DNA from: Bolinopsis microptera
Taxonomy: Eukaryota > Ctenophora > Tentaculata > Lobata > Bolinopsidae
Reading direction: 5' to 3'
DNA length: 64,000 bases
Assembly: GCF_026151205.1 (NCBI RefSeq)
Contig: NC_087077.1
Location: 7,989,983 to 8,053,982 of the forward strand
Below are positions 1-64,000 of the stretch, piece after piece. The translations under genes were made by a program, and so were the position numbers. Under the pieces are notes generated by a model. That model worked only from the letters and a program-made list of their open reading frames with translations, had not been told where the DNA came from and ran no database searches. Position 1 is the first letter of the stretch. Every line of letters begins with the position of its first letter.

Positions 1-856
1 TTGTAATATAAATAGTAGGTCTGCAGATAGGAGATCATATCTTGAAGATGCAAATGTCAACAAACAGGAAATTACCGCTGAGATAATTACAGTTTAAACA
101 TGGTCATGGGTTCAACATCATTGTTTTGCTACACTGAAAGTGATATCTGATCAATTTGGACCCACCTCTTTTTCTAGTCTAAATAAACTGCAAGTGTTGA
201 ACGAAACCGTGCAACAAATTTATATGGATTGCATTATTGCACAAGGGTTTTCCCTATTCCTTTTTAAAGCCATAATAACATTTAGACTATTCAGTCCCAG
301 TTCACCAGTCACATATTCAACCTCGCTAATTTCGTTATCGAGTGTCACACGTGGCTCTAGACCTCCAGCAATGTCCCAAAGTTAGGGAAGTTAATAAAAA
401 CAATTGCACACACATCTGGTCCCAACATTGGGCCGGGGGAGAGTATAATACTAATTAGTGAGCGCAAGACTTGTTCAATGAGGGACGCTCCATTGGTGGT
501 AGACATGTTGAGAACTGAATAAAAACAGGATTAACGCTGGAGCTACGGGACGAATGCTCAGTGTAGAACAATAGAAACCTAATCACGATCAAGATGAATA
601 CCGGACATAATAAAATAGAACAGACTGAAATAAGAAAACTGGTGTCTCAGTGTGAGACGCTTTCCAGTTGAGAAGAGACACTGACTTAAAACGGATTTAT
701 TGAGATTTCCAGGTGAAATGAATCGCAACTATCGGAGACATTACTTTACGTGACCTGACTGGATGAGTGATAAAGATATTGGTAGTTTAGCACAATTAAA
801 AGATATATACGTAAAAGTTAAAGCAAGATAAGTTTTCTCACCTGTGTTGCATACAG
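1..856. other. Unassigned DNA left of the first possible exon
   Basis: No recognisable coding sequence, RNA gene or repeat. The short open frame near 140-385 has no domain. The stretch may be intron or intergenic sequence of the gene whose possible last exon lies at 857-1008. Confidence 0.4.
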
Positions 857-1008
857 GGTATGCTGTTATTGGAGCTATAGTGTCGGTTAGTTTCGTCGCA
901 GCAGCTTTCTTCTTCGTCCGTCAAAGAGGAGCGTTTGCTGTGATTCAAGTGCTGAACTGTCCTGTGGGGAAGATGAAGATTAATTACTACAAACTATTTA
1001 AAGCTTAA
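857..1008 (+). CDS. Possible last exon: membrane span plus short basic tail
   Basis: An acceptor-like stretch (pyrimidine-rich, ending ATACAG at 851-856) leads into 49 open codons and a TAA at 1006-1008. The first 20 codons from 859 give a strongly hydrophobic segment (AVIGAIVSVSFVAAAFFFV) followed at once by RQR, the usual pattern of a type I membrane protein crossing into the cytosol. The roughly 29-residue tail ends KLFKA and contains two tyrosines. No start codon is needed if this is a terminal exon entered in phase 2. The family is not recognisable and no upstream exon was found. A chance open frame is possible: 49 codons is not long, and the case rests on acceptor, hydrophobic run and basic stop-transfer residues occurring together. 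Confidence 0.33.
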
Positions 1009-1280
1009 ACCAGGGTTAAAACAAGGATATATTTAAGGATATATTCGTAATTACTAAATATAGTAATATGTGGATAATAATTACTATACGAACCGTGGGA
1101 ATGAGAATAAACCGAGTCCTGCACATTTCCCCAAGTAAGACTAAGATAACTGTACTTTAAGAATTGGGTAACTTATGACATTTGAGCTTTACAAAGTTTA
1201 CGCGTTCCATAAGTTGAGTACAAACTAGACCCTAGCTAGACAGTGGACAGTATGTGATGTGGCAGTACAAACATTCATTT

Positions 1281-1614
1281 GATATCATCATTCTGTACGT
1301 GTGTTCTACTGTAAAAGGACGAGAAATGGAGCACAGATGTTAATACATAGACACAGAGTTTTTGATACCTGCGACCTAAATAAATTTGTCACCATGACAA
1401 CAAATTAAGTTTGGTAGAAGCGCCATGTTCATTGTTCAGGGTCGAGCTCAGGCTTATGTTCTACTGAGATTTGATATCATCTTCCAGCTTTACTGAGCTG
1501 TAATATGTTACTGTGTAACGAGAAATGGAGCACACATGTCAATATAGACACAGAGTTTTTGATACGTGCGGCACAAAGTTTGTCACCATGGCGACAAATT
1601 GTTTGGTAGAGGCC
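1281..1614. repeat. Diverged tandem duplication of about 145 bp
   Basis: The segment 1281-1424 is repeated at 1473-1614. Both begin GATATCATC and share CGAGAAATGGAGCACA, ACACAGAGTTTTTGATAC and TTTGTCACCATG, with scattered substitutions and small indels. The copies are separated by about 48 bp. No coding capacity was seen. Confidence 0.7.
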
Positions 1615-4177
1615 TCTTAAGGGATGTCCTATGATACCATGTGATTTAAATAGTACGGTGAAAGGCACGAGATATGATTCTGTGACGTCAATTTGGACAG
1701 GAAGTTGGAAAGAAGAGAATTAGTGAGGTGTCGAACAAAGAGACAAAGAGTCAAGGGAGAGGGTTTCAGTTTCTTAAGTGAAATTATGGGACGGATATTT
1801 TGTGGCCGGTAGAATTTTGGCAGGTAGAAGAGGGGATCTATTTTAGTCGACTTTACCGTTTGGAGCATACGGACATAAGAGAACAGCGATACATGATATA
1901 TTTCAGCCGCTACATATTCAAAAAGGCTTCAGTTTACAAAACGGACTAACTCTTCCGTCTGTATCCATAACTGTAGAACTTCTGTCTCACAAGTTATCAC
2001 ATACAGATACAGCAACTAAATAGATAAGGATTCAATTTGGTTCCTCTAAAAAGTTACTTTGGTCTTTCGCTTTTCAACAATTCTATCTTCAAACGTATTC
2101 TCCTTTGTGTGACAGCTCTAATTACCGCAACTGACAAATTACTCCTGACCAACGATGACAAGCTGATCAGTAACTTCCGTTTTGTTAAACAGAATGTGTC
2201 AAAAACGTGCCCATCCGTAAAACAAGATCCCACATTTAGTTAATACTACACACATATATATCAGCTCAGTGTTGAACAGTGATTTTAATCAAAGAGAGCT
2301 ATTTATAATTGGCGGAAGAATATAGATAACTTGCCCGATGAAAGATGGCGGGGTTGTTGAAAGATGGAAACAAAGCCACAAATTTAGTTTTAAACATCAT
2401 GGTAATTATCAGCAACAGTTAAATTGAATGCTATCTTTAATCTTTAATCCTTCCGACACATTTCCCGGAGTATATCGGTTAAATGTAGGGGTTGTGCCGC
2501 GCTGGCCTCTGTCGCCCAGTGCCGGGGGTAAGTACAGATAGCTCATAGTTTGAGAACGCTTACAATGTGTTCGGCCTCCACATGTTATAGAATGGTATGT
2601 GCATTGTGGGCTTCTATCAACGGATAGTAGTTTTACCAAATTATAAATTTTATTTAAGACAAAAGAAAATCAATTAGCTGAGACACCGGCTAGTATGGTC
2701 AGTAAATGACGTACAAAAGGAGTAATGTTTGATGCTAAGGCAAGGCGTAGTAATTAGATTGTACACCTTGCTTTGTAAAAATGTATTGCAGTTGCATTTC
2801 GTGTCGAGCAACTAGCAGACGCTCGTATGTGCATTAAAAACCACATACTCGCTCGGATAAAGAGAGAGCATGGCAGTAAAATCACATATATATAATTGTC
2901 GCAATTTTTATTTTGCTAGCAATTCTAAGAATCCAAATATCTTACAATTCCAGGAAAGCCAACCACTTACTTGTTTCTAGTTGAGTATCGTCGGAGGTGA
3001 GTAATCCAATCATTAGTGTCTTTAGCATTATCCGCCTTCAGAATTATCTGAACCCTTAAGTTGCAATTCTGAAAGATTAACGCGTGTCAGGTTTATTATA
3101 ATATAGGACACTTACGCAAATGTTTAACCTCCGTCTCTCTCTCTCTCTCTCTGAGCAAATCTCTCTCTGAGCAACTCTCTGAAATTGCTGAAATCTCGCT
3201 CATACTACTGGTGGATAGGCTGCTTGATCGTGGGCGACTATCGTCACTGACCATTCATTGACGTTGTTCGAGCCTTTATTCATGGTTTGAAGTTCTAGCA
3301 TATAAAGCAGGTGAATGATAGTGAGATGCCGACAATGATTATATACTACTTTTTGTATAGACCCCGTAACAATTATGTTGTGATGAAAAACTTTATATCA
3401 CAATGGAGTATTATTATTTTCAGTTGAAACTTATCAAGAACACTAACTTATCACGAACACTAAATTTCTCATTTCTCACGGAACCACTGCGAGAGTCCAG
3501 TGTGCGTCATCATTATAACTCATAACAATAGACAATTTGAGTAACATAATCGTCTGGAACAGACTCCCGCACCTAGGTGACCGTCACATGTGGTCAAAAT
3601 CAGTGGTCCGTGAAATCAATAGCAAGTTCAAATGGCTCCCAGATAAACATCTGGTCAACTCGACTTGATATCTAATTTTTAGATGAGGCATATAAGCCAG
3701 CTCAGTAGAACTTACAGGTTTGAAGTGGTAATGGTACTTCCTATTCGAGGAATCTCTTAATTACCGTTAACATATTTAAGTCGTGACTCATGGATCTATG
3801 GTTAAGACTTAAGATATATAAGACACACATATGTACAGTGCGGCAGGGGCCGGGGGCACGCTTGGGCTTGCCCCACTTCAGACCTTATGTCAGTAAAGTG
3901 TAACAGTGATAGGGAGATACCATAATGGGTTCATTCTGAAATTAGTTCCATAATCATGGGTGAAATGGGACGCCCGACCGTTTGACCAACCACACAGCTG
4001 TAAATAATACACGTGACCATTTTAGAGGAGCAGTGACCAGTCGAGCGTGACCGCTTATAGCTAATAGCTATATATGATAATCAGTTGTAATAGCGGCGGC
4101 GAATGTACGCTAATCGTCCACATTTACAGGTCGTTTTAAAATTCAACAACGAGTACCGAATGTTGAGAATAATGAGC
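1615..4177. other. Unassigned DNA with a short CT microsatellite
   Basis: Nothing recognisable as a gene. A short (CT)n run lies at about 3134-3152 and is partly repeated just after it. Open frames at 2037-2243 and 2409-2639 are short and have no domain. Confidence 0.4.
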
Positions 4178-4235
4178 GGGGGGGGGGGGGGCGGGGGTGG
4201 GGTACACTACACCCCCCCCCCCCCCCCCCCCCCCC
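4178..4235. repeat. Poly-G run facing a poly-C run
   Basis: A G-rich run (4178-4202, 14 consecutive G then interrupted G blocks) is followed after TACACTACA by 24 consecutive C (4212-4235). The two arms are complementary, so the strand can fold as a G:C hairpin or each strand can form a quadruplex or i-motif. Similar G/C runs form the ends of the TIR element at 29391-33693, so this may be a related terminal remnant. That link is inference. Confidence 0.75.
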
Positions 4236-7200
4236 TTCGCGAGCAGTCGTCTTTTAAACATTCATCCCCATTTCGACTGTCATCCGGACTCGTTTTTTAA
4301 AAGAGCTGACACCGTGTTAAGGGCACACACAGACATGTATAATTAGAATTAGGTTGAAGAAGAGGAGAGCTAGGAGTCAGAACGGTGTCTGAAGACCGGA
4401 TAGAGAAGTGTGAATGGCGGCGTGTACCACTGTACCGTGCCTCATCAACTGATGTGACATGTAACAGTACCGTAACTTGGACTAATTAGAGAGACTCATG
4501 TTGGACGCCACAGGACTTGGATTATAACAGGGGGTATAACAATCGCTATTACTTCTTGGGGACCTTTGAATAGTATAAAACTTCTTCATGAGGAAAATAA
4601 AGGACGCTTAAATAAAGAAATTCTTTCTCCTACACACTTACCATTCACGTTTATATCAATGGTGCAAAGTTCTTATCACCACAATAACATAATAGAGTCC
4701 ACATAAGCTCTATAATTTATAAATATAATATATAATATACGATATAAAACCAGTAAGAGGTAACTTGTCAACAACAAGCTCTATTATAATTTACTAAGTT
4801 GTCACGTGTTTCTGTCTCTCTGTAACAAGGACAATATATTGACAGTGTATTGAGTTTCTTGTGATGAAATATGGGATAACAGCTGTTCCCAGAGTTAGAC
4901 ACACAGTAGGACCTAGGAGAGAAGCTCTGAGTTGAGCGCTGTTAGGTGAATGATCTGCCAACAACCGATGATAATATATAACTTATATTGTTATCTTTAA
5001 CGGGAGAGAGAGTTGCAACGTGATGATAGGTTAACCTATGGTAAGTTGAACTGGCAAGTTTGAGCTATCTATAAAACGGTGAATTTACATTGTTTTATGA
5101 ATAGCTATTCTGAACTATGTGCACCTTTCTACTATACCGGTAATAAGTTGAGAAAAGACAATGACTGCCACTTGCACGGTATTGTTTACCTGGTCTTACT
5201 CTAGAGTCTCTCTTGTGCTCTAGGTGAGAATTTCACAAACAATGATCTCACAATAATCACATAAAGTCTAGAAAGTTGAATTAACACCTTCATCTCTCTC
5301 CGGGCAGAGAGTTTAACAAGTTTATTATAACTTATTTTGTAGTTGGTCTGTGAGTGTGTGGGATATAATTTAAGTTACATACCACATTACGGCGGTCTAC
5401 AGACCCTGTCCAGACACACTTCACAACGACCTCACATGTCAGTCCGAATAGTTCTGGACTTTAATTCGTTTTACTAAGGAACGGGGACGTTTTAACGTCA
5501 TGTTGTTCTATGTTTTCTTCTTCGCAGCAGGCCAGGAGAGCTCTTCAATGTGAGGTGTATGCTGTGTTCTGAAGTTATCTCTCTCGGACAAGGGTTTAAA
5601 TTTTACGAAACAAGAAGCACCACGATGCTGGTCTAACTCGGGAGACGCCTTACGCCCTTAAATTATCCGGCTGAGTTCCGGTCTTTTAATAATCTAAACC
5701 AGGTACAGCATTAGGCAGTAAGTTTCCAGTTTATAATTAGAACTCAAGATCTCATCCGGACAATGAACTATAGTCTGCGAACATTGGTTTAGTAACTAAA
5801 ATACGACCCAGAGTCATATACAAGAGAATGTGTAATTACTAATTACATAACATGGGACTGTGATTCACTGCCATGATCAAATTGAAAAGTGGTGGTATGT
5901 ATTTTCTTTACCAAGTCAGGCAGTCTTTACTTTTTAACTGCCAAAGTGAGGTGAGATGACTTAGACTGATCTTCACGCAGCTTTTTCTCAGTTTATATTC
6001 TTAACATTATATTCGATTATTTCCAAGCAAAAGCTAATTGACTGTATTACTTTCGGCACACAACCCTCACGAAAATCACCCTTATAATTATTCTATGTGT
6101 ACACGCTCAACTTATGCCCTGGTAATAATTAGCATGATCGTTCGCCATAGAAGAGGTTTCGCATTTATTTTTGAGAACAATACACAAAACCATATAATTA
6201 TAATCATGAGATGGTAGGACAAATTACAATTATGAGCATAAAGAGGAAGGCATAACGTTTACTAGAAACAAGATCACGTGACTGCTCACGTGATAGGTCA
6301 CGAGCCGCACAATGGCTTTGTGGTAGGATCCAGGTTAAATGCGGATATTGTTTGAGGCTGCTCGGCCAATCGTACGGGCTATTTTGGGTCACGAGCTGTG
6401 GAATGAACCTATGAGGATGCAGCACACAGTGGCTGAGTAGCCTGGCAAATTAAAAACAAGTGATAATTAAGATGATAATGTATATTGCAGAGACCAGGTC
6501 GCGCTATTTACCGTTGCATATAATGTAAATCTGGGGTAATTACCGCCGATAGACCACATGAAAACTCGTAAAGTTACAAGCCTCAACTTGCCCAGCGTTC
6601 TCCCCAGCACGATCATTAGGCTTTCTCCGGGGGGATATAAATCTAATTTTTAGAAATCACGCGACCTGGAGGTCGCTGAAAGGTGCTAAGTTGAACTGTG
6701 TGGCTGAGGACGTGGTCACGTTTCAAAGCTACTATTATCCTGAACACAAAACACAGCAGAGTATTGAATTGGAAATTTTAAATGGGTGCTGACCACAAAA
6801 GACGAAACAATTACATATTCAGCGAAAGCTCTAGAAAATATGCTAATATAGAAATTAGAATATTGCTAAATATTGTACCGATGCAAAAGCTTATATCTTG
6901 CGGCCTTCAATTCTGCCTATAAGAGCCAAGCCTCAATACTCATAAGATCGTTACATTAGTGTAACAGGTCTAGGTCCCATTGGGCCCATTGGCGGTCACA
7001 ACTTAAGTCACTTAGCAAGCCATTGTTCAGTAATATAACTATCGAAACCGTGAATTGACAGAGCCGCCCTTGCTTGTCCCGGAGTTCGGAGAATAACGAA
7101 ACCGAACAATGATTGCAAACTGCAAGGGTACACAATTCCTCATATAATGTAACTGCATTACGTAATTCAATAATAGCGGAGAGGAGAAAATGTCCTCCAA

Positions 7201-7255
7201 AAGAAACATAATGGGAACGAATGTAACGAAATTAATGAGGGGGAGTAGTACTCAC
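4236..7255. other. Unassigned DNA
   Basis: No convincing coding exon or repeat family. A pyrimidine-rich acceptor-like site near 5530 precedes a short open frame with a C-x2-C, too weak to call (listed under rejected items). Confidence 0.35.
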
Positions 7256-7446
7256 AGGTTTGATACAGATGCTGTTTGCCAAGTAGTGAACAACGTCGTA
7301 GTCGTTGAGCAGCAGGAATCCTCTGATCTGGTTTTCGTGTTTGTTGGCCCACCAAACGAGATAGGTCAGGGCCGGGGAACTGTACAGACAGGTAAAAACT
7401 CTCTTCCATTTCTGTTTCTTGTGCGGTCTGTTCAACCACAAATAAC
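7256..7446 (-). CDS. Internal exon with a PH-domain-like sequence
   Basis: On the minus strand a good acceptor (ACATTTTGCAG, ending at 7447) and a good donor (GTGAGT, 7255-7250) bracket 191 nt: two bases finishing a Gly codon plus 63 open codons, ending in phase 0. The product reads like the first half of a pleckstrin-homology domain: G-Y-L near the start, a basic KKQKWKRV turn, then two beta-strand-like stretches (FTCLY, ALTYLVWW), a gap, and QIRGFLLLNDYDV. The spacing resembles C-terminal PH domains of FGD-type Rho exchange factors, but the family is a guess. The rest of the domain would lie on another exon to the left, which I could not locate. The gene would be transcribed leftwards. Confidence 0.45.
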
Positions 7447-8041
7447 CTGCAAAATGTTGCGTGTGAACGATACTTCCGAAAATTTTGATTATTTGAACTT
7501 TGCTTATGGACATGTTACGGGGGAGTGACATGTGAGCGGCAGTTTTCAAGATGAAATACTTGCTCCACGACTCCTGTCAAGCAGCAGACAAGCATGTTTA
7601 AATTCTGACCGACTCGTTTAATAACGTCTCACATTACCGGGAATAGAAGCTCTAAGTTTTAATTAAATATTAAAAACTACTAGCTATCCACTGGTTACTG
7701 CGACTGGTTAATATTTAACAGAGCCTGTGCCCTATTCTCAGTATAATAGCTTGTTTCCGAGAATCACACCACAATCTGAGTACAGGCTTAAGAACTCATT
7801 GTCCATTCGACAAGGAAGCCACATAGCATTACATTGAAAGTGAGGTGAGTAGTATTGGTATAGGTAATAAAACCAAGTACAGCACATGAGTCTGTTCGTA
7901 TAATTCTGGTGAGGGAAGAACACAGGCATCACAGGATGATTCCCATGTTCCGGAATAAGTTTATGACGTCCAGGGACCGGAAACTTTAACTGCACCAATT
8001 AAAGAACACTTAATATCTTAATTTTCAAATATACATAGTTC
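7447..8041. other. Non-coding flank of the possible PH exon
   Basis: Probably intronic if the PH exon is real. A second acceptor-like site on the minus strand near 8000 precedes an open frame down to 7738 with no known domain. The stretch ends at the 5'-truncated LINE. Confidence 0.3.
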
Positions 8042-9070
8042 AAGTGCTTAGGTCCTTTATTGTTTGTCATTTTTATCAATGACTTGCCTGATTGTATTAA
8101 TGGTATATCAAAACTGTTTGCAGATGATCTTAAAGTTATTATGGATGCCAATGACACTGAAAGCACTTTCAATATGTTAGAAAGCTTGCAAAACTGGCAA
8201 AATGTGTGGCTGTTAAAGTTTAATCCTAGCAAATGCAAAATAATGCATGTTCCATTTAATGAAAATCCCCTTCAAGAATATGTATTTAGTGGTGTTACAC
8301 TTGAATGTATTGAAGCAGAGAAAGATCTTGGAGTTTTAACTTCTTCAGATTTGAAATGGTCGAAACATATTAAAAGTTGTATTAGTAAAGCAAACAGTAT
8401 GATTGCATGGGTTACAAGGAATCTCATTATAAGAGAAATTAATGTTATGAGAAATGTTTATAAAACTATAATTAGACCCCACTTGGAGTATTGTGCTCAG
8501 TTGTGGTCTCCACCTGCCTGCCATGGGAATTGGGCTACTATCATTGAACTGGAAAATGTCCAGAGAAGGTTCACACGCCTTATTGATGATATTGGAACAC
8601 TTCCTTACAGTGAAAGGTTGGATGCCTTACAGATTACAACACTCGCAGAGAGACGGGTTAGAGGAGATTTGATTGAAGCCTACAAAATTGTAAATGGATT
8701 GGTTGAGTATGGAAAAGATATTTTCAATTTAAGTAGATCGGGAGATAAAATTGTTAGCACTAAATCTAACAATATTGATAGAAATATTAAAACCTTGTCT
8801 AATAATTTTCTATCAGAGCGTGTTATCAGCTTTTGGAATAAATTGCCATCTTTTGTTAGAAATTCAGTGTCTGTTATTGATTTTAAAATTAATCTAGAAG
8901 AATTTAAAAAGACTAATAATTTAGTAGACACAGGCAACTTTTGGGAAGTGTCAAATATAGTTTTAGCAAAAATAGAGGGTGTAAATTATATCGAAAAGAA
9001 GAAGCAACAAGTCCAATATTTATATAAAAATCCTCGTGTTGCCAAGAGAAAGGGAATTAATATCTCATGA
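8042..9070 (+). pseudogene. LINE ORF2 fragment: C-terminal half of reverse transcriptase
   Basis: About 342 codons, open throughout. RT motif C is present as FADD (codons near 8115-8126), followed by thumb-region signatures shared with the LINE at 40843-42212: EKDLGV, WSKHI, ISKANS, WVTRN, RPHLEYCAQLW, the NWATIIELENVQRRFTRLI stretch and ERRVRGDLIEAYK. The N-terminal zinc/APE domains and RT motifs A and B are missing because of 5' truncation, so the copy cannot transpose by itself. The absence of internal stops suggests a fairly recent insertion. Translation would need an upstream start; there is no in-frame ATG at the 5' edge. Confidence 0.85.
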
Positions 9071-9296
9071 ATTTGTTTTTATTTATTTATTTTTAAATTA
9101 ACGGTTTTTAACTTTTTAAACTTTTTTATATGTAAATAAATTATGACAATTATGTTAGTTATAGAATTTGTTTGTTTTTTTAATGACGAAGGCTGTGAAA
9201 TGTTCACAGTTCTGATAATGAGGAAATCAGAAAGAATGTTTAAAACTAGTGATGATGTTTATGTCATTATTCTTAATCTAATCTAATCTAATCTAA
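8042..9296 (+). mobile_element. 5'-truncated CR1/Jockey-type LINE with TAATC tail
   Basis: Coding sequence starts abruptly inside the RT domain at the G-P-L-L-F that follows motif B and runs to a TGA at 9068-9070. A 200-bp 3' UTR follows, ending in four tandem TAATC units (9274-9296), a microsatellite-style tail seen in CR1/L2-like LINEs instead of poly(A). There is no poly(A) and no clear target-site duplication. The phrase TGATGATGTTTATGTCATT just before the tail recurs near 40423, where only a 3'-end remnant survives, so the family is present more than once. Confidence 0.85.
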
Positions 9297-10401
9297 GTGC
9301 GATAGCATGGAAATGGGAGTTGGGACTGTGCATAGATTATAGAAAAGTAATGAGGGTCACAATATCATGAGGGTCACAAAATCATGTCATGAGGTCATAT
9401 CATTGAACGTTATAAGTTGGGGGGATGAAACAACAGTATTTCAAGGTAACAGGGTTGCTGAGGAGTAAACTGCGGAGAGCATATGGTTTGATGGGTGATA
9501 ACAGGAGTTAATGCCAGTACTGGTTTTAGAACTGCAGATTGAGGAACAGCCTTTTCTAAATTCTCCAGTTTAAGTTCATGGCACACATCGACAATTAGCG
9601 ATAAAAATATAAAATATGGAACCCGTGAAGAGCTGATTCAGATTTCAAAAACATTTTTGTTTAAGTAAGATAAGCAAAGTTTATGGTACGTCGTGAAGAT
9701 ACATGTTTCGAGACATCATCAGGTCAAACTGAACATTGAACGTCATTGGGTTTTTTTTTAAATCCCTTTAGCAACGATCAACCAGTCAGTCGTCAAGACC
9801 CACATTCAACAGGACGGTGCGGATTGATATTAATAAGATAAATGTTGGTTTGTAAGCTGGAAATGTATTTACCAGCAAAAAGTTTGGAGCTACTTTCCCC
9901 ATAAGACTGGACCTCATTGCTATAGGTCCGGACTTCGTATCTTCTTTTACTATTTCGATTAAACATAACTAAGGTTGGCAATGAGAACTATCATGAGCAA
10001 AGGTTACAAGACGTCGTGAACGGAGAATGGACTTGTGGACAAATTTACCGAAAATAGCATCAAAGGCGAATCGCTTGCGGAGTAAATTTGCAGTATCGAG
10101 TAAGAAAGAAGCTGTCGCCAACATAATGCGCGGCGCGATCGGCTTTGATATACCAAATAAAAAACTAAAATACCACCGATGAGACACGACTTTTTATGTA
10201 TTTTTTTGATTATTACAACTATCTAATATAATTCTAATACGTAATACCCGTACAATATTTGTTTGAAATATTAACAGATCGATTTTCGGTTAAATTTTAA
10301 CGGGTGATACTCGTAAAAGATATGTTTCAAATATTGGGATATTTGTTAACGGGTGATACTCGCAAAATATCTGTTCCATATACAGGACCGTCGACGAGTC
10401 C
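9297..10401. other. Unassigned DNA
   Basis: No gene recognised. Near 10255-10400 the phrase AACGGGTGATACTCG recurs with spacing of about 50 bp, marking the edge of the palindromic repeat region that follows. Confidence 0.35.
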
Positions 10402-10470
10402 AACAAATATCTTGTAGGTTTACAATCTACCAGGACTCCTGGTAGGTTGTAAACCTACAAGATATTTGTT
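10402..10470. repeat. 69-nt near-perfect palindrome
   Basis: Left arm 10402-10435 and right arm 10437-10470 are reverse complements with one mismatch over 34 bp and a 1-nt centre. It lies just right of a GGACCGTCGACGAGTCC motif that recurs as GGACCGTCGCGACGAGTCC near 10877, where half of the palindrome (CCTGGTAGATTATAAACCTACAAG, in shortened form) also recurs. Confidence 0.85.
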
Positions 10471-10945
10471 AAGGCGCACGTTATATCTCCGCCAAAAGCA
10501 TCTCCAATTTGATACGTACGAAATATGTTTATAGCTTCCTTGATTGTGCACTAAGTTGGCATTCTCTAACCAAAATTGAACGGGGAATCGTTTAAACATT
10601 AAAATCATTTTCGAGGAACCTCGACAAAATCTTCTCACGCTATTATTGATTATGCTTTTTATGTAGAAATACGTCAGTAGCGTTTTTGAGCTTGTACGTC
10701 TCTTTCAAAAGTATTCCAAGTGATTTGTATAAATGCATATATTAACTCTGAATACATTGCAAAATAATTTATCTCGATTCATGAAGTTTGAAAGAAGTTA
10801 CAGCAATGCGCGCAATTTGGGGAGTGTGCTTTTGGCGGAAATATAAACTGCGCCTATTTGTTAATTCAAATATCAGGACCGTCGCGACGAGTCCAATTCC
10901 AAACTCGGCGCGCATCCTGGTAGATTATAAACCTACAAGTAAAAT
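10452..10945. repeat. MITE-like segment with imperfect inverted ends
   Basis: The left part (10452-10520, containing CCGCCAAAAGCA) is matched in reverse complement by the right part (about 10806-10880, containing TGCTTTTGGCGG), with mismatches and small gaps over about 50 bp. A diverged copy of the right half (ATTCATGAAGT, GAAAGTGTGCTTT) lies at about 20553-20625, so this is a dispersed family. No transposase was seen. Target duplications could not be fixed. Confidence 0.5.
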
Positions 10946-11179
10946 TTTAAACCCAGAAACCCATACTGGATGGGGCTTAACTTTGAAAGTAAAAGAGTTG
11001 GAGACTTTCGGTTTTTTGTAACATGTTCCTTTTTTAAAAGTAACGTTACCACCCCAAGAGGAAAATTTAAAACAACGTATTTGTTGAGTTATCTCAAAAT
11101 CTCCCGAAAAGTCCCATTTCGGGCCGATCAAAAGTTTGCAACTTTAACTTTGCGGATTCGACTTTGACCATTGTTAATG

Positions 11180-11282
11180 ATTTGGCCCGGTGCGCGCTAC
11201 TTCGTAGCTCGTGCCATTGTCATACGTCGTATGACCCGCCGCGCACGAAGTGCGCGGCTCCCCCTGTAGCGTCGGCTCCCCC
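11180..11282. repeat. Stem-loop-rich repeat terminus
   Basis: Three short hairpins in a row: GCTAC-ttc-GTAGC, CATACgtCGTATG, and CGCGCAC-gaa-GTGCGCG followed by GCTCCCCCTG. The last phrase recurs at about 20438-20465 (GCCCGCCGCGCACG..GTGCGTGGCTCC), and GCTCCCCCTTCACTATAGTGAAG occurs at about 19583. A GC hairpin a few bases from a short tail resembles Helitron 3' ends, but no CTRR end or Rep/helicase gene was found, so the class is unassigned. Confidence 0.5.
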
Positions 11283-11768
11283 GGTTCCAATTAGATTAAG
11301 ACCTCTTCATGGAAACACAGTATTCCAGTATATTTATTTCTAGTTCCTGGCATCCAATAATTTAATTTGATTCCCCTTGATGGTTCCAATTAGATTAAGA
11401 CCTCTTCAGGGAAACACAGTATTCCAGTATATTTATTTCTAGTTCCTGGCATCCAATAATTTAATTTTATTCCCCTTGATGGTTCCAATTAGATTAAGAC
11501 CTCTTCATGGAAACACAGTATTCCAGTATATTTATTTCTAGTTCCTGGCATCCAATAATTTAATTTTATTCCTCTTGATGGTTCCAATTAGATTAAGACC
11601 TCTTCAGGGAAACACAGTATTCCAGTATATTTATTTCTAGTTCCTGGCATCCAATAATTTAATTTTATTCCCCTTGATGGTTCCAATTAGATTAAGACCT
11701 CTTCAGGGAAACACAGTATTCCAGTATATTTATTTCTAGTTCCTGGCATTCAATAATTTTATTTTATG
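11283..11768. repeat. 99-bp satellite, five copies
   Basis: The unit starting GGTTCCAATTAGATTAAGAC begins at 11283, 11382, 11481, 11580 and 11679, an exact 99-bp period. The last copy is cut short at about 11768 where the next repeat begins. Copies differ by only a few bases (ATGG/AGGG, CCCC/CCTC), so the array is young or homogenised. No coding potential. Confidence 0.95.
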
Positions 11769-12182
11769 ATTGGGCGACATCTGTCCGACAGCGACATCTG
11801 TCCGACTCAGAAAATAGGTTATTTGGACAATAGTTTATGTCGGATCCTACCGTACGATTTTCTTAAAACTTTCCACAAAGTATGTTGGTTATAGGACGAA
11901 TAATCTGTGTAAGTTTGAGCGAGTTTCTATGTGCCAAGTTTAAGATATTACCTTAAACACAAAAAATATATCCAATTCGGTTGTTTCAGTGGTTCCAAAG
12001 CATATATCTGGAGATCCAACGATACGATTTTCTTGAAACTTTCTAGATAGTAAGATAGCTTTAAGACAAATAACTTGTGCAAGTTTGGATAAATTTCTAT
12101 GTGCCAAATTTGAGATATCACTTCAAATACACGAAAATAGTGCTGTCGGACAGATGTCGCTGTCGGACAGATGTCGTGTTAC
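11769..12182. mobile_element. Non-autonomous element with two-module inverted ends
   Basis: The left end holds two tandem 17-bp modules, CGACATCTGTCCGACAG at 11775-11791 and a near copy at 11792-11808. The right end holds two copies of the exact reverse complement at 12143-12159 and 12160-12176. The interior is a roughly 135-bp diverged tandem dimer (11860-11990 and 12000-12135, each with CGATTTTCTTR..ACTTTC and TTTCTATGTGCCAA). A reverse-complement relative of that interior lies at 19230-19385. No open frame of note. Target duplication not resolved. The modular ends resemble those of the MULE at 14199-15846. Confidence 0.75.
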
Positions 12183-13064
12183 CAAACTTGGATTTATTGT
12201 TATTTAATTTTGGATCTATTAAAATTATTATATTAACTGAATTACATTGTATAGACTGCATAGCAAAAGTTTGGAGCTTTGTCTGCTGAAAGTCAGTTTT
12301 TAAACGATTGAATGAATGAGTTACTGACTGATATCATAAGCTACAGTAGGGAACGTAGTGGTGAGTCTTTGTCAAGTTATGCAATTAAAATATTGTAACA
12401 AGTTAAGTTAGGAAGATTGTTTGTGATTGATATCATCGATTTTGATTTTAAAGGGTCTAAATTTCAGGAACTTGGACTCGACAGAATGATGACGTGGTGA
12501 CCATTATATCTGATATAACAAACGTGAAAAGTTACATGTTTTTTTACGTAAAGGTATGAACCAAAAGTGTTGCTTTTATTGGTGTTTCTTAAAACAAGAT
12601 TTTAGTGGGGCCAAACTATTTCCTAATACTTTAACTATCACGATAGATTTTGATTGAAGCTAATGGGACAAATCTAACCACAGAGTAAACCTTTAGCCGA
12701 TGTAGTAGAGACGAAATCCATACCTCAGAGGTTGCCAGCTAAACCAGTTAATCATTAAAATTGTTATTGTTAAAAGTGCAACAACCTGAGCCTTTGCACC
12801 GTGACATGGTCGGTAAGTCGGTAACACGACTCGTGTCCGACAGCGAGATCTGTCCGACTCAAGGTACCAGAAAAAAAACCGACATCTGTCCGAAATTATC
12901 ATCTGATTTCAACACATTTCCACACATTTCCATTTAGAGACATGATCTGAACTCATGAACTGTTACTCACTAATTTGTATACGTAACATTTCCAATTTGA
13001 GATATGATCTACCCAATGCTCCGCGTCCGCCATATAATATATGATCTGCGTTCTTAGCAGTCCC
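12183..13064. other. Mostly unassigned; degenerate terminal modules and transposase remnant
   Basis: Degenerate copies of the GACATCTGTCCGA module lie at 12836-12895. The last roughly 120 bp (about 12945-13064), read on the minus strand, appear to continue a broken MULE transposase frame beyond the foldback insertion (GTAKNADHILYGG-like sequence). The rest is unassigned. Confidence 0.4.
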
Positions 13065-13068
13065 TTAA

Positions 13069-13794
13069 GGGGGCCGGGGGGGGTCTTCATCAAAATTCTC
13101 TCGAAATTGATTTTATAGTTGTTTCTGATAGAGGGGAGTGATATCTATCTGCTGCTTTTAGTCCCATGGAAAAATATTGTTCCTAGCCGAAATTATCGCT
13201 GGTCAAAGGTCAGCGCTCATGAGTAATTGTATTGCGCAAGCGATTTTCAATCGCGCGTCCTGAAAATCGAGTCTAAAAATCTATCTTCTCCTACATTTTT
13301 TGAGCAATCACCCTGAAACTTTCAGGATATGTTCTAGGGATCATTTAAAAGAGAAGTATCGAGCCGATTTTTGAGATAGGCCTCAGAAAATTTTTAATTC
13401 GATTTTGAAAATCTTGGACCTCATTTTTTGACGATTTTTCATCCAAGATTTTCAAAATCGATTGAAAAATTTTCTGAGGCCTATCTCAAAATTCGGCTCG
13501 ATACTTCTCTTCTAAATGATCCCTAGAACATATCCTGAAAGTTTCAGGGTGATTGCTCAAAAAATGTAGGAGAAGATAGATTTTTAGACTCGATTTTCAG
13601 GACGCGCGATTGAAAATCGCTCGCGCAATACAATTACACATGAGCGCTGACCTTTGACCAGCGATAATTTTGGCTAGGAACAATATTTTTCCATGGGACC
13701 AAAAGCAGCTGATAGATATCACTCCCCTCTATCAGAAACAACTATAAAATCAATTTCGAGAGAATTTTGATGAAGACCCCCCCCCCCGGCCCCC
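13069..13794. mobile_element. 726-bp foldback element flanked by TTAA
   Basis: Nearly the whole element is one long inverted repeat. The left arm runs from 13069 to about 13420 and the right arm from about 13445 to 13794, with a short centre. The ends begin GGGGGCCGGGG, followed in each arm by TCTTCATCAAAATTCTCTCG or its complement. TTAA is present on both sides (13065-13068 and 13795-13798), the target duplication of piggyBac and Kolobok elements. No transposase, so non-autonomous. It sits inside a minus-strand MULE transposase remnant: the coding frame upstream (13799-13943, also 16012-16391) stops at the TTAA. Confidence 0.85.
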
Positions 13795-13798
13795 TTAA

Positions 13799-13943
13799 AG
13801 GAAAGATCGTCGAGTATTTTCGTCCCATCCAGAGTCCCAGAGCATCACTGGTTCATTGTCGGTAGAGAGCATATAGTTTGCAGGAATGGAGAGTGTTTCC
13901 AGATTAGAAGGGTTAGAAGGGTGTCTGTTTGCTGCTTTTCTGC
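13799..13943 (-). pseudogene. Short piece of MULE transposase (duplicate)
   Basis: Nearly identical to 16012-16159, the end of the minus-strand transposase fragment described at 16012-16391. It is the flank of the foldback element carried along in the tandem duplication. Truncated at 13943, where foldback sequence starts again. Confidence 0.75.
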
Positions 13944-14198
13944 AGAAAATTTTTAAATCGATTTTGAAAATCTTGGATGAAAAATCGTCAAAAAATGAGG
14001 TCCAAGATTTTCAAAATCGATTTAAAAATTTTCTGAGGCCTATCTCAAAATTCGGCTCGATACTTCTCTTCTAAATGATCCCTAGAACATATCCTGAAAG
14101 TTTCAGGGTGATTGCTCAAAAAATGTAGGAGAAGATAGATTTTTAGACTCGATTTTCAGGACGCGCGATTGAAAATCGCTCGCGCAATACAATTACAC

Positions 14199-15846
14199 GA
14201 TTGTAGGACTGAATCCCTACCGGACGGAATCACTACCACCCAAATATCACTACTGGTAGTGATTCAGTTCGGTAGTGATTCAGTCCTAAAATATACCTCA
14301 ATCCCTACCAGTTGATCTTAGTTCACTAGTCTAATATCATAACGTGATCTGAGCCGGTGCTCTCATGGAGTGCTTGCTATGGGGCCTGTCAGACATGTGA
14401 TCCACAGACTTACGTACGCAACGAGGAGCCCTAACGAGAACTGGTTCGGATCAAGTCATCCATAATGACCTGCTATACGACAATACAGTGATGTGAACCT
14501 TCACATGCTCGGTATCTCAATCAGCTAGCGGGAATAATATATAAACCCGCAACGCCTGTGTTTATCTTATACCACTATGTCTTCTTCATCCATCTAGTTT
14601 ATTCCTGGCAGAAAGAAAGGCAGCCGCAACGTCCTCTACGATGGTCACCTCTAATCCAAGCAGATTGTTGCAGACTCTGTCGCTGGACTATCCTTCGAAG
14701 CCTCGTCCCGGCTCAACTGTGATCCCAAGTCCTTGACACGACTAGTCAGACGAGCCAGAATGGCAGCCTACTCCCATCCTGTCAACCCCATCTCCTTAGA
14801 AGACCTGGTGATTCCTCCTAACTACCTGACCTCTCCCGGTGGTGACACTATGTTGCTCTGGGACTCCTCCTACGACACCAACACCAGAAGATCTATCCTC
14901 CTTGGTACTGCAGACAACATCAACATCATCTATCAGTCAGATCACCTCGTCGTGGATGGAACCTTTAAGACCTCTCCAGACCTGTTTACTCAACTCTTCA
15001 CAGTCCACGCCTTACACCCTACTGGATGGAGAATCCCTGCAGCCTTTGGACTCCTACCCGGGAAGCGCACCATCATGTACGAGAACATCCTCAACGAACT
15101 GGACTCCTACGGACCCTTCTACCCTCAGTCGGTGCTGGTGGACTATGAAATCGCTATCAGGAACGCAGTCTCCAACGTCTGGCCTGGTACTACCTTGAGA
15201 GGATGCTGGTTCCACTTCAAACAGTCCTTGTGGAGACACCTGCAGAGCGAGGGACTTGCTGCTGACTACTCTATCGACAACTCTCCTATAAGAAAGTCCT
15301 TCATGCAGATTGGAGTTCTTAGAGTGCATCAAGAGGGAGCAGGCTTTGACAGACATGAAGATCACCAACATCCTCACCAGAAGACCCTTCAAGAGAGCAG
15401 CAAAGTGGGAGAAGTTTGACCTGGAGATGCAACGTATTGTTGATGATTATGATAACTTTGGGGATGTTACCGAGTTTCTGAAAGCTGTTGGATCTAAGAT
15501 TTTGGGTTAATGCTTTAATGTTTACTTATTATTGTGTGATTTAAATTACTGTATCAGTATATTATCTATTATTCTTTGACCAAATTTCTGCTTAGTCAAT
15601 TATCACGAAAAATCTAATAATAATTAACAAAAAATAAAATAATTAACTAATGAAATACGAATAATTATGCCTTTATTGCAAAGTTCAGTAGGGATCACAT
15701 CAAAGTGGTTAGGTTTAGATATTAGCGGTAGTGATTCAGTCCGGTAGTGATTCAGTCCTAAAATATACCTCAATCCCTACCAATAGTGATTGGTAGTGAT
15801 TCAGTCCGTTAGGGATTCAGTCATGTAGTGATTCGGTCCGTTCACC
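14199..15846 (+). mobile_element. MULE with modular TIRs and 9-bp target duplication
   Basis: Flanked by CAATTACAC on both sides (14190-14198 and 15847-15855), a 9-bp duplication typical of Mutator-like elements. The undisturbed site is the corresponding place in the other foldback arm (near 13630). The ends are built from tandem roughly 16-bp modules, GGTAGTGATTCAGTCC on the right and its complement on the left, with GGTAGGGATTCAGTC variants; the number of modules differs between ends. A shared sub-terminal stretch CTAAAATATACCTCAATCCC occurs in the same orientation near both ends. It encodes one transposase-like frame, internally deleted. Confidence 0.85.
14656..15510 (+). pseudogene. MULE-type transposase, internally deleted and frameshifted
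   Basis: The main frame (14656-15419; no obvious ATG at the front) shows the MULE order: an R-R-R basic N-terminal part, IPPNYL, WDSSYDTNTRRSILLG, the first catalytic Asp in LVVDGTFKTSPDLFTQLFT, the second in VLVDYEIAIRNAV, then GCWFHFKQSLWR. After IRKSFMQ the family normally continues for over 100 residues including the third acidic residue. Here the C-terminal part appears at once in a different frame (from about 15310: LEFLECIKREQ to stop at 15508-15510). An internal deletion with frame change therefore removed the region expected to hold the catalytic Glu. The sequence is otherwise well kept, so the loss may be recent. It probably encoded a DDE transposase acting on the TIRs around it. 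Confidence 0.8.
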
Positions 15847-16011
15847 CAATTACACATGAGCGCTGACCTTTGACCAGCGATAATTTCGGCTAGGAACAAT
15901 ATTTTTCCATGGGACCAAAAGCAGCTGATAGATATCACTCCCCTCTATCAGAAACAACTATAAAATCAATTTCGAGAGAATTTTGATGAAGACCCCCCCC
16001 GGCCCCCTTAA

Positions 16012-16391
16012 AGGAAAGATCGTCGAGTATTTTCGTCCCATCCAGAGTCCCAGAGCATCACTGGTTCATTGTCGGTAGAGAGCATATAGTTTGCAGGAAT
16101 GGAGAGTGTTTCCAGATTAGAAGGGTTAGAAGGGTGTCTGTTTGCTGCTTTTCTGCAGCTCTGTACCATTCTGTTGAGGGGTGATAGCTGGAAACCAAGC
16201 TTTGCTCTAGATTCATAACCCAATCCACCAACTGATTCAGATACGAGGTATTTCGTCGGTTGATCTCCACCAGAAGCTTTTCTTTTCAAGTTCTGTTTGC
16301 TGACGTGGACGGTCATTTCAGCATGGTGGGCAGTAGTACTGTAGTAGGAGTGATCAGTTGTTTGTCCACGGTAGAGATGCGGGCTCTGCAA
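16012..16391 (-). pseudogene. N-terminal fragment of a second MULE transposase
   Basis: About 126 codons on the minus strand. The part ending IPANYM..VMLWDSGWDENTRRSFL aligns with IPPNYL..TMLLWDSSYDTNTRRSIL of the plus-strand MULE at 14199-15846, so both are the same transposase family but clearly diverged. The frame is cut at the TTAA where the foldback element inserted. On the far side of the foldback (13064 leftwards, minus strand) a short continuation reading GTAKNADHILYGG fits the next residues of the family. The more N-terminal residues (basic, KQNLKRKASGG) have no clear domain. Confidence 0.7.
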
Positions 16392-16440
16392 CCCTTTCGG
16401 AAATCCGAATATTTCTAGTGGGTGGATTACACAGTTACAC

Positions 16441-16486
16441 AGGATTACACAGGATTACACAGGATTACACAGGATTACACAGGATT
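16441..16486. repeat. 10-bp tandem repeat AGGATTACAC
   Basis: Four and a half exact copies of AGGATTACAC, preceded by one degenerate unit (GGATTACACAGTTACAC). Confidence 0.95.
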
Positions 16487-17342
16487 AAAATTAAATTATA
16501 GATCCATTATCATGGACCGTCATAATTGTGGGTGGTGTCGTCTCTTCGTTTGTCGAAGACGTATCGGAAGCCATTCAGGACAGGGTTCTCCGAGCCTTGT
16601 TTGGGTCCAGGGATAAACTGAAGATTAGTTGCAATTGTGGATTACGATAACTAATCTCCATACCGCTGTCTTATATGTACTGTGATGTGATCGCCAGCTT
16701 GTTAGTTTACGGCTAGCACGATCTGACGTTCCTGTTCTCAACTAGTCAATCATGTATCGAATCATCGATGGATCATATCTCAATGGATCACATCAGCATT
16801 AGAACAATGGGAGCAAAGTCACAAGATTTGAAGATTACCTGTGAGCTTCTGAAATACGAATGTGAACCGAAATTACAATATGATCCGAAATTCGGACAGA
16901 TGTCGCCAAAAACGACTCCTGTCCGACAGCGATATCTGTCCGAAATCCCTAATTCGGCTGTCGGACAGATGTCGTTGTCGGACAGATGTCGCCCAATCGA
17001 CATGGACACGGTTGGACACCACCTATGCCATTATTTGGTTGATCAACTTAATAGATTTACATGGTTTTGACTTACATTCCAAAACTTATTTAATTTAACT
17101 GTTACCTGCCCAGGAACAATATTTCATCACAAATGAACAAATTGCTCCAAGAAACATACAGTTCGAGCTAGGATGATTTTCTCCCTGTAAGTATATCGTG
17201 TCAAATGTCAAAGAATCGATGTAACATAGCTATAGTATGAATGTTGTAACGTACGCTTCATAACTTATCGCAGCAATGTGTACTATCCTACATTCGTTTT
17301 CATTTGGTATAAACATTCATTGAAATAACTATTGTTTTTCAG
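16487..17342. other. Unassigned, with a cluster of CGACATCTGTCCG modules
   Basis: At 16892-16993 there are several copies of the 17-bp module in both orientations (TTCGGACAGATGTCG, TGTCCGACAGCGATATCTGTC, CTGTCGGACAGATGTCGTTGTCGGACAG, the last written across two modules), so a second, compact copy of the 11769-12182 family ends here. The rest is unassigned. Confidence 0.55.
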
Positions 17343-17450
17343 CCAAAGAGTAGTCCGAAGATTGAGAGCATTCCTGCTATCAAGAAACCTGTTATCAAGA
17401 AACCTGATATCAAAAAACCTGCTATCAAGACATGCAGCACTGTCAAATCG
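17343..17450 (+). CDS. Possible exon with a K-K-P-x-I repeat
   Basis: The acceptor (TATTGTTTTTCAG, ending at 17342) and a donor-like GTTAGT (17451-17456) bracket 36 open codons in phase 0. The product contains a 5-residue periodicity (PAIKK, PVIKK, PDIKK, PAIK) from 15-bp tandem DNA repeats, rich in Lys and Pro like histone-H1-type tails. The frame stays open for 25 more codons past the donor, to a stop near 17526. No domain recognised. It may be a chance open frame through a short minisatellite. Confidence 0.25.
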
Positions 17451-18126
17451 GTTAGTACAAGTGGAAAAACTGTTCGTGAACACGTGTCGGCCATCGGGCT
17501 ACTTGGATATTGCCGGGCTTATGTGTGATCTCGAGTTACATATGTCGTCACTCGTCATGCTCAAATCCATCTAAATAACTTGTTTCCAGGCTTGATAATC
17601 AGCTGTTACCCGGGTGAAACTTCAGTTTATCTTCTATGCAACGTTTATAATTGATCTCACAAATGCTTGATGTTTGAATTACATTTTATCGTACATTTTG
17701 ATCTTAACGTTCAAAATGTACGATACAAATTAAAAACTTTACCAAGCCGAGTTTTACCGAGGTTTTGCAAACATGTCGACAGTAAGAATCCATTTGTAAT
17801 TTAGTACTTCTTTTTCACTTGTTTACAAAAGAAATATGACTCAAAATTTTTCAGCTCCAGTACCTTGGTCGAGTGAAATCGTTTTTGCTCAGATGTCCGC
17901 TGGAGTACTTCCTCCGCTGGAGTACTTCGTCCGCTGGAGTACTTCGTAATGTTGTTCTAAGGATGAACAAAGGTAGGACAAAATTTAAGATTGTAAATCT
18001 TTAGAATCATACTGTCTAGCGCCTAATCGTTCAAAATCTGGCGAGTAACTGAGATAATTAAAACCTGATTGAGATTTGAAAAGTTACTTACCATTGTACA
18101 GTCAAAAATTATATTTTTAATTTCAG
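17451..18126. other. Unassigned, with a 17-bp triplicate
   Basis: At about 17896-17946 the 17-mer TCCGCTGGAGTACTTCG occurs three times in tandem. The rest has no recognised content and borders the LINE fragment. Confidence 0.5.
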
Positions 18127-18819
18127 CATAGTGATGTACACGTCTACATAGCTGGGAAAGATGAGGTCATAGATGATGGTAAACCCCTTAGAATGAATGA
18201 AGAATGGTGCAGTAGCAAGTTGTTGGGTTCTCTGCTAGAAAGTAGGAAAGATGTCACCAGAAGAATCATGTTAGCCAATGTAGCATTCCAGAACTTCAAG
18301 AAGGTCTGGTGCCAGAGTAAGATCCCCCTACAGAAGAAGCTGAAGGTCTATGAGGCCCAAGTAGTATCTATCCTCATGTATAACTCTAGTTGCTGGGGAA
18401 TGCCTAAATCGTACTGGGACAAACTAGATGCATGTCACCGTAACCACCTCAGAAAGATCATGAATGTCAGCTGGCCACGCAGTATGATGTCCAAAGATAC
18501 CCTCTACAAACAGAGTAACTCTACCCCTATGTCTGAGCGTGCTGAGTTATCTAGGTAGAAGATGCTAGGACACATACTGAGGAGCGATGAAAGATCACCA
18601 GCTCAAGCTGCGCTGTGTTTTGCTGTCGAGATGTGTATTGAAGTCGGTAGACTCGGGGCTCACAGACGTAACCTCCTGCACCACCTGAAGGTTGACCTCT
18701 GGAAGCGCTTCATCTTGCTGGAGTCGTATGGTGATATTCTCCATTTGAGAGAACTTGCTAGTGACCGTGGTTATTGGAGTAAATTGTTTAACTTTATACT
18801 TGAGTACAAGTCAATTTGA
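18127..18819 (+). pseudogene. LINE reverse transcriptase C-terminus
   Basis: The reading frame enters from a non-coding left edge. No RT catalytic motif remains, because the copy begins after motif C. The frame is intact except for the TAG at 18556-18558, where the family normally continues straight from LSR into KMLGHILR. The 3' part ends in DRGYWSKLFNFILEYKSI and a stop. Not functional. Confidence 0.8.
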
Positions 18820-18911
18820 TTATTGGGACATATAATTTTACAGAGGATCACGTTTCGGTTCTAAATTATTTTAGGATTGTTGACATTTGTAAGATTGACA
18901 TGTTTGATAAT
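18127..18911 (+). mobile_element. LINE 3' fragment, broken by a stop
   Basis: About 228 codons of the C-terminal RT/thumb region of a LINE. It shows KKLKVYEAQVVSILMYNSSCWG, a KLDACHRNHLRKIM stretch and KMLGHILRSDERSP, the typical K-x-Y..LLYG.E.W...R..LR.I..I.W...GH.LR order of RTE- and L2-like elements. One in-frame TAG at 18556-18558 splits it. The coding part ends at 18817-18819 and a 92-bp 3' UTR follows. The last 150 bp, including the end of the frame and this UTR, recur at 42243-42392 as a separate insertion with a 10-bp target duplication, which fixes the element's 3' end near TTTGATAAT (18911). Confidence 0.8.
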
Positions 18912-19470
18912 AAGCATAGTGATGAGAGAGGGCTATTAATGTGTGGGATTTCTGCTGCTTTGTTACAGTCATCTGACTTTTTCATTTTTACTCGGTGACT
19001 TTCTGAGGAAAGAGTTCTGCTAAAAAAGATAAAAAAGATATGCACGCGAGAGATGTTTCCTCTGAGATTATGCTGATGCCGGATGCATCACAAGCACATA
19101 TAATTCGAACTGCAAATCGGAGAATTTTTTTATAATCCTGAACTTAATTTAAAATCCTTACTTAAAATCAGTTCTCATCCAATACTTTACAGATATTGCA
19201 TCTAAGAGAGTAACAGGACGCTCGCAATATCTTGTATATATATATTTTCTTGTGTTTGAAGTCATTATATCTCAAGTTTGGCACATATAAATTCTCCCAA
19301 ACTCTCACACATTATCCGTCATATAGCCTTGTAACTATCTGAAAAGTTTAAAGAAAATCTATCAGTCAGACCTTGAGAAAATCAAAAATATATTCTAAGT
19401 TATTCACTAAAACACTCTATTTTCGAACTTTTTAACTTTTTATTTTAAACAGATTTATCGTTCTGGTACC
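18912..19470. other. Unassigned, with a relative of the 11.9-12.1 kb repeat interior
   Basis: Bases 19230-19385, read in reverse complement, resemble the roughly 135-bp dimer unit at 11860-12135 (GATTTTCTTTAAACTTTTC, AATTTATATGTGCCAAACTT). No terminal modules were seen here. Confidence 0.45.
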
Positions 19471-20147
19471 GAAATGCTTTACCATAATAAACGTACGGCG
19501 CGAGAACATTTCCTCGTCCAAAGTCTGACAGTTAACAACATGCGTAGGATTCCCTCAAGAGGTGAAAACGTAATCGCCACCGGCTCCCCCTTCACTATAG
19601 TGAAGCGACCGTGGGGGTCACCACGTGATACAATCTTGCCATATATCGGCGCGCGCTACTTCGAAGAAATTTAGACGAGTAACATCCGTCAAATTCGACT
19701 GTACTCTGATTGGCTGAATTGTGTCACGTGGTAACTGCTTGAACATTGGAATGCGCCACGCGTGCAAATCATCGCGCGCGAGGTCATGCCGTCTGTTTAA
19801 ATTAAACCAACTCTAGTACCACCACCAGCCAATAACTTTTTCTGGGAAATTTTCAATGAGTTCAGAGTTCGAAGGTGAAATATAAAAATTTAAAATGACG
19901 AAGTAATTCGGAACGCGCGTTCAATTTACGTTAATAAGGTATACAGTATAAATCTAAAATAATTTTAATTTACTTTATCAGTATCAAATTATAACATATA
20001 AAATAAATTTTCTCGGAGGACTTCGCCGCTTCGACACCAGACACGCCGCGCAAACTATTATTATCCATGTTAATTCGCAAATGGCAAAGTTGTAGCGCGA
20101 TGCACTACTGGGTCGCACGCGCATCAAATAATGCTTCTCGCAACCAC
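19471..20147. repeat. Dispersed stem-loop repeats
   Basis: Contains GGCTCCCCCTTCACTATAGTG at about 19582 with a perfect CTTCAC-TATA-GTGAAG-type hairpin, GCGCGCTACTTCG near 19650 (also near 11191), and the phrase CGCATCAAATAATGCTTCTC at 20120. That phrase recurs at 20288 in part, and in inverse at 39875. These phrases are shared with the 10.4-11.3 kb block, so one mosaic repeat family is involved. No coding sequence. Confidence 0.5.
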
Positions 20148-20850
20148 TTCGGTAGATCGGCGAGATGCACCACTGTGCCTCACCGAGCTGCGAAGGATTG
20201 ACATCGTGAATCAAATGGCAAAGCAACGATCTGGGTGTAGCGCGATCATGCGTTACTGTGCATGTGCCGCGCCGCGCCTCGGCCTCTGTTATGCTTCTCG
20301 CAACCACTAGATCGGCAAAATTTGTAACACGTTGTGATACCTACGGTCGTTTCACACTTCACAGGGTCATACAACGTATGACAACCAAGATAAGACGCAC
20401 GCCGAGTTGGATTGTCATACGCGTTGTTGGTTGTATGGCCCGCCGCGCACGAGTGCGTGGCTCCTAAAAACGATAAAGTTTCCCCTTAGTGAAGCGACAA
20501 TGGGGGTCAGGACGTGATGCAACATTAATTCTAAACTAATAAAAGAATCTATCTGGATTCATGAAGTATTTAAAAGAAATTACTGCAATGTACGTGCACA
20601 ATTCGGAAAGTGTGCTTTGTGATTTTGTGGAAAATACTACATACTAATAACTTACTGCGCTTTAAAATTTCATAAATTAATTGCACAATAAATTTTAATA
20701 CAAAGTTGATTGTTAATGTTAAAACAAATGAATCCACTTTAATTTTTTAGTTATATTTTAAAATATCGAATAAGGGTTAAATCTTGATTCACGATGTCAA
20801 TCCTTCGCAGCTCGGTGAGGCACAGTGGTGCATCTCGCCGATCTACCGAA
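20148..20850. repeat. 67-bp perfect inverted repeats about 570 bp apart
   Basis: Bases 20148-20214 and 20784-20850 are exact reverse complements (outer end TTCGGTAGATCGGCGAGATG). Between them lie the GCCCGCCGCGCACG hairpin motif, a GTCATACAACGTATGAC palindrome (20347-20363) and a diverged copy of the 10.8-kb MITE half. The perfect match implies a recent event or gene conversion, while the flanking repeats are diverged. Confidence 0.85.
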
Positions 20851-22638
20851 GGATTGATGCATAACAACAAGACACGCGCTAAAGACGCGCATTTTCTGAG
20901 TGATGTTAACGATAGCTTTAAATTCACTGATGTCATTATTATTCAGCGTGACCGGTAATAGTTTAAAAATCAGAAGGAGAAAACACATGTATAAATTACT
21001 AAAAAAGGAGTATTACTTTACAGGATTGAATTTAAATATAGTCATAATAGATAAGAGAGGAATTTGTTTCCCTTTGAATCAATCGAACTAGATGAATTGT
21101 TGTAAATACTGAGATCAAACTATCAATCTACAGGCTATCGTCAAACATGTTGAAAGGCGTCATCTTCAGTGACATAATAGATAAGAGTTTATTAACTATC
21201 ATGCCAACTTTAGAGACGGTAACCACATTAAACTAAAGTTTTCCCAATCAAAATAAAGGGTTTATGCAAAATAAAAGGTTTATGCACTAGACTGAGAGAC
21301 AATTAACCTTATGCAATGCAGGTTAGTATAACTATAATATCGGACTGAGTTGAAATTTCTGAGAGCATGATACCCCAAAATAAATATATGCCTGTGTCTG
21401 GCAATACCGTTCAGATGGCTTCCGAACTTGTGCGGATAAGATAATATAACAAATACAAATAAACTATATAATAACAATCTGAAAATTAATGTATCAGTAC
21501 AGATCTTATACTCGAAATCAGGCACTTTCAAAACATTTCTCTTAAATTATCTTTCTTAACACCGTTCAATTGTAACTTTAAATTAAAATATTATGATGAT
21601 CCGGACGATGATAAATATTAAATGGTAATCGATCATCGGCAGATGGATAATCGTTAATTATAGGTGTGCATAATTATTATTACAACTGATTATATTTATG
21701 GATTTCGGCCTGTCGATGCTGGAAGCTGATCAGCTAATCGTTAATCGTTACCATGTGACAAGAATAGTATGATGAACCTCCCAATCAGTATCTATGTATC
21801 AAAAGAAAATATTGATATAATTCAAATCGTCGGGAGCCCTTTTGAAACATCTCGAAGTTAGAGTGCAGAGTGCATGATTACTGATTATCAGCACGATTGG
21901 GTGAAACAAAGACGAAACCGTGTGTTGATTAGAATTAAAAGAGGAAGATATGTAGTGATAAATTGTGCACTCTTGCATTTAAGTTTTAATTGTTAGACTT
22001 GTTCGATGTAGGGCCTTTAATTTAACCTAATACTAATGCAGTTACTTAATACTTGGTAAGTCTAGGGAAAACAGGTGCTAGTTGTCGGAAATGAAATGGA
22101 GTCTGTTCCTGATCGAAGTTACATGATGCTGATAGATTTGATGCAGCTCAGCACTCAGCAGCCACTGTCTTCAAATAGAGTGTTCCAGTTCTGCAGTCTC
22201 AAATTTTTTCGCCCAGCTTTTCTTTTCATCGTGGTTATAGAAGACAGACCTGAAGAAATACTAGTATAATGATAATATAGGTAACATGTCCAGAATGAGT
22301 AAAATTGTATTATCGGCAAATTTACTTATGTGAAAACTCCCAACAGGGTGGCGCTGGCCCAGAAGTAACTGCACACAAGCAACCCTTTAATGATCACGCA
22401 CGTAATTTGTGTGAAAATATGTAACTCATTTAACGAAGTCAGTGAAAAGAACCTACTTTATTTACCAATGGCGATTTTTTGCTTGTGATGAAGTAGTCCT
22501 CGCAAATGTGAGATATGTATGTAGTTTGTTTTTAAAAGTAGGATTGTAGTCATAGTCGATGTATAGCGACGGTAGTTTACCAGCAGCTCCCTGTACAAAT
22601 AGAAATGTGGTTTTTATATAATATTACTAGTTAAATTA
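20851..22638. other. Unassigned DNA
   Basis: AT-rich. Open frames (20900-21091, 21280-21531, 22075-22269) are short, without domains or good splice context. No repeats recognised. Confidence 0.4.
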
Positions 22639-22808
22639 TTGAGTACAATGCAGGAATAAAAAAATGTGTCTTAAATGTTTTATATTAAATGTGTTATAAT
22701 TATATTAACCACCTTATATTCGTATAATATGTACTCATAAACAATGATAGTCCCAATTGTTTTTAATTGCCTATAATTTAAACCTTCTTATTAAATAATT
22801 TAGATGAC

Positions 22809-25104
22809 TGTGTCTGAGTGGAGTTGGGTTAAAAACATATAAGAGATACGATGATTTAACTTGTAGAAGCTTTCAATAAACATGTGTTAATCGTCGTCAG
22901 CTGAATGTGATGTGGTGGACAATGCTTATATGTGATTGAGTGGTGTCAGGGATGGAGGGTGGGGGAGGTGTGGGTGGGAAAGTGAAAATTACAGTACAAT
23001 GTCAATAAAAATTTAGTCTTCTGTTGAGGTTGAGAAGGAAATGCCAGATGGTCTGGACTTTAAGGATTTGGCAATTTTAGGAAGAATGGGGTCCCAGAGG
23101 GAACTACATTTGGGTGCGCGGTCTGTTCTGTTCATAGCTGGTTGTCGTATTTGTATAGCTGCGTGTTCTGTGAGGTCAAGTTGGGAGCGTGAGGTGAGGG
23201 ATTTGAGGACTTCGATGTTGTTCCAGGAGATGGTGTGGCCGGTGGTCAGGGCATGATGTGCAGGGGCTGATTTGATTCTGTCTGTGGATTCGTCGATGGC
23301 GTTGTTGAGTCTGTAACATCGTTCGTGTTCTTTCATGCGGTGGACCAAGGGTCTGTAGGTCTGTCCGGCGTATTTGGAGGGGCACTGTGAGCAGGAAATT
23401 TCGTAGATGGTGTTGGGAGTGAGGTGAGTAGGGGGTGTGGTCTTCGTTTTGGTGAGGAGGTTGCGGAGGGAGGTAGCAGAGGAGTGGGTGACTTTGATGT
23501 CGTGTTGTCCGAGTATCTTGGAGATGGGTTTGGATAGGGAGGGATGGAAAGGAAGAGAAACACTAAGGGCATGTTCACGGGTCTGTCGGTTGAATGAGGC
23601 TAGGGATTGGTGGCGAGAGGGGTTGGTGAATTTCCGTTGTACTTCGTCCATGATGGTGGTGATGCGGTGAGGAGGGAAGCCGTTCTGGAGGCAAACGTGT
23701 CGTACTGTCTGGAGTTCGTCGTCAAGGTGTTGGGGTGAGCAGATGTTGTGGGCTCTTCTGGTCAGTGATCGGATGACTGCGTTCTTAGATGAGTTGGTGG
23801 TGCAGGAGGAGTACTTGGTGTAGAGGTTGGTGTGGGTGGGTTTTCTGTAGACTGATGTGGATTTGTCAGGGTGGATGAGAACGTCAAGGAAGGGTATAGT
23901 TCCGTCTGTAGAGGGATGTTCTTGGGTAAAGTTGAGGTCTTCAGTAAGGGAGTTAAGGAATGTAAGGAAGGATTCTGCGTGGTTTCTGTCTCTGAAAGAT
24001 CCAAGGCCGTCGTCAACGAAATGGGAGTAAGTGTTCGGAGGGTCAGGACATGAGGATAAAGCTAAGGTCTCGATTTCAGCAAGGCGGATTTCAGCTAGTT
24101 CAACAATGAGGGGGGATCCCATTGTACCACCTTCGTCTTGGGAGTAGAAGGAGCCGTTGAATTCAAGGTATGAGTTGTCAAGGCAAAAGTTGATAAGGGA
24201 GCCTATGGTGGTGGTGGTGACATTGGAGGGAAGACGAGAGGGGTTCTGTTCAAAGGAGGAGATGACAGTTTTGAGGGATAGGCGCATGTCACAGGAGGTG
24301 TACAAGGATTGGACGTCTAAGGAGGCGTGGTAGTGGAAGGAGGGATTGAGAGAGGAGTCGAAGCGATGTTTGAAGTCGGAAGAGTCTTTGAGGCGTAAGG
24401 GGTTCTGGGCTAGGGGTTTGAGGAAAGATGCGAGGACTTTGTGGAGGGCTTGGAGGGGGGTGTTGTAGAAGCTGACTACGGGACGGATAGGTGCGCCGGG
24501 TTTGTGTATCTTAGGTTGTCCGTAAAGTTGAGGCCATCTAGGATGTAGGTTGCGCATCTTGTGGTATAGGTCGGTCGTGATCTTCTTGTCGGTGTGTAGT
24601 TTCTTGAGGACTTTCTGTAGTTTAGTGGTAACGGATTGAGTGGGGTCTTTCGTTAAGAGGGTGTAACTACCTGAGGATAAGTGGTCGGTAACTTTGGTTA
24701 TGTATTGATCGTGAGTCAGTACAACAGTGGCGTTGCCCTTATCAGCAGGTAGAAATTTCAATTCAGATTTCTTAGACTTTAAAGATTTAAGAGCGGTACG
24801 TTGTTGTGGAGTCAAATTGTCGGTGGTCATGTCACGTTTATTGTCAAATTTAGATAATACAGAGGTGACCTGATATGTGGCTGAGGCTTCCATGCCTTCT
24901 CCTAGTTGTTTAGTGATATTCTGTATGAGGGGAGCCAGGTCGGGGGTAGGATCTGAGGTGGGTGTCGGGACGAACTTCAGTCCAAGGGAGAGGACGTCAG
25001 TTTCAGCTGTGGAGAGGGTCTGTCCAGAGAGGTTGATCACTGTTTTGGCTGTGGTGTCTTTCTTGGGGGTAGGTGAGGTCTTGAGGAGGGGACCATGTGT
25101 CTGA
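22809..25104 (-). mobile_element. Penelope-like element with 9-bp target duplication
   Basis: TGTGTCTGA flanks the element on both sides (22809-22817 and 25096-25104). The undisturbed site with a single TGTGTCTGA is at 28776-28784 in the twin 227-bp repeat, so the insertion boundaries (22818-25095) are certain to within a base or two. The element lies on the minus strand and encodes a long RT plus GIY-YIG frame. The open frame runs right to the 5' boundary without an ATG, so the copy is 5'-truncated. The 3' region is 195 bp (22818-23012). No paired pLTR is visible. Confidence 0.92.
23013..25095 (-). CDS. Penelope-type reverse transcriptase with GIY-YIG endonuclease
   Basis: About 693 open codons, stop at 23013-23015. 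Residues here are counted from the GTG at 25038-25040. Near the N-terminus it has the family's L-S-x-x-E-x-x-x-L-x-x-G-L-K-F-V-P-T-P signature (about residues 9-27) and LPADKGNATVV (97-107). The RT core follows: GQPKIHKPGAPIRPVVS (174-190), motif A with D242 in LDVQSLYTS, TMGSPL (306-311), and the catalytic FVDD (341-344). The C-terminal GIY-YIG nuclease has IYEISCSQCPSKYAGQTYR (545-563) with the usual CxxC before YAGQ, Arg 563 and the catalytic Glu 625. The domains are complete and free of stops, so the protein may have been active recently, but the 5' end is missing. It primes reverse transcription at target nicks made by the GIY-YIG domain; this role is known for the family. Confidence 0.92.
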
Positions 25105-25153
25105 TCTAAAATTGCACGAGAAATAGATAAAATTAGGTCTCAGACAGAACTCT

Positions 25154-25184
25154 GTTGGCAAACCTATGTCTCAGGTTTGCCAAC
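25154..25184. repeat. 12-bp inverted repeat at the LINE 5' junction
   Basis: GTTGGCAAACCT, a 7-nt spacer ATGTCTC, then AGGTTTGCCAAC: a perfect hairpin at the very start of the element. It could be a templated inverted duplication made when the cDNA joined the target, or a genuine structured RNA end. Confidence 0.9.
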
Positions 25185-28061
25185 AGGAGACAGGAGGAGA
25201 TTGATAAGTTGGTCATTGAGAGGAGAGTGCTGAGGAGGAAAGCCAGGAAAGCTTGTTCCCAGTCTGTAAAGGATGGTTTCAATGCTTTGCTTAGAGGCCT
25301 GGCAGAGAAGCTGTGTAAGTTGAGAAGAGCAGAGGCAAGGAGGAAGAAGCAGAGAGAAGTGAGGAGACAGAGAGGTGGGTTTACTCGAGATCCTTTCAAG
25401 GCTATTAAAGGTATTCTTGAACCAAGCCCTGTGGGAGAGTTAAAGTGTAGTAAGGAGGAGTTAGACAACCACCTGTCTAATACGTATAGTGATGCCAGTC
25501 GGGCAGTTCCTCTTGGCGTTCTGAATGGGTTACCTGAGGCAGCTCCTAGCCCAACTGTGGGGTTTGACAGCAGGAATATAACCAAGAAGGAGTTCGAAGA
25601 GGTTGTTAAGAAAGCCAGAGGTAAGAGTTCACCTGGTAACAACGGCATCCCGTATACGGTGTACAAGAGGTGTCCAGGAATATCTCAGAACTTGTGGCAT
25701 GTGCTGAGAGGAGGCTACAAGGCTGAGGAGTACCCAGACAACTGTAGGTACTTTGAAGGGATCTACATTCCTAAGGCGGATGGAGATTTTGGACCCAGCA
25801 CAGGACGTCCTATATCGCTAGGAAACATTCAGGGGAAGATATACCTCGCTGTGTTGGCGAAAAGATTAACCAACTTTGTTGTCGCTAACGGGTATGTGGA
25901 TCTCTCTGTGCAGAAGGGTGGAGTTCCTGGTGTACACGGATGTACAGAGCACTTTGGAGCTATGTGGGAGGTGCTCAAAGATGCTAGAGTTAAGAGAAAG
26001 GATCTGAGTGTTGTCTGGTTAGACTTGGCGAATGCTTACGGGGCTGTTCCACATTTACTTATTGTGAAAGCACTCCGCTTCTATCATATCCCCGAGAAAG
26101 TTATCAACATCGTTATCAAATACTTCTCGGAAGTTTACGGAAGATTCTCCTCTAAAACAGTGACATCAGAGTGGCAGCAGTTCGAGATAGGAATATTTAT
26201 GGGCTGTGTCATCTCGGTGATCTTGTTTGTGCTATGCATGAACCTTTCTGACGAGTACTTGAAGATGAAGGTACCCAGGAGTGTCGAGTACATTAAGGAT
26301 GGAACAGCTATACCACCCCTTAAGCTGTTTATGGATGATAGCTGCCTTACCACGGCTAAAATGGTAGATATGCAAACCCTGCTTGATGTTTATCAGGAGT
26401 TCGTTGTGTGGTCAAGGTTCAAGCTTAAGTCGTCTAAGTCTAGGGCACTAGTCTACCAGAAGGGAGTGACAGTGGAGTGGGTTGTAGAGAGTTCAGAAGG
26501 TAGTCAGGCGAGGTTGCAGCTTAGCGGGGAGGTGATCCCGAATGTATCTGAGAAACCAATCAAGTTTCTAGGGAGGTGGATTCGGGCAGAAGGAAAGGAC
26601 AAAGCTATAATCGAGAAAACACACGAGGATCTTGTTACATACCTCAGTAGACTCGATCTTAGCTCCCTCACCGGCCTGCAGAAATGTTGGGGGTATCAGT
26701 ATATGGTCCTTCCAAAGATGAAGTGGCCACTTGCCATTTATGATATCCCGATCAGCACTGTTTCTCGCTGGGAGCAAACAACTAACAGTCATCTCAGAAA
26801 ATGGCTAGGAGTGGGACACACGCTTAGTAGCTCTTGCCTGTTTAGTCATTCATCCAGTGTTGCTCTCCCCATCGACAACCTAACCGACACTTGGAAAGTA
26901 GAAAAGTGCCGTCTCTTGCAGTCATATCAAACATCTCAGGATGCTTTGATCAGAGCGGTGCAACCCCAGGTGCGGTCTGGGAGAGTTTGGAAGGCAGATG
27001 CTCAGCTTCACGAAGCTGAAAGAGACTTGGTGTGTGAGTCAGTGCGAGGTATGGTGCAACCTCTTAGTAGAGCGGGAATTGGTTTCGGTGATTGGAAGAA
27101 GCCCTGGGAGAAGATGTCAGAAAAGGAGCAGCAGAGGGAGGTGTTGGATAGGGTTAAGGAGAACATCAGGAAGGAAAGAGAGGTGCAGTTGGGTACGTTG
27201 GAGATGCAGTCCAGGTGGGGTAATTGGAGAGAGCTGGTGACAAGGACTGACATGAGCTGGCACACGCTCTTCAAGTATGGGGACTCATTAATCGGTTTTC
27301 TGCTTAGTGCTGTGTATGGCACGCTTATTACACCAGCTTTAGCATCCAAGTGGAGCGAGGATGAGGATGGGATGTGCAAGCTGTGTGGTGACAAGTTGGG
27401 AACTGTGCCGCATATTCTGGCTGGTTGTCCTGTGGCACTAAGTCAAGGGAGATACCGATGGCGCCACGATAAGGTGCTTAAACAAATAGCAGACCAAGTG
27501 AAATTCCATTGTGAGCGGAGAGTCAACAAGAGGAAGAGCTCTTGTGTCACTCGGAAAGCCATTGAGTTTGTTCCAGCAGGAGGGAGGTTTAAGGAGGTGA
27601 AGAGGTCGAAAGTCAGTGAGTTTGGGATTCTGAGTGGGGCCACTGATTGGATAGTATTAGCAGACCTGGATGAGCAGCTGAAATTCCCGTCGGATATAGC
27701 AACGACCAGATTAAGACCAGATTTGGTTCTTTTCTCGAAAGCTTCCAAGAGAGTAATCTGGTGGGAGCTTACAGTACCGTCGGAAGAGAGAATAGCTGCA
27801 TCCCATGAGCTGAAGCTTGATCGGTATAACAGTCTACAAGCGGAAATACAAGCTAATGGGTGGTCATGTTTCAGCTTTGCTGTTGAGGTTGGTGCTAGAG
27901 GTGTGGTCGCAGCAAGTTTGGAGTGTGCATCAAGGAAGATTGGTCTGACTGGGAGAGCCCTCAAGAAGTTGGTCAGAGATTGTGGGAAGGATGCAGCCCA
28001 TTGTTCAAGATGGATTTATCTGCTGTCTAGGAAAAGAGAGTGGGAGATGAGAGCTGTTTGA
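25155..28061 (+). CDS. LINE polyprotein: RT, CCHC zinc knuckle, restriction-like endonuclease
   Basis: 968 open codons counted from a TTG (no ATG start; 5'-truncated), ending TGA. It has a basic N-terminal region (1-80, many R/K), then RT: GRPISLGNIQGKIYLAVLAKR (217-237), motif A with D290 in VVWLDLANAYGAVPH, an unusual motif B GIFMGCVISVILF (346-358) in place of G-D-P-L-S-P, and motif C FMDD (392-395) in place of ADD. The C-terminal part has C741-x2-C744-x8-H753-x4-C758, the zinc knuckle found in RLE-type LINEs, then a PD-(D/E)xK-like core with R854-P-D856 and E871 in WWELTVPSEERI. This architecture matches the R2/R4/NeSL/HERO group, but RT motifs B and C are atypical. I recall similar MDD-type RTs being widespread in cnidarian and fish genomes, though I cannot place the clade. 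It would nick DNA with the RLE domain and prime reverse transcription there. Confidence 0.85.
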   Translation: MANLCLRFANRRQEEIDKLVIERRVLRRKARKACSQSVKDGFNALLRGLAEKLCKLRRAEARRKKQREVRRQRGGFTRDPFKAIKGILEPSPVGELKCSKEELDNHLSNTYSDASRAVPLGVLNGLPEAAPSPTVGFDSRNITKKEFEEVVKKARGKSSPGNNGIPYTVYKRCPGISQNLWHVLRGGYKAEEYPDNCRYFEGIYIPKADGDFGPSTGRPISLGNIQGKIYLAVLAKRLTNFVVANGYVDLSVQKGGVPGVHGCTEHFGAMWEVLKDARVKRKDLSVVWLDLANAYGAVPHLLIVKALRFYHIPEKVINIVIKYFSEVYGRFSSKTVTSEWQQFEIGIFMGCVISVILFVLCMNLSDEYLKMKVPRSVEYIKDGTAIPPLKLFMDDSCLTTAKMVDMQTLLDVYQEFVVWSRFKLKSSKSRALVYQKGVTVEWVVESSEGSQARLQLSGEVIPNVSEKPIKFLGRWIRAEGKDKAIIEKTHEDLVTYLSRLDLSSLTGLQKCWGYQYMVLPKMKWPLAIYDIPISTVSRWEQTTNSHLRKWLGVGHTLSSSCLFSHSSSVALPIDNLTDTWKVEKCRLLQSYQTSQDALIRAVQPQVRSGRVWKADAQLHEAERDLVCESVRGMVQPLSRAGIGFGDWKKPWEKMSEKEQQREVLDRVKENIRKEREVQLGTLEMQSRWGNWRELVTRTDMSWHTLFKYGDSLIGFLLSAVYGTLITPALASKWSEDEDGMCKLCGDKLGTVPHILAGCPVALSQGRYRWRHDKVLKQIADQVKFHCERRVNKRKSSCVTRKAIEFVPAGGRFKEVKRSKVSEFGILSGATDWIVLADLDEQLKFPSDIATTRLRPDLVLFSKASKRVIWWELTVPSEERIAASHELKLDRYNSLQAEIQANGWSCFSFAVEVGARGVVAASLECASRKIGLTGRALKKLVRDCGKDAAHCSRWIYLLSRKREWEMRAV

Positions 28062-28605
28062 GCTTTATGACTTCACCTAACAGCCAGAGGTGCCATAAGC
28101 TAACTCGTCGTAAATCGCGAGCTCTAGCAGGTATCCTCGGGTGATTGTCAGATCAGATGGTGGTCCAAGAGAGACTGCTGGGGCACCTGACAGAAAACCG
28201 TATCGCAATGAAAGCCCCGAAACGGTGTCAGGTTTGTGACTGAAGATTCTGATCAAGCTCAGGGTTGAGTCTACACAGTGTCGCCACTTGCCGATGCCAG
28301 TTGATGCGAGAAGACACTGATGTAAGTGGGAAGTTATGTCTAAGAAACAGCGTGTGGTTCGGGTGCCGGTTGAACGCATGTAAAAGGGAGGGTATATCCG
28401 TATTTCGCTGCTAGTGATGCAGTCCTTAGCCCGGTAGCTAAGGCTTCCCCGTTTCTCGCTCATTTGTGCTCCGATGGGCTTGTGACCTCTGCGGGGGTCA
28501 AGTGCAGGATGAGGGACATGGCTGACCAGGAGAAGGTTGTTTTTGGGAGATAGAGTAAGGTTGGTTTGGTGTTGTGCCTTCGCAGTTTAACTGTATCTTT
28601 ACTCC

Positions 28606-28832
28606 TTGAGTACAATGCAGGAATAAAAAAATGTGTCTTAAATGTTTTATATTAAATGTGTTATAATTATATTAACCACCTTATATTCGTATAATATGTA
28701 CTCATAAACAATGATAGTCCCAATTGTTTTTAATTGCCTATAATTTAAACCTTCTTATTAAATAATTTAGATGACTGTGTCTGATCTAAAATTGCACGAG
28801 AAATAGATAAAATTAGGTCTCAGACAGAACTC
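28606..28832. repeat. Right 227-bp direct repeat (uninterrupted)
   Basis: It begins TTGAGTACAATGCAGG and ends CAGACAGAACTC. Identical to the left repeat on base-by-base reading, including the A7 run at 28625-28631. It contains the single TGTGTCTGA that the Penelope element duplicated in the other copy. Confidence 0.93.
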
Positions 28833-29382
28833 GACCGGGATACCGGCGCAGCCGGAATACCGGCTGGTATTTGGCGATTTTGTACCGGTATACTGGTACC
28901 GGCCGGGATTTTGGTTTTAGCCGGGATTTTTCCAAAATAAATTCAGTTTTTCTCAACGTTAATTTGAGTCCAAAATTAACAAATCTGTGAACATTTTCCT
29001 AAAACATTTTGATGAAATCATTGAACAATGGAGACTGGAGTCAATCTATATTTAACATAATCATGGGTGTACGAATTATGGACTTCTTTCTGACTTATGA
29101 CTTAATTATTGTGACTAAGTGTCACGGCTCACGGTCTTGTGTTACCGAGGGACAAGTAAAACAGAGTTCTCCGGGTAAAGACAGCATTAATAAATGCTAT
29201 TCAGTATTCATCCTATTCAATTATTCAGGTAAGGTGATGTAAACTGTAAAGTGATAAGCTCCAACGTCAAACACCATGTTCAATTAAATAAGTTTAAGTA
29301 ACCAATACCAGGTCACAGGATTTTTATAGTTACGGAGACTGTTGGAAACGATGCAAACCAGGATCGGACTCCTATCAGAAAT
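28833..29382. other. ACCGG-rich stretch, then a LINE remnant edge
   Basis: 28833-28930 has repeated ACCGG/CCGGGAT words (TACCGGTATACTGGTACCGG is partly palindromic), similar in flavour to the hAT-like GGGACC arrays near 35.2 kb. The last part, about 29340-29382, stays open in the frame that resumes at 33702 beyond the TIR element, so it is probably the left half of the interrupted LINE remnant. Confidence 0.4.
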
Positions 29383-29387
29383 AGTCG

Positions 29388-29423
<36 letters not shown>

Positions 29424-29840
29424 AATGACTACCAATGGAGACTTTTGGGGACTAATGGGGACTAAAAATCGTGGGGACTAGAGGTCAACTCGTTGACGTA
29501 ATTCACCATTTGTCCCCACAAGTCCCCAGAATTTTTGACAGTTATTTATGGTTTTCAAGTTAGTTTAATAACGATACGATCGAGATGTTTTGTCCAAGAT
29601 AAGAGTAGGATAAATCTGACTTAAAAGTAAAATGATAAGCCCGGTTGTAATGTGTTCTACCACTGTACAAGTCAGTTCAGATTGAGGTAAATTGAAGTTT
29701 AGCTCTCGTGAAGGTAGAAGAAGCCGACTCGCTGAACTCTTGAATCTTTTGACCCATCAGCATGGACATTATCGGGGAAAATGATGATCGATTAGAATCT
29801 TACAGTTACTCCTCCTTAGAATCTTACAGTTACTCCTCCC

Positions 29841-32132
29841 AGAAGGAGGAAGACTGAGGAGAAAGAGGAGGACTGAGGAGGACTGAGGAGGAGGAGAAGG
29901 ACCGAGGAGGACTGAGGAGGAGGAGGACTGAAGATGAGAGGGAGGACTGAGGAAGAGGAGCAGGATTGGTGAGAAGGAGGAGGAAAACGAGAAGGAGGAG
30001 GACTGAGGACGGGGAGGAGGAGGAGAAGGACTAAGGATGAGGAGGACTGAGGAGGAGGATGAGGACTGAGGAGGAGGAGGATAAGGAGGAGAATGAGGAG
30101 GAGGAGGAGGAGGAAGACTCAGGAGGAGGACTCAGGAGGTGGAGGAGGATGAGGAGGACTGAAGAGGAGGAGGAGGAATGATGAGGAGGAGGAGGACTCA
30201 GGAGGAGGAGGAGGACTGAGGACGGGGAGGAGGAGGAGGACTAAGGACGAGGAGGACTGAGGAGGAGGACGAGAGCGAAGATGAGGAGGAGGAGGACTGA
30301 AGAGGAGGACTGATAAGAAGGAGGAGGAGGAGGAGGTGGAATGAGGAAGAAGACTGAGGATGAGGAAAAGGAGAAGGAGGACTGGGGAAGAGGAGGACTT
30401 GGGGAGGACTGAGGAGGAGGACTGGGGTAGGACTGAGGAGGATGATGAGGAGGAGGATGATGAGGAGGAGGACCGAGGATGAGGAGAAGGAGAAGGAGGA
30501 CTGGGGGAGGACTGATGAGGAGGAGGACTGGGGGAGGACTGATGCAGATGAGGAGGAGGACTGGGGGAGGACTGAGGAGGAGGAGGACTTCGGAGTAGAA
30601 GGAGGAAAAGGAGGAGAAGGAGGAGAAGGAGGAGGAGGAGGAGGAGGAGGAGGACTGACGAGGAGGAGAAGGACTGAGGAGGAGGAGGAGGATGAGGAGG
30701 AGGAGGACTGACGAGTAGGAGGAGGACTGGGGACTGAGGAGGAGGACTGAGGAGGAAGAGGATGAGGACTGAGGAAGAGGACTAGGGAGGATGAGGAGGA
30801 GGAGGACTGAGGATGAGGACTAAGGAGGAGGAGGAGGAGGCTGAGGAGGAGGGGGACTGAGGAGGAGGAGGACTGATGAGGAGGAGAAGGAGGAGGAGGA
30901 CTGAGGAGGAAGAATGAAGAGGATGAGGACGAGGATTAAGGACGAGGATTAGGAGGATGATAACGAGGACTAAGGAAGAGGACTGATCAGGAGGAGAAAG
31001 AAGAGGAGAAGGAGGAGGAGAAGGAAGAGGAGGATAAGGAGGAGATTGAGGAGGAAGAAGAGGAGGATGACTCAGGAGGAGGACTAAGGAAGTGGAGGAG
31101 GATGAGGAGGAGAACTCAGGAGGATGACTGAAGAGGAGGAGGAGGACTGACGAGGAGGAGGAGGAGGACTCAGGTGGAGGAAGAGGAAGAGGACTAAGGA
31201 CGAGGACGAGCATGACTAGTGGAGGACTGAGGATGATGACTGATGAGGAGGAGAAGGAGGAGGACTTAGGAGTAGGAGAAGGAGGAGGAGGATGAGGAGG
31301 AGGAGACTGAGGAGGAGGAGACTGAGGAGGAGGAGACTGAGGAGGAGGAGGACTGTTGAGGAGGAGGAGGATGATGAGGATCAGGACTGAGGAGGACTGA
31401 GTAGGAAGACTGAGGAGGACGAGGAAGAGGACTAAGGACGAGGAGGAGGACGACTGAGGAGGAGGAATGATTAGGAGGAGAAGAAAGAGGAGAAGGAGGA
31501 AGAGGATGAGGAGGAGGAGGAGAACAAGGAGAATGAGGAGGAGGACTGGGGGAGGACTAAGGAGGAGGATAAGGAGGAGGAGGACTAAGGACGAGGATGA
31601 GGACGATTATGAGGAGGACAGAGGATGAGGACTGATGAGGAGGAGGAGAAGGAGGAGGACTGGGGAGGATGACTCAGGAGGAGGATGAGGAGGACTCAGG
31701 AGGAGGACGACTATGAGGAGGACTGAGGAGAACTGATGGGGAGGAGAAGGAGGTGGAGGATGAGAAATGAGGATGAGGAGGAGAAGGACTGGGAGTAGGA
31801 CTGAGGAGGAGGGGACTGAGGAGGAGGGTAAGGAGGACTGAGGAGAAGGACGAGGAGGAGGACGAGGAGCCAGGAGAAGGAGGAGGAGGATGAGAAATGA
31901 GGATGAGGAGGAGGAGGAGAAGGAGAAGGACTGGGAGTAGGACTGAGGAGGAGGGGACTGAGGAGGAGGGTGAGGAGGACTGAGGAGAAGGACGAGGAGG
32001 AGGACGAAGAGCCAGGAACAGGACTGAAGAGGACTCAGGAGGAGAAGGACTCAGGCCCAGGAGGAGGAAAACTTAGGAGGAGATGGAAGAGGACTGATGA
32101 GAAGGAGGAGGAAGACTAGGGAGGAGGAGGAC
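29841..32132. repeat. 2.3-kb polypurine GGA/CTGAGGAGGA block
   Basis: One strand is almost entirely purine (GGA, GAA, GAC and TGA words), built on irregular units such as GACTGAGGAGGAGGAG with a C and T in each GACTGA unit. Higher-order repeats are visible, for example two long near copies at about 31760-31990. Apparent open frames (Glu/Asp/Gly-rich or Pro/Ser-rich) are by-products of the repeat and not genes. Such tracts can form triplex (H-DNA) structures. Confidence 0.95.
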
Positions 32133-32292
32133 ATCTAAATGTTTTGTCTGTTTTTGTCCGTTTTTGTCCGCCCTACTTTTTGTCCGTTTTGAAAATAAAG
32201 GGTACCGAACGGACACAAAACATGATCCCCCAGCCAAGCATGTGTTACAATACAAATGTAATTGACTATACATTTAAGGTGCAGTGTACTAG

Positions 32293-32686
32293 GGGGGGAG
32301 CCAGTGGATATTTGTAGATATTTGTAGATTAATGTAGAATGGATAATCCACGAAAAAAGTGGATGACATTCTACAAATTTAGACATTTATCGCCAACAAT
32401 TCAGTAGAATTTCTGGGCACATATTTGATATTACATTTTTTGTAGATAAAATAATGTAGATATTTGTAGATTATTGTCAATGGATGATTCACGAAAATTC
32501 TACAAATTCTACAAATTTATACATTTATTTCCAAAAATTCAGTAGAATTTCTGGGCACATATTTGAGATATACATTTTTTGTAGATAAATGTAGATATTT
32601 GTAGATTATTGTAATGGATAATTCACGAAAAAAGTGGATGACATTATCCAAATATCTACAAATATCCGCTTGGCTCCCCCCTCCCC
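32293..32686. mobile_element. 394-bp MITE nested in the 4.3-kb element
   Basis: TGTACTAG flanks both sides (32285-32292 and 32687-32694). Inverted ends: left GGGGGGAGCCAGTGGATATT, right reads inversely GGGGAGGGGGGAGCCAAGCG, then GATATTTGTAGATATTTG on both. The interior holds two or three tandem copies of a roughly 130-bp unit (CAGTAGAATTTCTGGGCACA at 32400 and 32540). No open frame. The 8-bp target duplication and G-rich tips parallel the larger element around it. Confidence 0.8.
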
Positions 32687-33701
32687 TGTACTAGTGATAT
32701 TATGGTATGTTTAAAGACCGGACCACAAAATATAACCCGGTACCTAGTGTTGTACTAATACATAATAACAAGTAACAGGGATAAAATTAATGAGCAGAAA
32801 CAATCGATCTCACGTCAAGAGGCCGAAGCACTCGGGTCTGGGAGTACATGACAACTCCGACTAGTAGTGAGCATACTAGCCTCTGCAGTGGAAAAACACA
32901 TAAAAGTGATAAAACATACTATAGGTATGTCCAATTGGTTCGTTTTCTCATAACAATATAGCACATGTAGGGGTTCTGGTTGAATTATAACACTTCTGAG
33001 AGGTTTTAGGCTCATGGTAGTCGGGAGATCGATTCTGTAAATTTCTCAATTTTCCGATTTTTCCGATTCCGATTTTGGCCTCATCAACCCTCATATCGGA
33101 AATCGGGTTGGACCCCCCCCCCCCGCCCTCCTTGCACGATGCACAGGTCTCTAGAGTAACGGTACTGCACCACCTGACAGGGCTTTCCAATATCCTTTTT
33201 GTGAACATTTCCATAAATGATCGTCAAAAACAAAAGAAACCAACGCCAATTTCAAATTACTGAGCATATCATTTCAGACAAACCAATACAAAAGTAATAA
33301 GAAAAATTGATAATGCGTTTATTTTCCTTGCGTTACAACTCGTGTTACTAGATCAATCTGATAAAATAAGCGTATATATGCAATATGTCTCCTCAATGTT
33401 GTCATTGGTAGTCGCCCCCGCCCCCTCCCTTAATTTACCTGAGGTACTCTAACAGCCCTCAAGTAGCTCCCAAGAAGTCAGGAATGTCCAGTGACCATTT
33501 ATAAATATTTTAGACTTCAGTCTTGAGAAGTTTACGATCTGGTCTGGAAAAGCCAGATTTTTTGAAATCTAAATGGGGACTAATGGAGACTTTTGGGGAC
33601 TAATGGGGACTAAAAATCATGGGGACTCGGGGTAAAATCGTTGACGTAATTCCCCAAGTCCCCAAAAGTAGTCATTACACCCCCCCCCCCCCCAGTCGAC
33701 C

Positions 33702-34049
33702 ACGGTCCAGCCTCCCTCAAACTCAAATGCCCTACCACTACCCCAGACCACATCCACCTCTTCAGCCAGGAACAGCGCTCCCACTATACCACTACCAGCA
33801 GTTCCTACCGCCTCAGAGGATACACTGCACGTGCCCGTTATTCCTCATGCCTCGTCTTAAATGTCCAGTCCATGAATCCTAGTGCATCAAGTGCGAGTAG
33901 ATGGGAAGTGCCAAAAATCTCAGCTCTTATTCAGGAGAAATCCAAAAACCACTCGTTACCGTTTATTGCACTTACGGAAACGTGGCTCAAGTCCTACATG
34001 TCAGACAAATACAAAATGTGCATCACCTCTTTCTCCTGCTGAGCAGAAC
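33702..34049 (+). pseudogene. LINE remnant: start of an APE endonuclease domain
   Basis: An open frame continuing from the left of the TIR element reads into a typical APE-domain start: LNVQSMNPSA, KISALIQEK, then FIALTETWL, matching the L-N-x-x-S...K-x-x-x-L...L-T-E-T-W-L pattern with the catalytic Glu. It stops at 34041-34043. Upstream, a Ser/Thr/Pro-rich linker is followed by R-x-R-Y-S. The RT part is missing. The remnant was split by the 4.3-kb element and truncated at its 3' side. Confidence 0.65.
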
Positions 34050-34631
34050 CTCCCCCTTAAAAGTAAACAAATCTGCATCGCCTCCCAACGACAATCCAGA
34101 TATATTAAGCAGCAGAGACAATCATTTAAGGAGACTTCGATATCTATCAGGATCATGATTATACTGCCGTGAGAACTCAGCACTTCAGGATGAATCATAT
34201 AATATTTGGTTTTCTCGATTTCATTCATATTTAGACAGAAGTCCGTGTAGATAATTGGTTATAGAATAATTGGATATAATTTTATGCGAAGTTGTGTCTG
34301 CGAAAATATACGTGTGAACTGGTCATCCCGCAAATGCTGAAAAAGTAGATGTTACCTATCATAAAATAACCGCTCGCACCGTACACGACAAATTCCTTAT
34401 CATAATGATTTGTTGCCATGGCAACCGAAACTCCATCGGAAGATCGGCCTGTAAGGTATAATCATGATAATACACAGTATCAAAACATTGCCATATCATA
34501 GCAATTAGCAACATTCCAGAGATTAGATTATGTGTGTGTAAGAAAATGTATGTTATAGTATTATACAGTCTGCTAGAACATTCCGTTTACACATGGTAAA
34601 ATAATAATCATGGTGCCTGGTGTAGTGGCCG
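34050..34631. other. Unassigned DNA
   Basis: No gene or repeat recognised between the LINE remnant and the tandem duplication. Confidence 0.35.
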
Positions 34632-34673
34632 ATAACAACTTGTTTAATTTATCTCCGAATTACACACAAATTT

Positions 34674-34935
34674 CTGAAAGTTTCGTAGACTTAAATCAAT
34701 TACAGAGGGTGTGGCTATTGGCCAGCCCCTCTATTTCACTATTATGGTTGAAACTATAAGAATACAGATTATATTATTACAGTGATTTTACAAAAGTCGA
34801 AACAGTAAACACCAATTTGTAGGATAGTTTAAATCACACCAAAATTGGTCCCAGAATGCAATGAAATCTGATGGCGTCTTTTCAGTGAAAAAGAGGCCAC
34901 ACCCTCTGTAATTGATTAAAGTTTACGAAACCTTT
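34674..34935. mobile_element. 262-bp MITE (copy 1; copy 2 at 35892-36153)
   Basis: Ends are inverted repeats of about 40 bp with a few mismatches. The left contains AATCAATTACAGAGGGTGTG, the right the reverse complement, both continuing outward into GTTTCGTA..CTT. No coding capacity. A perfect palindrome (GATAAATTGAGTAT with ATACTCAATTTATC, 34972-35002) lies just to its right. Confidence 0.7.
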
Positions 34936-35029
34936 AGAAAATGAGTTATATAACTTGCAACTTAAAACTAGGATAAATTGAGTATTTATACTCAATTTAT
35001 CTTAGTTGCATGAGTAATATATATATACT

Positions 35030-35202
35030 CTCATTTTTTCAGAGCAAACGTAATTTAAATGGCCAAACACAATTCAATAAAATTTGGCTCGATCCGATTA
35101 TCCAAACTATCAAATAAATGCGAAAATGAACCTTCTTTTGAAAAAAATGAACACAAATATGTTTCGATTTGACAAATTTCTCGAACCAGTGGTGGTAGTA
35201 AG
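35030..35202. mobile_element. Mariner-like MITE, interior part (copies at 36245 and 50586)
   Basis: Shares about 85-90% of bases with 50586-50758, starting at a TTTTTTCAG phrase and ending GTGGTGGTAGTAAG. In the 50.8-kb copy the sequence continues uninterrupted to a 32-bp mariner-type TIR. Here it is broken at GTAGTAAG (35195-35202) by a hAT-like element, and the remainder is found at 37244-37338, ending in a similar TIR and TA (37339-37340). The left end of this copy was not found. Confidence 0.8.
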
Positions 35203-36417
35203 CAGGAGGTGACCGGGACATGATTTCAGGCCTGACCGGGACCGGGACCGGGACCGGGATACAAAATGTGACTTGACCGGGACCGGGACCGGGACCGGGA
35301 CTGAGATTATCAATTTACCGGGACCGGGACCGGGACCAATAATTTCTGGGATTTCTATCTTACCGGGACCGGGACCGGGACCGGGACCAACAATCCAATT
35401 TTACCGGGATGACCGGGATGACCGGGACCAAAACTGGTATTCTCATATTGAAAGCTGCAACTTTCATTTACATTATAATTGAACAATTTGAATAAGTAAT
35501 AACTAGAATATTAAATTAGAAAAAACTAGTAAAAACCCGTCAATATGGGGCATGGGCCTAATGTACTACACCAATAATGTTCATGTACTGATTACTCAAG
35601 TTCACCCTCATTCCTCATTCCTCAATCAATGATCCCTCAAATTATTCAACAGTTTCATTCTCCAATTCCAATTGACAATTGGGCGTAGCCCGAGTTGAAA
35701 ACTTGATGTTACTTTGCACTTATGAGTTATGTAACGATATTAGTTACCTAAACTTGTTTAGCAATTTTAAACATTGTTTTATTTGGCTCAGAGGTTGTTT
35801 AAAGATGAAATTCACAATGAATGAAAGTAAAAACTTAAAATCACAGTGAATAACAACTTGTTTAATTTATCTCCGAATTACACACAAATTTCTGAAAGTT
35901 TCGTAGACTTAAATCAATTACAGAGGGTGTGGCTATTGGCCAGCCCCTCTATTTCACTATTATGGTTGAAACTATAAGAATACAGATTATATTATTACAG
36001 TGATTTTACAAAAGTCGAAACAGTAAACACCAATTTGTAGGATAGTTTAAATCACACCAAAATTGGTCCCAGAATGCAATGAAATCTGATGGCGTCTTTT
36101 CAGTGAAAAAGAGGCCACACCCTCTGTAATTGATTAAAGTTTACGAAACCTTTAGAAAATGAGTTATATAACTTGCAACTTAAACTAGGATAAATTGAGT
36201 ATTTATACTCAATTTATCTTAGTTGCATGAGTAATATATATACTCTCATTTTTTCAGAGCAAACGTAATTTAAATGGCCAAACACAATTCAATAAAATTT
36301 GGCTCGATCCGATTATCCAAACTATCAAATAAATGCGAAAATGAACCTTCTTTTGAAAAAAATGAACACAAATATGTTTCGATTTGACAAATTTCTCGAA
36401 CCAGTGGTGGTAGTAAG

Positions 36418-37242
36418 CAGGAGGTGACCGGGACATGATTTCAGGCCTGACCGGGACCGGGACCGGGACCGGGATACAAAATGTGACTTGACCGGGACCG
36501 GGACCGGGACCGGGACTGAGATTATCAATTTACCGGGACCGGGACCGGGACCAATAATTTCTGGGATTTCTATCTTACCGGGACCGGGACCGGGACCGGG
36601 ACCAACAATCCAATTTTACCGGGATGACCGGGATGACCGGGACCAAAACTGGTATTCTCATATTGAAAGCTGCAACTTTCATTTACATTATAATTGAACA
36701 ATTTGAATAAGTAATAACTAGAATATTAAATTAGAAAAAACTAGTAAAAACCCGTCAATATGGGGCATGGGCCTAATGTACTACACCAATAATGTTCATG
36801 TACTGATTACTCAAGTTCACCCTCATTCCTCATTCCTCAATCAATGATCCCTCAAATTATTCAACAGTTTCATTCTCCAATTCCAATTGACAATTGGGCG
36901 TAGCCCGAGTTGAAAACTTGATGTTACTTTGCACTTATGAGTTATGTAACGATATTAGTTACCTAAACTTGTTTAGCAATTTTAAACATTGTTTTATTTG
37001 GCTCAGAGGTTGTTTAAAGATGAAATTCACAATGAATGAAAGTAAAAACTTAAAATCACAGTGAATGAAATTATGTAAAAGATCCCGGTCAAAATCCCCG
37101 CTAATTTGAGTGATTGACCGGGACCGGGACCAAGAATCCTGAATTAACCGGGACCGGGATCATAAATCAGCATTTGACCGGGACCGGGACCGCGATGAAA
37201 AATGTGACTTGACCCGGTTCCGGGAATCCCGGTCACCTCCTG
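36418..37242. mobile_element. hAT-like element with GGGACC arrays (partial copy 35203-35849)
   Basis: Ends CAGGAGGTGACCGGGA (36418) and TCCCGGTCACCTCCTG (37227-37242), exact inverted repeats of 16 bp. The flanking 8-bp GTAGTAAG occurs at 36410-36417 and 37244-37251, with one extra A on the right. CAG-type ends and 8-bp target duplications fit hAT. The interior carries tandem GGGACC hexamers in at least six short arrays separated by different spacers, close to both ends. No transposase. A left-half copy (35203-35849) exists because of the tandem duplication. Confidence 0.82.
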
Positions 37243-37251
37243 AGTAGTAAG

Positions 37252-37338
37252 TCATACCAGAACAAATTATTTCAATTGGGCACTCAGTGACTGAGCTATT
37301 AAGGCCAACGTTTGCACACTGACTTTTGGCCCACCCTG
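37252..37338. mobile_element. Right end of the mariner-like MITE
   Basis: Continues TCATACCAGAA..TTATTTCAATTGGGCACTC as in the 50.8-kb copy and ends TTTTGGCCCACCCTG followed by TA. The TIR differs from the 50.8-kb copy at several bases (TTGCACACTGAC in place of ATGGGTACTGAC). Confidence 0.85.
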
Positions 37339-37340
37339 TA

Positions 37341-37799
37341 TATTTATAATATACGGCTGGAAAAAATGTAACTGGATATCTGCCACAATGCTGCTATTAT
37401 TAAGGTTAAAGTAACATTTAGCACATAAAGAAGTCTGGTTTGCTAGGTTTTAATTGGTCGTATAATAACAAATAAAAATGAGTTAAGACTACAAAAACGG
37501 TCAATAGAACCTAATTATAATACCTGTATCGAGAACTCGACTTGAATGCACTGATAGCATTGGTACTAACATTCTATCAAATTATGTCATATCTTGAGAC
37601 TTGATAGCTGCCTGAAACAGTTTTGAGTCAACATTATCGTGATATTCTAGAAATTGAAACCAATTCTCAACTTTAAAAAAGCAGATTTCAATAAATGCCA
37701 TAGAATTAAATTCTACCTTTTTAAATTCTAAGAATTTGTTGATTTATTAAAATTCTGTCTCAATTAATATATAAGGGTACATGCAATGTAGTTCGACAC
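37341..37799. other. Unassigned DNA
   Basis: AT-rich, no features recognised. Confidence 0.35.
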
Positions 37800-38598
37800 G
37801 CACTGTAGACTCACTTATTGGGTTCGTGCTAGATGCTGTGTACGCCACCCTCTTAACCCCCTCTATGGTGAAGATGAGGATGGTAAGTGCAAGTATAGTA
37901 GTGTGAGGAGAGGATGGGTATCATTTAGCACATTTTTGCTGTAGGTGTAAAGTAGCTCTTAGTCAAGGAGTATATAAATGACTGCACGACAAGGTTCTGC
38001 AACAGATCTCTGAACATGTTATCTTGTGAGCGCCGAGTGAACACTTATAAGAACAAGGCCAGCGATGAAAGACAGTATCATTGCTGGGAGGAAAAAAGCA
38101 GGTACAGACGACCGAAAGGAGTCGTGGTTTGGGATCCTGAGTGGGTCTCGATATTGGATAGTGCTCTTATATATCGGACCTTATGATATTCTCAAGGTCA
38201 CCAAGACGGCACAGTCTTATGGCGGGAGGTAACGGTACCATCTAAAGAACAGATTGCTGAATCATACAAGTAAAAACTCTACCGGTACAGCAGTCTTACA
38301 GCAGACTGAGATTCAAGCGAAAGAATTGTGCTGTTATAATTATGCGGTTAAAGTTCTAGCACCGGGAGTGGTTGTTCACGGTTTAGAGAGAGCTGAGTAG
38401 GCTAGTACGGGATAGAAGGGAAGAAGCAGCTCACTGTTCCAGATGGATCTACTTCTTATCAAGGAAGAAGGAGTGGTAGGTATAGTAAGGAAGATTGGAG
38501 CCTGAGAGTTAACTTAACATCTAGAGGTACCACAAACTTTATCTCGTCGCCAATTGCGAGCTTTAACGGGTTTCCTCAAGTGACTCGATGGTTTAATT
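37800..38598 (+). pseudogene. Decayed copy of the R2-type LINE C-terminus and 3' UTR
   Basis: Aligns with 27280-28150: the start corresponds to GDSLIGFLLSAVYGTL (here ACTCACTTATTGGGTTCGTG..), the GATGAGGATGG before the zinc knuckle is kept, the endonuclease part around GGATCCTGAGTGGGTCTCG is recognisable, and the end matches the UTR phrase CTCGTCGCCAATTGCGAGCT. Many indels and stops remove any frame. It is old compared with the open copy at 25153-28605. It lacks the 227-bp flanking repeat. Confidence 0.8.
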
Positions 38599-39779
38599 GT
38601 GACAAATCATGATACGAACTTTGATGAACCCATAATAGTATAGTGCAATAATACTATGATAGTATTCTCATAAGTTCTACCCTTGCAACCGAGTACAATG
38701 TACATACTAAGTGATATCAAGCTGCAATCTAAAATTTATTAATTGAATCTCAAAATAACTTCAAATCTTACGTACCTAACAATTGCGACATCGTTTGTCG
38801 TTGGAAGTGAGAAATAAAATACATTAAATTTTAATCCAATTCTGCGAGAGAAGATTTGCCCAGACAGCTGACAAGAATGTATTACCATACTTCCTGTAAA
38901 TGTGGTAGTTATTAGGTCATATCAAACTTGGAAATTATGTCAAAGTTTTTCTCAGTCTCTGGTGTCAATCACCAGTAGAGTGCCCAGCCGCACCAAAACA
39001 ACCTGCGATTTTTACGTGGGAAACATCGTATAATACACATGCTATACACTCTAGTTTCACAGCAGCTACTGATATCATGCGGCAGTATTAATAAGCATAC
39101 AAATTCAGCGCAAAAAATTGTGAAGACGACACAAATTCATGCGGGATGTTAATAAATGTGTCCATGTTGAACTCAAACTCCGACAGAATAATATATCAAA
39201 TCGGATATATTATTATTAATCAAATGGTATCTGCTCATGTTCCGTCTATATAAACTACAAAACTTAATAAATTAGTGAAGTTCTGAAACAAAGATCACGA
39301 CTAGGTTTTATCAAAATTGAAAAGAAAACCGATCGAAGTGCACTAGAGAGACAGTTTAAGTTTAAAGGGTCATCATTACTAAAATATCTTCCTAGCTCCT
39401 AGCAATCAAGTTGTTAATCCCAGTTTTACACCTAAACAAGTACAAAATTACAGCCTTACAATTTGAAATTTTTCGATATCCAGCTCAACATAAGACTTCG
39501 ATACCAATAATGGGTACATACCGATGATCGGTGTTCGTAAATATTTGATTATTTATAGTATTGAACTTGAAGTTTAAAATCTTCCTAATTATGTAAGAAT
39601 AACAAAAGGAAACACGTACTAGTGTGCTGTTACGAAAAACAACTATTTAATAAAATAAATGAACGGCATTCGAATACAAAATTAAAAATGCAAATACCAA
39701 CGTAATCGACAGACAAACTCAATAAATGAGGATTTCGTCGTGAAACGAGCTATATATACAGCTATAACGTAGCGCTCGA
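38599..39779. other. Unassigned DNA
   Basis: No gene or repeat recognised. Low-complexity AT-rich sequence. Confidence 0.35.
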
Positions 39780-39930
39780 CTCCAGTCTGAACCAAAATTA
39801 AGTCGCGTTCGTAGGAAATTGACCACCAGCTGCTGGTGGTTCGAATGTTGGTTTGCACACTACTGTGGTTGCGAGAAGCATTATTTGATGCGCGCGCGAC
39901 CCAGTAGTGCATCGCGCTACAAGGTTAAAT
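39780..39930. repeat. Inverted copy of the 20.1-kb dispersed repeat
   Basis: GGTTGCGAGAAGCATTATTT at 39868 and the following GATGCGCGCGCGACCCAGTA are the reverse complement of 20090-20146 with one or two changes. The open frame on the minus strand here has no domain. Confidence 0.7.
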
Positions 39931-40842
39931 CTAGTAAATAATTTGAATAATCTAACTTTAAGGCAAAGTTATGAACAAAAGTAATATTACGATAAATTGT
40001 AAAAATGCACAAACAAATTTTGTATTATATATTACGCGACGCACACTACATAATACATACCAAATAAAATTCTTTAAATAATGGAGCCGCGCGACTCGTT
40101 CGCTTTAATTGTTCATCATTCATGCGCCATCGGGTATAAAAGAATCGAGCGCTATCTCAAATACTACTATAAAATAAAACTGCTCATATGTTTGTAGGAC
40201 TTTTATTCGTTTAATGTGTTTTTATTCACAATAGTTTGAGTTGATGTTTGTTTATATTAATTTGTCTTGACAAAAATTTCATAGTCAGTGTTGCATCTTA
40301 TTGTTTATTGATTAGTTGTGTAGTATCATAACTGTCTGAGTGTTCTTGAAACAAGTTACCAGTCTAATTCATTTGTATAATCGCTCCTTGCAAGGAATAC
40401 GGATGACTGTTTTGAAAAAATGGTGATGATGTTTATGTCATTAAATTTGATTTAATTTGGTTTACATCATGATGACCGATAAGATATTTTGTCAAACCAT
40501 TCTATACCGGTCTTCTATAGCTATGCTGGGTACCTCGATTCAAGGCCCTAGTGATGTATATTTTAGAGGCTACAGATATTGGTGATTAGAATCATGTGAA
40601 CCTCTATATACCAGTTTTTTGTTTAACCTAAGACGCCCGGTATAGAGAGGTTTGACTACGACTGTATAACTTTTCTCTTCAATATTTGATAATAATAGAA
40701 TCCCATGGCAGAACATTACGTTATTGTGGGAGAACTTATTGACCAGACAAAATAATTTCGAGGAGATCTCTCCATTTTACGATGTAGTATTTCTTTACAA
40801 ATAGAATTTCTTTACAAATAGAATTTCTTTACAAATAGAATT
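39931..40842. other. Unassigned, with a LINE 3'-end remnant
   Basis: TGATGATGTTTATGTCATT at about 40424 matches the end of the LINE at 8042-9296 and is followed by ATTTGATTTAATTTGG, a tail-like sequence. Just before the next LINE, a 16-bp unit (TTTCTTTACAAATAGAA) is repeated three times at 40790-40842; one copy of it also occurs at 42585-42604. Confidence 0.5.
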
Positions 40843-42212
40843 CGATGCAAAGCCTATGAGAAGCTTCTTAGGGAGTATATTCTCGATGGTGTTGAACAGG
40901 TGCTTAGTAGCACGCAGCACGGCTTCATGAAGGGTCGGTCATGCTTATCTAACCTACTGGAGTCTATTGACGCTGTCAATGACTTGCTGGCTGAAGGTGG
41001 CTGTGCTGATATATTATACTTTGATTTCTCTAAGGCCTTTGATAGCGTACCACACCACCGTTTATTAGTTAAATTAAGAAATGTTGGTGTTCCTGAGGAG
41101 ATAATTGGTATTTTAGAAAACTTTTTAGTAGGGAGGTCTATGAAAGTTAAAGTAGGAGATGAATTTTCTGAGATTAAGTATATACTTTCAGGAGTGCCCC
41201 AAGGCAGTGTTTTGGGACCATTGCTCTTTCTTTTATTTGTAAATGATCTTCCAGAAGGAATCAAAGCTATCATCAAACTTTTTGCTGATGATGTTAAAAT
41301 GATTTTTAATCCTTTTATTAATCGAACAGCTGATTTAAGTTGCTAGAACTTTGGGAGTCTCGTTGGTGTTTAAATTTTAATGTAGATAAGTGTATGGTCA
41401 TGCAAATTGGTTCTTGTAATCCTAAGAATCAGTACTTGTTTGGTGGTGTGCCTTTGAGATGTGTTGAAAGCGAGAAGGACCTTGGAGTTGTCTTTAACAC
41501 CAGCTTCAACTTTGAGGGTCATGTGAGAAAGTGCATTGCTAAAGCTAATAGTACCATTGCCTGGCTTACAAGAAATATTATATCGAGGGAGAAAAGCGTT
41601 ATGCTGGGCTTGTATAAGTCTTTAGTAAAGCCTCATATAGAGTATTGTTCACAGGCATGGGCTCCAATGGCTAGGCATGGAAACTGGTCACTGATTCTTG
41701 AATTGGAAGGTGTTCAAAGATCGTTCACCCGTATGATTGATGGATTGGGACTCATGACGTACAGAGAGAGACTGGATAAGCTGAACCTCACAACCCTGCT
41801 TGAACGCAGGGTTCGTGGAGATCTCATTGAGATGTTCAAGATCCAGGAAGGCTTTGTGGGTTATGGTTCCGATTTATTTGGTCGTTCTGGTAGGACCGTT
41901 GCTGCTAGATCAAAGACTCATAGATTCACCACAAATGAGACTGATTTCTTTGCCCAAAGGGTCTTGCGCTACTGGAACAGTCTACCACCACTTGTGAAAG
42001 CTAGTGAGTCAGTTACTGGTTTCAAGAGGGGATTAGATGCCTTTCGGCTTCATGGATATCGAGCTAATAAGCTTGGTCATCACTGGGAACTTTCATATGA
42101 CATCTTTGATAGGATAGATGTGTCTGTGTCTAATAGGAATAGTTATGTAAGTTATATGAAAGATAATCCATTGGTAGCTAAGAGGAAGAAGGTTAATATC
42201 AAAGGTATTTAG
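40843..42212 (+). pseudogene. LINE reverse transcriptase, one frameshift
   Basis: The first frame (40843-41345) holds QHGFMKGRSC, motif A in DILYFDFSKAFDSVPHHRLL, motif B in GVPQGSVLGPLLF and motif C FADD. It ends at TAG 41343-41345. The second frame takes over near 41340 (LLELWESRWCLNFN..) and runs to a stop at 42210-42212 with EKDLGV, WLTRNI, KPHIEYCSQAW and FTRMIDGLG. A single small indel near 41330-41340 explains the break. The N-terminal zinc/APE part is missing. All catalytic RT residues are otherwise kept. Confidence 0.85.
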
Positions 42213-42232
42213 TTAAATTTTTTTAAAAGTTT

Positions 42233-42402
42233 GTAATTATATTCACCGTGGTTATTGGAGTAAATTGTTCGACTTTATACTTGAGTACAAGTCAATTTGA
42301 CTTTTGGGACATATAATCTTACAAAGGATCACGTTTAGGTTCTAAATTATTTTAGGATTGTTGACATTTGTAAGATTGACATGTTTGATAATGTAATTAT
42401 AT
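42233..42402 (+). mobile_element. 150-bp LINE 3'-end insertion with 10-bp target duplication
   Basis: Bases 42243-42392 match 18767-18911 (end of coding frame plus 3' UTR of the LINE at 18.1 kb) with a few substitutions. GTAATTATAT flanks both sides (42233-42242 and 42393-42402). This is a severely 5'-truncated insertion inside the 3' UTR of the CR1/Jockey-type LINE. Confidence 0.85.
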
Positions 42403-42493
42403 GGTTTCAAACGTAAAGTGTTCATTTTCTATGAATTTCTTTTTGAGATGCCCAGAGAGGCATTATTTATAATGTTATGTTATGTTATGTTGT

Positions 42494-42710
42494 TAAGATT
42501 GTCTTCCATTTTGGACATAAAAATCGAGCCTTTCTAAGTCACCAAGCAGTCAACCGGCCTTGTATCGGCACATTCTGTAATGTAGTATTTCTTTACAAAT
42601 AGAATTCGTCATTCGATAAGATTGTCTTCCAAAATGGACATCAAAATTCAAAATCGAGCTTTTCTAAGTCACCAAGCAATCAATCGGCCTTGTATCGGCA
42701 CACTCTGTAA
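42494..42710. repeat. About 115-bp tandem duplication
   Basis: AAGATTGTCTTCCA..CTTGTATCGGCACA at 42496-42575 recurs at 42618-42705 with small changes. Between them is GTAGTATTTCTTTACAAATA, which also precedes the LINE at about 40784. Confidence 0.8.
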
Positions 42711-43245
42711 CTTACAAGTATCACTTCATTGTAGTCCGGCTTCCCCCTATCAATCTGTCCTCATCATATTCAAAAATTGTTGTAAATTTTAACTGTCGAT
42801 ATAGTTTATAACATTACATAAGATGGGTATGATTTATTTGTTACTTGGACAACAGGCTCATATCCTAATATAACTCACATTATTTTGTCACTGTTCGAAT
42901 TATTCTAGAAGGTTCAATTGCCTCCAGTTGAAGGCACAAGAAACTGCTCACAAGATTTGAAGATTTGATTTTTCAGAATGAGGTGGACAAGTTGTCTTTT
43001 TCCTTGCAGATCAGGCCTTCTAAAAATTTCCTCTTTCACCATAAATATCCTCTCAAATCCAAAATGTCCTCCCAGTCAGAATTTCAGACTAAATTAATGG
43101 ATTTATCACATTACCTTAACTAATTTAATCTTCATTTCATATATCTACATTTTATCCTGATTCCTGAATTTGGTCAAATGATAATCTACATAAGTTGCCT
43201 CATATTCATTGATTGAAATACAGGGTTTAAGTTAAATTCATAATA
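42711..43245. other. Unassigned DNA
   Basis: No gene recognised. Ends at the TA (43244-43245) that precedes the mariner-type TIR. Confidence 0.35.
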
Positions 43246-43509
43246 CAGGGTGGGCCAAAAGTCAGTACCCATACGTTCACTTCTCAAACATTTTATTACA
43301 TTATGTTGTTATCTAGTCTTGCTGCTAAATAGATAAGCCGACAGTGCAGCAGCTCATCGTGACGTGGCTTAAACGCTAATACTACGCACACTGACTACAA
43401 CACTACAGATAACAGAGACCCCTAGGCTCGGTGGCCCCAATTTAATTGGGCCCCTCCTTCCACATAAGTCCACCGTAGCCCTCCTTGAAGCGTAAGTTTA
43501 CCTTTCTAC

Positions 43510-45102
43510 ATGACTGAATCGACGGAACGCCCGTTTTGTTTCTCAACTGCAACCTGCTTGGAATTGGTCGATAAACTCATTGTACCTCAACTCGACCGTG
43601 AATTGCTGCTCTTTGGAGCGACTGAAGATGACCTTCAGTTATGCAAGCAATCCAAGCAGAAAATGCTACGTGCACACATTCTTGACAGTCATAAGTGTAC
43701 CTCTACATTAACCGAAACTACTGACAAACTTATCTCTCTAACTCAAATTTTTTCGAGATCATCCACTGATGCGATGACCGGCCTCCAGAACACCGTTAGT
43801 GAAGCACAGTCCCTTGTCCAGTCTCTACGTGACCATTCTGCTCACCCTCCTACTCAACCTACAACCACCCTCCCCGAAATACCTGCACCACCAACACCGG
43901 TCCAGACTGTGGAACAGCCCTTCTCCAAGCTCGAAACTGGTGACCAGCTGAAGAGGTTTGACTTTAAGAGATTGGACTCTGAATTAACCTATGATAAAGT
44001 TTTCTCGAATAGAAAGGTTGCATATTTTGGTGATGCTCCTTACAAGTATTTAGGAGGGTACCACAGGGCAAAGCAATTAGACCCTGAGACGTACCTTGCT
44101 GAAATACTTGTAGCAGTTGATGATGTGTGCAAGACCAACAACATCAACTATAAGGATTTCAATAGCTGCATGATCACCAAATATGAATCACACGTCTCGT
44201 GTATACCTCCTCATTCCGATGATGAATCGTGTATAGTACCCGACAGCACTATACTTACCATTTCCCTGGGGGGTAAAAGGGATTTAGTTTTTCGTAGACG
44301 TCCTCCAGGCGAGTATCGCGATGAAACTGTGACAGTTCAACACGGCGACTGTTACACTATGACGCGAAAATCGCAGGACCTTTTTGACCATGCTGTTCCT
44401 CCGCAAACTCAGGCGGATTTTGAAGGTCCTCGAATCAGCTTAACCTTTAGACAGTTGGCCTCGGCACATTCCAGAAAATCTAGCAGCCATCAGCTGCGAC
44501 CTCTACCCCATCATAAAGTGAACCAGACCAAACGAGTGCTGATACTGTCTGACAGCAAAAACTGTAATTTTGACTGTTCTCAATTTCGTTCACCTGTCAT
44601 AGCGTTCCGGGAAAACTTATTTTTCCTCCGCGACTTAAAGGAACACCGGGAATCGATTCAGCAAGCCGACATTGTACTCATAAGTGCTGGCATAAACGAT
44701 ATCCAGAAAAACAGAGCGAGTGCCGTCCTGCTGCATAATCACATCAGAAGTTTCATAGAACAGTTCCCGCGCACTATGTTCTTATTCGATGCAGTCAGTC
44801 CACTATCGATACATGCTGACCGATTCAACACCCACAACGACATTATCCAGTACCTTAATGAACTCATGTTTAAGTGCTCCCTTCACCATGACAACTTCAG
44901 ACTCTTCGACAACTCAAGTTTTAGTCTCGCTCACCTCGCTCGTGACGGTCTACATCTTAACTATATTGGACAGAGTGTATTATCAGATTGCTGGGTAAAC
45001 TGTGTGCTCATTGGACTGGGGTTCAGGCGTGGACCCCTACCTCTACGTGAGCACTTTAAACGTATGATATCTTATCCAATCCCTGGCCACTTTGGCACCT
45101 GA
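43510..45102 (+). CDS. LINE ORF1: AlkB-like dioxygenase fused to SGNH esterase
   Basis: 530 aa from ATG 43510. Residues 1-110 are helical/coiled with no known domain, and 111-140 form a Pro/Thr-rich linker. Residues about 150-316 match AlkB-type Fe(II)/2-oxoglutarate oxygenases of the plant RNA-virus kind: FGDAPYKYLGGYH (173-185), FNSCMITKY (217-225), the iron ligands H235-x-D237 in PPHSDDES, DSTILTISLGG (245-255), the second His 294 in DHAVP, and R308/R314 in PRISLTFR that bind 2-oxoglutarate. Residues about 340-500 form an SGNH hydrolase: LSDS with S349 (block I), GIND 394-397 (block III) and the D479-G-L-H482 catalytic pair (block V). Esterase-type ORF1s are known in CR1-like LINEs; an AlkB domain is not, to my knowledge. 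No RRM or CCHC. A role could be reversal of methyl damage on element RNA or cDNA, which is inference. Confidence 0.88.
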   Translation: MTESTERPFCFSTATCLELVDKLIVPQLDRELLLFGATEDDLQLCKQSKQKMLRAHILDSHKCTSTLTETTDKLISLTQIFSRSSTDAMTGLQNTVSEAQSLVQSLRDHSAHPPTQPTTTLPEIPAPPTPVQTVEQPFSKLETGDQLKRFDFKRLDSELTYDKVFSNRKVAYFGDAPYKYLGGYHRAKQLDPETYLAEILVAVDDVCKTNNINYKDFNSCMITKYESHVSCIPPHSDDESCIVPDSTILTISLGGKRDLVFRRRPPGEYRDETVTVQHGDCYTMTRKSQDLFDHAVPPQTQADFEGPRISLTFRQLASAHSRKSSSHQLRPLPHHKVNQTKRVLILSDSKNCNFDCSQFRSPVIAFRENLFFLRDLKEHRESIQQADIVLISAGINDIQKNRASAVLLHNHIRSFIEQFPRTMFLFDAVSPLSIHADRFNTHNDIIQYLNELMFKCSLHHDNFRLFDNSSFSLAHLARDGLHLNYIGQSVLSDCWVNCVLIGLGFRRGPLPLREHFKRMISYPIPGHFGT

Positions 45103-45932
45103 GCACGACGTATTTTATATCTTAATGTCAAATTATCATGACAAAAATATCGAATCCTGAACAACTTTCCAGACTCGCGCTGAGTTGCAAACAATTTCAC
45201 TAATCAAACAAACGTAACTTATTTGAACAAACTATTACTATATTACTAAATTTTTTCGTCATTTCAAATAAAAATTAGAAACTTAAATCAAATTCAAACT
45301 CAAGCACAAAGCACATAATACAACCAACTACTTAAATGAACTTTTCCCTTATCCAGATTCCCTACCTTCTCACCTTATCTATCACACCTTATCAGCAAAA
45401 CGCGAAATAAACCCTGCTTGATAATAGTCCACGTCCCTACATCATAACAATCATTTCATATTATCTAATTCCTAACCTCATGCCGTACTCAGACAACGAC
45501 GACGCAATATTTACACGATATCTACACAGATAATACACAGTACTCATTATACATACATCACACATTACTGTACATCTGACTCTGTACATTTGACTGATCT
45601 GTACATTTGACTCTGTACATTTGACTCTGAACATTCGACACATACATTACTGTACATATGGAAATTAGGCTCATGCACGGTGAGCTGCTGCCATCAAGTA
45701 ATAGAAGAGAAGTTAAAGGTCAATCATAAAGGTAAAGGTGAAGTTTACTTAATTACTGTAGATAAGTCACGGTACTTTCTACACACAGGACTGAAAGTCT
45801 TCGTTAGAAGTATCTGACTAGGTCACGTTATTATTATCATATTTTGTATTAATAGTAAGTCTATATACTCTCTTAAATATATCATAATATAACTATAATA
45901 CTAACGAATATAATACATTATCTCATAGTTCT
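45103..45932 (+). other. Inter-ORF region of the LINE
   Basis: 830 bp without a long frame. Tandem TGTACATTTGACTC units lie at about 45585-45640. ORF2 must be reached by internal initiation, splicing or a separate promoter, since the gap is far longer than usual between LINE ORFs. AT-rich just before ORF2. Confidence 0.6.
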
Positions 45933-48900
45933 ATGAACGAATCTCAGCATTGCAACAAATGTAATACACGTATTCCTAAAGCACGTTCGTTCCTAATTTG
46001 CAGTCACTGCGACAAAATAAAACATATGAAATGCATGAAGTTATCTAAGTCTGAGGCAAAAATAATTGTAGATTCTGGCTCTGCCTGGATATGTTATGAC
46101 TGTATTTCCAGCGCCTTACCAGTAAATGCATGCCCCTCGGCAAAGCCACCGAGACAAGGGCCCGTCATAGGTCCTAAATTTAAAGTTCAATGCACATGCT
46201 GTAATGGCTGGATTTACTCCCCCGCCAACCTGAAAACCTGCCACTGGTGCGAATCTAAAGTACATACCAAATGTCACTCCGACTTATTAGGATGCAGAAA
46301 CTGCTGTGAAAATATGATCCCGGGATACTATGTACATTGCTATCAGCTATACTCATTACATACACATACTCACACCGGCATAATCCACAATCCCTACGAT
46401 CGCTATCAGTTGATTAACGAAATAGGAAATACAATTGACCAAGATCAGGAACTCGAATATTGGAATGAGATTTCTGATATTTTAGTTAGCTGCAATTACA
46501 TGGAGCCGACAAATGTAAGTTCGTCAGGAGCATGTGATCTTAAGATATTTACCTTAAACATACGGGGACTTCTTAAAAACGTAGACAAATTAAGAGAAGA
46601 TATATTCACGTACTCGAAGTATGATGTCCTTTGTTTTAACGAGACTAATCTCTTGCAGGATAAGCTTCCTAATGGTATTAATGACCTAGTGCTTGAGGGA
46701 TTTTATGAACCACTGTTACGAGATCCAATATGTAGTTCTGGTCGTGGTGGGGGTTTAGCAATTTATATCAATACGCGCGTATGCGAGTCTGAAAATATTG
46801 AAAAATTCTTTCCCCAAAACTTTGATGTGACAGACAAGAGTGGTGAATTCATGTTGGTAAAACTCCATAACTGCAAAGGCTTTAACAAAACAAAGATAAT
46901 CGTCAATATATATCGGTCACCAGCATCAAAAAATCCTGATAATTTTAACAAACTCATTGACTCCCTATTACACGGCATGGAAAGGCACTCGAGAAAACAT
47001 ACTATATTAGTCGGTGATTTCAATGTAGATCTTACACATTATGATACTGACAAACACTGTCAAAATTTGATTGAAACTATGACTAAATACGGTTTCTTTC
47101 AGCTAGTCTCACGTCCCACACGTATCACTGATCACAGTGCCACTCTTATAGATCATGTTTACAGCAATAATGTACAACACACACACAGCTGCAATGTTCT
47201 TACTGTTGACCTGTCTGATCATCTAGCCACTCTTGTTACTATCTCACTTGGGCAATACAGCCACATTGCAGGGAGTAGAAACAAACGACACAGAGTCGAC
47301 CATGGAATGAATGTTGAAAAACGTATGTTTAACGAGTCGAACAACCTTAAATTTATAGAATTAATTGGATCCGAAATGTGGGAGGAAGTCACACGTGAAA
47401 ATTGTGCTGATGAACAATATAACAAATTTATTGAAATATACGGTCAGCATTATGATGAGGCATACCCAGTGAAAACCAATCATGTGCGCCGCAAATTTGA
47501 AAGGCAGGACCCCAAACCTTTTATGCTACCCTGGCTTGAAATTGCATGTGCTCGTAAAAACAAATTATTCCATGCCAAAATAGTGGACCCAACGGAGGAA
47601 AACTACAAGGCTTACAAAAAGCATAAGGCATTCTGCGACAAGCACGTCAATAAGGCAAAAGACAAATACTACAAAACACAATTTGATAAGTATAAAGATT
47701 GTTCAAAGAAACAATGGCAGCTGATCAACACTCTACTTGGCAGAAAATCTAAATCTCATAACAAAATTAAACTCCAAAACGCCGACGGAAATATCATAAA
47801 TAGTGACAGTGATGTAGCTGAGCACTTTAACTCTTACTTCTCCAACATTGCCACAAAAATCAAAGATGCGATCAGCGCGCGTACTGTATTCGATCCAGGG
47901 GGTTTTAAACATTACCTTAGCAGCCCAGCTTCGCAGTCTATGTTCGTAAGACCAACTACCGAAAGTGAAGTTGAACAAATTATTAGCAAGCTTAAGAATA
48001 AATCCACTCAAGACACTAAAATTGAACCCCTAAAAATGGTAAAAGACTGCCCCTCCTTCTGTAAAGTCTTGTCCATAATCATTAACACATCATTTAGTCA
48101 AGGTATCTTCCCATCATCTCTCAAAATAGCTAAAGTTATACCAATTCACAAAGGAGGCAGCAAATCCGACGCCACTAACTATCGACCCATATCTTTGCTG
48201 TGCACCTTTTCCAAATTGTATGAAAAACTTATGCATAATAGAGTAATGGACTTCCTTGACAAGAAAGGCTCGCTCTTTGAAGGACAATATGGCTTCCGGC
48301 CAGGCCGATCCTGTGAGCATGCTCTTTTGGATGCTCAACACACGATTCTGAATTCCCTTGCCAAAAAGGAAGTTGCTCTATTACTCCTAGTCGACTTTAG
48401 TAAAGCTTTTGACGTTTTGTCTCATGATGTATTGATTGACAAACTCCAGCACTATGGAATCCGTGGGCAAGCTTTGCAATGGTTTAAATCCTACCTGAGC
48501 ACACGTCAGCAATATGTATGTTTGAATGGTATTAAATCAGCTCTTAAACCTATTACATACGGAGTTCCACAGGGCAGTATTATGGGACCTTTGTTATTCC
48601 TAATCTACATCAATGATATGCCAAATATCAACAGTATGATAAAGTTTATACTCTACGCTGATGATGCAAATATCATAATAAAAGGCAAAAATGCAAACGA
48701 TGTTATACAAAAATTCAACCAATTCTCCCACGAGTTTGTACGCTGGGTTGACTGTAATGGACTTGCACTTAATCTAAAAAAGACCTGCTATATGCTTTTC
48801 GGTGTTAGAAATACTGATAATACTCCAAATATTCATATTGCAGACACACAATTAGAACGTAAGAGGGAAGCACGGTTCCTTGGCGTTATAATGGATGATA

Positions 48901-49592
48901 AACTAACATGGTCTAAGCATATAGCAGCTGTTAGATCAAAAATGATGCGATATGTAGGAATTATGTATAAAATAAAACGTCACCTATCGATTCAAATAAG
49001 GCTACAGATATATCAAAGTTTTGTTCAATCGCATTTAAACTTCTGTTCAATTGTATGGGGGTTTGCAGCAAAAAATCACATTGAATCACTCTTCTCACGA
49101 CAAAAACAGGGTATCAGGGCAGTAATGCCAGGTCACATTAATTACTTTTACAAAGACGGTCGACTGCCAGAACACACAAAACAATTTTTCAATAACAATG
49201 GTATACTCACGGTGCACAGTGTTATTGTAAAAAACACACTAATTCTCATGCACCGAATCAAACATTTCCGCAGCTCAGTCCCTCAACAAATCTGTATGAC
49301 TATCCCAGAAAATGCACCCACTGCAAACTCAGATCACGTGACTGCAGCATCCTGGTTAGCCGAGTACAACACCACACATTTCAGATCTTCGATGTTCTTC
49401 AAAGGACCTTTACTCTCAATTTATGCTGTAAATGCAAATGTAAGCACCCTACCCACACTTTTTTCCATAAACCTTTTTAAATCGGCTACAAAACGCATGC
49501 TCTTGAACCTGCAGAGTGAAAATGACGATGACACGTGGCCCAGTTTCTTATTACATAATATTCCAGGTCTAAGAAGGTCACAACGTGTCTGA
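45933..49592 (+). CDS. LINE ORF2: zinc fingers, APE endonuclease, reverse transcriptase
   Basis: 1219 aa from ATG 45933. The N-terminus has a canonical PHD-type C4-H-C3 finger (C7, C10, C23, C26, H31, C34, C54, C57) and a second zinc module (C87, C90, C103, C106, H111, C114, C121, C124). The APE endonuclease spans about 202-440, with N209 in LNIRG, E237 in FNETNL, IYRSP (326-330), D362/N364 in GDFNVD and SDH 428-430. The RT follows, with YRPISLLCTFSKLYEKL, LVDFSKAFDVLSHDVL (motif A), GVPQGSIMGPLLFLIYIND (motif B) and catalytic YADD (908-911). All catalytic residues are present and no frame breaks were found. CR1/Jockey-superfamily type. PHD fingers are normally reported in ORF1 of such elements; here one opens ORF2, so the domains seem redistributed. 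Confidence 0.93.
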   Translation: MNESQHCNKCNTRIPKARSFLICSHCDKIKHMKCMKLSKSEAKIIVDSGSAWICYDCISSALPVNACPSAKPPRQGPVIGPKFKVQCTCCNGWIYSPANLKTCHWCESKVHTKCHSDLLGCRNCCENMIPGYYVHCYQLYSLHTHTHTGIIHNPYDRYQLINEIGNTIDQDQELEYWNEISDILVSCNYMEPTNVSSSGACDLKIFTLNIRGLLKNVDKLREDIFTYSKYDVLCFNETNLLQDKLPNGINDLVLEGFYEPLLRDPICSSGRGGGLAIYINTRVCESENIEKFFPQNFDVTDKSGEFMLVKLHNCKGFNKTKIIVNIYRSPASKNPDNFNKLIDSLLHGMERHSRKHTILVGDFNVDLTHYDTDKHCQNLIETMTKYGFFQLVSRPTRITDHSATLIDHVYSNNVQHTHSCNVLTVDLSDHLATLVTISLGQYSHIAGSRNKRHRVDHGMNVEKRMFNESNNLKFIELIGSEMWEEVTRENCADEQYNKFIEIYGQHYDEAYPVKTNHVRRKFERQDPKPFMLPWLEIACARKNKLFHAKIVDPTEENYKAYKKHKAFCDKHVNKAKDKYYKTQFDKYKDCSKKQWQLINTLLGRKSKSHNKIKLQNADGNIINSDSDVAEHFNSYFSNIATKIKDAISARTVFDPGGFKHYLSSPASQSMFVRPTTESEVEQIISKLKNKSTQDTKIEPLKMVKDCPSFCKVLSIIINTSFSQGIFPSSLKIAKVIPIHKGGSKSDATNYRPISLLCTFSKLYEKLMHNRVMDFLDKKGSLFEGQYGFRPGRSCEHALLDAQHTILNSLAKKEVALLLLVDFSKAFDVLSHDVLIDKLQHYGIRGQALQWFKSYLSTRQQYVCLNGIKSALKPITYGVPQGSIMGPLLFLIYINDMPNINSMIKFILYADDANIIIKGKNANDVIQKFNQFSHEFVRWVDCNGLALNLKKTCYMLFGVRNTDNTPNIHIADTQLERKREARFLGVIMDDKLTWSKHIAAVRSKMMRYVGIMYKIKRHLSIQIRLQIYQSFVQSHLNFCSIVWGFAAKNHIESLFSRQKQGIRAVMPGHINYFYKDGRLPEHTKQFFNNNGILTVHSVIVKNTLILMHRIKHFRSSVPQQICMTIPENAPTANSDHVTAASWLAEYNTTHFRSSMFFKGPLLSIYAVNANVSTLPTLFSINLFKSATKRMLLNLQSENDDDTWPSFLLHNIPGLRRSQRV

Positions 49593-50585
49593 AAGTTACT
49601 GGACACAACGGTCATTATATCAGTTTAGTGAATTAGTTAATTAGTTAATTAGTAAATCAGTTATTAGTCATATGGTTATTATTAAGTACTATATATTATA
49701 TTATATGATATTACAAAAATAAACTATGAATATATATTTGCACACAAAAAAACCAGAACAAACTGATCACAGACTAGCGGCAACTAATATTAATGGATAA
49801 GCCACACATCCTAAATTCCAGGTCCATATTTACACTGCCACATTCCCCACTATCACTATTTTCTCTATCAGCACAAACCGTAATTAATTTATTTCAACAA
49901 TCACAAACACTACATATCCAAACTAATGGCATGGCATAGCAATATCTACGATATCCTAAATCAGTCCCTAACAAACTTAGCGCGAGTCTGAAAGGCTGTT
50001 GGAAGCACAGAGTGCTCCATATTTTGTTTTTATCAATAAAATTTTCTTTTTTTTCATTTTCTTTTTTTTTAAATAAATTTATTAACTGCGTGCAAATTTG
50101 TGTTTCAGATTTGATCTATTTATGATATATATTTATGATTATGTAATAAAGTTATTAATATTATATTCGTAAACATTGGCTGGCTTACAAACCAGTCCCC
50201 AAACAAACAAACGGGTCTTACACCACCGCCGTGTTTTAAAATTTGATTTTTGGGGGCCACACCCAATCAACATTGAATTGCTTTTACTGGTGTTTGTGAA
50301 CATGTTAGAGACTCCGTTGTAACATATTACAATAGGTCATTTAATTCGGAATATAATCTGAAAAGATGGTGCGAAACGGATTTAAAATGACGAAGTTATC
50401 AAGCAATTTGTTTATCTCGTTAGCAAAATTGATTGAGTACTCAATGATTACCCAATTACGACACCATAATTGGGCTCCCTGCACCGCTCCCATAATGCGG
50501 ATCTAGCCTAAACCCAATCATCTGATCACACGTAGTGAACAAACTCGTTATGCGTCATATATCGGTCATCTGAGACGCTAGAACT
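49593..50585. other. LINE 3' UTR and left-over mariner MITE interior
   Basis: No coding frame. The LINE probably ends before about 50180. From there to 50585 the sequence is unmatched elsewhere in the window, and may be MITE interior or further insertion. Confidence 0.4.
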
Positions 50586-50614
50586 CTAATTTTTTCAGGA
50601 CAAACGTAATTTAA

Positions 50615-50803
50615 ATGGCCAAACACCATTCAATAAAATTTTGCTCGATCCGACTATTCAAACTATCAACTAAATGCGAAAATGAACCTTCACTTGAAAA
50701 AAATGAACACTCGAATATGTTTCGATTTGACAAATTCCTCGAACCAGTGGTGGTAGTAAGTCATACCAGAAAGAATTATTTCAATTGGGCACTCAGTGAC
50801 TGA
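50615..50803 (+). other. Short open frame in the mariner-like MITE, not a gene
   Basis: 62 codons from ATG, conserved in position in the copies at 35.1 and 36.3 kb but disrupted there. No similarity to mariner transposase ends was seen. Most likely a by-product of the repeat. Confidence 0.3.
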
Positions 50804-51069
50804 GCTAAGGCCAACGTATGGGTACTGACTTTTGGCCCACCCTGTATGTTTATGTTTGCCAATAACATTGCAGTGAAATTACCATTCATATCCTTCAATC
50901 ATCAAAATATAAAGTAAACTGTTCCTTTAATACTTTTATTTTGATATCTAAGTACCCTAATTGTGATGCTTGTTCCGTAAACAACCCTTATTTCATGATA
51001 GTTAACTTATGTCACATATTTGATAAGTTTGAATTTAAATTTTTTCACAAATTTTAGCTGTTCTCAGTG

Positions 51070-52233
51070 ATGAGTAAAGAATTAGAAGTCCATGTCCTAA
51101 AATCTCATACTGCTGCTGTAAACACTGTTTCATTTTTTGATAATGATCAGAAATTTGTTGCTGCTGGAGATGATTGTTGTTTGAGTGGATGGGATGTAGA
51201 TGAAAGAAAATGCATCTTCAAGTTGAAGGGCCATGAAGGCCCAGTGAAAGCTTGTGCAACTTCACCAACAGGTTCCAAAATTGTGAGTGGTTCTTGGGAC
51301 AGAACTGTGCGGATATGGGATGGCTCTTCCACAAACTGCCTGTGGACTCTTCAACATGAGGCTTTAGTCTTAGGAGTAAGCTTTTCTGAAGAATCTTCGC
51401 TAATCACTGTCTGTTGTGATGATAAACAGACCAAAGTATGGGACATGAGATCTTATGAAAATGTGATGACCTTAACTGGTCACACTAATTCTGTAACCTG
51501 CTGCGCCCAGAACAACTTCACATTAGCAACAGGAAGTTTTGACAAGACAATCCGCCTTTCTGATATGCGAACTGGGAGTACCCTTTTGCTTTTAACTGGA
51601 CATACTTCTGCTGTTTCAGCTGTTGACATCTCTTCAGAGGGATTCAAACTTTGTTCAGGGAGTTGGGACAAGACAGTGCGAGTATGGGATGTCCACGCAG
51701 GAACTTACCGAACACAAGGACCGCGTGTCATGTATGAACATGAAGGTTGTGTGAGTTCTTGTAAATTTGCGGTGGACAATAAGAAGATTGTTAGTGCAGG
51801 GTATGATAAAACCGTTATTATCTGGGATGCGTTGGCAACCCAAAAACGACATCAGATTCGGGCACACGGGTCCTGGATCAACGACATTGCTATGACAGCA
51901 GATGGAAAGTGTCTTCTTTCTTGCAGCAAAGACAGAACAATCCGAATGTGGAATGTTGAAAATGCTGATAAGATGCCTGTAGTCTTACACAATAAACTGT
52001 CGATGGGTTACAAATTCCAAGAATGTGTGGACTGTCAGAGAACATTTAAGGTTGAGAAGCGGGATCTTATAGAGGTGGGAGAAGAATACACAAAATGTGT
52101 TTACTGTCGGATGCCAACCAGATCCTATCACAGACTCTCTGAACAGGATCTGATTGTCACTGAAACAGACGATGAAGTGGGCAACATTGCAAAAAGTGAT
52201 GCACCAGCTCTTGAAACTATGGTCTCTGCGTGA
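51070..52233 (+). CDS. WD40-repeat protein, single exon, with C-terminal CxxC pair
   Basis: 387 aa from ATG 51070 (an in-frame GTG just before is not needed). Seven WD40 repeats fill residues 1 to about 305, one beta-propeller: each begins near GH/AH/EH and ends WD or an equivalent (SGWD, RIWD, KVWD, RLSD, RVWD, IIWD, RMWN), with SGSWDRTVRIWD the clearest. After the propeller come ECVDC and TKCVYC, a spaced CxxC pair that could bind one zinc, then a Ser/Asp tail. The combination resembles the WDR88-like family only loosely, so no symbol is given. It probably acts as a protein-interaction scaffold. No intron interrupts it, unlike its neighbour, which allows a retrocopy origin. An acceptor-like CTGTTCTCAG lies immediately before the start. 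Confidence 0.9.
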   Translation: MSKELEVHVLKSHTAAVNTVSFFDNDQKFVAAGDDCCLSGWDVDERKCIFKLKGHEGPVKACATSPTGSKIVSGSWDRTVRIWDGSSTNCLWTLQHEALVLGVSFSEESSLITVCCDDKQTKVWDMRSYENVMTLTGHTNSVTCCAQNNFTLATGSFDKTIRLSDMRTGSTLLLLTGHTSAVSAVDISSEGFKLCSGSWDKTVRVWDVHAGTYRTQGPRVMYEHEGCVSSCKFAVDNKKIVSAGYDKTVIIWDALATQKRHQIRAHGSWINDIAMTADGKCLLSCSKDRTIRMWNVENADKMPVVLHNKLSMGYKFQECVDCQRTFKVEKRDLIEVGEEYTKCVYCRMPTRSYHRLSEQDLIVTETDDEVGNIAKSDAPALETMVSA

Positions 52234-52782
52234 GTTTATAAAACAATCAGAATATTTAAAAGGAATGTTATGTTTTTATAGAATTGTATCAGAATAATTT
52301 ATTTGTAAATAGTGTAAATGATATGTACTAAAGAAGTTGAGTATGCCCATACCTTTCAGCCACAGTAATCATTGTAAATAATTTAAATTTTTATACACAG
52401 TGCATTAGTCACTTCCTACATTTGCGCCTAATTTATCTTGTAATTTTATCAGATAAAGATTATGATTTAAACATAGATTATAATTGAATAATTCAACTTG
52501 TACATTACTTTAAGTGGTATTCTCTGTCGTACTAAAAGAATGTTCAGATCTTGAGCATGTAACCACCAATCCACTAAACACATCATGTTGGAGCCCCGCC
52601 AGAACTATTTGTTTTGCCGTTTGTTTAAAATACACATAATAGGTGACCTATGTTTCTAACTTATCGATTCTTAGAATCGTGCTGATAACAATAAAAACAG
52701 TATCGGAGAAACTATAATTATTATTGTCTAATAAATCTCTTTTTTAGCATGTTGTGGTGTGTTCTTCCATGAGTCGGGGTTT
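52234..52782. other. WD40 3' region and 5' leader of the kinase gene
   Basis: The 3' UTR of the WD40 gene should end here, but no single polyadenylation site can be chosen. A pyrimidine-rich acceptor (TCTTTTTTAG, ending 52747) lies 35 bp before the chosen kinase ATG. The ATG at 52749 directly after it opens only an 8-codon upstream frame. Confidence 0.5.
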
Positions 52783-61214
<8,432 letters not shown>

Positions 61215-64000
61215 GTAAGAACCTCAACAACAAATGATTGGGTATTTTTATGTTCTTGTTTGTCTTGTCTTTGTGGTTTTTCTATTGATTTTAGTCTACT
61301 TTACCTTTTTTCAACAAAAAAAAACCACCTTACCCAGCATGCTGATATAGATAGTCATAATTCACCTTTTCTACCAACAATTTGCATCACCAACTGCCTT
61401 TTAAGCTAAAATTTGTGTCCCGATGAAAAGTTTGTATTCTTGTGTCTCTGTTAGTGAGTACAGTATTTCAACCTGCAGGAAGTTGGACGAACCCCTACCA
61501 AATTCTCTAATCATATCGGTCATGGTCATGTTAAATCGAGCGCCGAGGTATATTCTGTGTTCACACTTACATTCCCTATTCGTTCCACAGATTTTACCGT
61601 TGTCATGACTACCACTGATTTTGATCTACTCCTACATTTAGTAAAGGAATCTTTTTGTCATCTTGGCGTCCTGATTTAACGATTTAAAGCATAAACCACA
61701 ATAAGCTGATGTCACGGTGTGAATTATAAACTGTTTGATACCGTGACAGCCTGCTGTTGTGAATCTCTTTTAATCACACATTCAGTTGGAATAATCAAAA
61801 TATCTTCGTCACGATCAACCTACAAAAGAGTATTTTCCAAGAAATTTAACATTCCTGAAATACAACAATATATAGAACGTCTTTTCAATATAATGTGTTC
61901 AGCTTGGCACGTTGGCGGTGGCCTGACTTAGCGTACTTTGTCACGCCACCGCTAATACACCGTATTTTGAAAGACATTGAACCGTTAAAGCCTGGCAAGT
62001 CTGTCTGTGCCAAGCCGTGCTCGCTGTGTCGTGACAGGATGACAAGCAACTCGTCAAAAATACGACACCTTTAAAGGACAATTAACACTTTTTATTTCAA
62101 ATCCTCAACACCCTGCCGTTTCAATCACACTTATCCAGAAACCCACTCCTCCTTAAAAACGCCTTTAAAACGTTCAGTTGAATTTCCTGAAAAGCCGTAA
62201 GATCGGCACGACTTTATGAGCATTAACGTGGTGTGTATACTGTGTTCGTGGTTACTGGTTGATTAATCCAGCTTCTGTAAGTATCGTTGACAGATCACAT
62301 ACGAAGCATGACAGTAGGATTTACATGACAGACAAATCCCTTATCAGCCGATATTTTGAGGATTTACATAAAACTTACGTATTCTCCCGGCGGGTGGGCT
62401 CCACTATCCAACATTTGTACACTCAGCTCAGTGTTACTATATTAGTCATAATTCCGTGCAGTAATAAATATATAATAAAAATGTTAGATAACTCTCTTGG
62501 TTTCCATGGGACATTGAATCTATAGAAAACTAGTTCTCATAGCAACTGACGTGGATGTTTAAAGCTGAACCTTACCTCAGGGAGTGTAGTAGCTATTGGT
62601 GATTACGTCTGTCTTGCAGATAATAATAGTAGCAGATAATGTATATTAGTATATGTGCAGATGTTGGTTTTATCGGGCTTCGATCTTACTCTAATTAAAT
62701 GTAATAGTGTAATGCAACCCGGAATTTATTTAATTATTTCTGGTTCATAGCATAAACAGTCATCTAAACTAATACTACTGTTATGTTTACTATATGAAAT
62801 TATGACGGAAGTCTCATTTATATAACAATTGATAATAATACTATGATGATCGAAGGAAGTCGTGATTGATCCGTGCTATACTAATATAGGGCGCTGTTAC
62901 GTACTGTTATATGTTTTGATCTTTACTGGTTGTCAATAGTGCTAATATCGCTTGTAAATATTGTTACAAGGTATAATACAATACAAATACATGTCACGAA
63001 AATCATGCTAATTGTGATTTTAATGAATAATGACCGTGCCAGCAATTACAATCCTAACAATGCCAGTTGGTTGGTAATGCTGTTTGTTCACGAATGGTAC
63101 GTGATTCTAAATTGACTACATAATTATCATTGTGAAGTGGTGGAAAAGGATACCTTGTTTCATTGAAACCATTGGTCGAGTCTAATATAACGTATGCCAA
63201 AATTTAAGGATTTGATTTGTCCCCACCTAGCATATTATTCATTATTCAACGTGTGAAATATATGGTAGGGCCCGGTAGGGCTAACTATAAATTGGCAATC
63301 ACTCATCCCATTCGGCGAGAATTTCTCTGAAATGAAGACGTTCCTTATCGAGATCGATAAAAGGTATAGCTCAGCCAGTAGTTTAACTTCTTGACGACGC
63401 TGTCAAATCCTCTAAGTCTGATAATGAAACATTCCATCATACTTAATACTGTCACCTTACGTGTTACGTGTGAAAAATGAGAACAGCATCTCGTAGATTG
63501 GTGGGCGGGGGGATTGATTGGTTATGGTTGCCAGTGTTGTAAAAAGGACAAAACGCACATAAACTAGGAGAAACTGGACGTTAGAAAAAACAAAATGGGC
63601 ACAAAACGGAAATTCAATGAACAAACCAGACAGATGATAATCATGCAAAACGGAAGTAATGACACTCTATTTTTCGAAGAACACAAAGTCTGATAGTTAA
63701 AGACGGTTCATATTGTCTTTTAAATACTGCCGTGTCTGATGATAATTGTTATAAGTATTTATACTTATAATCTTCCGTTTAACGCTAGCACAAAACGTCT
63801 TTAAGTCACGACAAAACATAAACCGGGTATTCAAAAAACAGACAGATTCAAACAAAACAAAAAAAAACACATATAAGAACTACAGTTTCAACCCCGCCCA
63901 GACATTGTATGTGTCTCCCCTTGAAGAGACTATGAATTGCGCAACAATCCTACTCAAGCCTACGCCGTTGCTTAAATCCATAATATAAATACACCCCACC
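61215..64000. other. Region after the last certain kinase exon
   Basis: One possible further exon (61479-61547) is noted with the kinase. The rest shows no recognisable exon, repeat family or RNA gene. Open frames such as 61719-61931 and 62259-62525 lack domains and splice context. Confidence 0.4.

Follow-up and report, generated by a model that had tools for sequence, protein, structure and literature searches.

Esterase-type (Type IV) ORF1 proteins are known from CR1/L2 LINEs, e.g. zebrafish ZfL2-1 (PMC3905857, PMC4120745), and the words AlkB and dioxygenase are absent from the main text of both reports. In the DNMT-bearing LINEs of Symbiodinium an upstream ORF has gained a nucleic-acid-modifying enzyme under purifying selection; it is described as a cytosine methyltransferase, the host is a dinoflagellate, and neither of these two words appears in that paper's main text (PMC5890265). 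The lepidopteran TRAS LINEs have likewise gained an extra nucleic-acid enzyme, reported as a viral RNA helicase domain, which in their case is situated in ORF2 (PMC5563155). No LINE with AlkB was found in the literature searched, and the nearest precedent was a Ty3/Gypsy retrotransposon of the orchid Phalaenopsis with an AlkB-family enzyme of its own; it is a plant LTR element, and the protein, encoded by a separate ORF, is described as an ALKBH5-like m6A demethylase (PMC9289625).

The LINE analysed here differs from the CR1/L2 elements in that its ORF1 carries an AlkB domain ahead of the esterase. In contrast to the orchid Gypsy element it is a non-LTR element, its AlkB is fused with the SGNH domain in ORF1, appears ALKBH2/3-like and occurs in many families. 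It would represent a new ORF1 type for LINEs, and the families together would make an extensive collection of natural AlkB sequences.

Structure of the element and its surroundings

The window (the whole stretch of DNA analysed, 64,000 nucleotides from Bolinopsis microptera) contains an APE-type LINE (non-LTR), with an APE-like endonuclease and a reverse transcriptase in a single ORF, and this LINE is nested inside a MITE. The features are the following:

43243..43277, no strand: left 35-bp terminal inverted repeat of the host MITE, outside the LINE (repeat matches genome-wide)
~43278..50212, + strand: LINE copy, ~6.94 kb, beginning directly after the left MITE arm and closing with the CAAA-repeat tail
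43510..45102, + strand: ORF1, first ORF of the LINE, 530 aa (helical N-terminus, AlkB, SGNH)
43708..43836, + strand: ORF1 residues 67-109, long predicted helix, possible coiled coil (AlphaFold2/DSSP, low confidence)
43981..44463, + strand: AlkB (2OG-Fe(II) dioxygenase) domain, residues 158-318 (Pfam, AlphaFold2 fold, conserved residues)
44515..45024, + strand: SGNH hydrolase-like domain, residues 336-505 (S349, G394, N396, D479, H482)
45933..49592, + strand: ORF2, 1219 aa, intact
45951..46103, + strand: PHD-like zinc finger at the ORF2 N-terminus (PF00628, E=1.4e-4, 22.3 bits against a Pfam curated cut-off of 24)
46551..47231, + strand: APE-type endonuclease domain (Exo_endo_phos and Exo_endo_phos_2, E=1.4e-12 and 1.6e-10)
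48162..48890, + strand: reverse transcriptase domain (RVT_1, E=6.5e-35)
50200..50212, + strand: 3' tail of CAAA repeats
50213..50847, no strand: remainder of the host MITE, outside the LINE (right 35-bp inverted repeat at 50813-50847)

The ends of the LINE were set by nucleotide matches to other copies, which broke off at ~43278 and ~50212, the flanks being unrelated. Once joined, the flanks could be realigned with an empty copy of the MITE, the alignment running through the junction; no clear target-site duplication could be seen at the window junction in this comparison, and no long direct repeat (LTR) flanked the LINE. The 35-bp arm gave 443 forward and 463 reverse matches genome-wide with at most 3 mismatches, while the reversed control gave 0 and 0. 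The inverted repeats (43243, 50847) had also been considered as the ends of an AlkB-carrying DNA transposon, and this was rejected because the LINE sits within the MITE that owns them; they are short MITE ends with ~900 arm matches. A short tandem-repeat 3' tail rather than plain poly(A) is a hallmark of the CR1/L2 (Jockey superfamily) clade. Among the 9 other copies with the 3' end shown, the tail was of the CAAA type in seven and poly(A) in two. The LINE copies are dispersed with unrelated flanks and a simple 3' tail, some are 5'-truncated, and several carry short 5' repeats of element sequence.

ORF1 was found at the position, on the strand and with the length given in an earlier note on this DNA, all residues named there (H235, D237, H294, R308, R314, S349, G394/N396 and D479/H482) were confirmed in place, and the adjacent ORF2, its domains identified by Pfam, was indeed intact. 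The profile and structure searches proposed in that note retrieved the AlkB fold: Pfam 2OG-FeII_Oxy_2 (PF13532) matched residues 176-314 with E=3.2e-19, and residues 158-318 were predicted to adopt this fold (AlphaFold2 and Foldseek). The Fe ligands are H235, D237 and H294, the 2OG arginines R308 and R314, and these five residues were invariant in 10/10 sequences with identity down to ~25%; Y178 and E239 are the lesion-contact equivalents. The helix at residues 67-109 had a block pLDDT of ~45-68 in the AlphaFold2 model. Lipase_GDSL_2 matched the window protein with E=2.3e-4, below the Pfam curated cut-off, and a profile made from 13 ORF1 sequences hit, at E=8.5e-7, a PAF-acetylhydrolase-like SGNH protein of solved structure, the Ser block and the Asp-x-x-His block both being aligned. 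S349, G394, N396 and H482 were invariant in 9/9 sequences; D479 was replaced by Asn in three distant families, and the SGNH Asp was lost in families G, H, I and J. The SGNH domain with its Ser, Gly, Asn and Asp-His places ORF1 in the esterase type (Type IV).

Copies, families and selection

Ten full-length ORF1 copies, the window included, were found ~99% identical on seven different large contigs of the 265 Mb genome, and long open relatives were detected at 55%, 46% and ~29% identity; thus ORF1 is not a chance frame. The window LINE is a young multi-copy element that was recently active, as the earlier note had proposed, since its full-length copies are ~1% apart. All 12 window-family loci that were read retained AlkB; these loci had been chosen by their ORF1 match, and a count based on ORF2 is the fairer test. 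Out of 21 ORF2 matches of at least 98%, 12 had an upstream ORF1 match reaching AlkB, one had an ORF1 fragment starting beyond AlkB and eight had no ORF1 match; three of these eight, with matches starting near the ORF2 start, were 5'-truncated between the ORFs or at the start of ORF2. Among the 21, no copy that retained its 5' end was seen to be cleanly devoid of AlkB. A one-off chimera or an assembly artefact at this locus is practically excluded by these counts, by the spread of the copies over seven contigs and by the many divergent families. The copies support the claim of a LINE ORF1 in which an AlkB-like dioxygenase and an SGNH esterase are joined.

In the Pfam search of the genome at least 150 AlkB places were above cut-off, three being host-type ALKBH exons, and among the matches listed most AlkB places were within long open frames. 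Many related mobile elements in this genome bear AlkB, mostly together with the esterase. AlkB-SGNH ORF1s were situated upstream of ORF2s from about three RT lineages, and endonuclease/RT frames followed ORF1 in other families too. Both domains were also present in a long Helitron ORF (L039), in reversed order compared with the LINE ORF1; the Helitron assignment comes from its Rep domain (Helitron_like_N, E=3.1e-22). This scale, with two classes of mobile elements involved, suggests that selection for the activity has been strong and lasting.

The AlkB domain is under purifying selection, with pN/pS about 0.1. Among the ten copies, which had been chosen for open frames, pN/pS was 0.095 for AlkB, 0.098 for SGNH and 0.84 for residues 1-150. 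The variable codons behind this contrast between domains were few, 12 synonymous and 4 nonsynonymous in AlkB and SGNH versus 10 and 11 elsewhere (Fisher p=0.18). In eight of nine between-family pairs pN was 0.19-0.40 and the synonymous sites were saturated or nearly so; the ninth pair was close (pN 0.00-0.01).

Relatives of the AlkB domain

When a profile of 15 ORF1s was compared with solved structures, ALKBH3 came first (1.3e-29) and ALKBH2 next (8e-23 to 8e-21), while ALKBH8 was far weaker (2e-7). The element AlkB is thus nearest to ALKBH3/ALKBH2 among the solved structures, and the equivalents of Tyr122 and Glu175 are present. The human enzymes (8jnr, 2iuw, 3rzh and others) share with the element AlkB the fold, the residues that bind iron and 2OG, and the majority of those in contact with the lesion. 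Twelve human ALKBH2 positions were mapped across 19 element AlkB rows, in which L046-L048 are near copies. Y122, Y161, H171, D173, E175, H236, R248 and R254 were identical in 19/19 and R110 was kept in 18/19; F124 was represented by Tyr in 16 rows and by Phe in the other 3, and the S125 and R172 positions varied. In ALKBH2, E175 and Y122 are reported to bond the amino group of m1A/m3C, the E175A exchange abolishes activity, and S125A and F124A gave no measurable rate (PMC12295762).

In principle, the AlkB fold might serve as a non-enzymatic, single-stranded nucleic-acid-binding (gag-like) module of ORF1, as LINE ORF1 proteins bind RNA and other ORF1 types contain RRM or similar domains (PMC4120745). 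However, all 19 rows agreed at the iron ligands (three), at the two arginines for 2OG and at the Glu and Tyr that contact the lesion, none of which should be required for binding alone; this explanation is very improbable.

Alternatively, AlkB might erase host-laid m6A on the LINE RNA (or 6mA on DNA), so that the element would escape silencing readers. m6A is named among the AlkB-family substrates (PMC12295762), and the ALKBH5-like protein of the orchid Ty3/Gypsy element demethylates m6A RNA in vitro, its authors arguing for an evasion role (PMC9289625). Against this stand the nearest solved relatives, ALKBH3 and ALKBH2, and the conservation of Y122 and E175; an RNA m6A eraser alone would not account for the Helitron either. 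No ALKBH5 or FTO chain was obtained up to E=1 with the 15-ORF1 profile, which is weak evidence since E. coli AlkB, an m1A/m3C repairer, was also absent; ALKBH5 turned up in the fold search alone, at 15-18% identity. We consider m6A erasure rather unlikely. Of the earlier suggestion that the element repairs or evades methylation, the first half gains from these relatives, which point to repair of m1A/m3C-type lesions, and evasion is left as one possibility.

In the AlkB tree, built without E. coli AlkB or any AlkB of plant viruses, 16 element AlkBs formed a separate clade (99/99) beside ALKBH2/3 and inside neither; the substrate range may therefore have shifted. The human ALKBH2 and ALKBH3 are cellular repair enzymes. 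Two separate AlkB captures (LINEs L046-L048) were suggested by the tree, and a single clade of all element AlkBs was not rejected (p-AU 0.30). Similarly, the Helitron AlkB seemed to be nested among the LINE AlkBs, and a tree placing it outside was not rejected (p-AU 0.18). The groups in the exchange tests were named after the trees had been seen: SGNH rejected K/M grouped with A-F (p-AU 0.006) and RT rejected K grouped with A-D (p-AU 0.0015), whereas the AlkB tree preferred K/M with A-F (90/92). Exchange of AlkB between LINE lineages is not established, the AlkB alternative (A-F with G-J) not being rejected at 0.05 (p-AU 0.068). Human L1 was the sole outgroup in the RT trees, where K and the L046-type LINE had very long branches and unsure positions.

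A source among close viral or prokaryotic kin was rejected, as no confirmed relative appeared in two scans of viral contigs (queries ORF1 alone and alignment A6) and one scan of prokaryote genomes, in which close relatives only were detectable. Distant bacterial AlkBs were present in 36 plasmid records (the best from Halomonas, 33.5% identity, E=6e-16) and distant phage AlkBs in 16 records (best ~30%). A PADLOC match to CARF_2OG (E=6.6e-10) meant 2OG-oxygenase likeness only.

Possible role of AlkB in the element

The reading we prefer, to which we give about an even chance, is that the LINE AlkB, being ALKBH2/3-like with an intact-looking active site, would serve a cleaning role, removing lesions that obstruct reverse transcription from the element's own single-stranded nucleic acid, above all from its RNA template. 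By analogy with LINE ORF1 proteins generally, the ORF1 protein would coat the element's own RNA in the RNP, and AlkB could strip Watson-Crick-face methyl groups (m1A, m3C) from the exposed single strands, chiefly the RNA template and perhaps the first cDNA strand too, which would keep the ORF2 reverse transcriptase unblocked. The SGNH part may have lipids or membranes as its target, the role proposed for other LINEs, or else another ester. The R2 (non-LTR) reverse transcriptase is reported to be impeded by m1A, and AlkB treatment takes off m1A/m3C and improves cDNA capture, the gain for intact tRNA being modest in that study (PMC12140624). If the cleaning role is true, the element would be a natural counterpart of this laboratory treatment, which lets reverse transcriptases pass methylated bases, and experiments could then address whether transposon copying is limited by m1A/m3C-type methylation of RNA or ssDNA, and whether this methylation serves hosts as a barrier. 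The genome already has host ALKBH2- and ALKBH3-like genes; this, the varied S125 and R172 positions and the separate clade were among the points counted against a cleaning role.

The presence of AlkB in unrelated element classes (LINEs, Helitron) would also fit a common host target, i.e. AlkB acting on host RNA, DNA or protein and dampening defence or damage response. Being fused to an ORF1 protein that presumably binds RNA, AlkB would more probably act in cis, and a host target seems improbable to us.

Helitrons are thought to move via single-stranded DNA. If single-stranded intermediates are what is cleaned, one such role would explain the Helitron with the same two domains as well. Tentatively, and with rather less confidence than in the cleaning role itself, AlkB and SGNH may be regarded as a mobile two-enzyme 'nucleic-acid cleaning' cassette, which would have spread through LINEs of several RT lineages and a Helitron, AlkB being sometimes exchanged independently of SGNH and RT. 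On this view, the elements would bring a dealkylation system with them because methylation of their single-stranded intermediates, whether chemical or enzymatic, would limit transposition in this host.

Domains and fold of the window LINE

The 530-residue frame, in which the earlier note had seen an AlkB-like dioxygenase joined to an SGNH esterase, and the ORF2 that it had called intact were both recovered:

43510-45102, + strand: ORF1, 530 aa
45933-49592, + strand: ORF2, 1219 aa

The AlkB domain was confirmed by Pfam, 2OG-FeII_Oxy_2 matching ORF1 residues 176-314 (E=3.2e-19, 70.3 bits vs a cut-off of 31.2), and Lipase_GDSL_2 was found at residues 384-488 below the Pfam cut-off (E=2.3e-4). ORF2 carries RVT_1 (6.5e-35) and Exo_endo_phos (1.4e-12), as well as a PHD finger that is sub-threshold in Pfam. 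When ORF1 was searched as a single sequence against solved structures, the best values were 4e-9 for ALKBH2 and 7e-8 for ALKBH3. The AlphaFold2 model of ORF1, built from a 15-sequence alignment, had a mean pLDDT of 72.6 and a pTM of 0.40, with high pLDDT over the greater part of AlkB and SGNH. Comparison of this model with the PDB by Foldseek placed it in the AlkB fold, the closest match being human ABH2 (3rzh, E=3.4e-15, target TM 0.73); ALKBH3 (8jnk) matched at TM 0.70, and ALKBH5 and E. coli AlkB more weakly than these two. All of the best 50 Foldseek matches were of AlkB type and an SGNH match was absent among them. Modelled alone, the SGNH domain reached a pLDDT of 86.0 and a pTM of 0.83, and its profile found a PAF-acetylhydrolase-like chain among solved structures at 8.5e-7.

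Copies, related LINE families and a probable Helitron

In the assembly searched (264.65 Mb, 232 contigs; the window is C6:7989983-8053982), 81 ORF1 matches were scored among 788 candidates, and 10 of them, on seven contigs including the window, covered residues 1-530 at 99-100% identity. The window copy and 11 others of its family (L009-L019) were read. AlkB is kept in 12/12 of these loci, which were chosen by ORF1 match; full ORF1 is present in 10/12, a full-length ORF2 frame in 9/12 and both in 7/12. The AlkB-SGNH ORF1 is real, multi-copy and conserved, not a one-off capture. The ORF2 search scored 38 matches among 6983 candidates. At ≥98% identity there were 21 among the matches listed: 12 with an upstream ORF1 match reaching AlkB, one with an ORF1 fragment starting past AlkB, and eight lacking an ORF1 match. 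Three of these eight begin near the ORF2 start; when the 5' part of the element was searched as DNA (28 matches), their truncation points were placed in the stretch between the two ORFs or shortly after the ORF2 start. The remaining five begin inside ORF2. One decayed copy on C11 has an interrupted AlkB region.

The nucleotide match to the window starts at 43276-43281 in 8/11 other copies (further in for L010, L018 and L019) and stops at 50208-50219 in 8/11 (at 50150 in L018, earlier in L010 and L011). The flanks of the copies are unrelated to one another, and the 3' tail is of CAAA type in 7/9 and poly(A) in 2/9 of the other copies with a 3' end shown. Outside the LINE of the window lie two perfect inverted repeats:

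43243-43277: MITE end repeat, 35 bp
50813-50847: MITE end repeat, 35 bp, inverted

Since these repeats are MITE ends and an empty MITE copy can be aligned through the junction of the joined window flanks (identity 562/715 aligned bases in total), the window element is a LINE inside a MITE. The host MITE, perhaps mariner-like, measures about 0.77 kb in one copy and is abundant: at ≤3 mismatches its arms gave 443 forward and 463 reverse matches in the genome, about 900 in all (0 for the reversed control).

The genome search also detected long open ORF1 relatives, their identities being 55%, 46% and about 29%. An ORF2 of 55-61% identity lies downstream in families B (4 loci), C (3) and D (2); L023 (B) has a 5'-truncated ORF1 and L027 (D) a stop in ORF2. 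Ten more loci were read about 2.2 kb downstream, family F being left out, and same-strand endonuclease and/or RT frames followed in 9/10, weakly in L057; in L049 the downstream frames are broken and an RT-like piece is present. PHD fingers stand at the front of the AlkB-SGNH ORF1s of L042 and L043, the SGNH of L042 being found by the SGNH profile (3e-9) and missed by Pfam, and L040, L041, L044 and L045 have other N-termini. L046, L047, L048 and L058 are LINEs in which AlkB goes with a long helical stretch and the RT differs greatly; within L046-L048, inspection by eye showed an SGNH start in L048 alone, at its end. Genome-wide the Pfam AlkB model gave at least 151 matches (150 of 587 candidates scored), those listed all being above the cut-off and including three host-type ALKBH exons; this list is partial, the window's own copy being missing from it. 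An open frame of ≥480 aa was found for 117/150 AlkB matches listed, and further AlkB families (about 630 and 537 aa) lie beyond these 150.

AlkB is also present in a probable Helitron:

L039:3422-9901 (C10:16871000-16880900): Helitron ORF with an open frame of 3388 aa, of which 2160 aa were read

This single frame carries, in order, SGNH (6.4e-5, below cut-off), AlkB (4.5e-21), DUF6570 and Helitron_like_N (3.1e-22). Six long frames (of 3388, 3321, 3366, 2459, 2225 and 3226 aa) were matched by both the AlkB and the Helitron-domain search. AlkB is not carried by every Helitron: two further long Helitron frames, of 2176 and 2221 aa and at 53% identity, do not figure among the AlkB matches listed. 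Capture of an SGNH gene by a platyfish Helitron is reported (PMC4021074).

Active site, selection and descent

Twelve human ALKBH2 positions were mapped onto 19 element AlkBs, of which L046-L048 are near copies. Y122, Y161, H171, D173, E175, H236, R248 and R254 are identical in 19/19, and R110 is kept in 18/19, with Ser in the Helitron. At the F124 equivalent 16 have Tyr and 3 have Phe, and the S125 and R172 equivalents are variable; PMC12295762 gives ALKBH2 residue roles, with S125A and F124A lacking a measured rate. Ser replaces the E175 equivalent in 3/4 bacterial or phage AlkBs compared. In the SGNH domain S349, G394 and N396 are present in 13/13 rows and H482 in 12/13 (the 13th is cut off), and D479 is not universal, its equivalent being Asn in families G, H and I (L032, L033, L034) and His in J (L044). 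As only the catalytic Asp is replaced and the Ser, Gly, Asn and His residues are kept, the esterase of these four may function through a dyad or may be altered.

Among ten copies (45 pairs) picked for open frames, pN/pS was 0.095 for AlkB, 0.098 for SGNH, 0.84 for ORF1 residues 1-150 and 0.23 for the whole ORF1; the domain contrast counted by variable codons was not significant (p=0.18). ORF2 gave 0.23 (nine copies). Between families, for AlkB and SGNH each, synonymous sites were saturated or nearly so in eight of nine pairs, with pN 0.19-0.40, the ninth pair being close (pN 0.00-0.01). Across families, the sequence and the active site have been retained for a long time, which argues for selection more strongly than the within-copy contrast.

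In the 28-row AlkB tree, a branch with 99/99 support separates 15 LINE ORF1 rows, together with the Helitron, from the host and human ALKBH2/ALKBH3 and from four AlkBs of bacteria or phages. Ordinary host genes were present as an ALKBH2-like exon (L035) and ALKBH3-like exons (L036, L037). The L046-L048 AlkBs lie outside the main element clade on a long branch, and AU tests soften their placement and that of the Helitron AlkB. The AlkB of L046, L047, L048 and L058 may be a separate capture; a single-clade tree was not rejected. The RT tree joins A, B, C, D, I and J (93/93) and the two PHD types (96/98), with K and the L046 type far off on long branches. K is apart from A-F in RT and SGNH, and AlkB alone groups K with A-F, a hint, not significant, of AlkB exchange between LINE lineages.

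Proposed role, known systems and other features

Sequence comparison showed that the ORF1 of these young LINEs holds an ALKBH2/3-like AlkB that is conserved and whose active site looks intact. As m1A and m3C hinder reverse transcription and the nearest solved AlkB relatives remove them, the domain would demethylate the element's own RNA or ssDNA. In PMC12140624, the R2 reverse transcriptase, a non-LTR enzyme, was impeded by m1A in cDNA synthesis; AlkB took away m1A/m3C and increased the capture of most 3' tRNA halves, its effects on intact tRNA being modest. Nucleic-acid demethylation is the likely candidate role of the ORF1 AlkB. The Helitron AlkB would fit the same cleaning need, because Helitrons move via a single-stranded DNA intermediate; an m6A-eraser function would suit it less well.

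AlkB in a LINE or Helitron was not found among the top-ranked papers of the open-access literature (subscription papers, preprints and Repbase/Dfam lie outside this scope), and it was absent from the text of a paper on bivalve transposons. The closest known systems are an orchid Gypsy element with AlkB, the esterase ORF1s of other LINEs and the DNMT LINEs of Symbiodinium. Within the limits of that search, AlkB-SGNH is an undescribed LINE ORF1 variant.

Other features were observed in the window:

14733-15419, 8060-9070 and 40900-42212: a fragment of a MULE transposase (E=3.3e-14) and, CR1/L2-like by eye, two fragments of RT
23013-25040, - strand: 675-aa frame, Penelope-like by eye (RT and GIY-YIG-like end), Pfam match absent at 1e-3
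25155-28061, + strand: 968-aa RT frame (RVT_1, E=1.7e-16) with a zinc-finger-like CxxC...HxxxxC stretch, by eye possibly of R2-like endonuclease type
29844-32131: 2.3-kb purine-rich (AGG)n-type array, strong strand skew

Among solved structures, an ionotropic glutamate receptor fragment of the host matched best to chains named ML032222a (E=2e-60, against 4e-31 for the next other molecule), a name that denotes Mnemiopsis leidyi; a ctenophore host is well supported, with Bolinopsis as the probable genus. Elsewhere in the genome the glutamate-receptor ligand domain gave 32 matches (e.g. L059-L061); since 13 of them sit in open frames of 650-990 aa, some of these host receptor genes seem nearly intronless.
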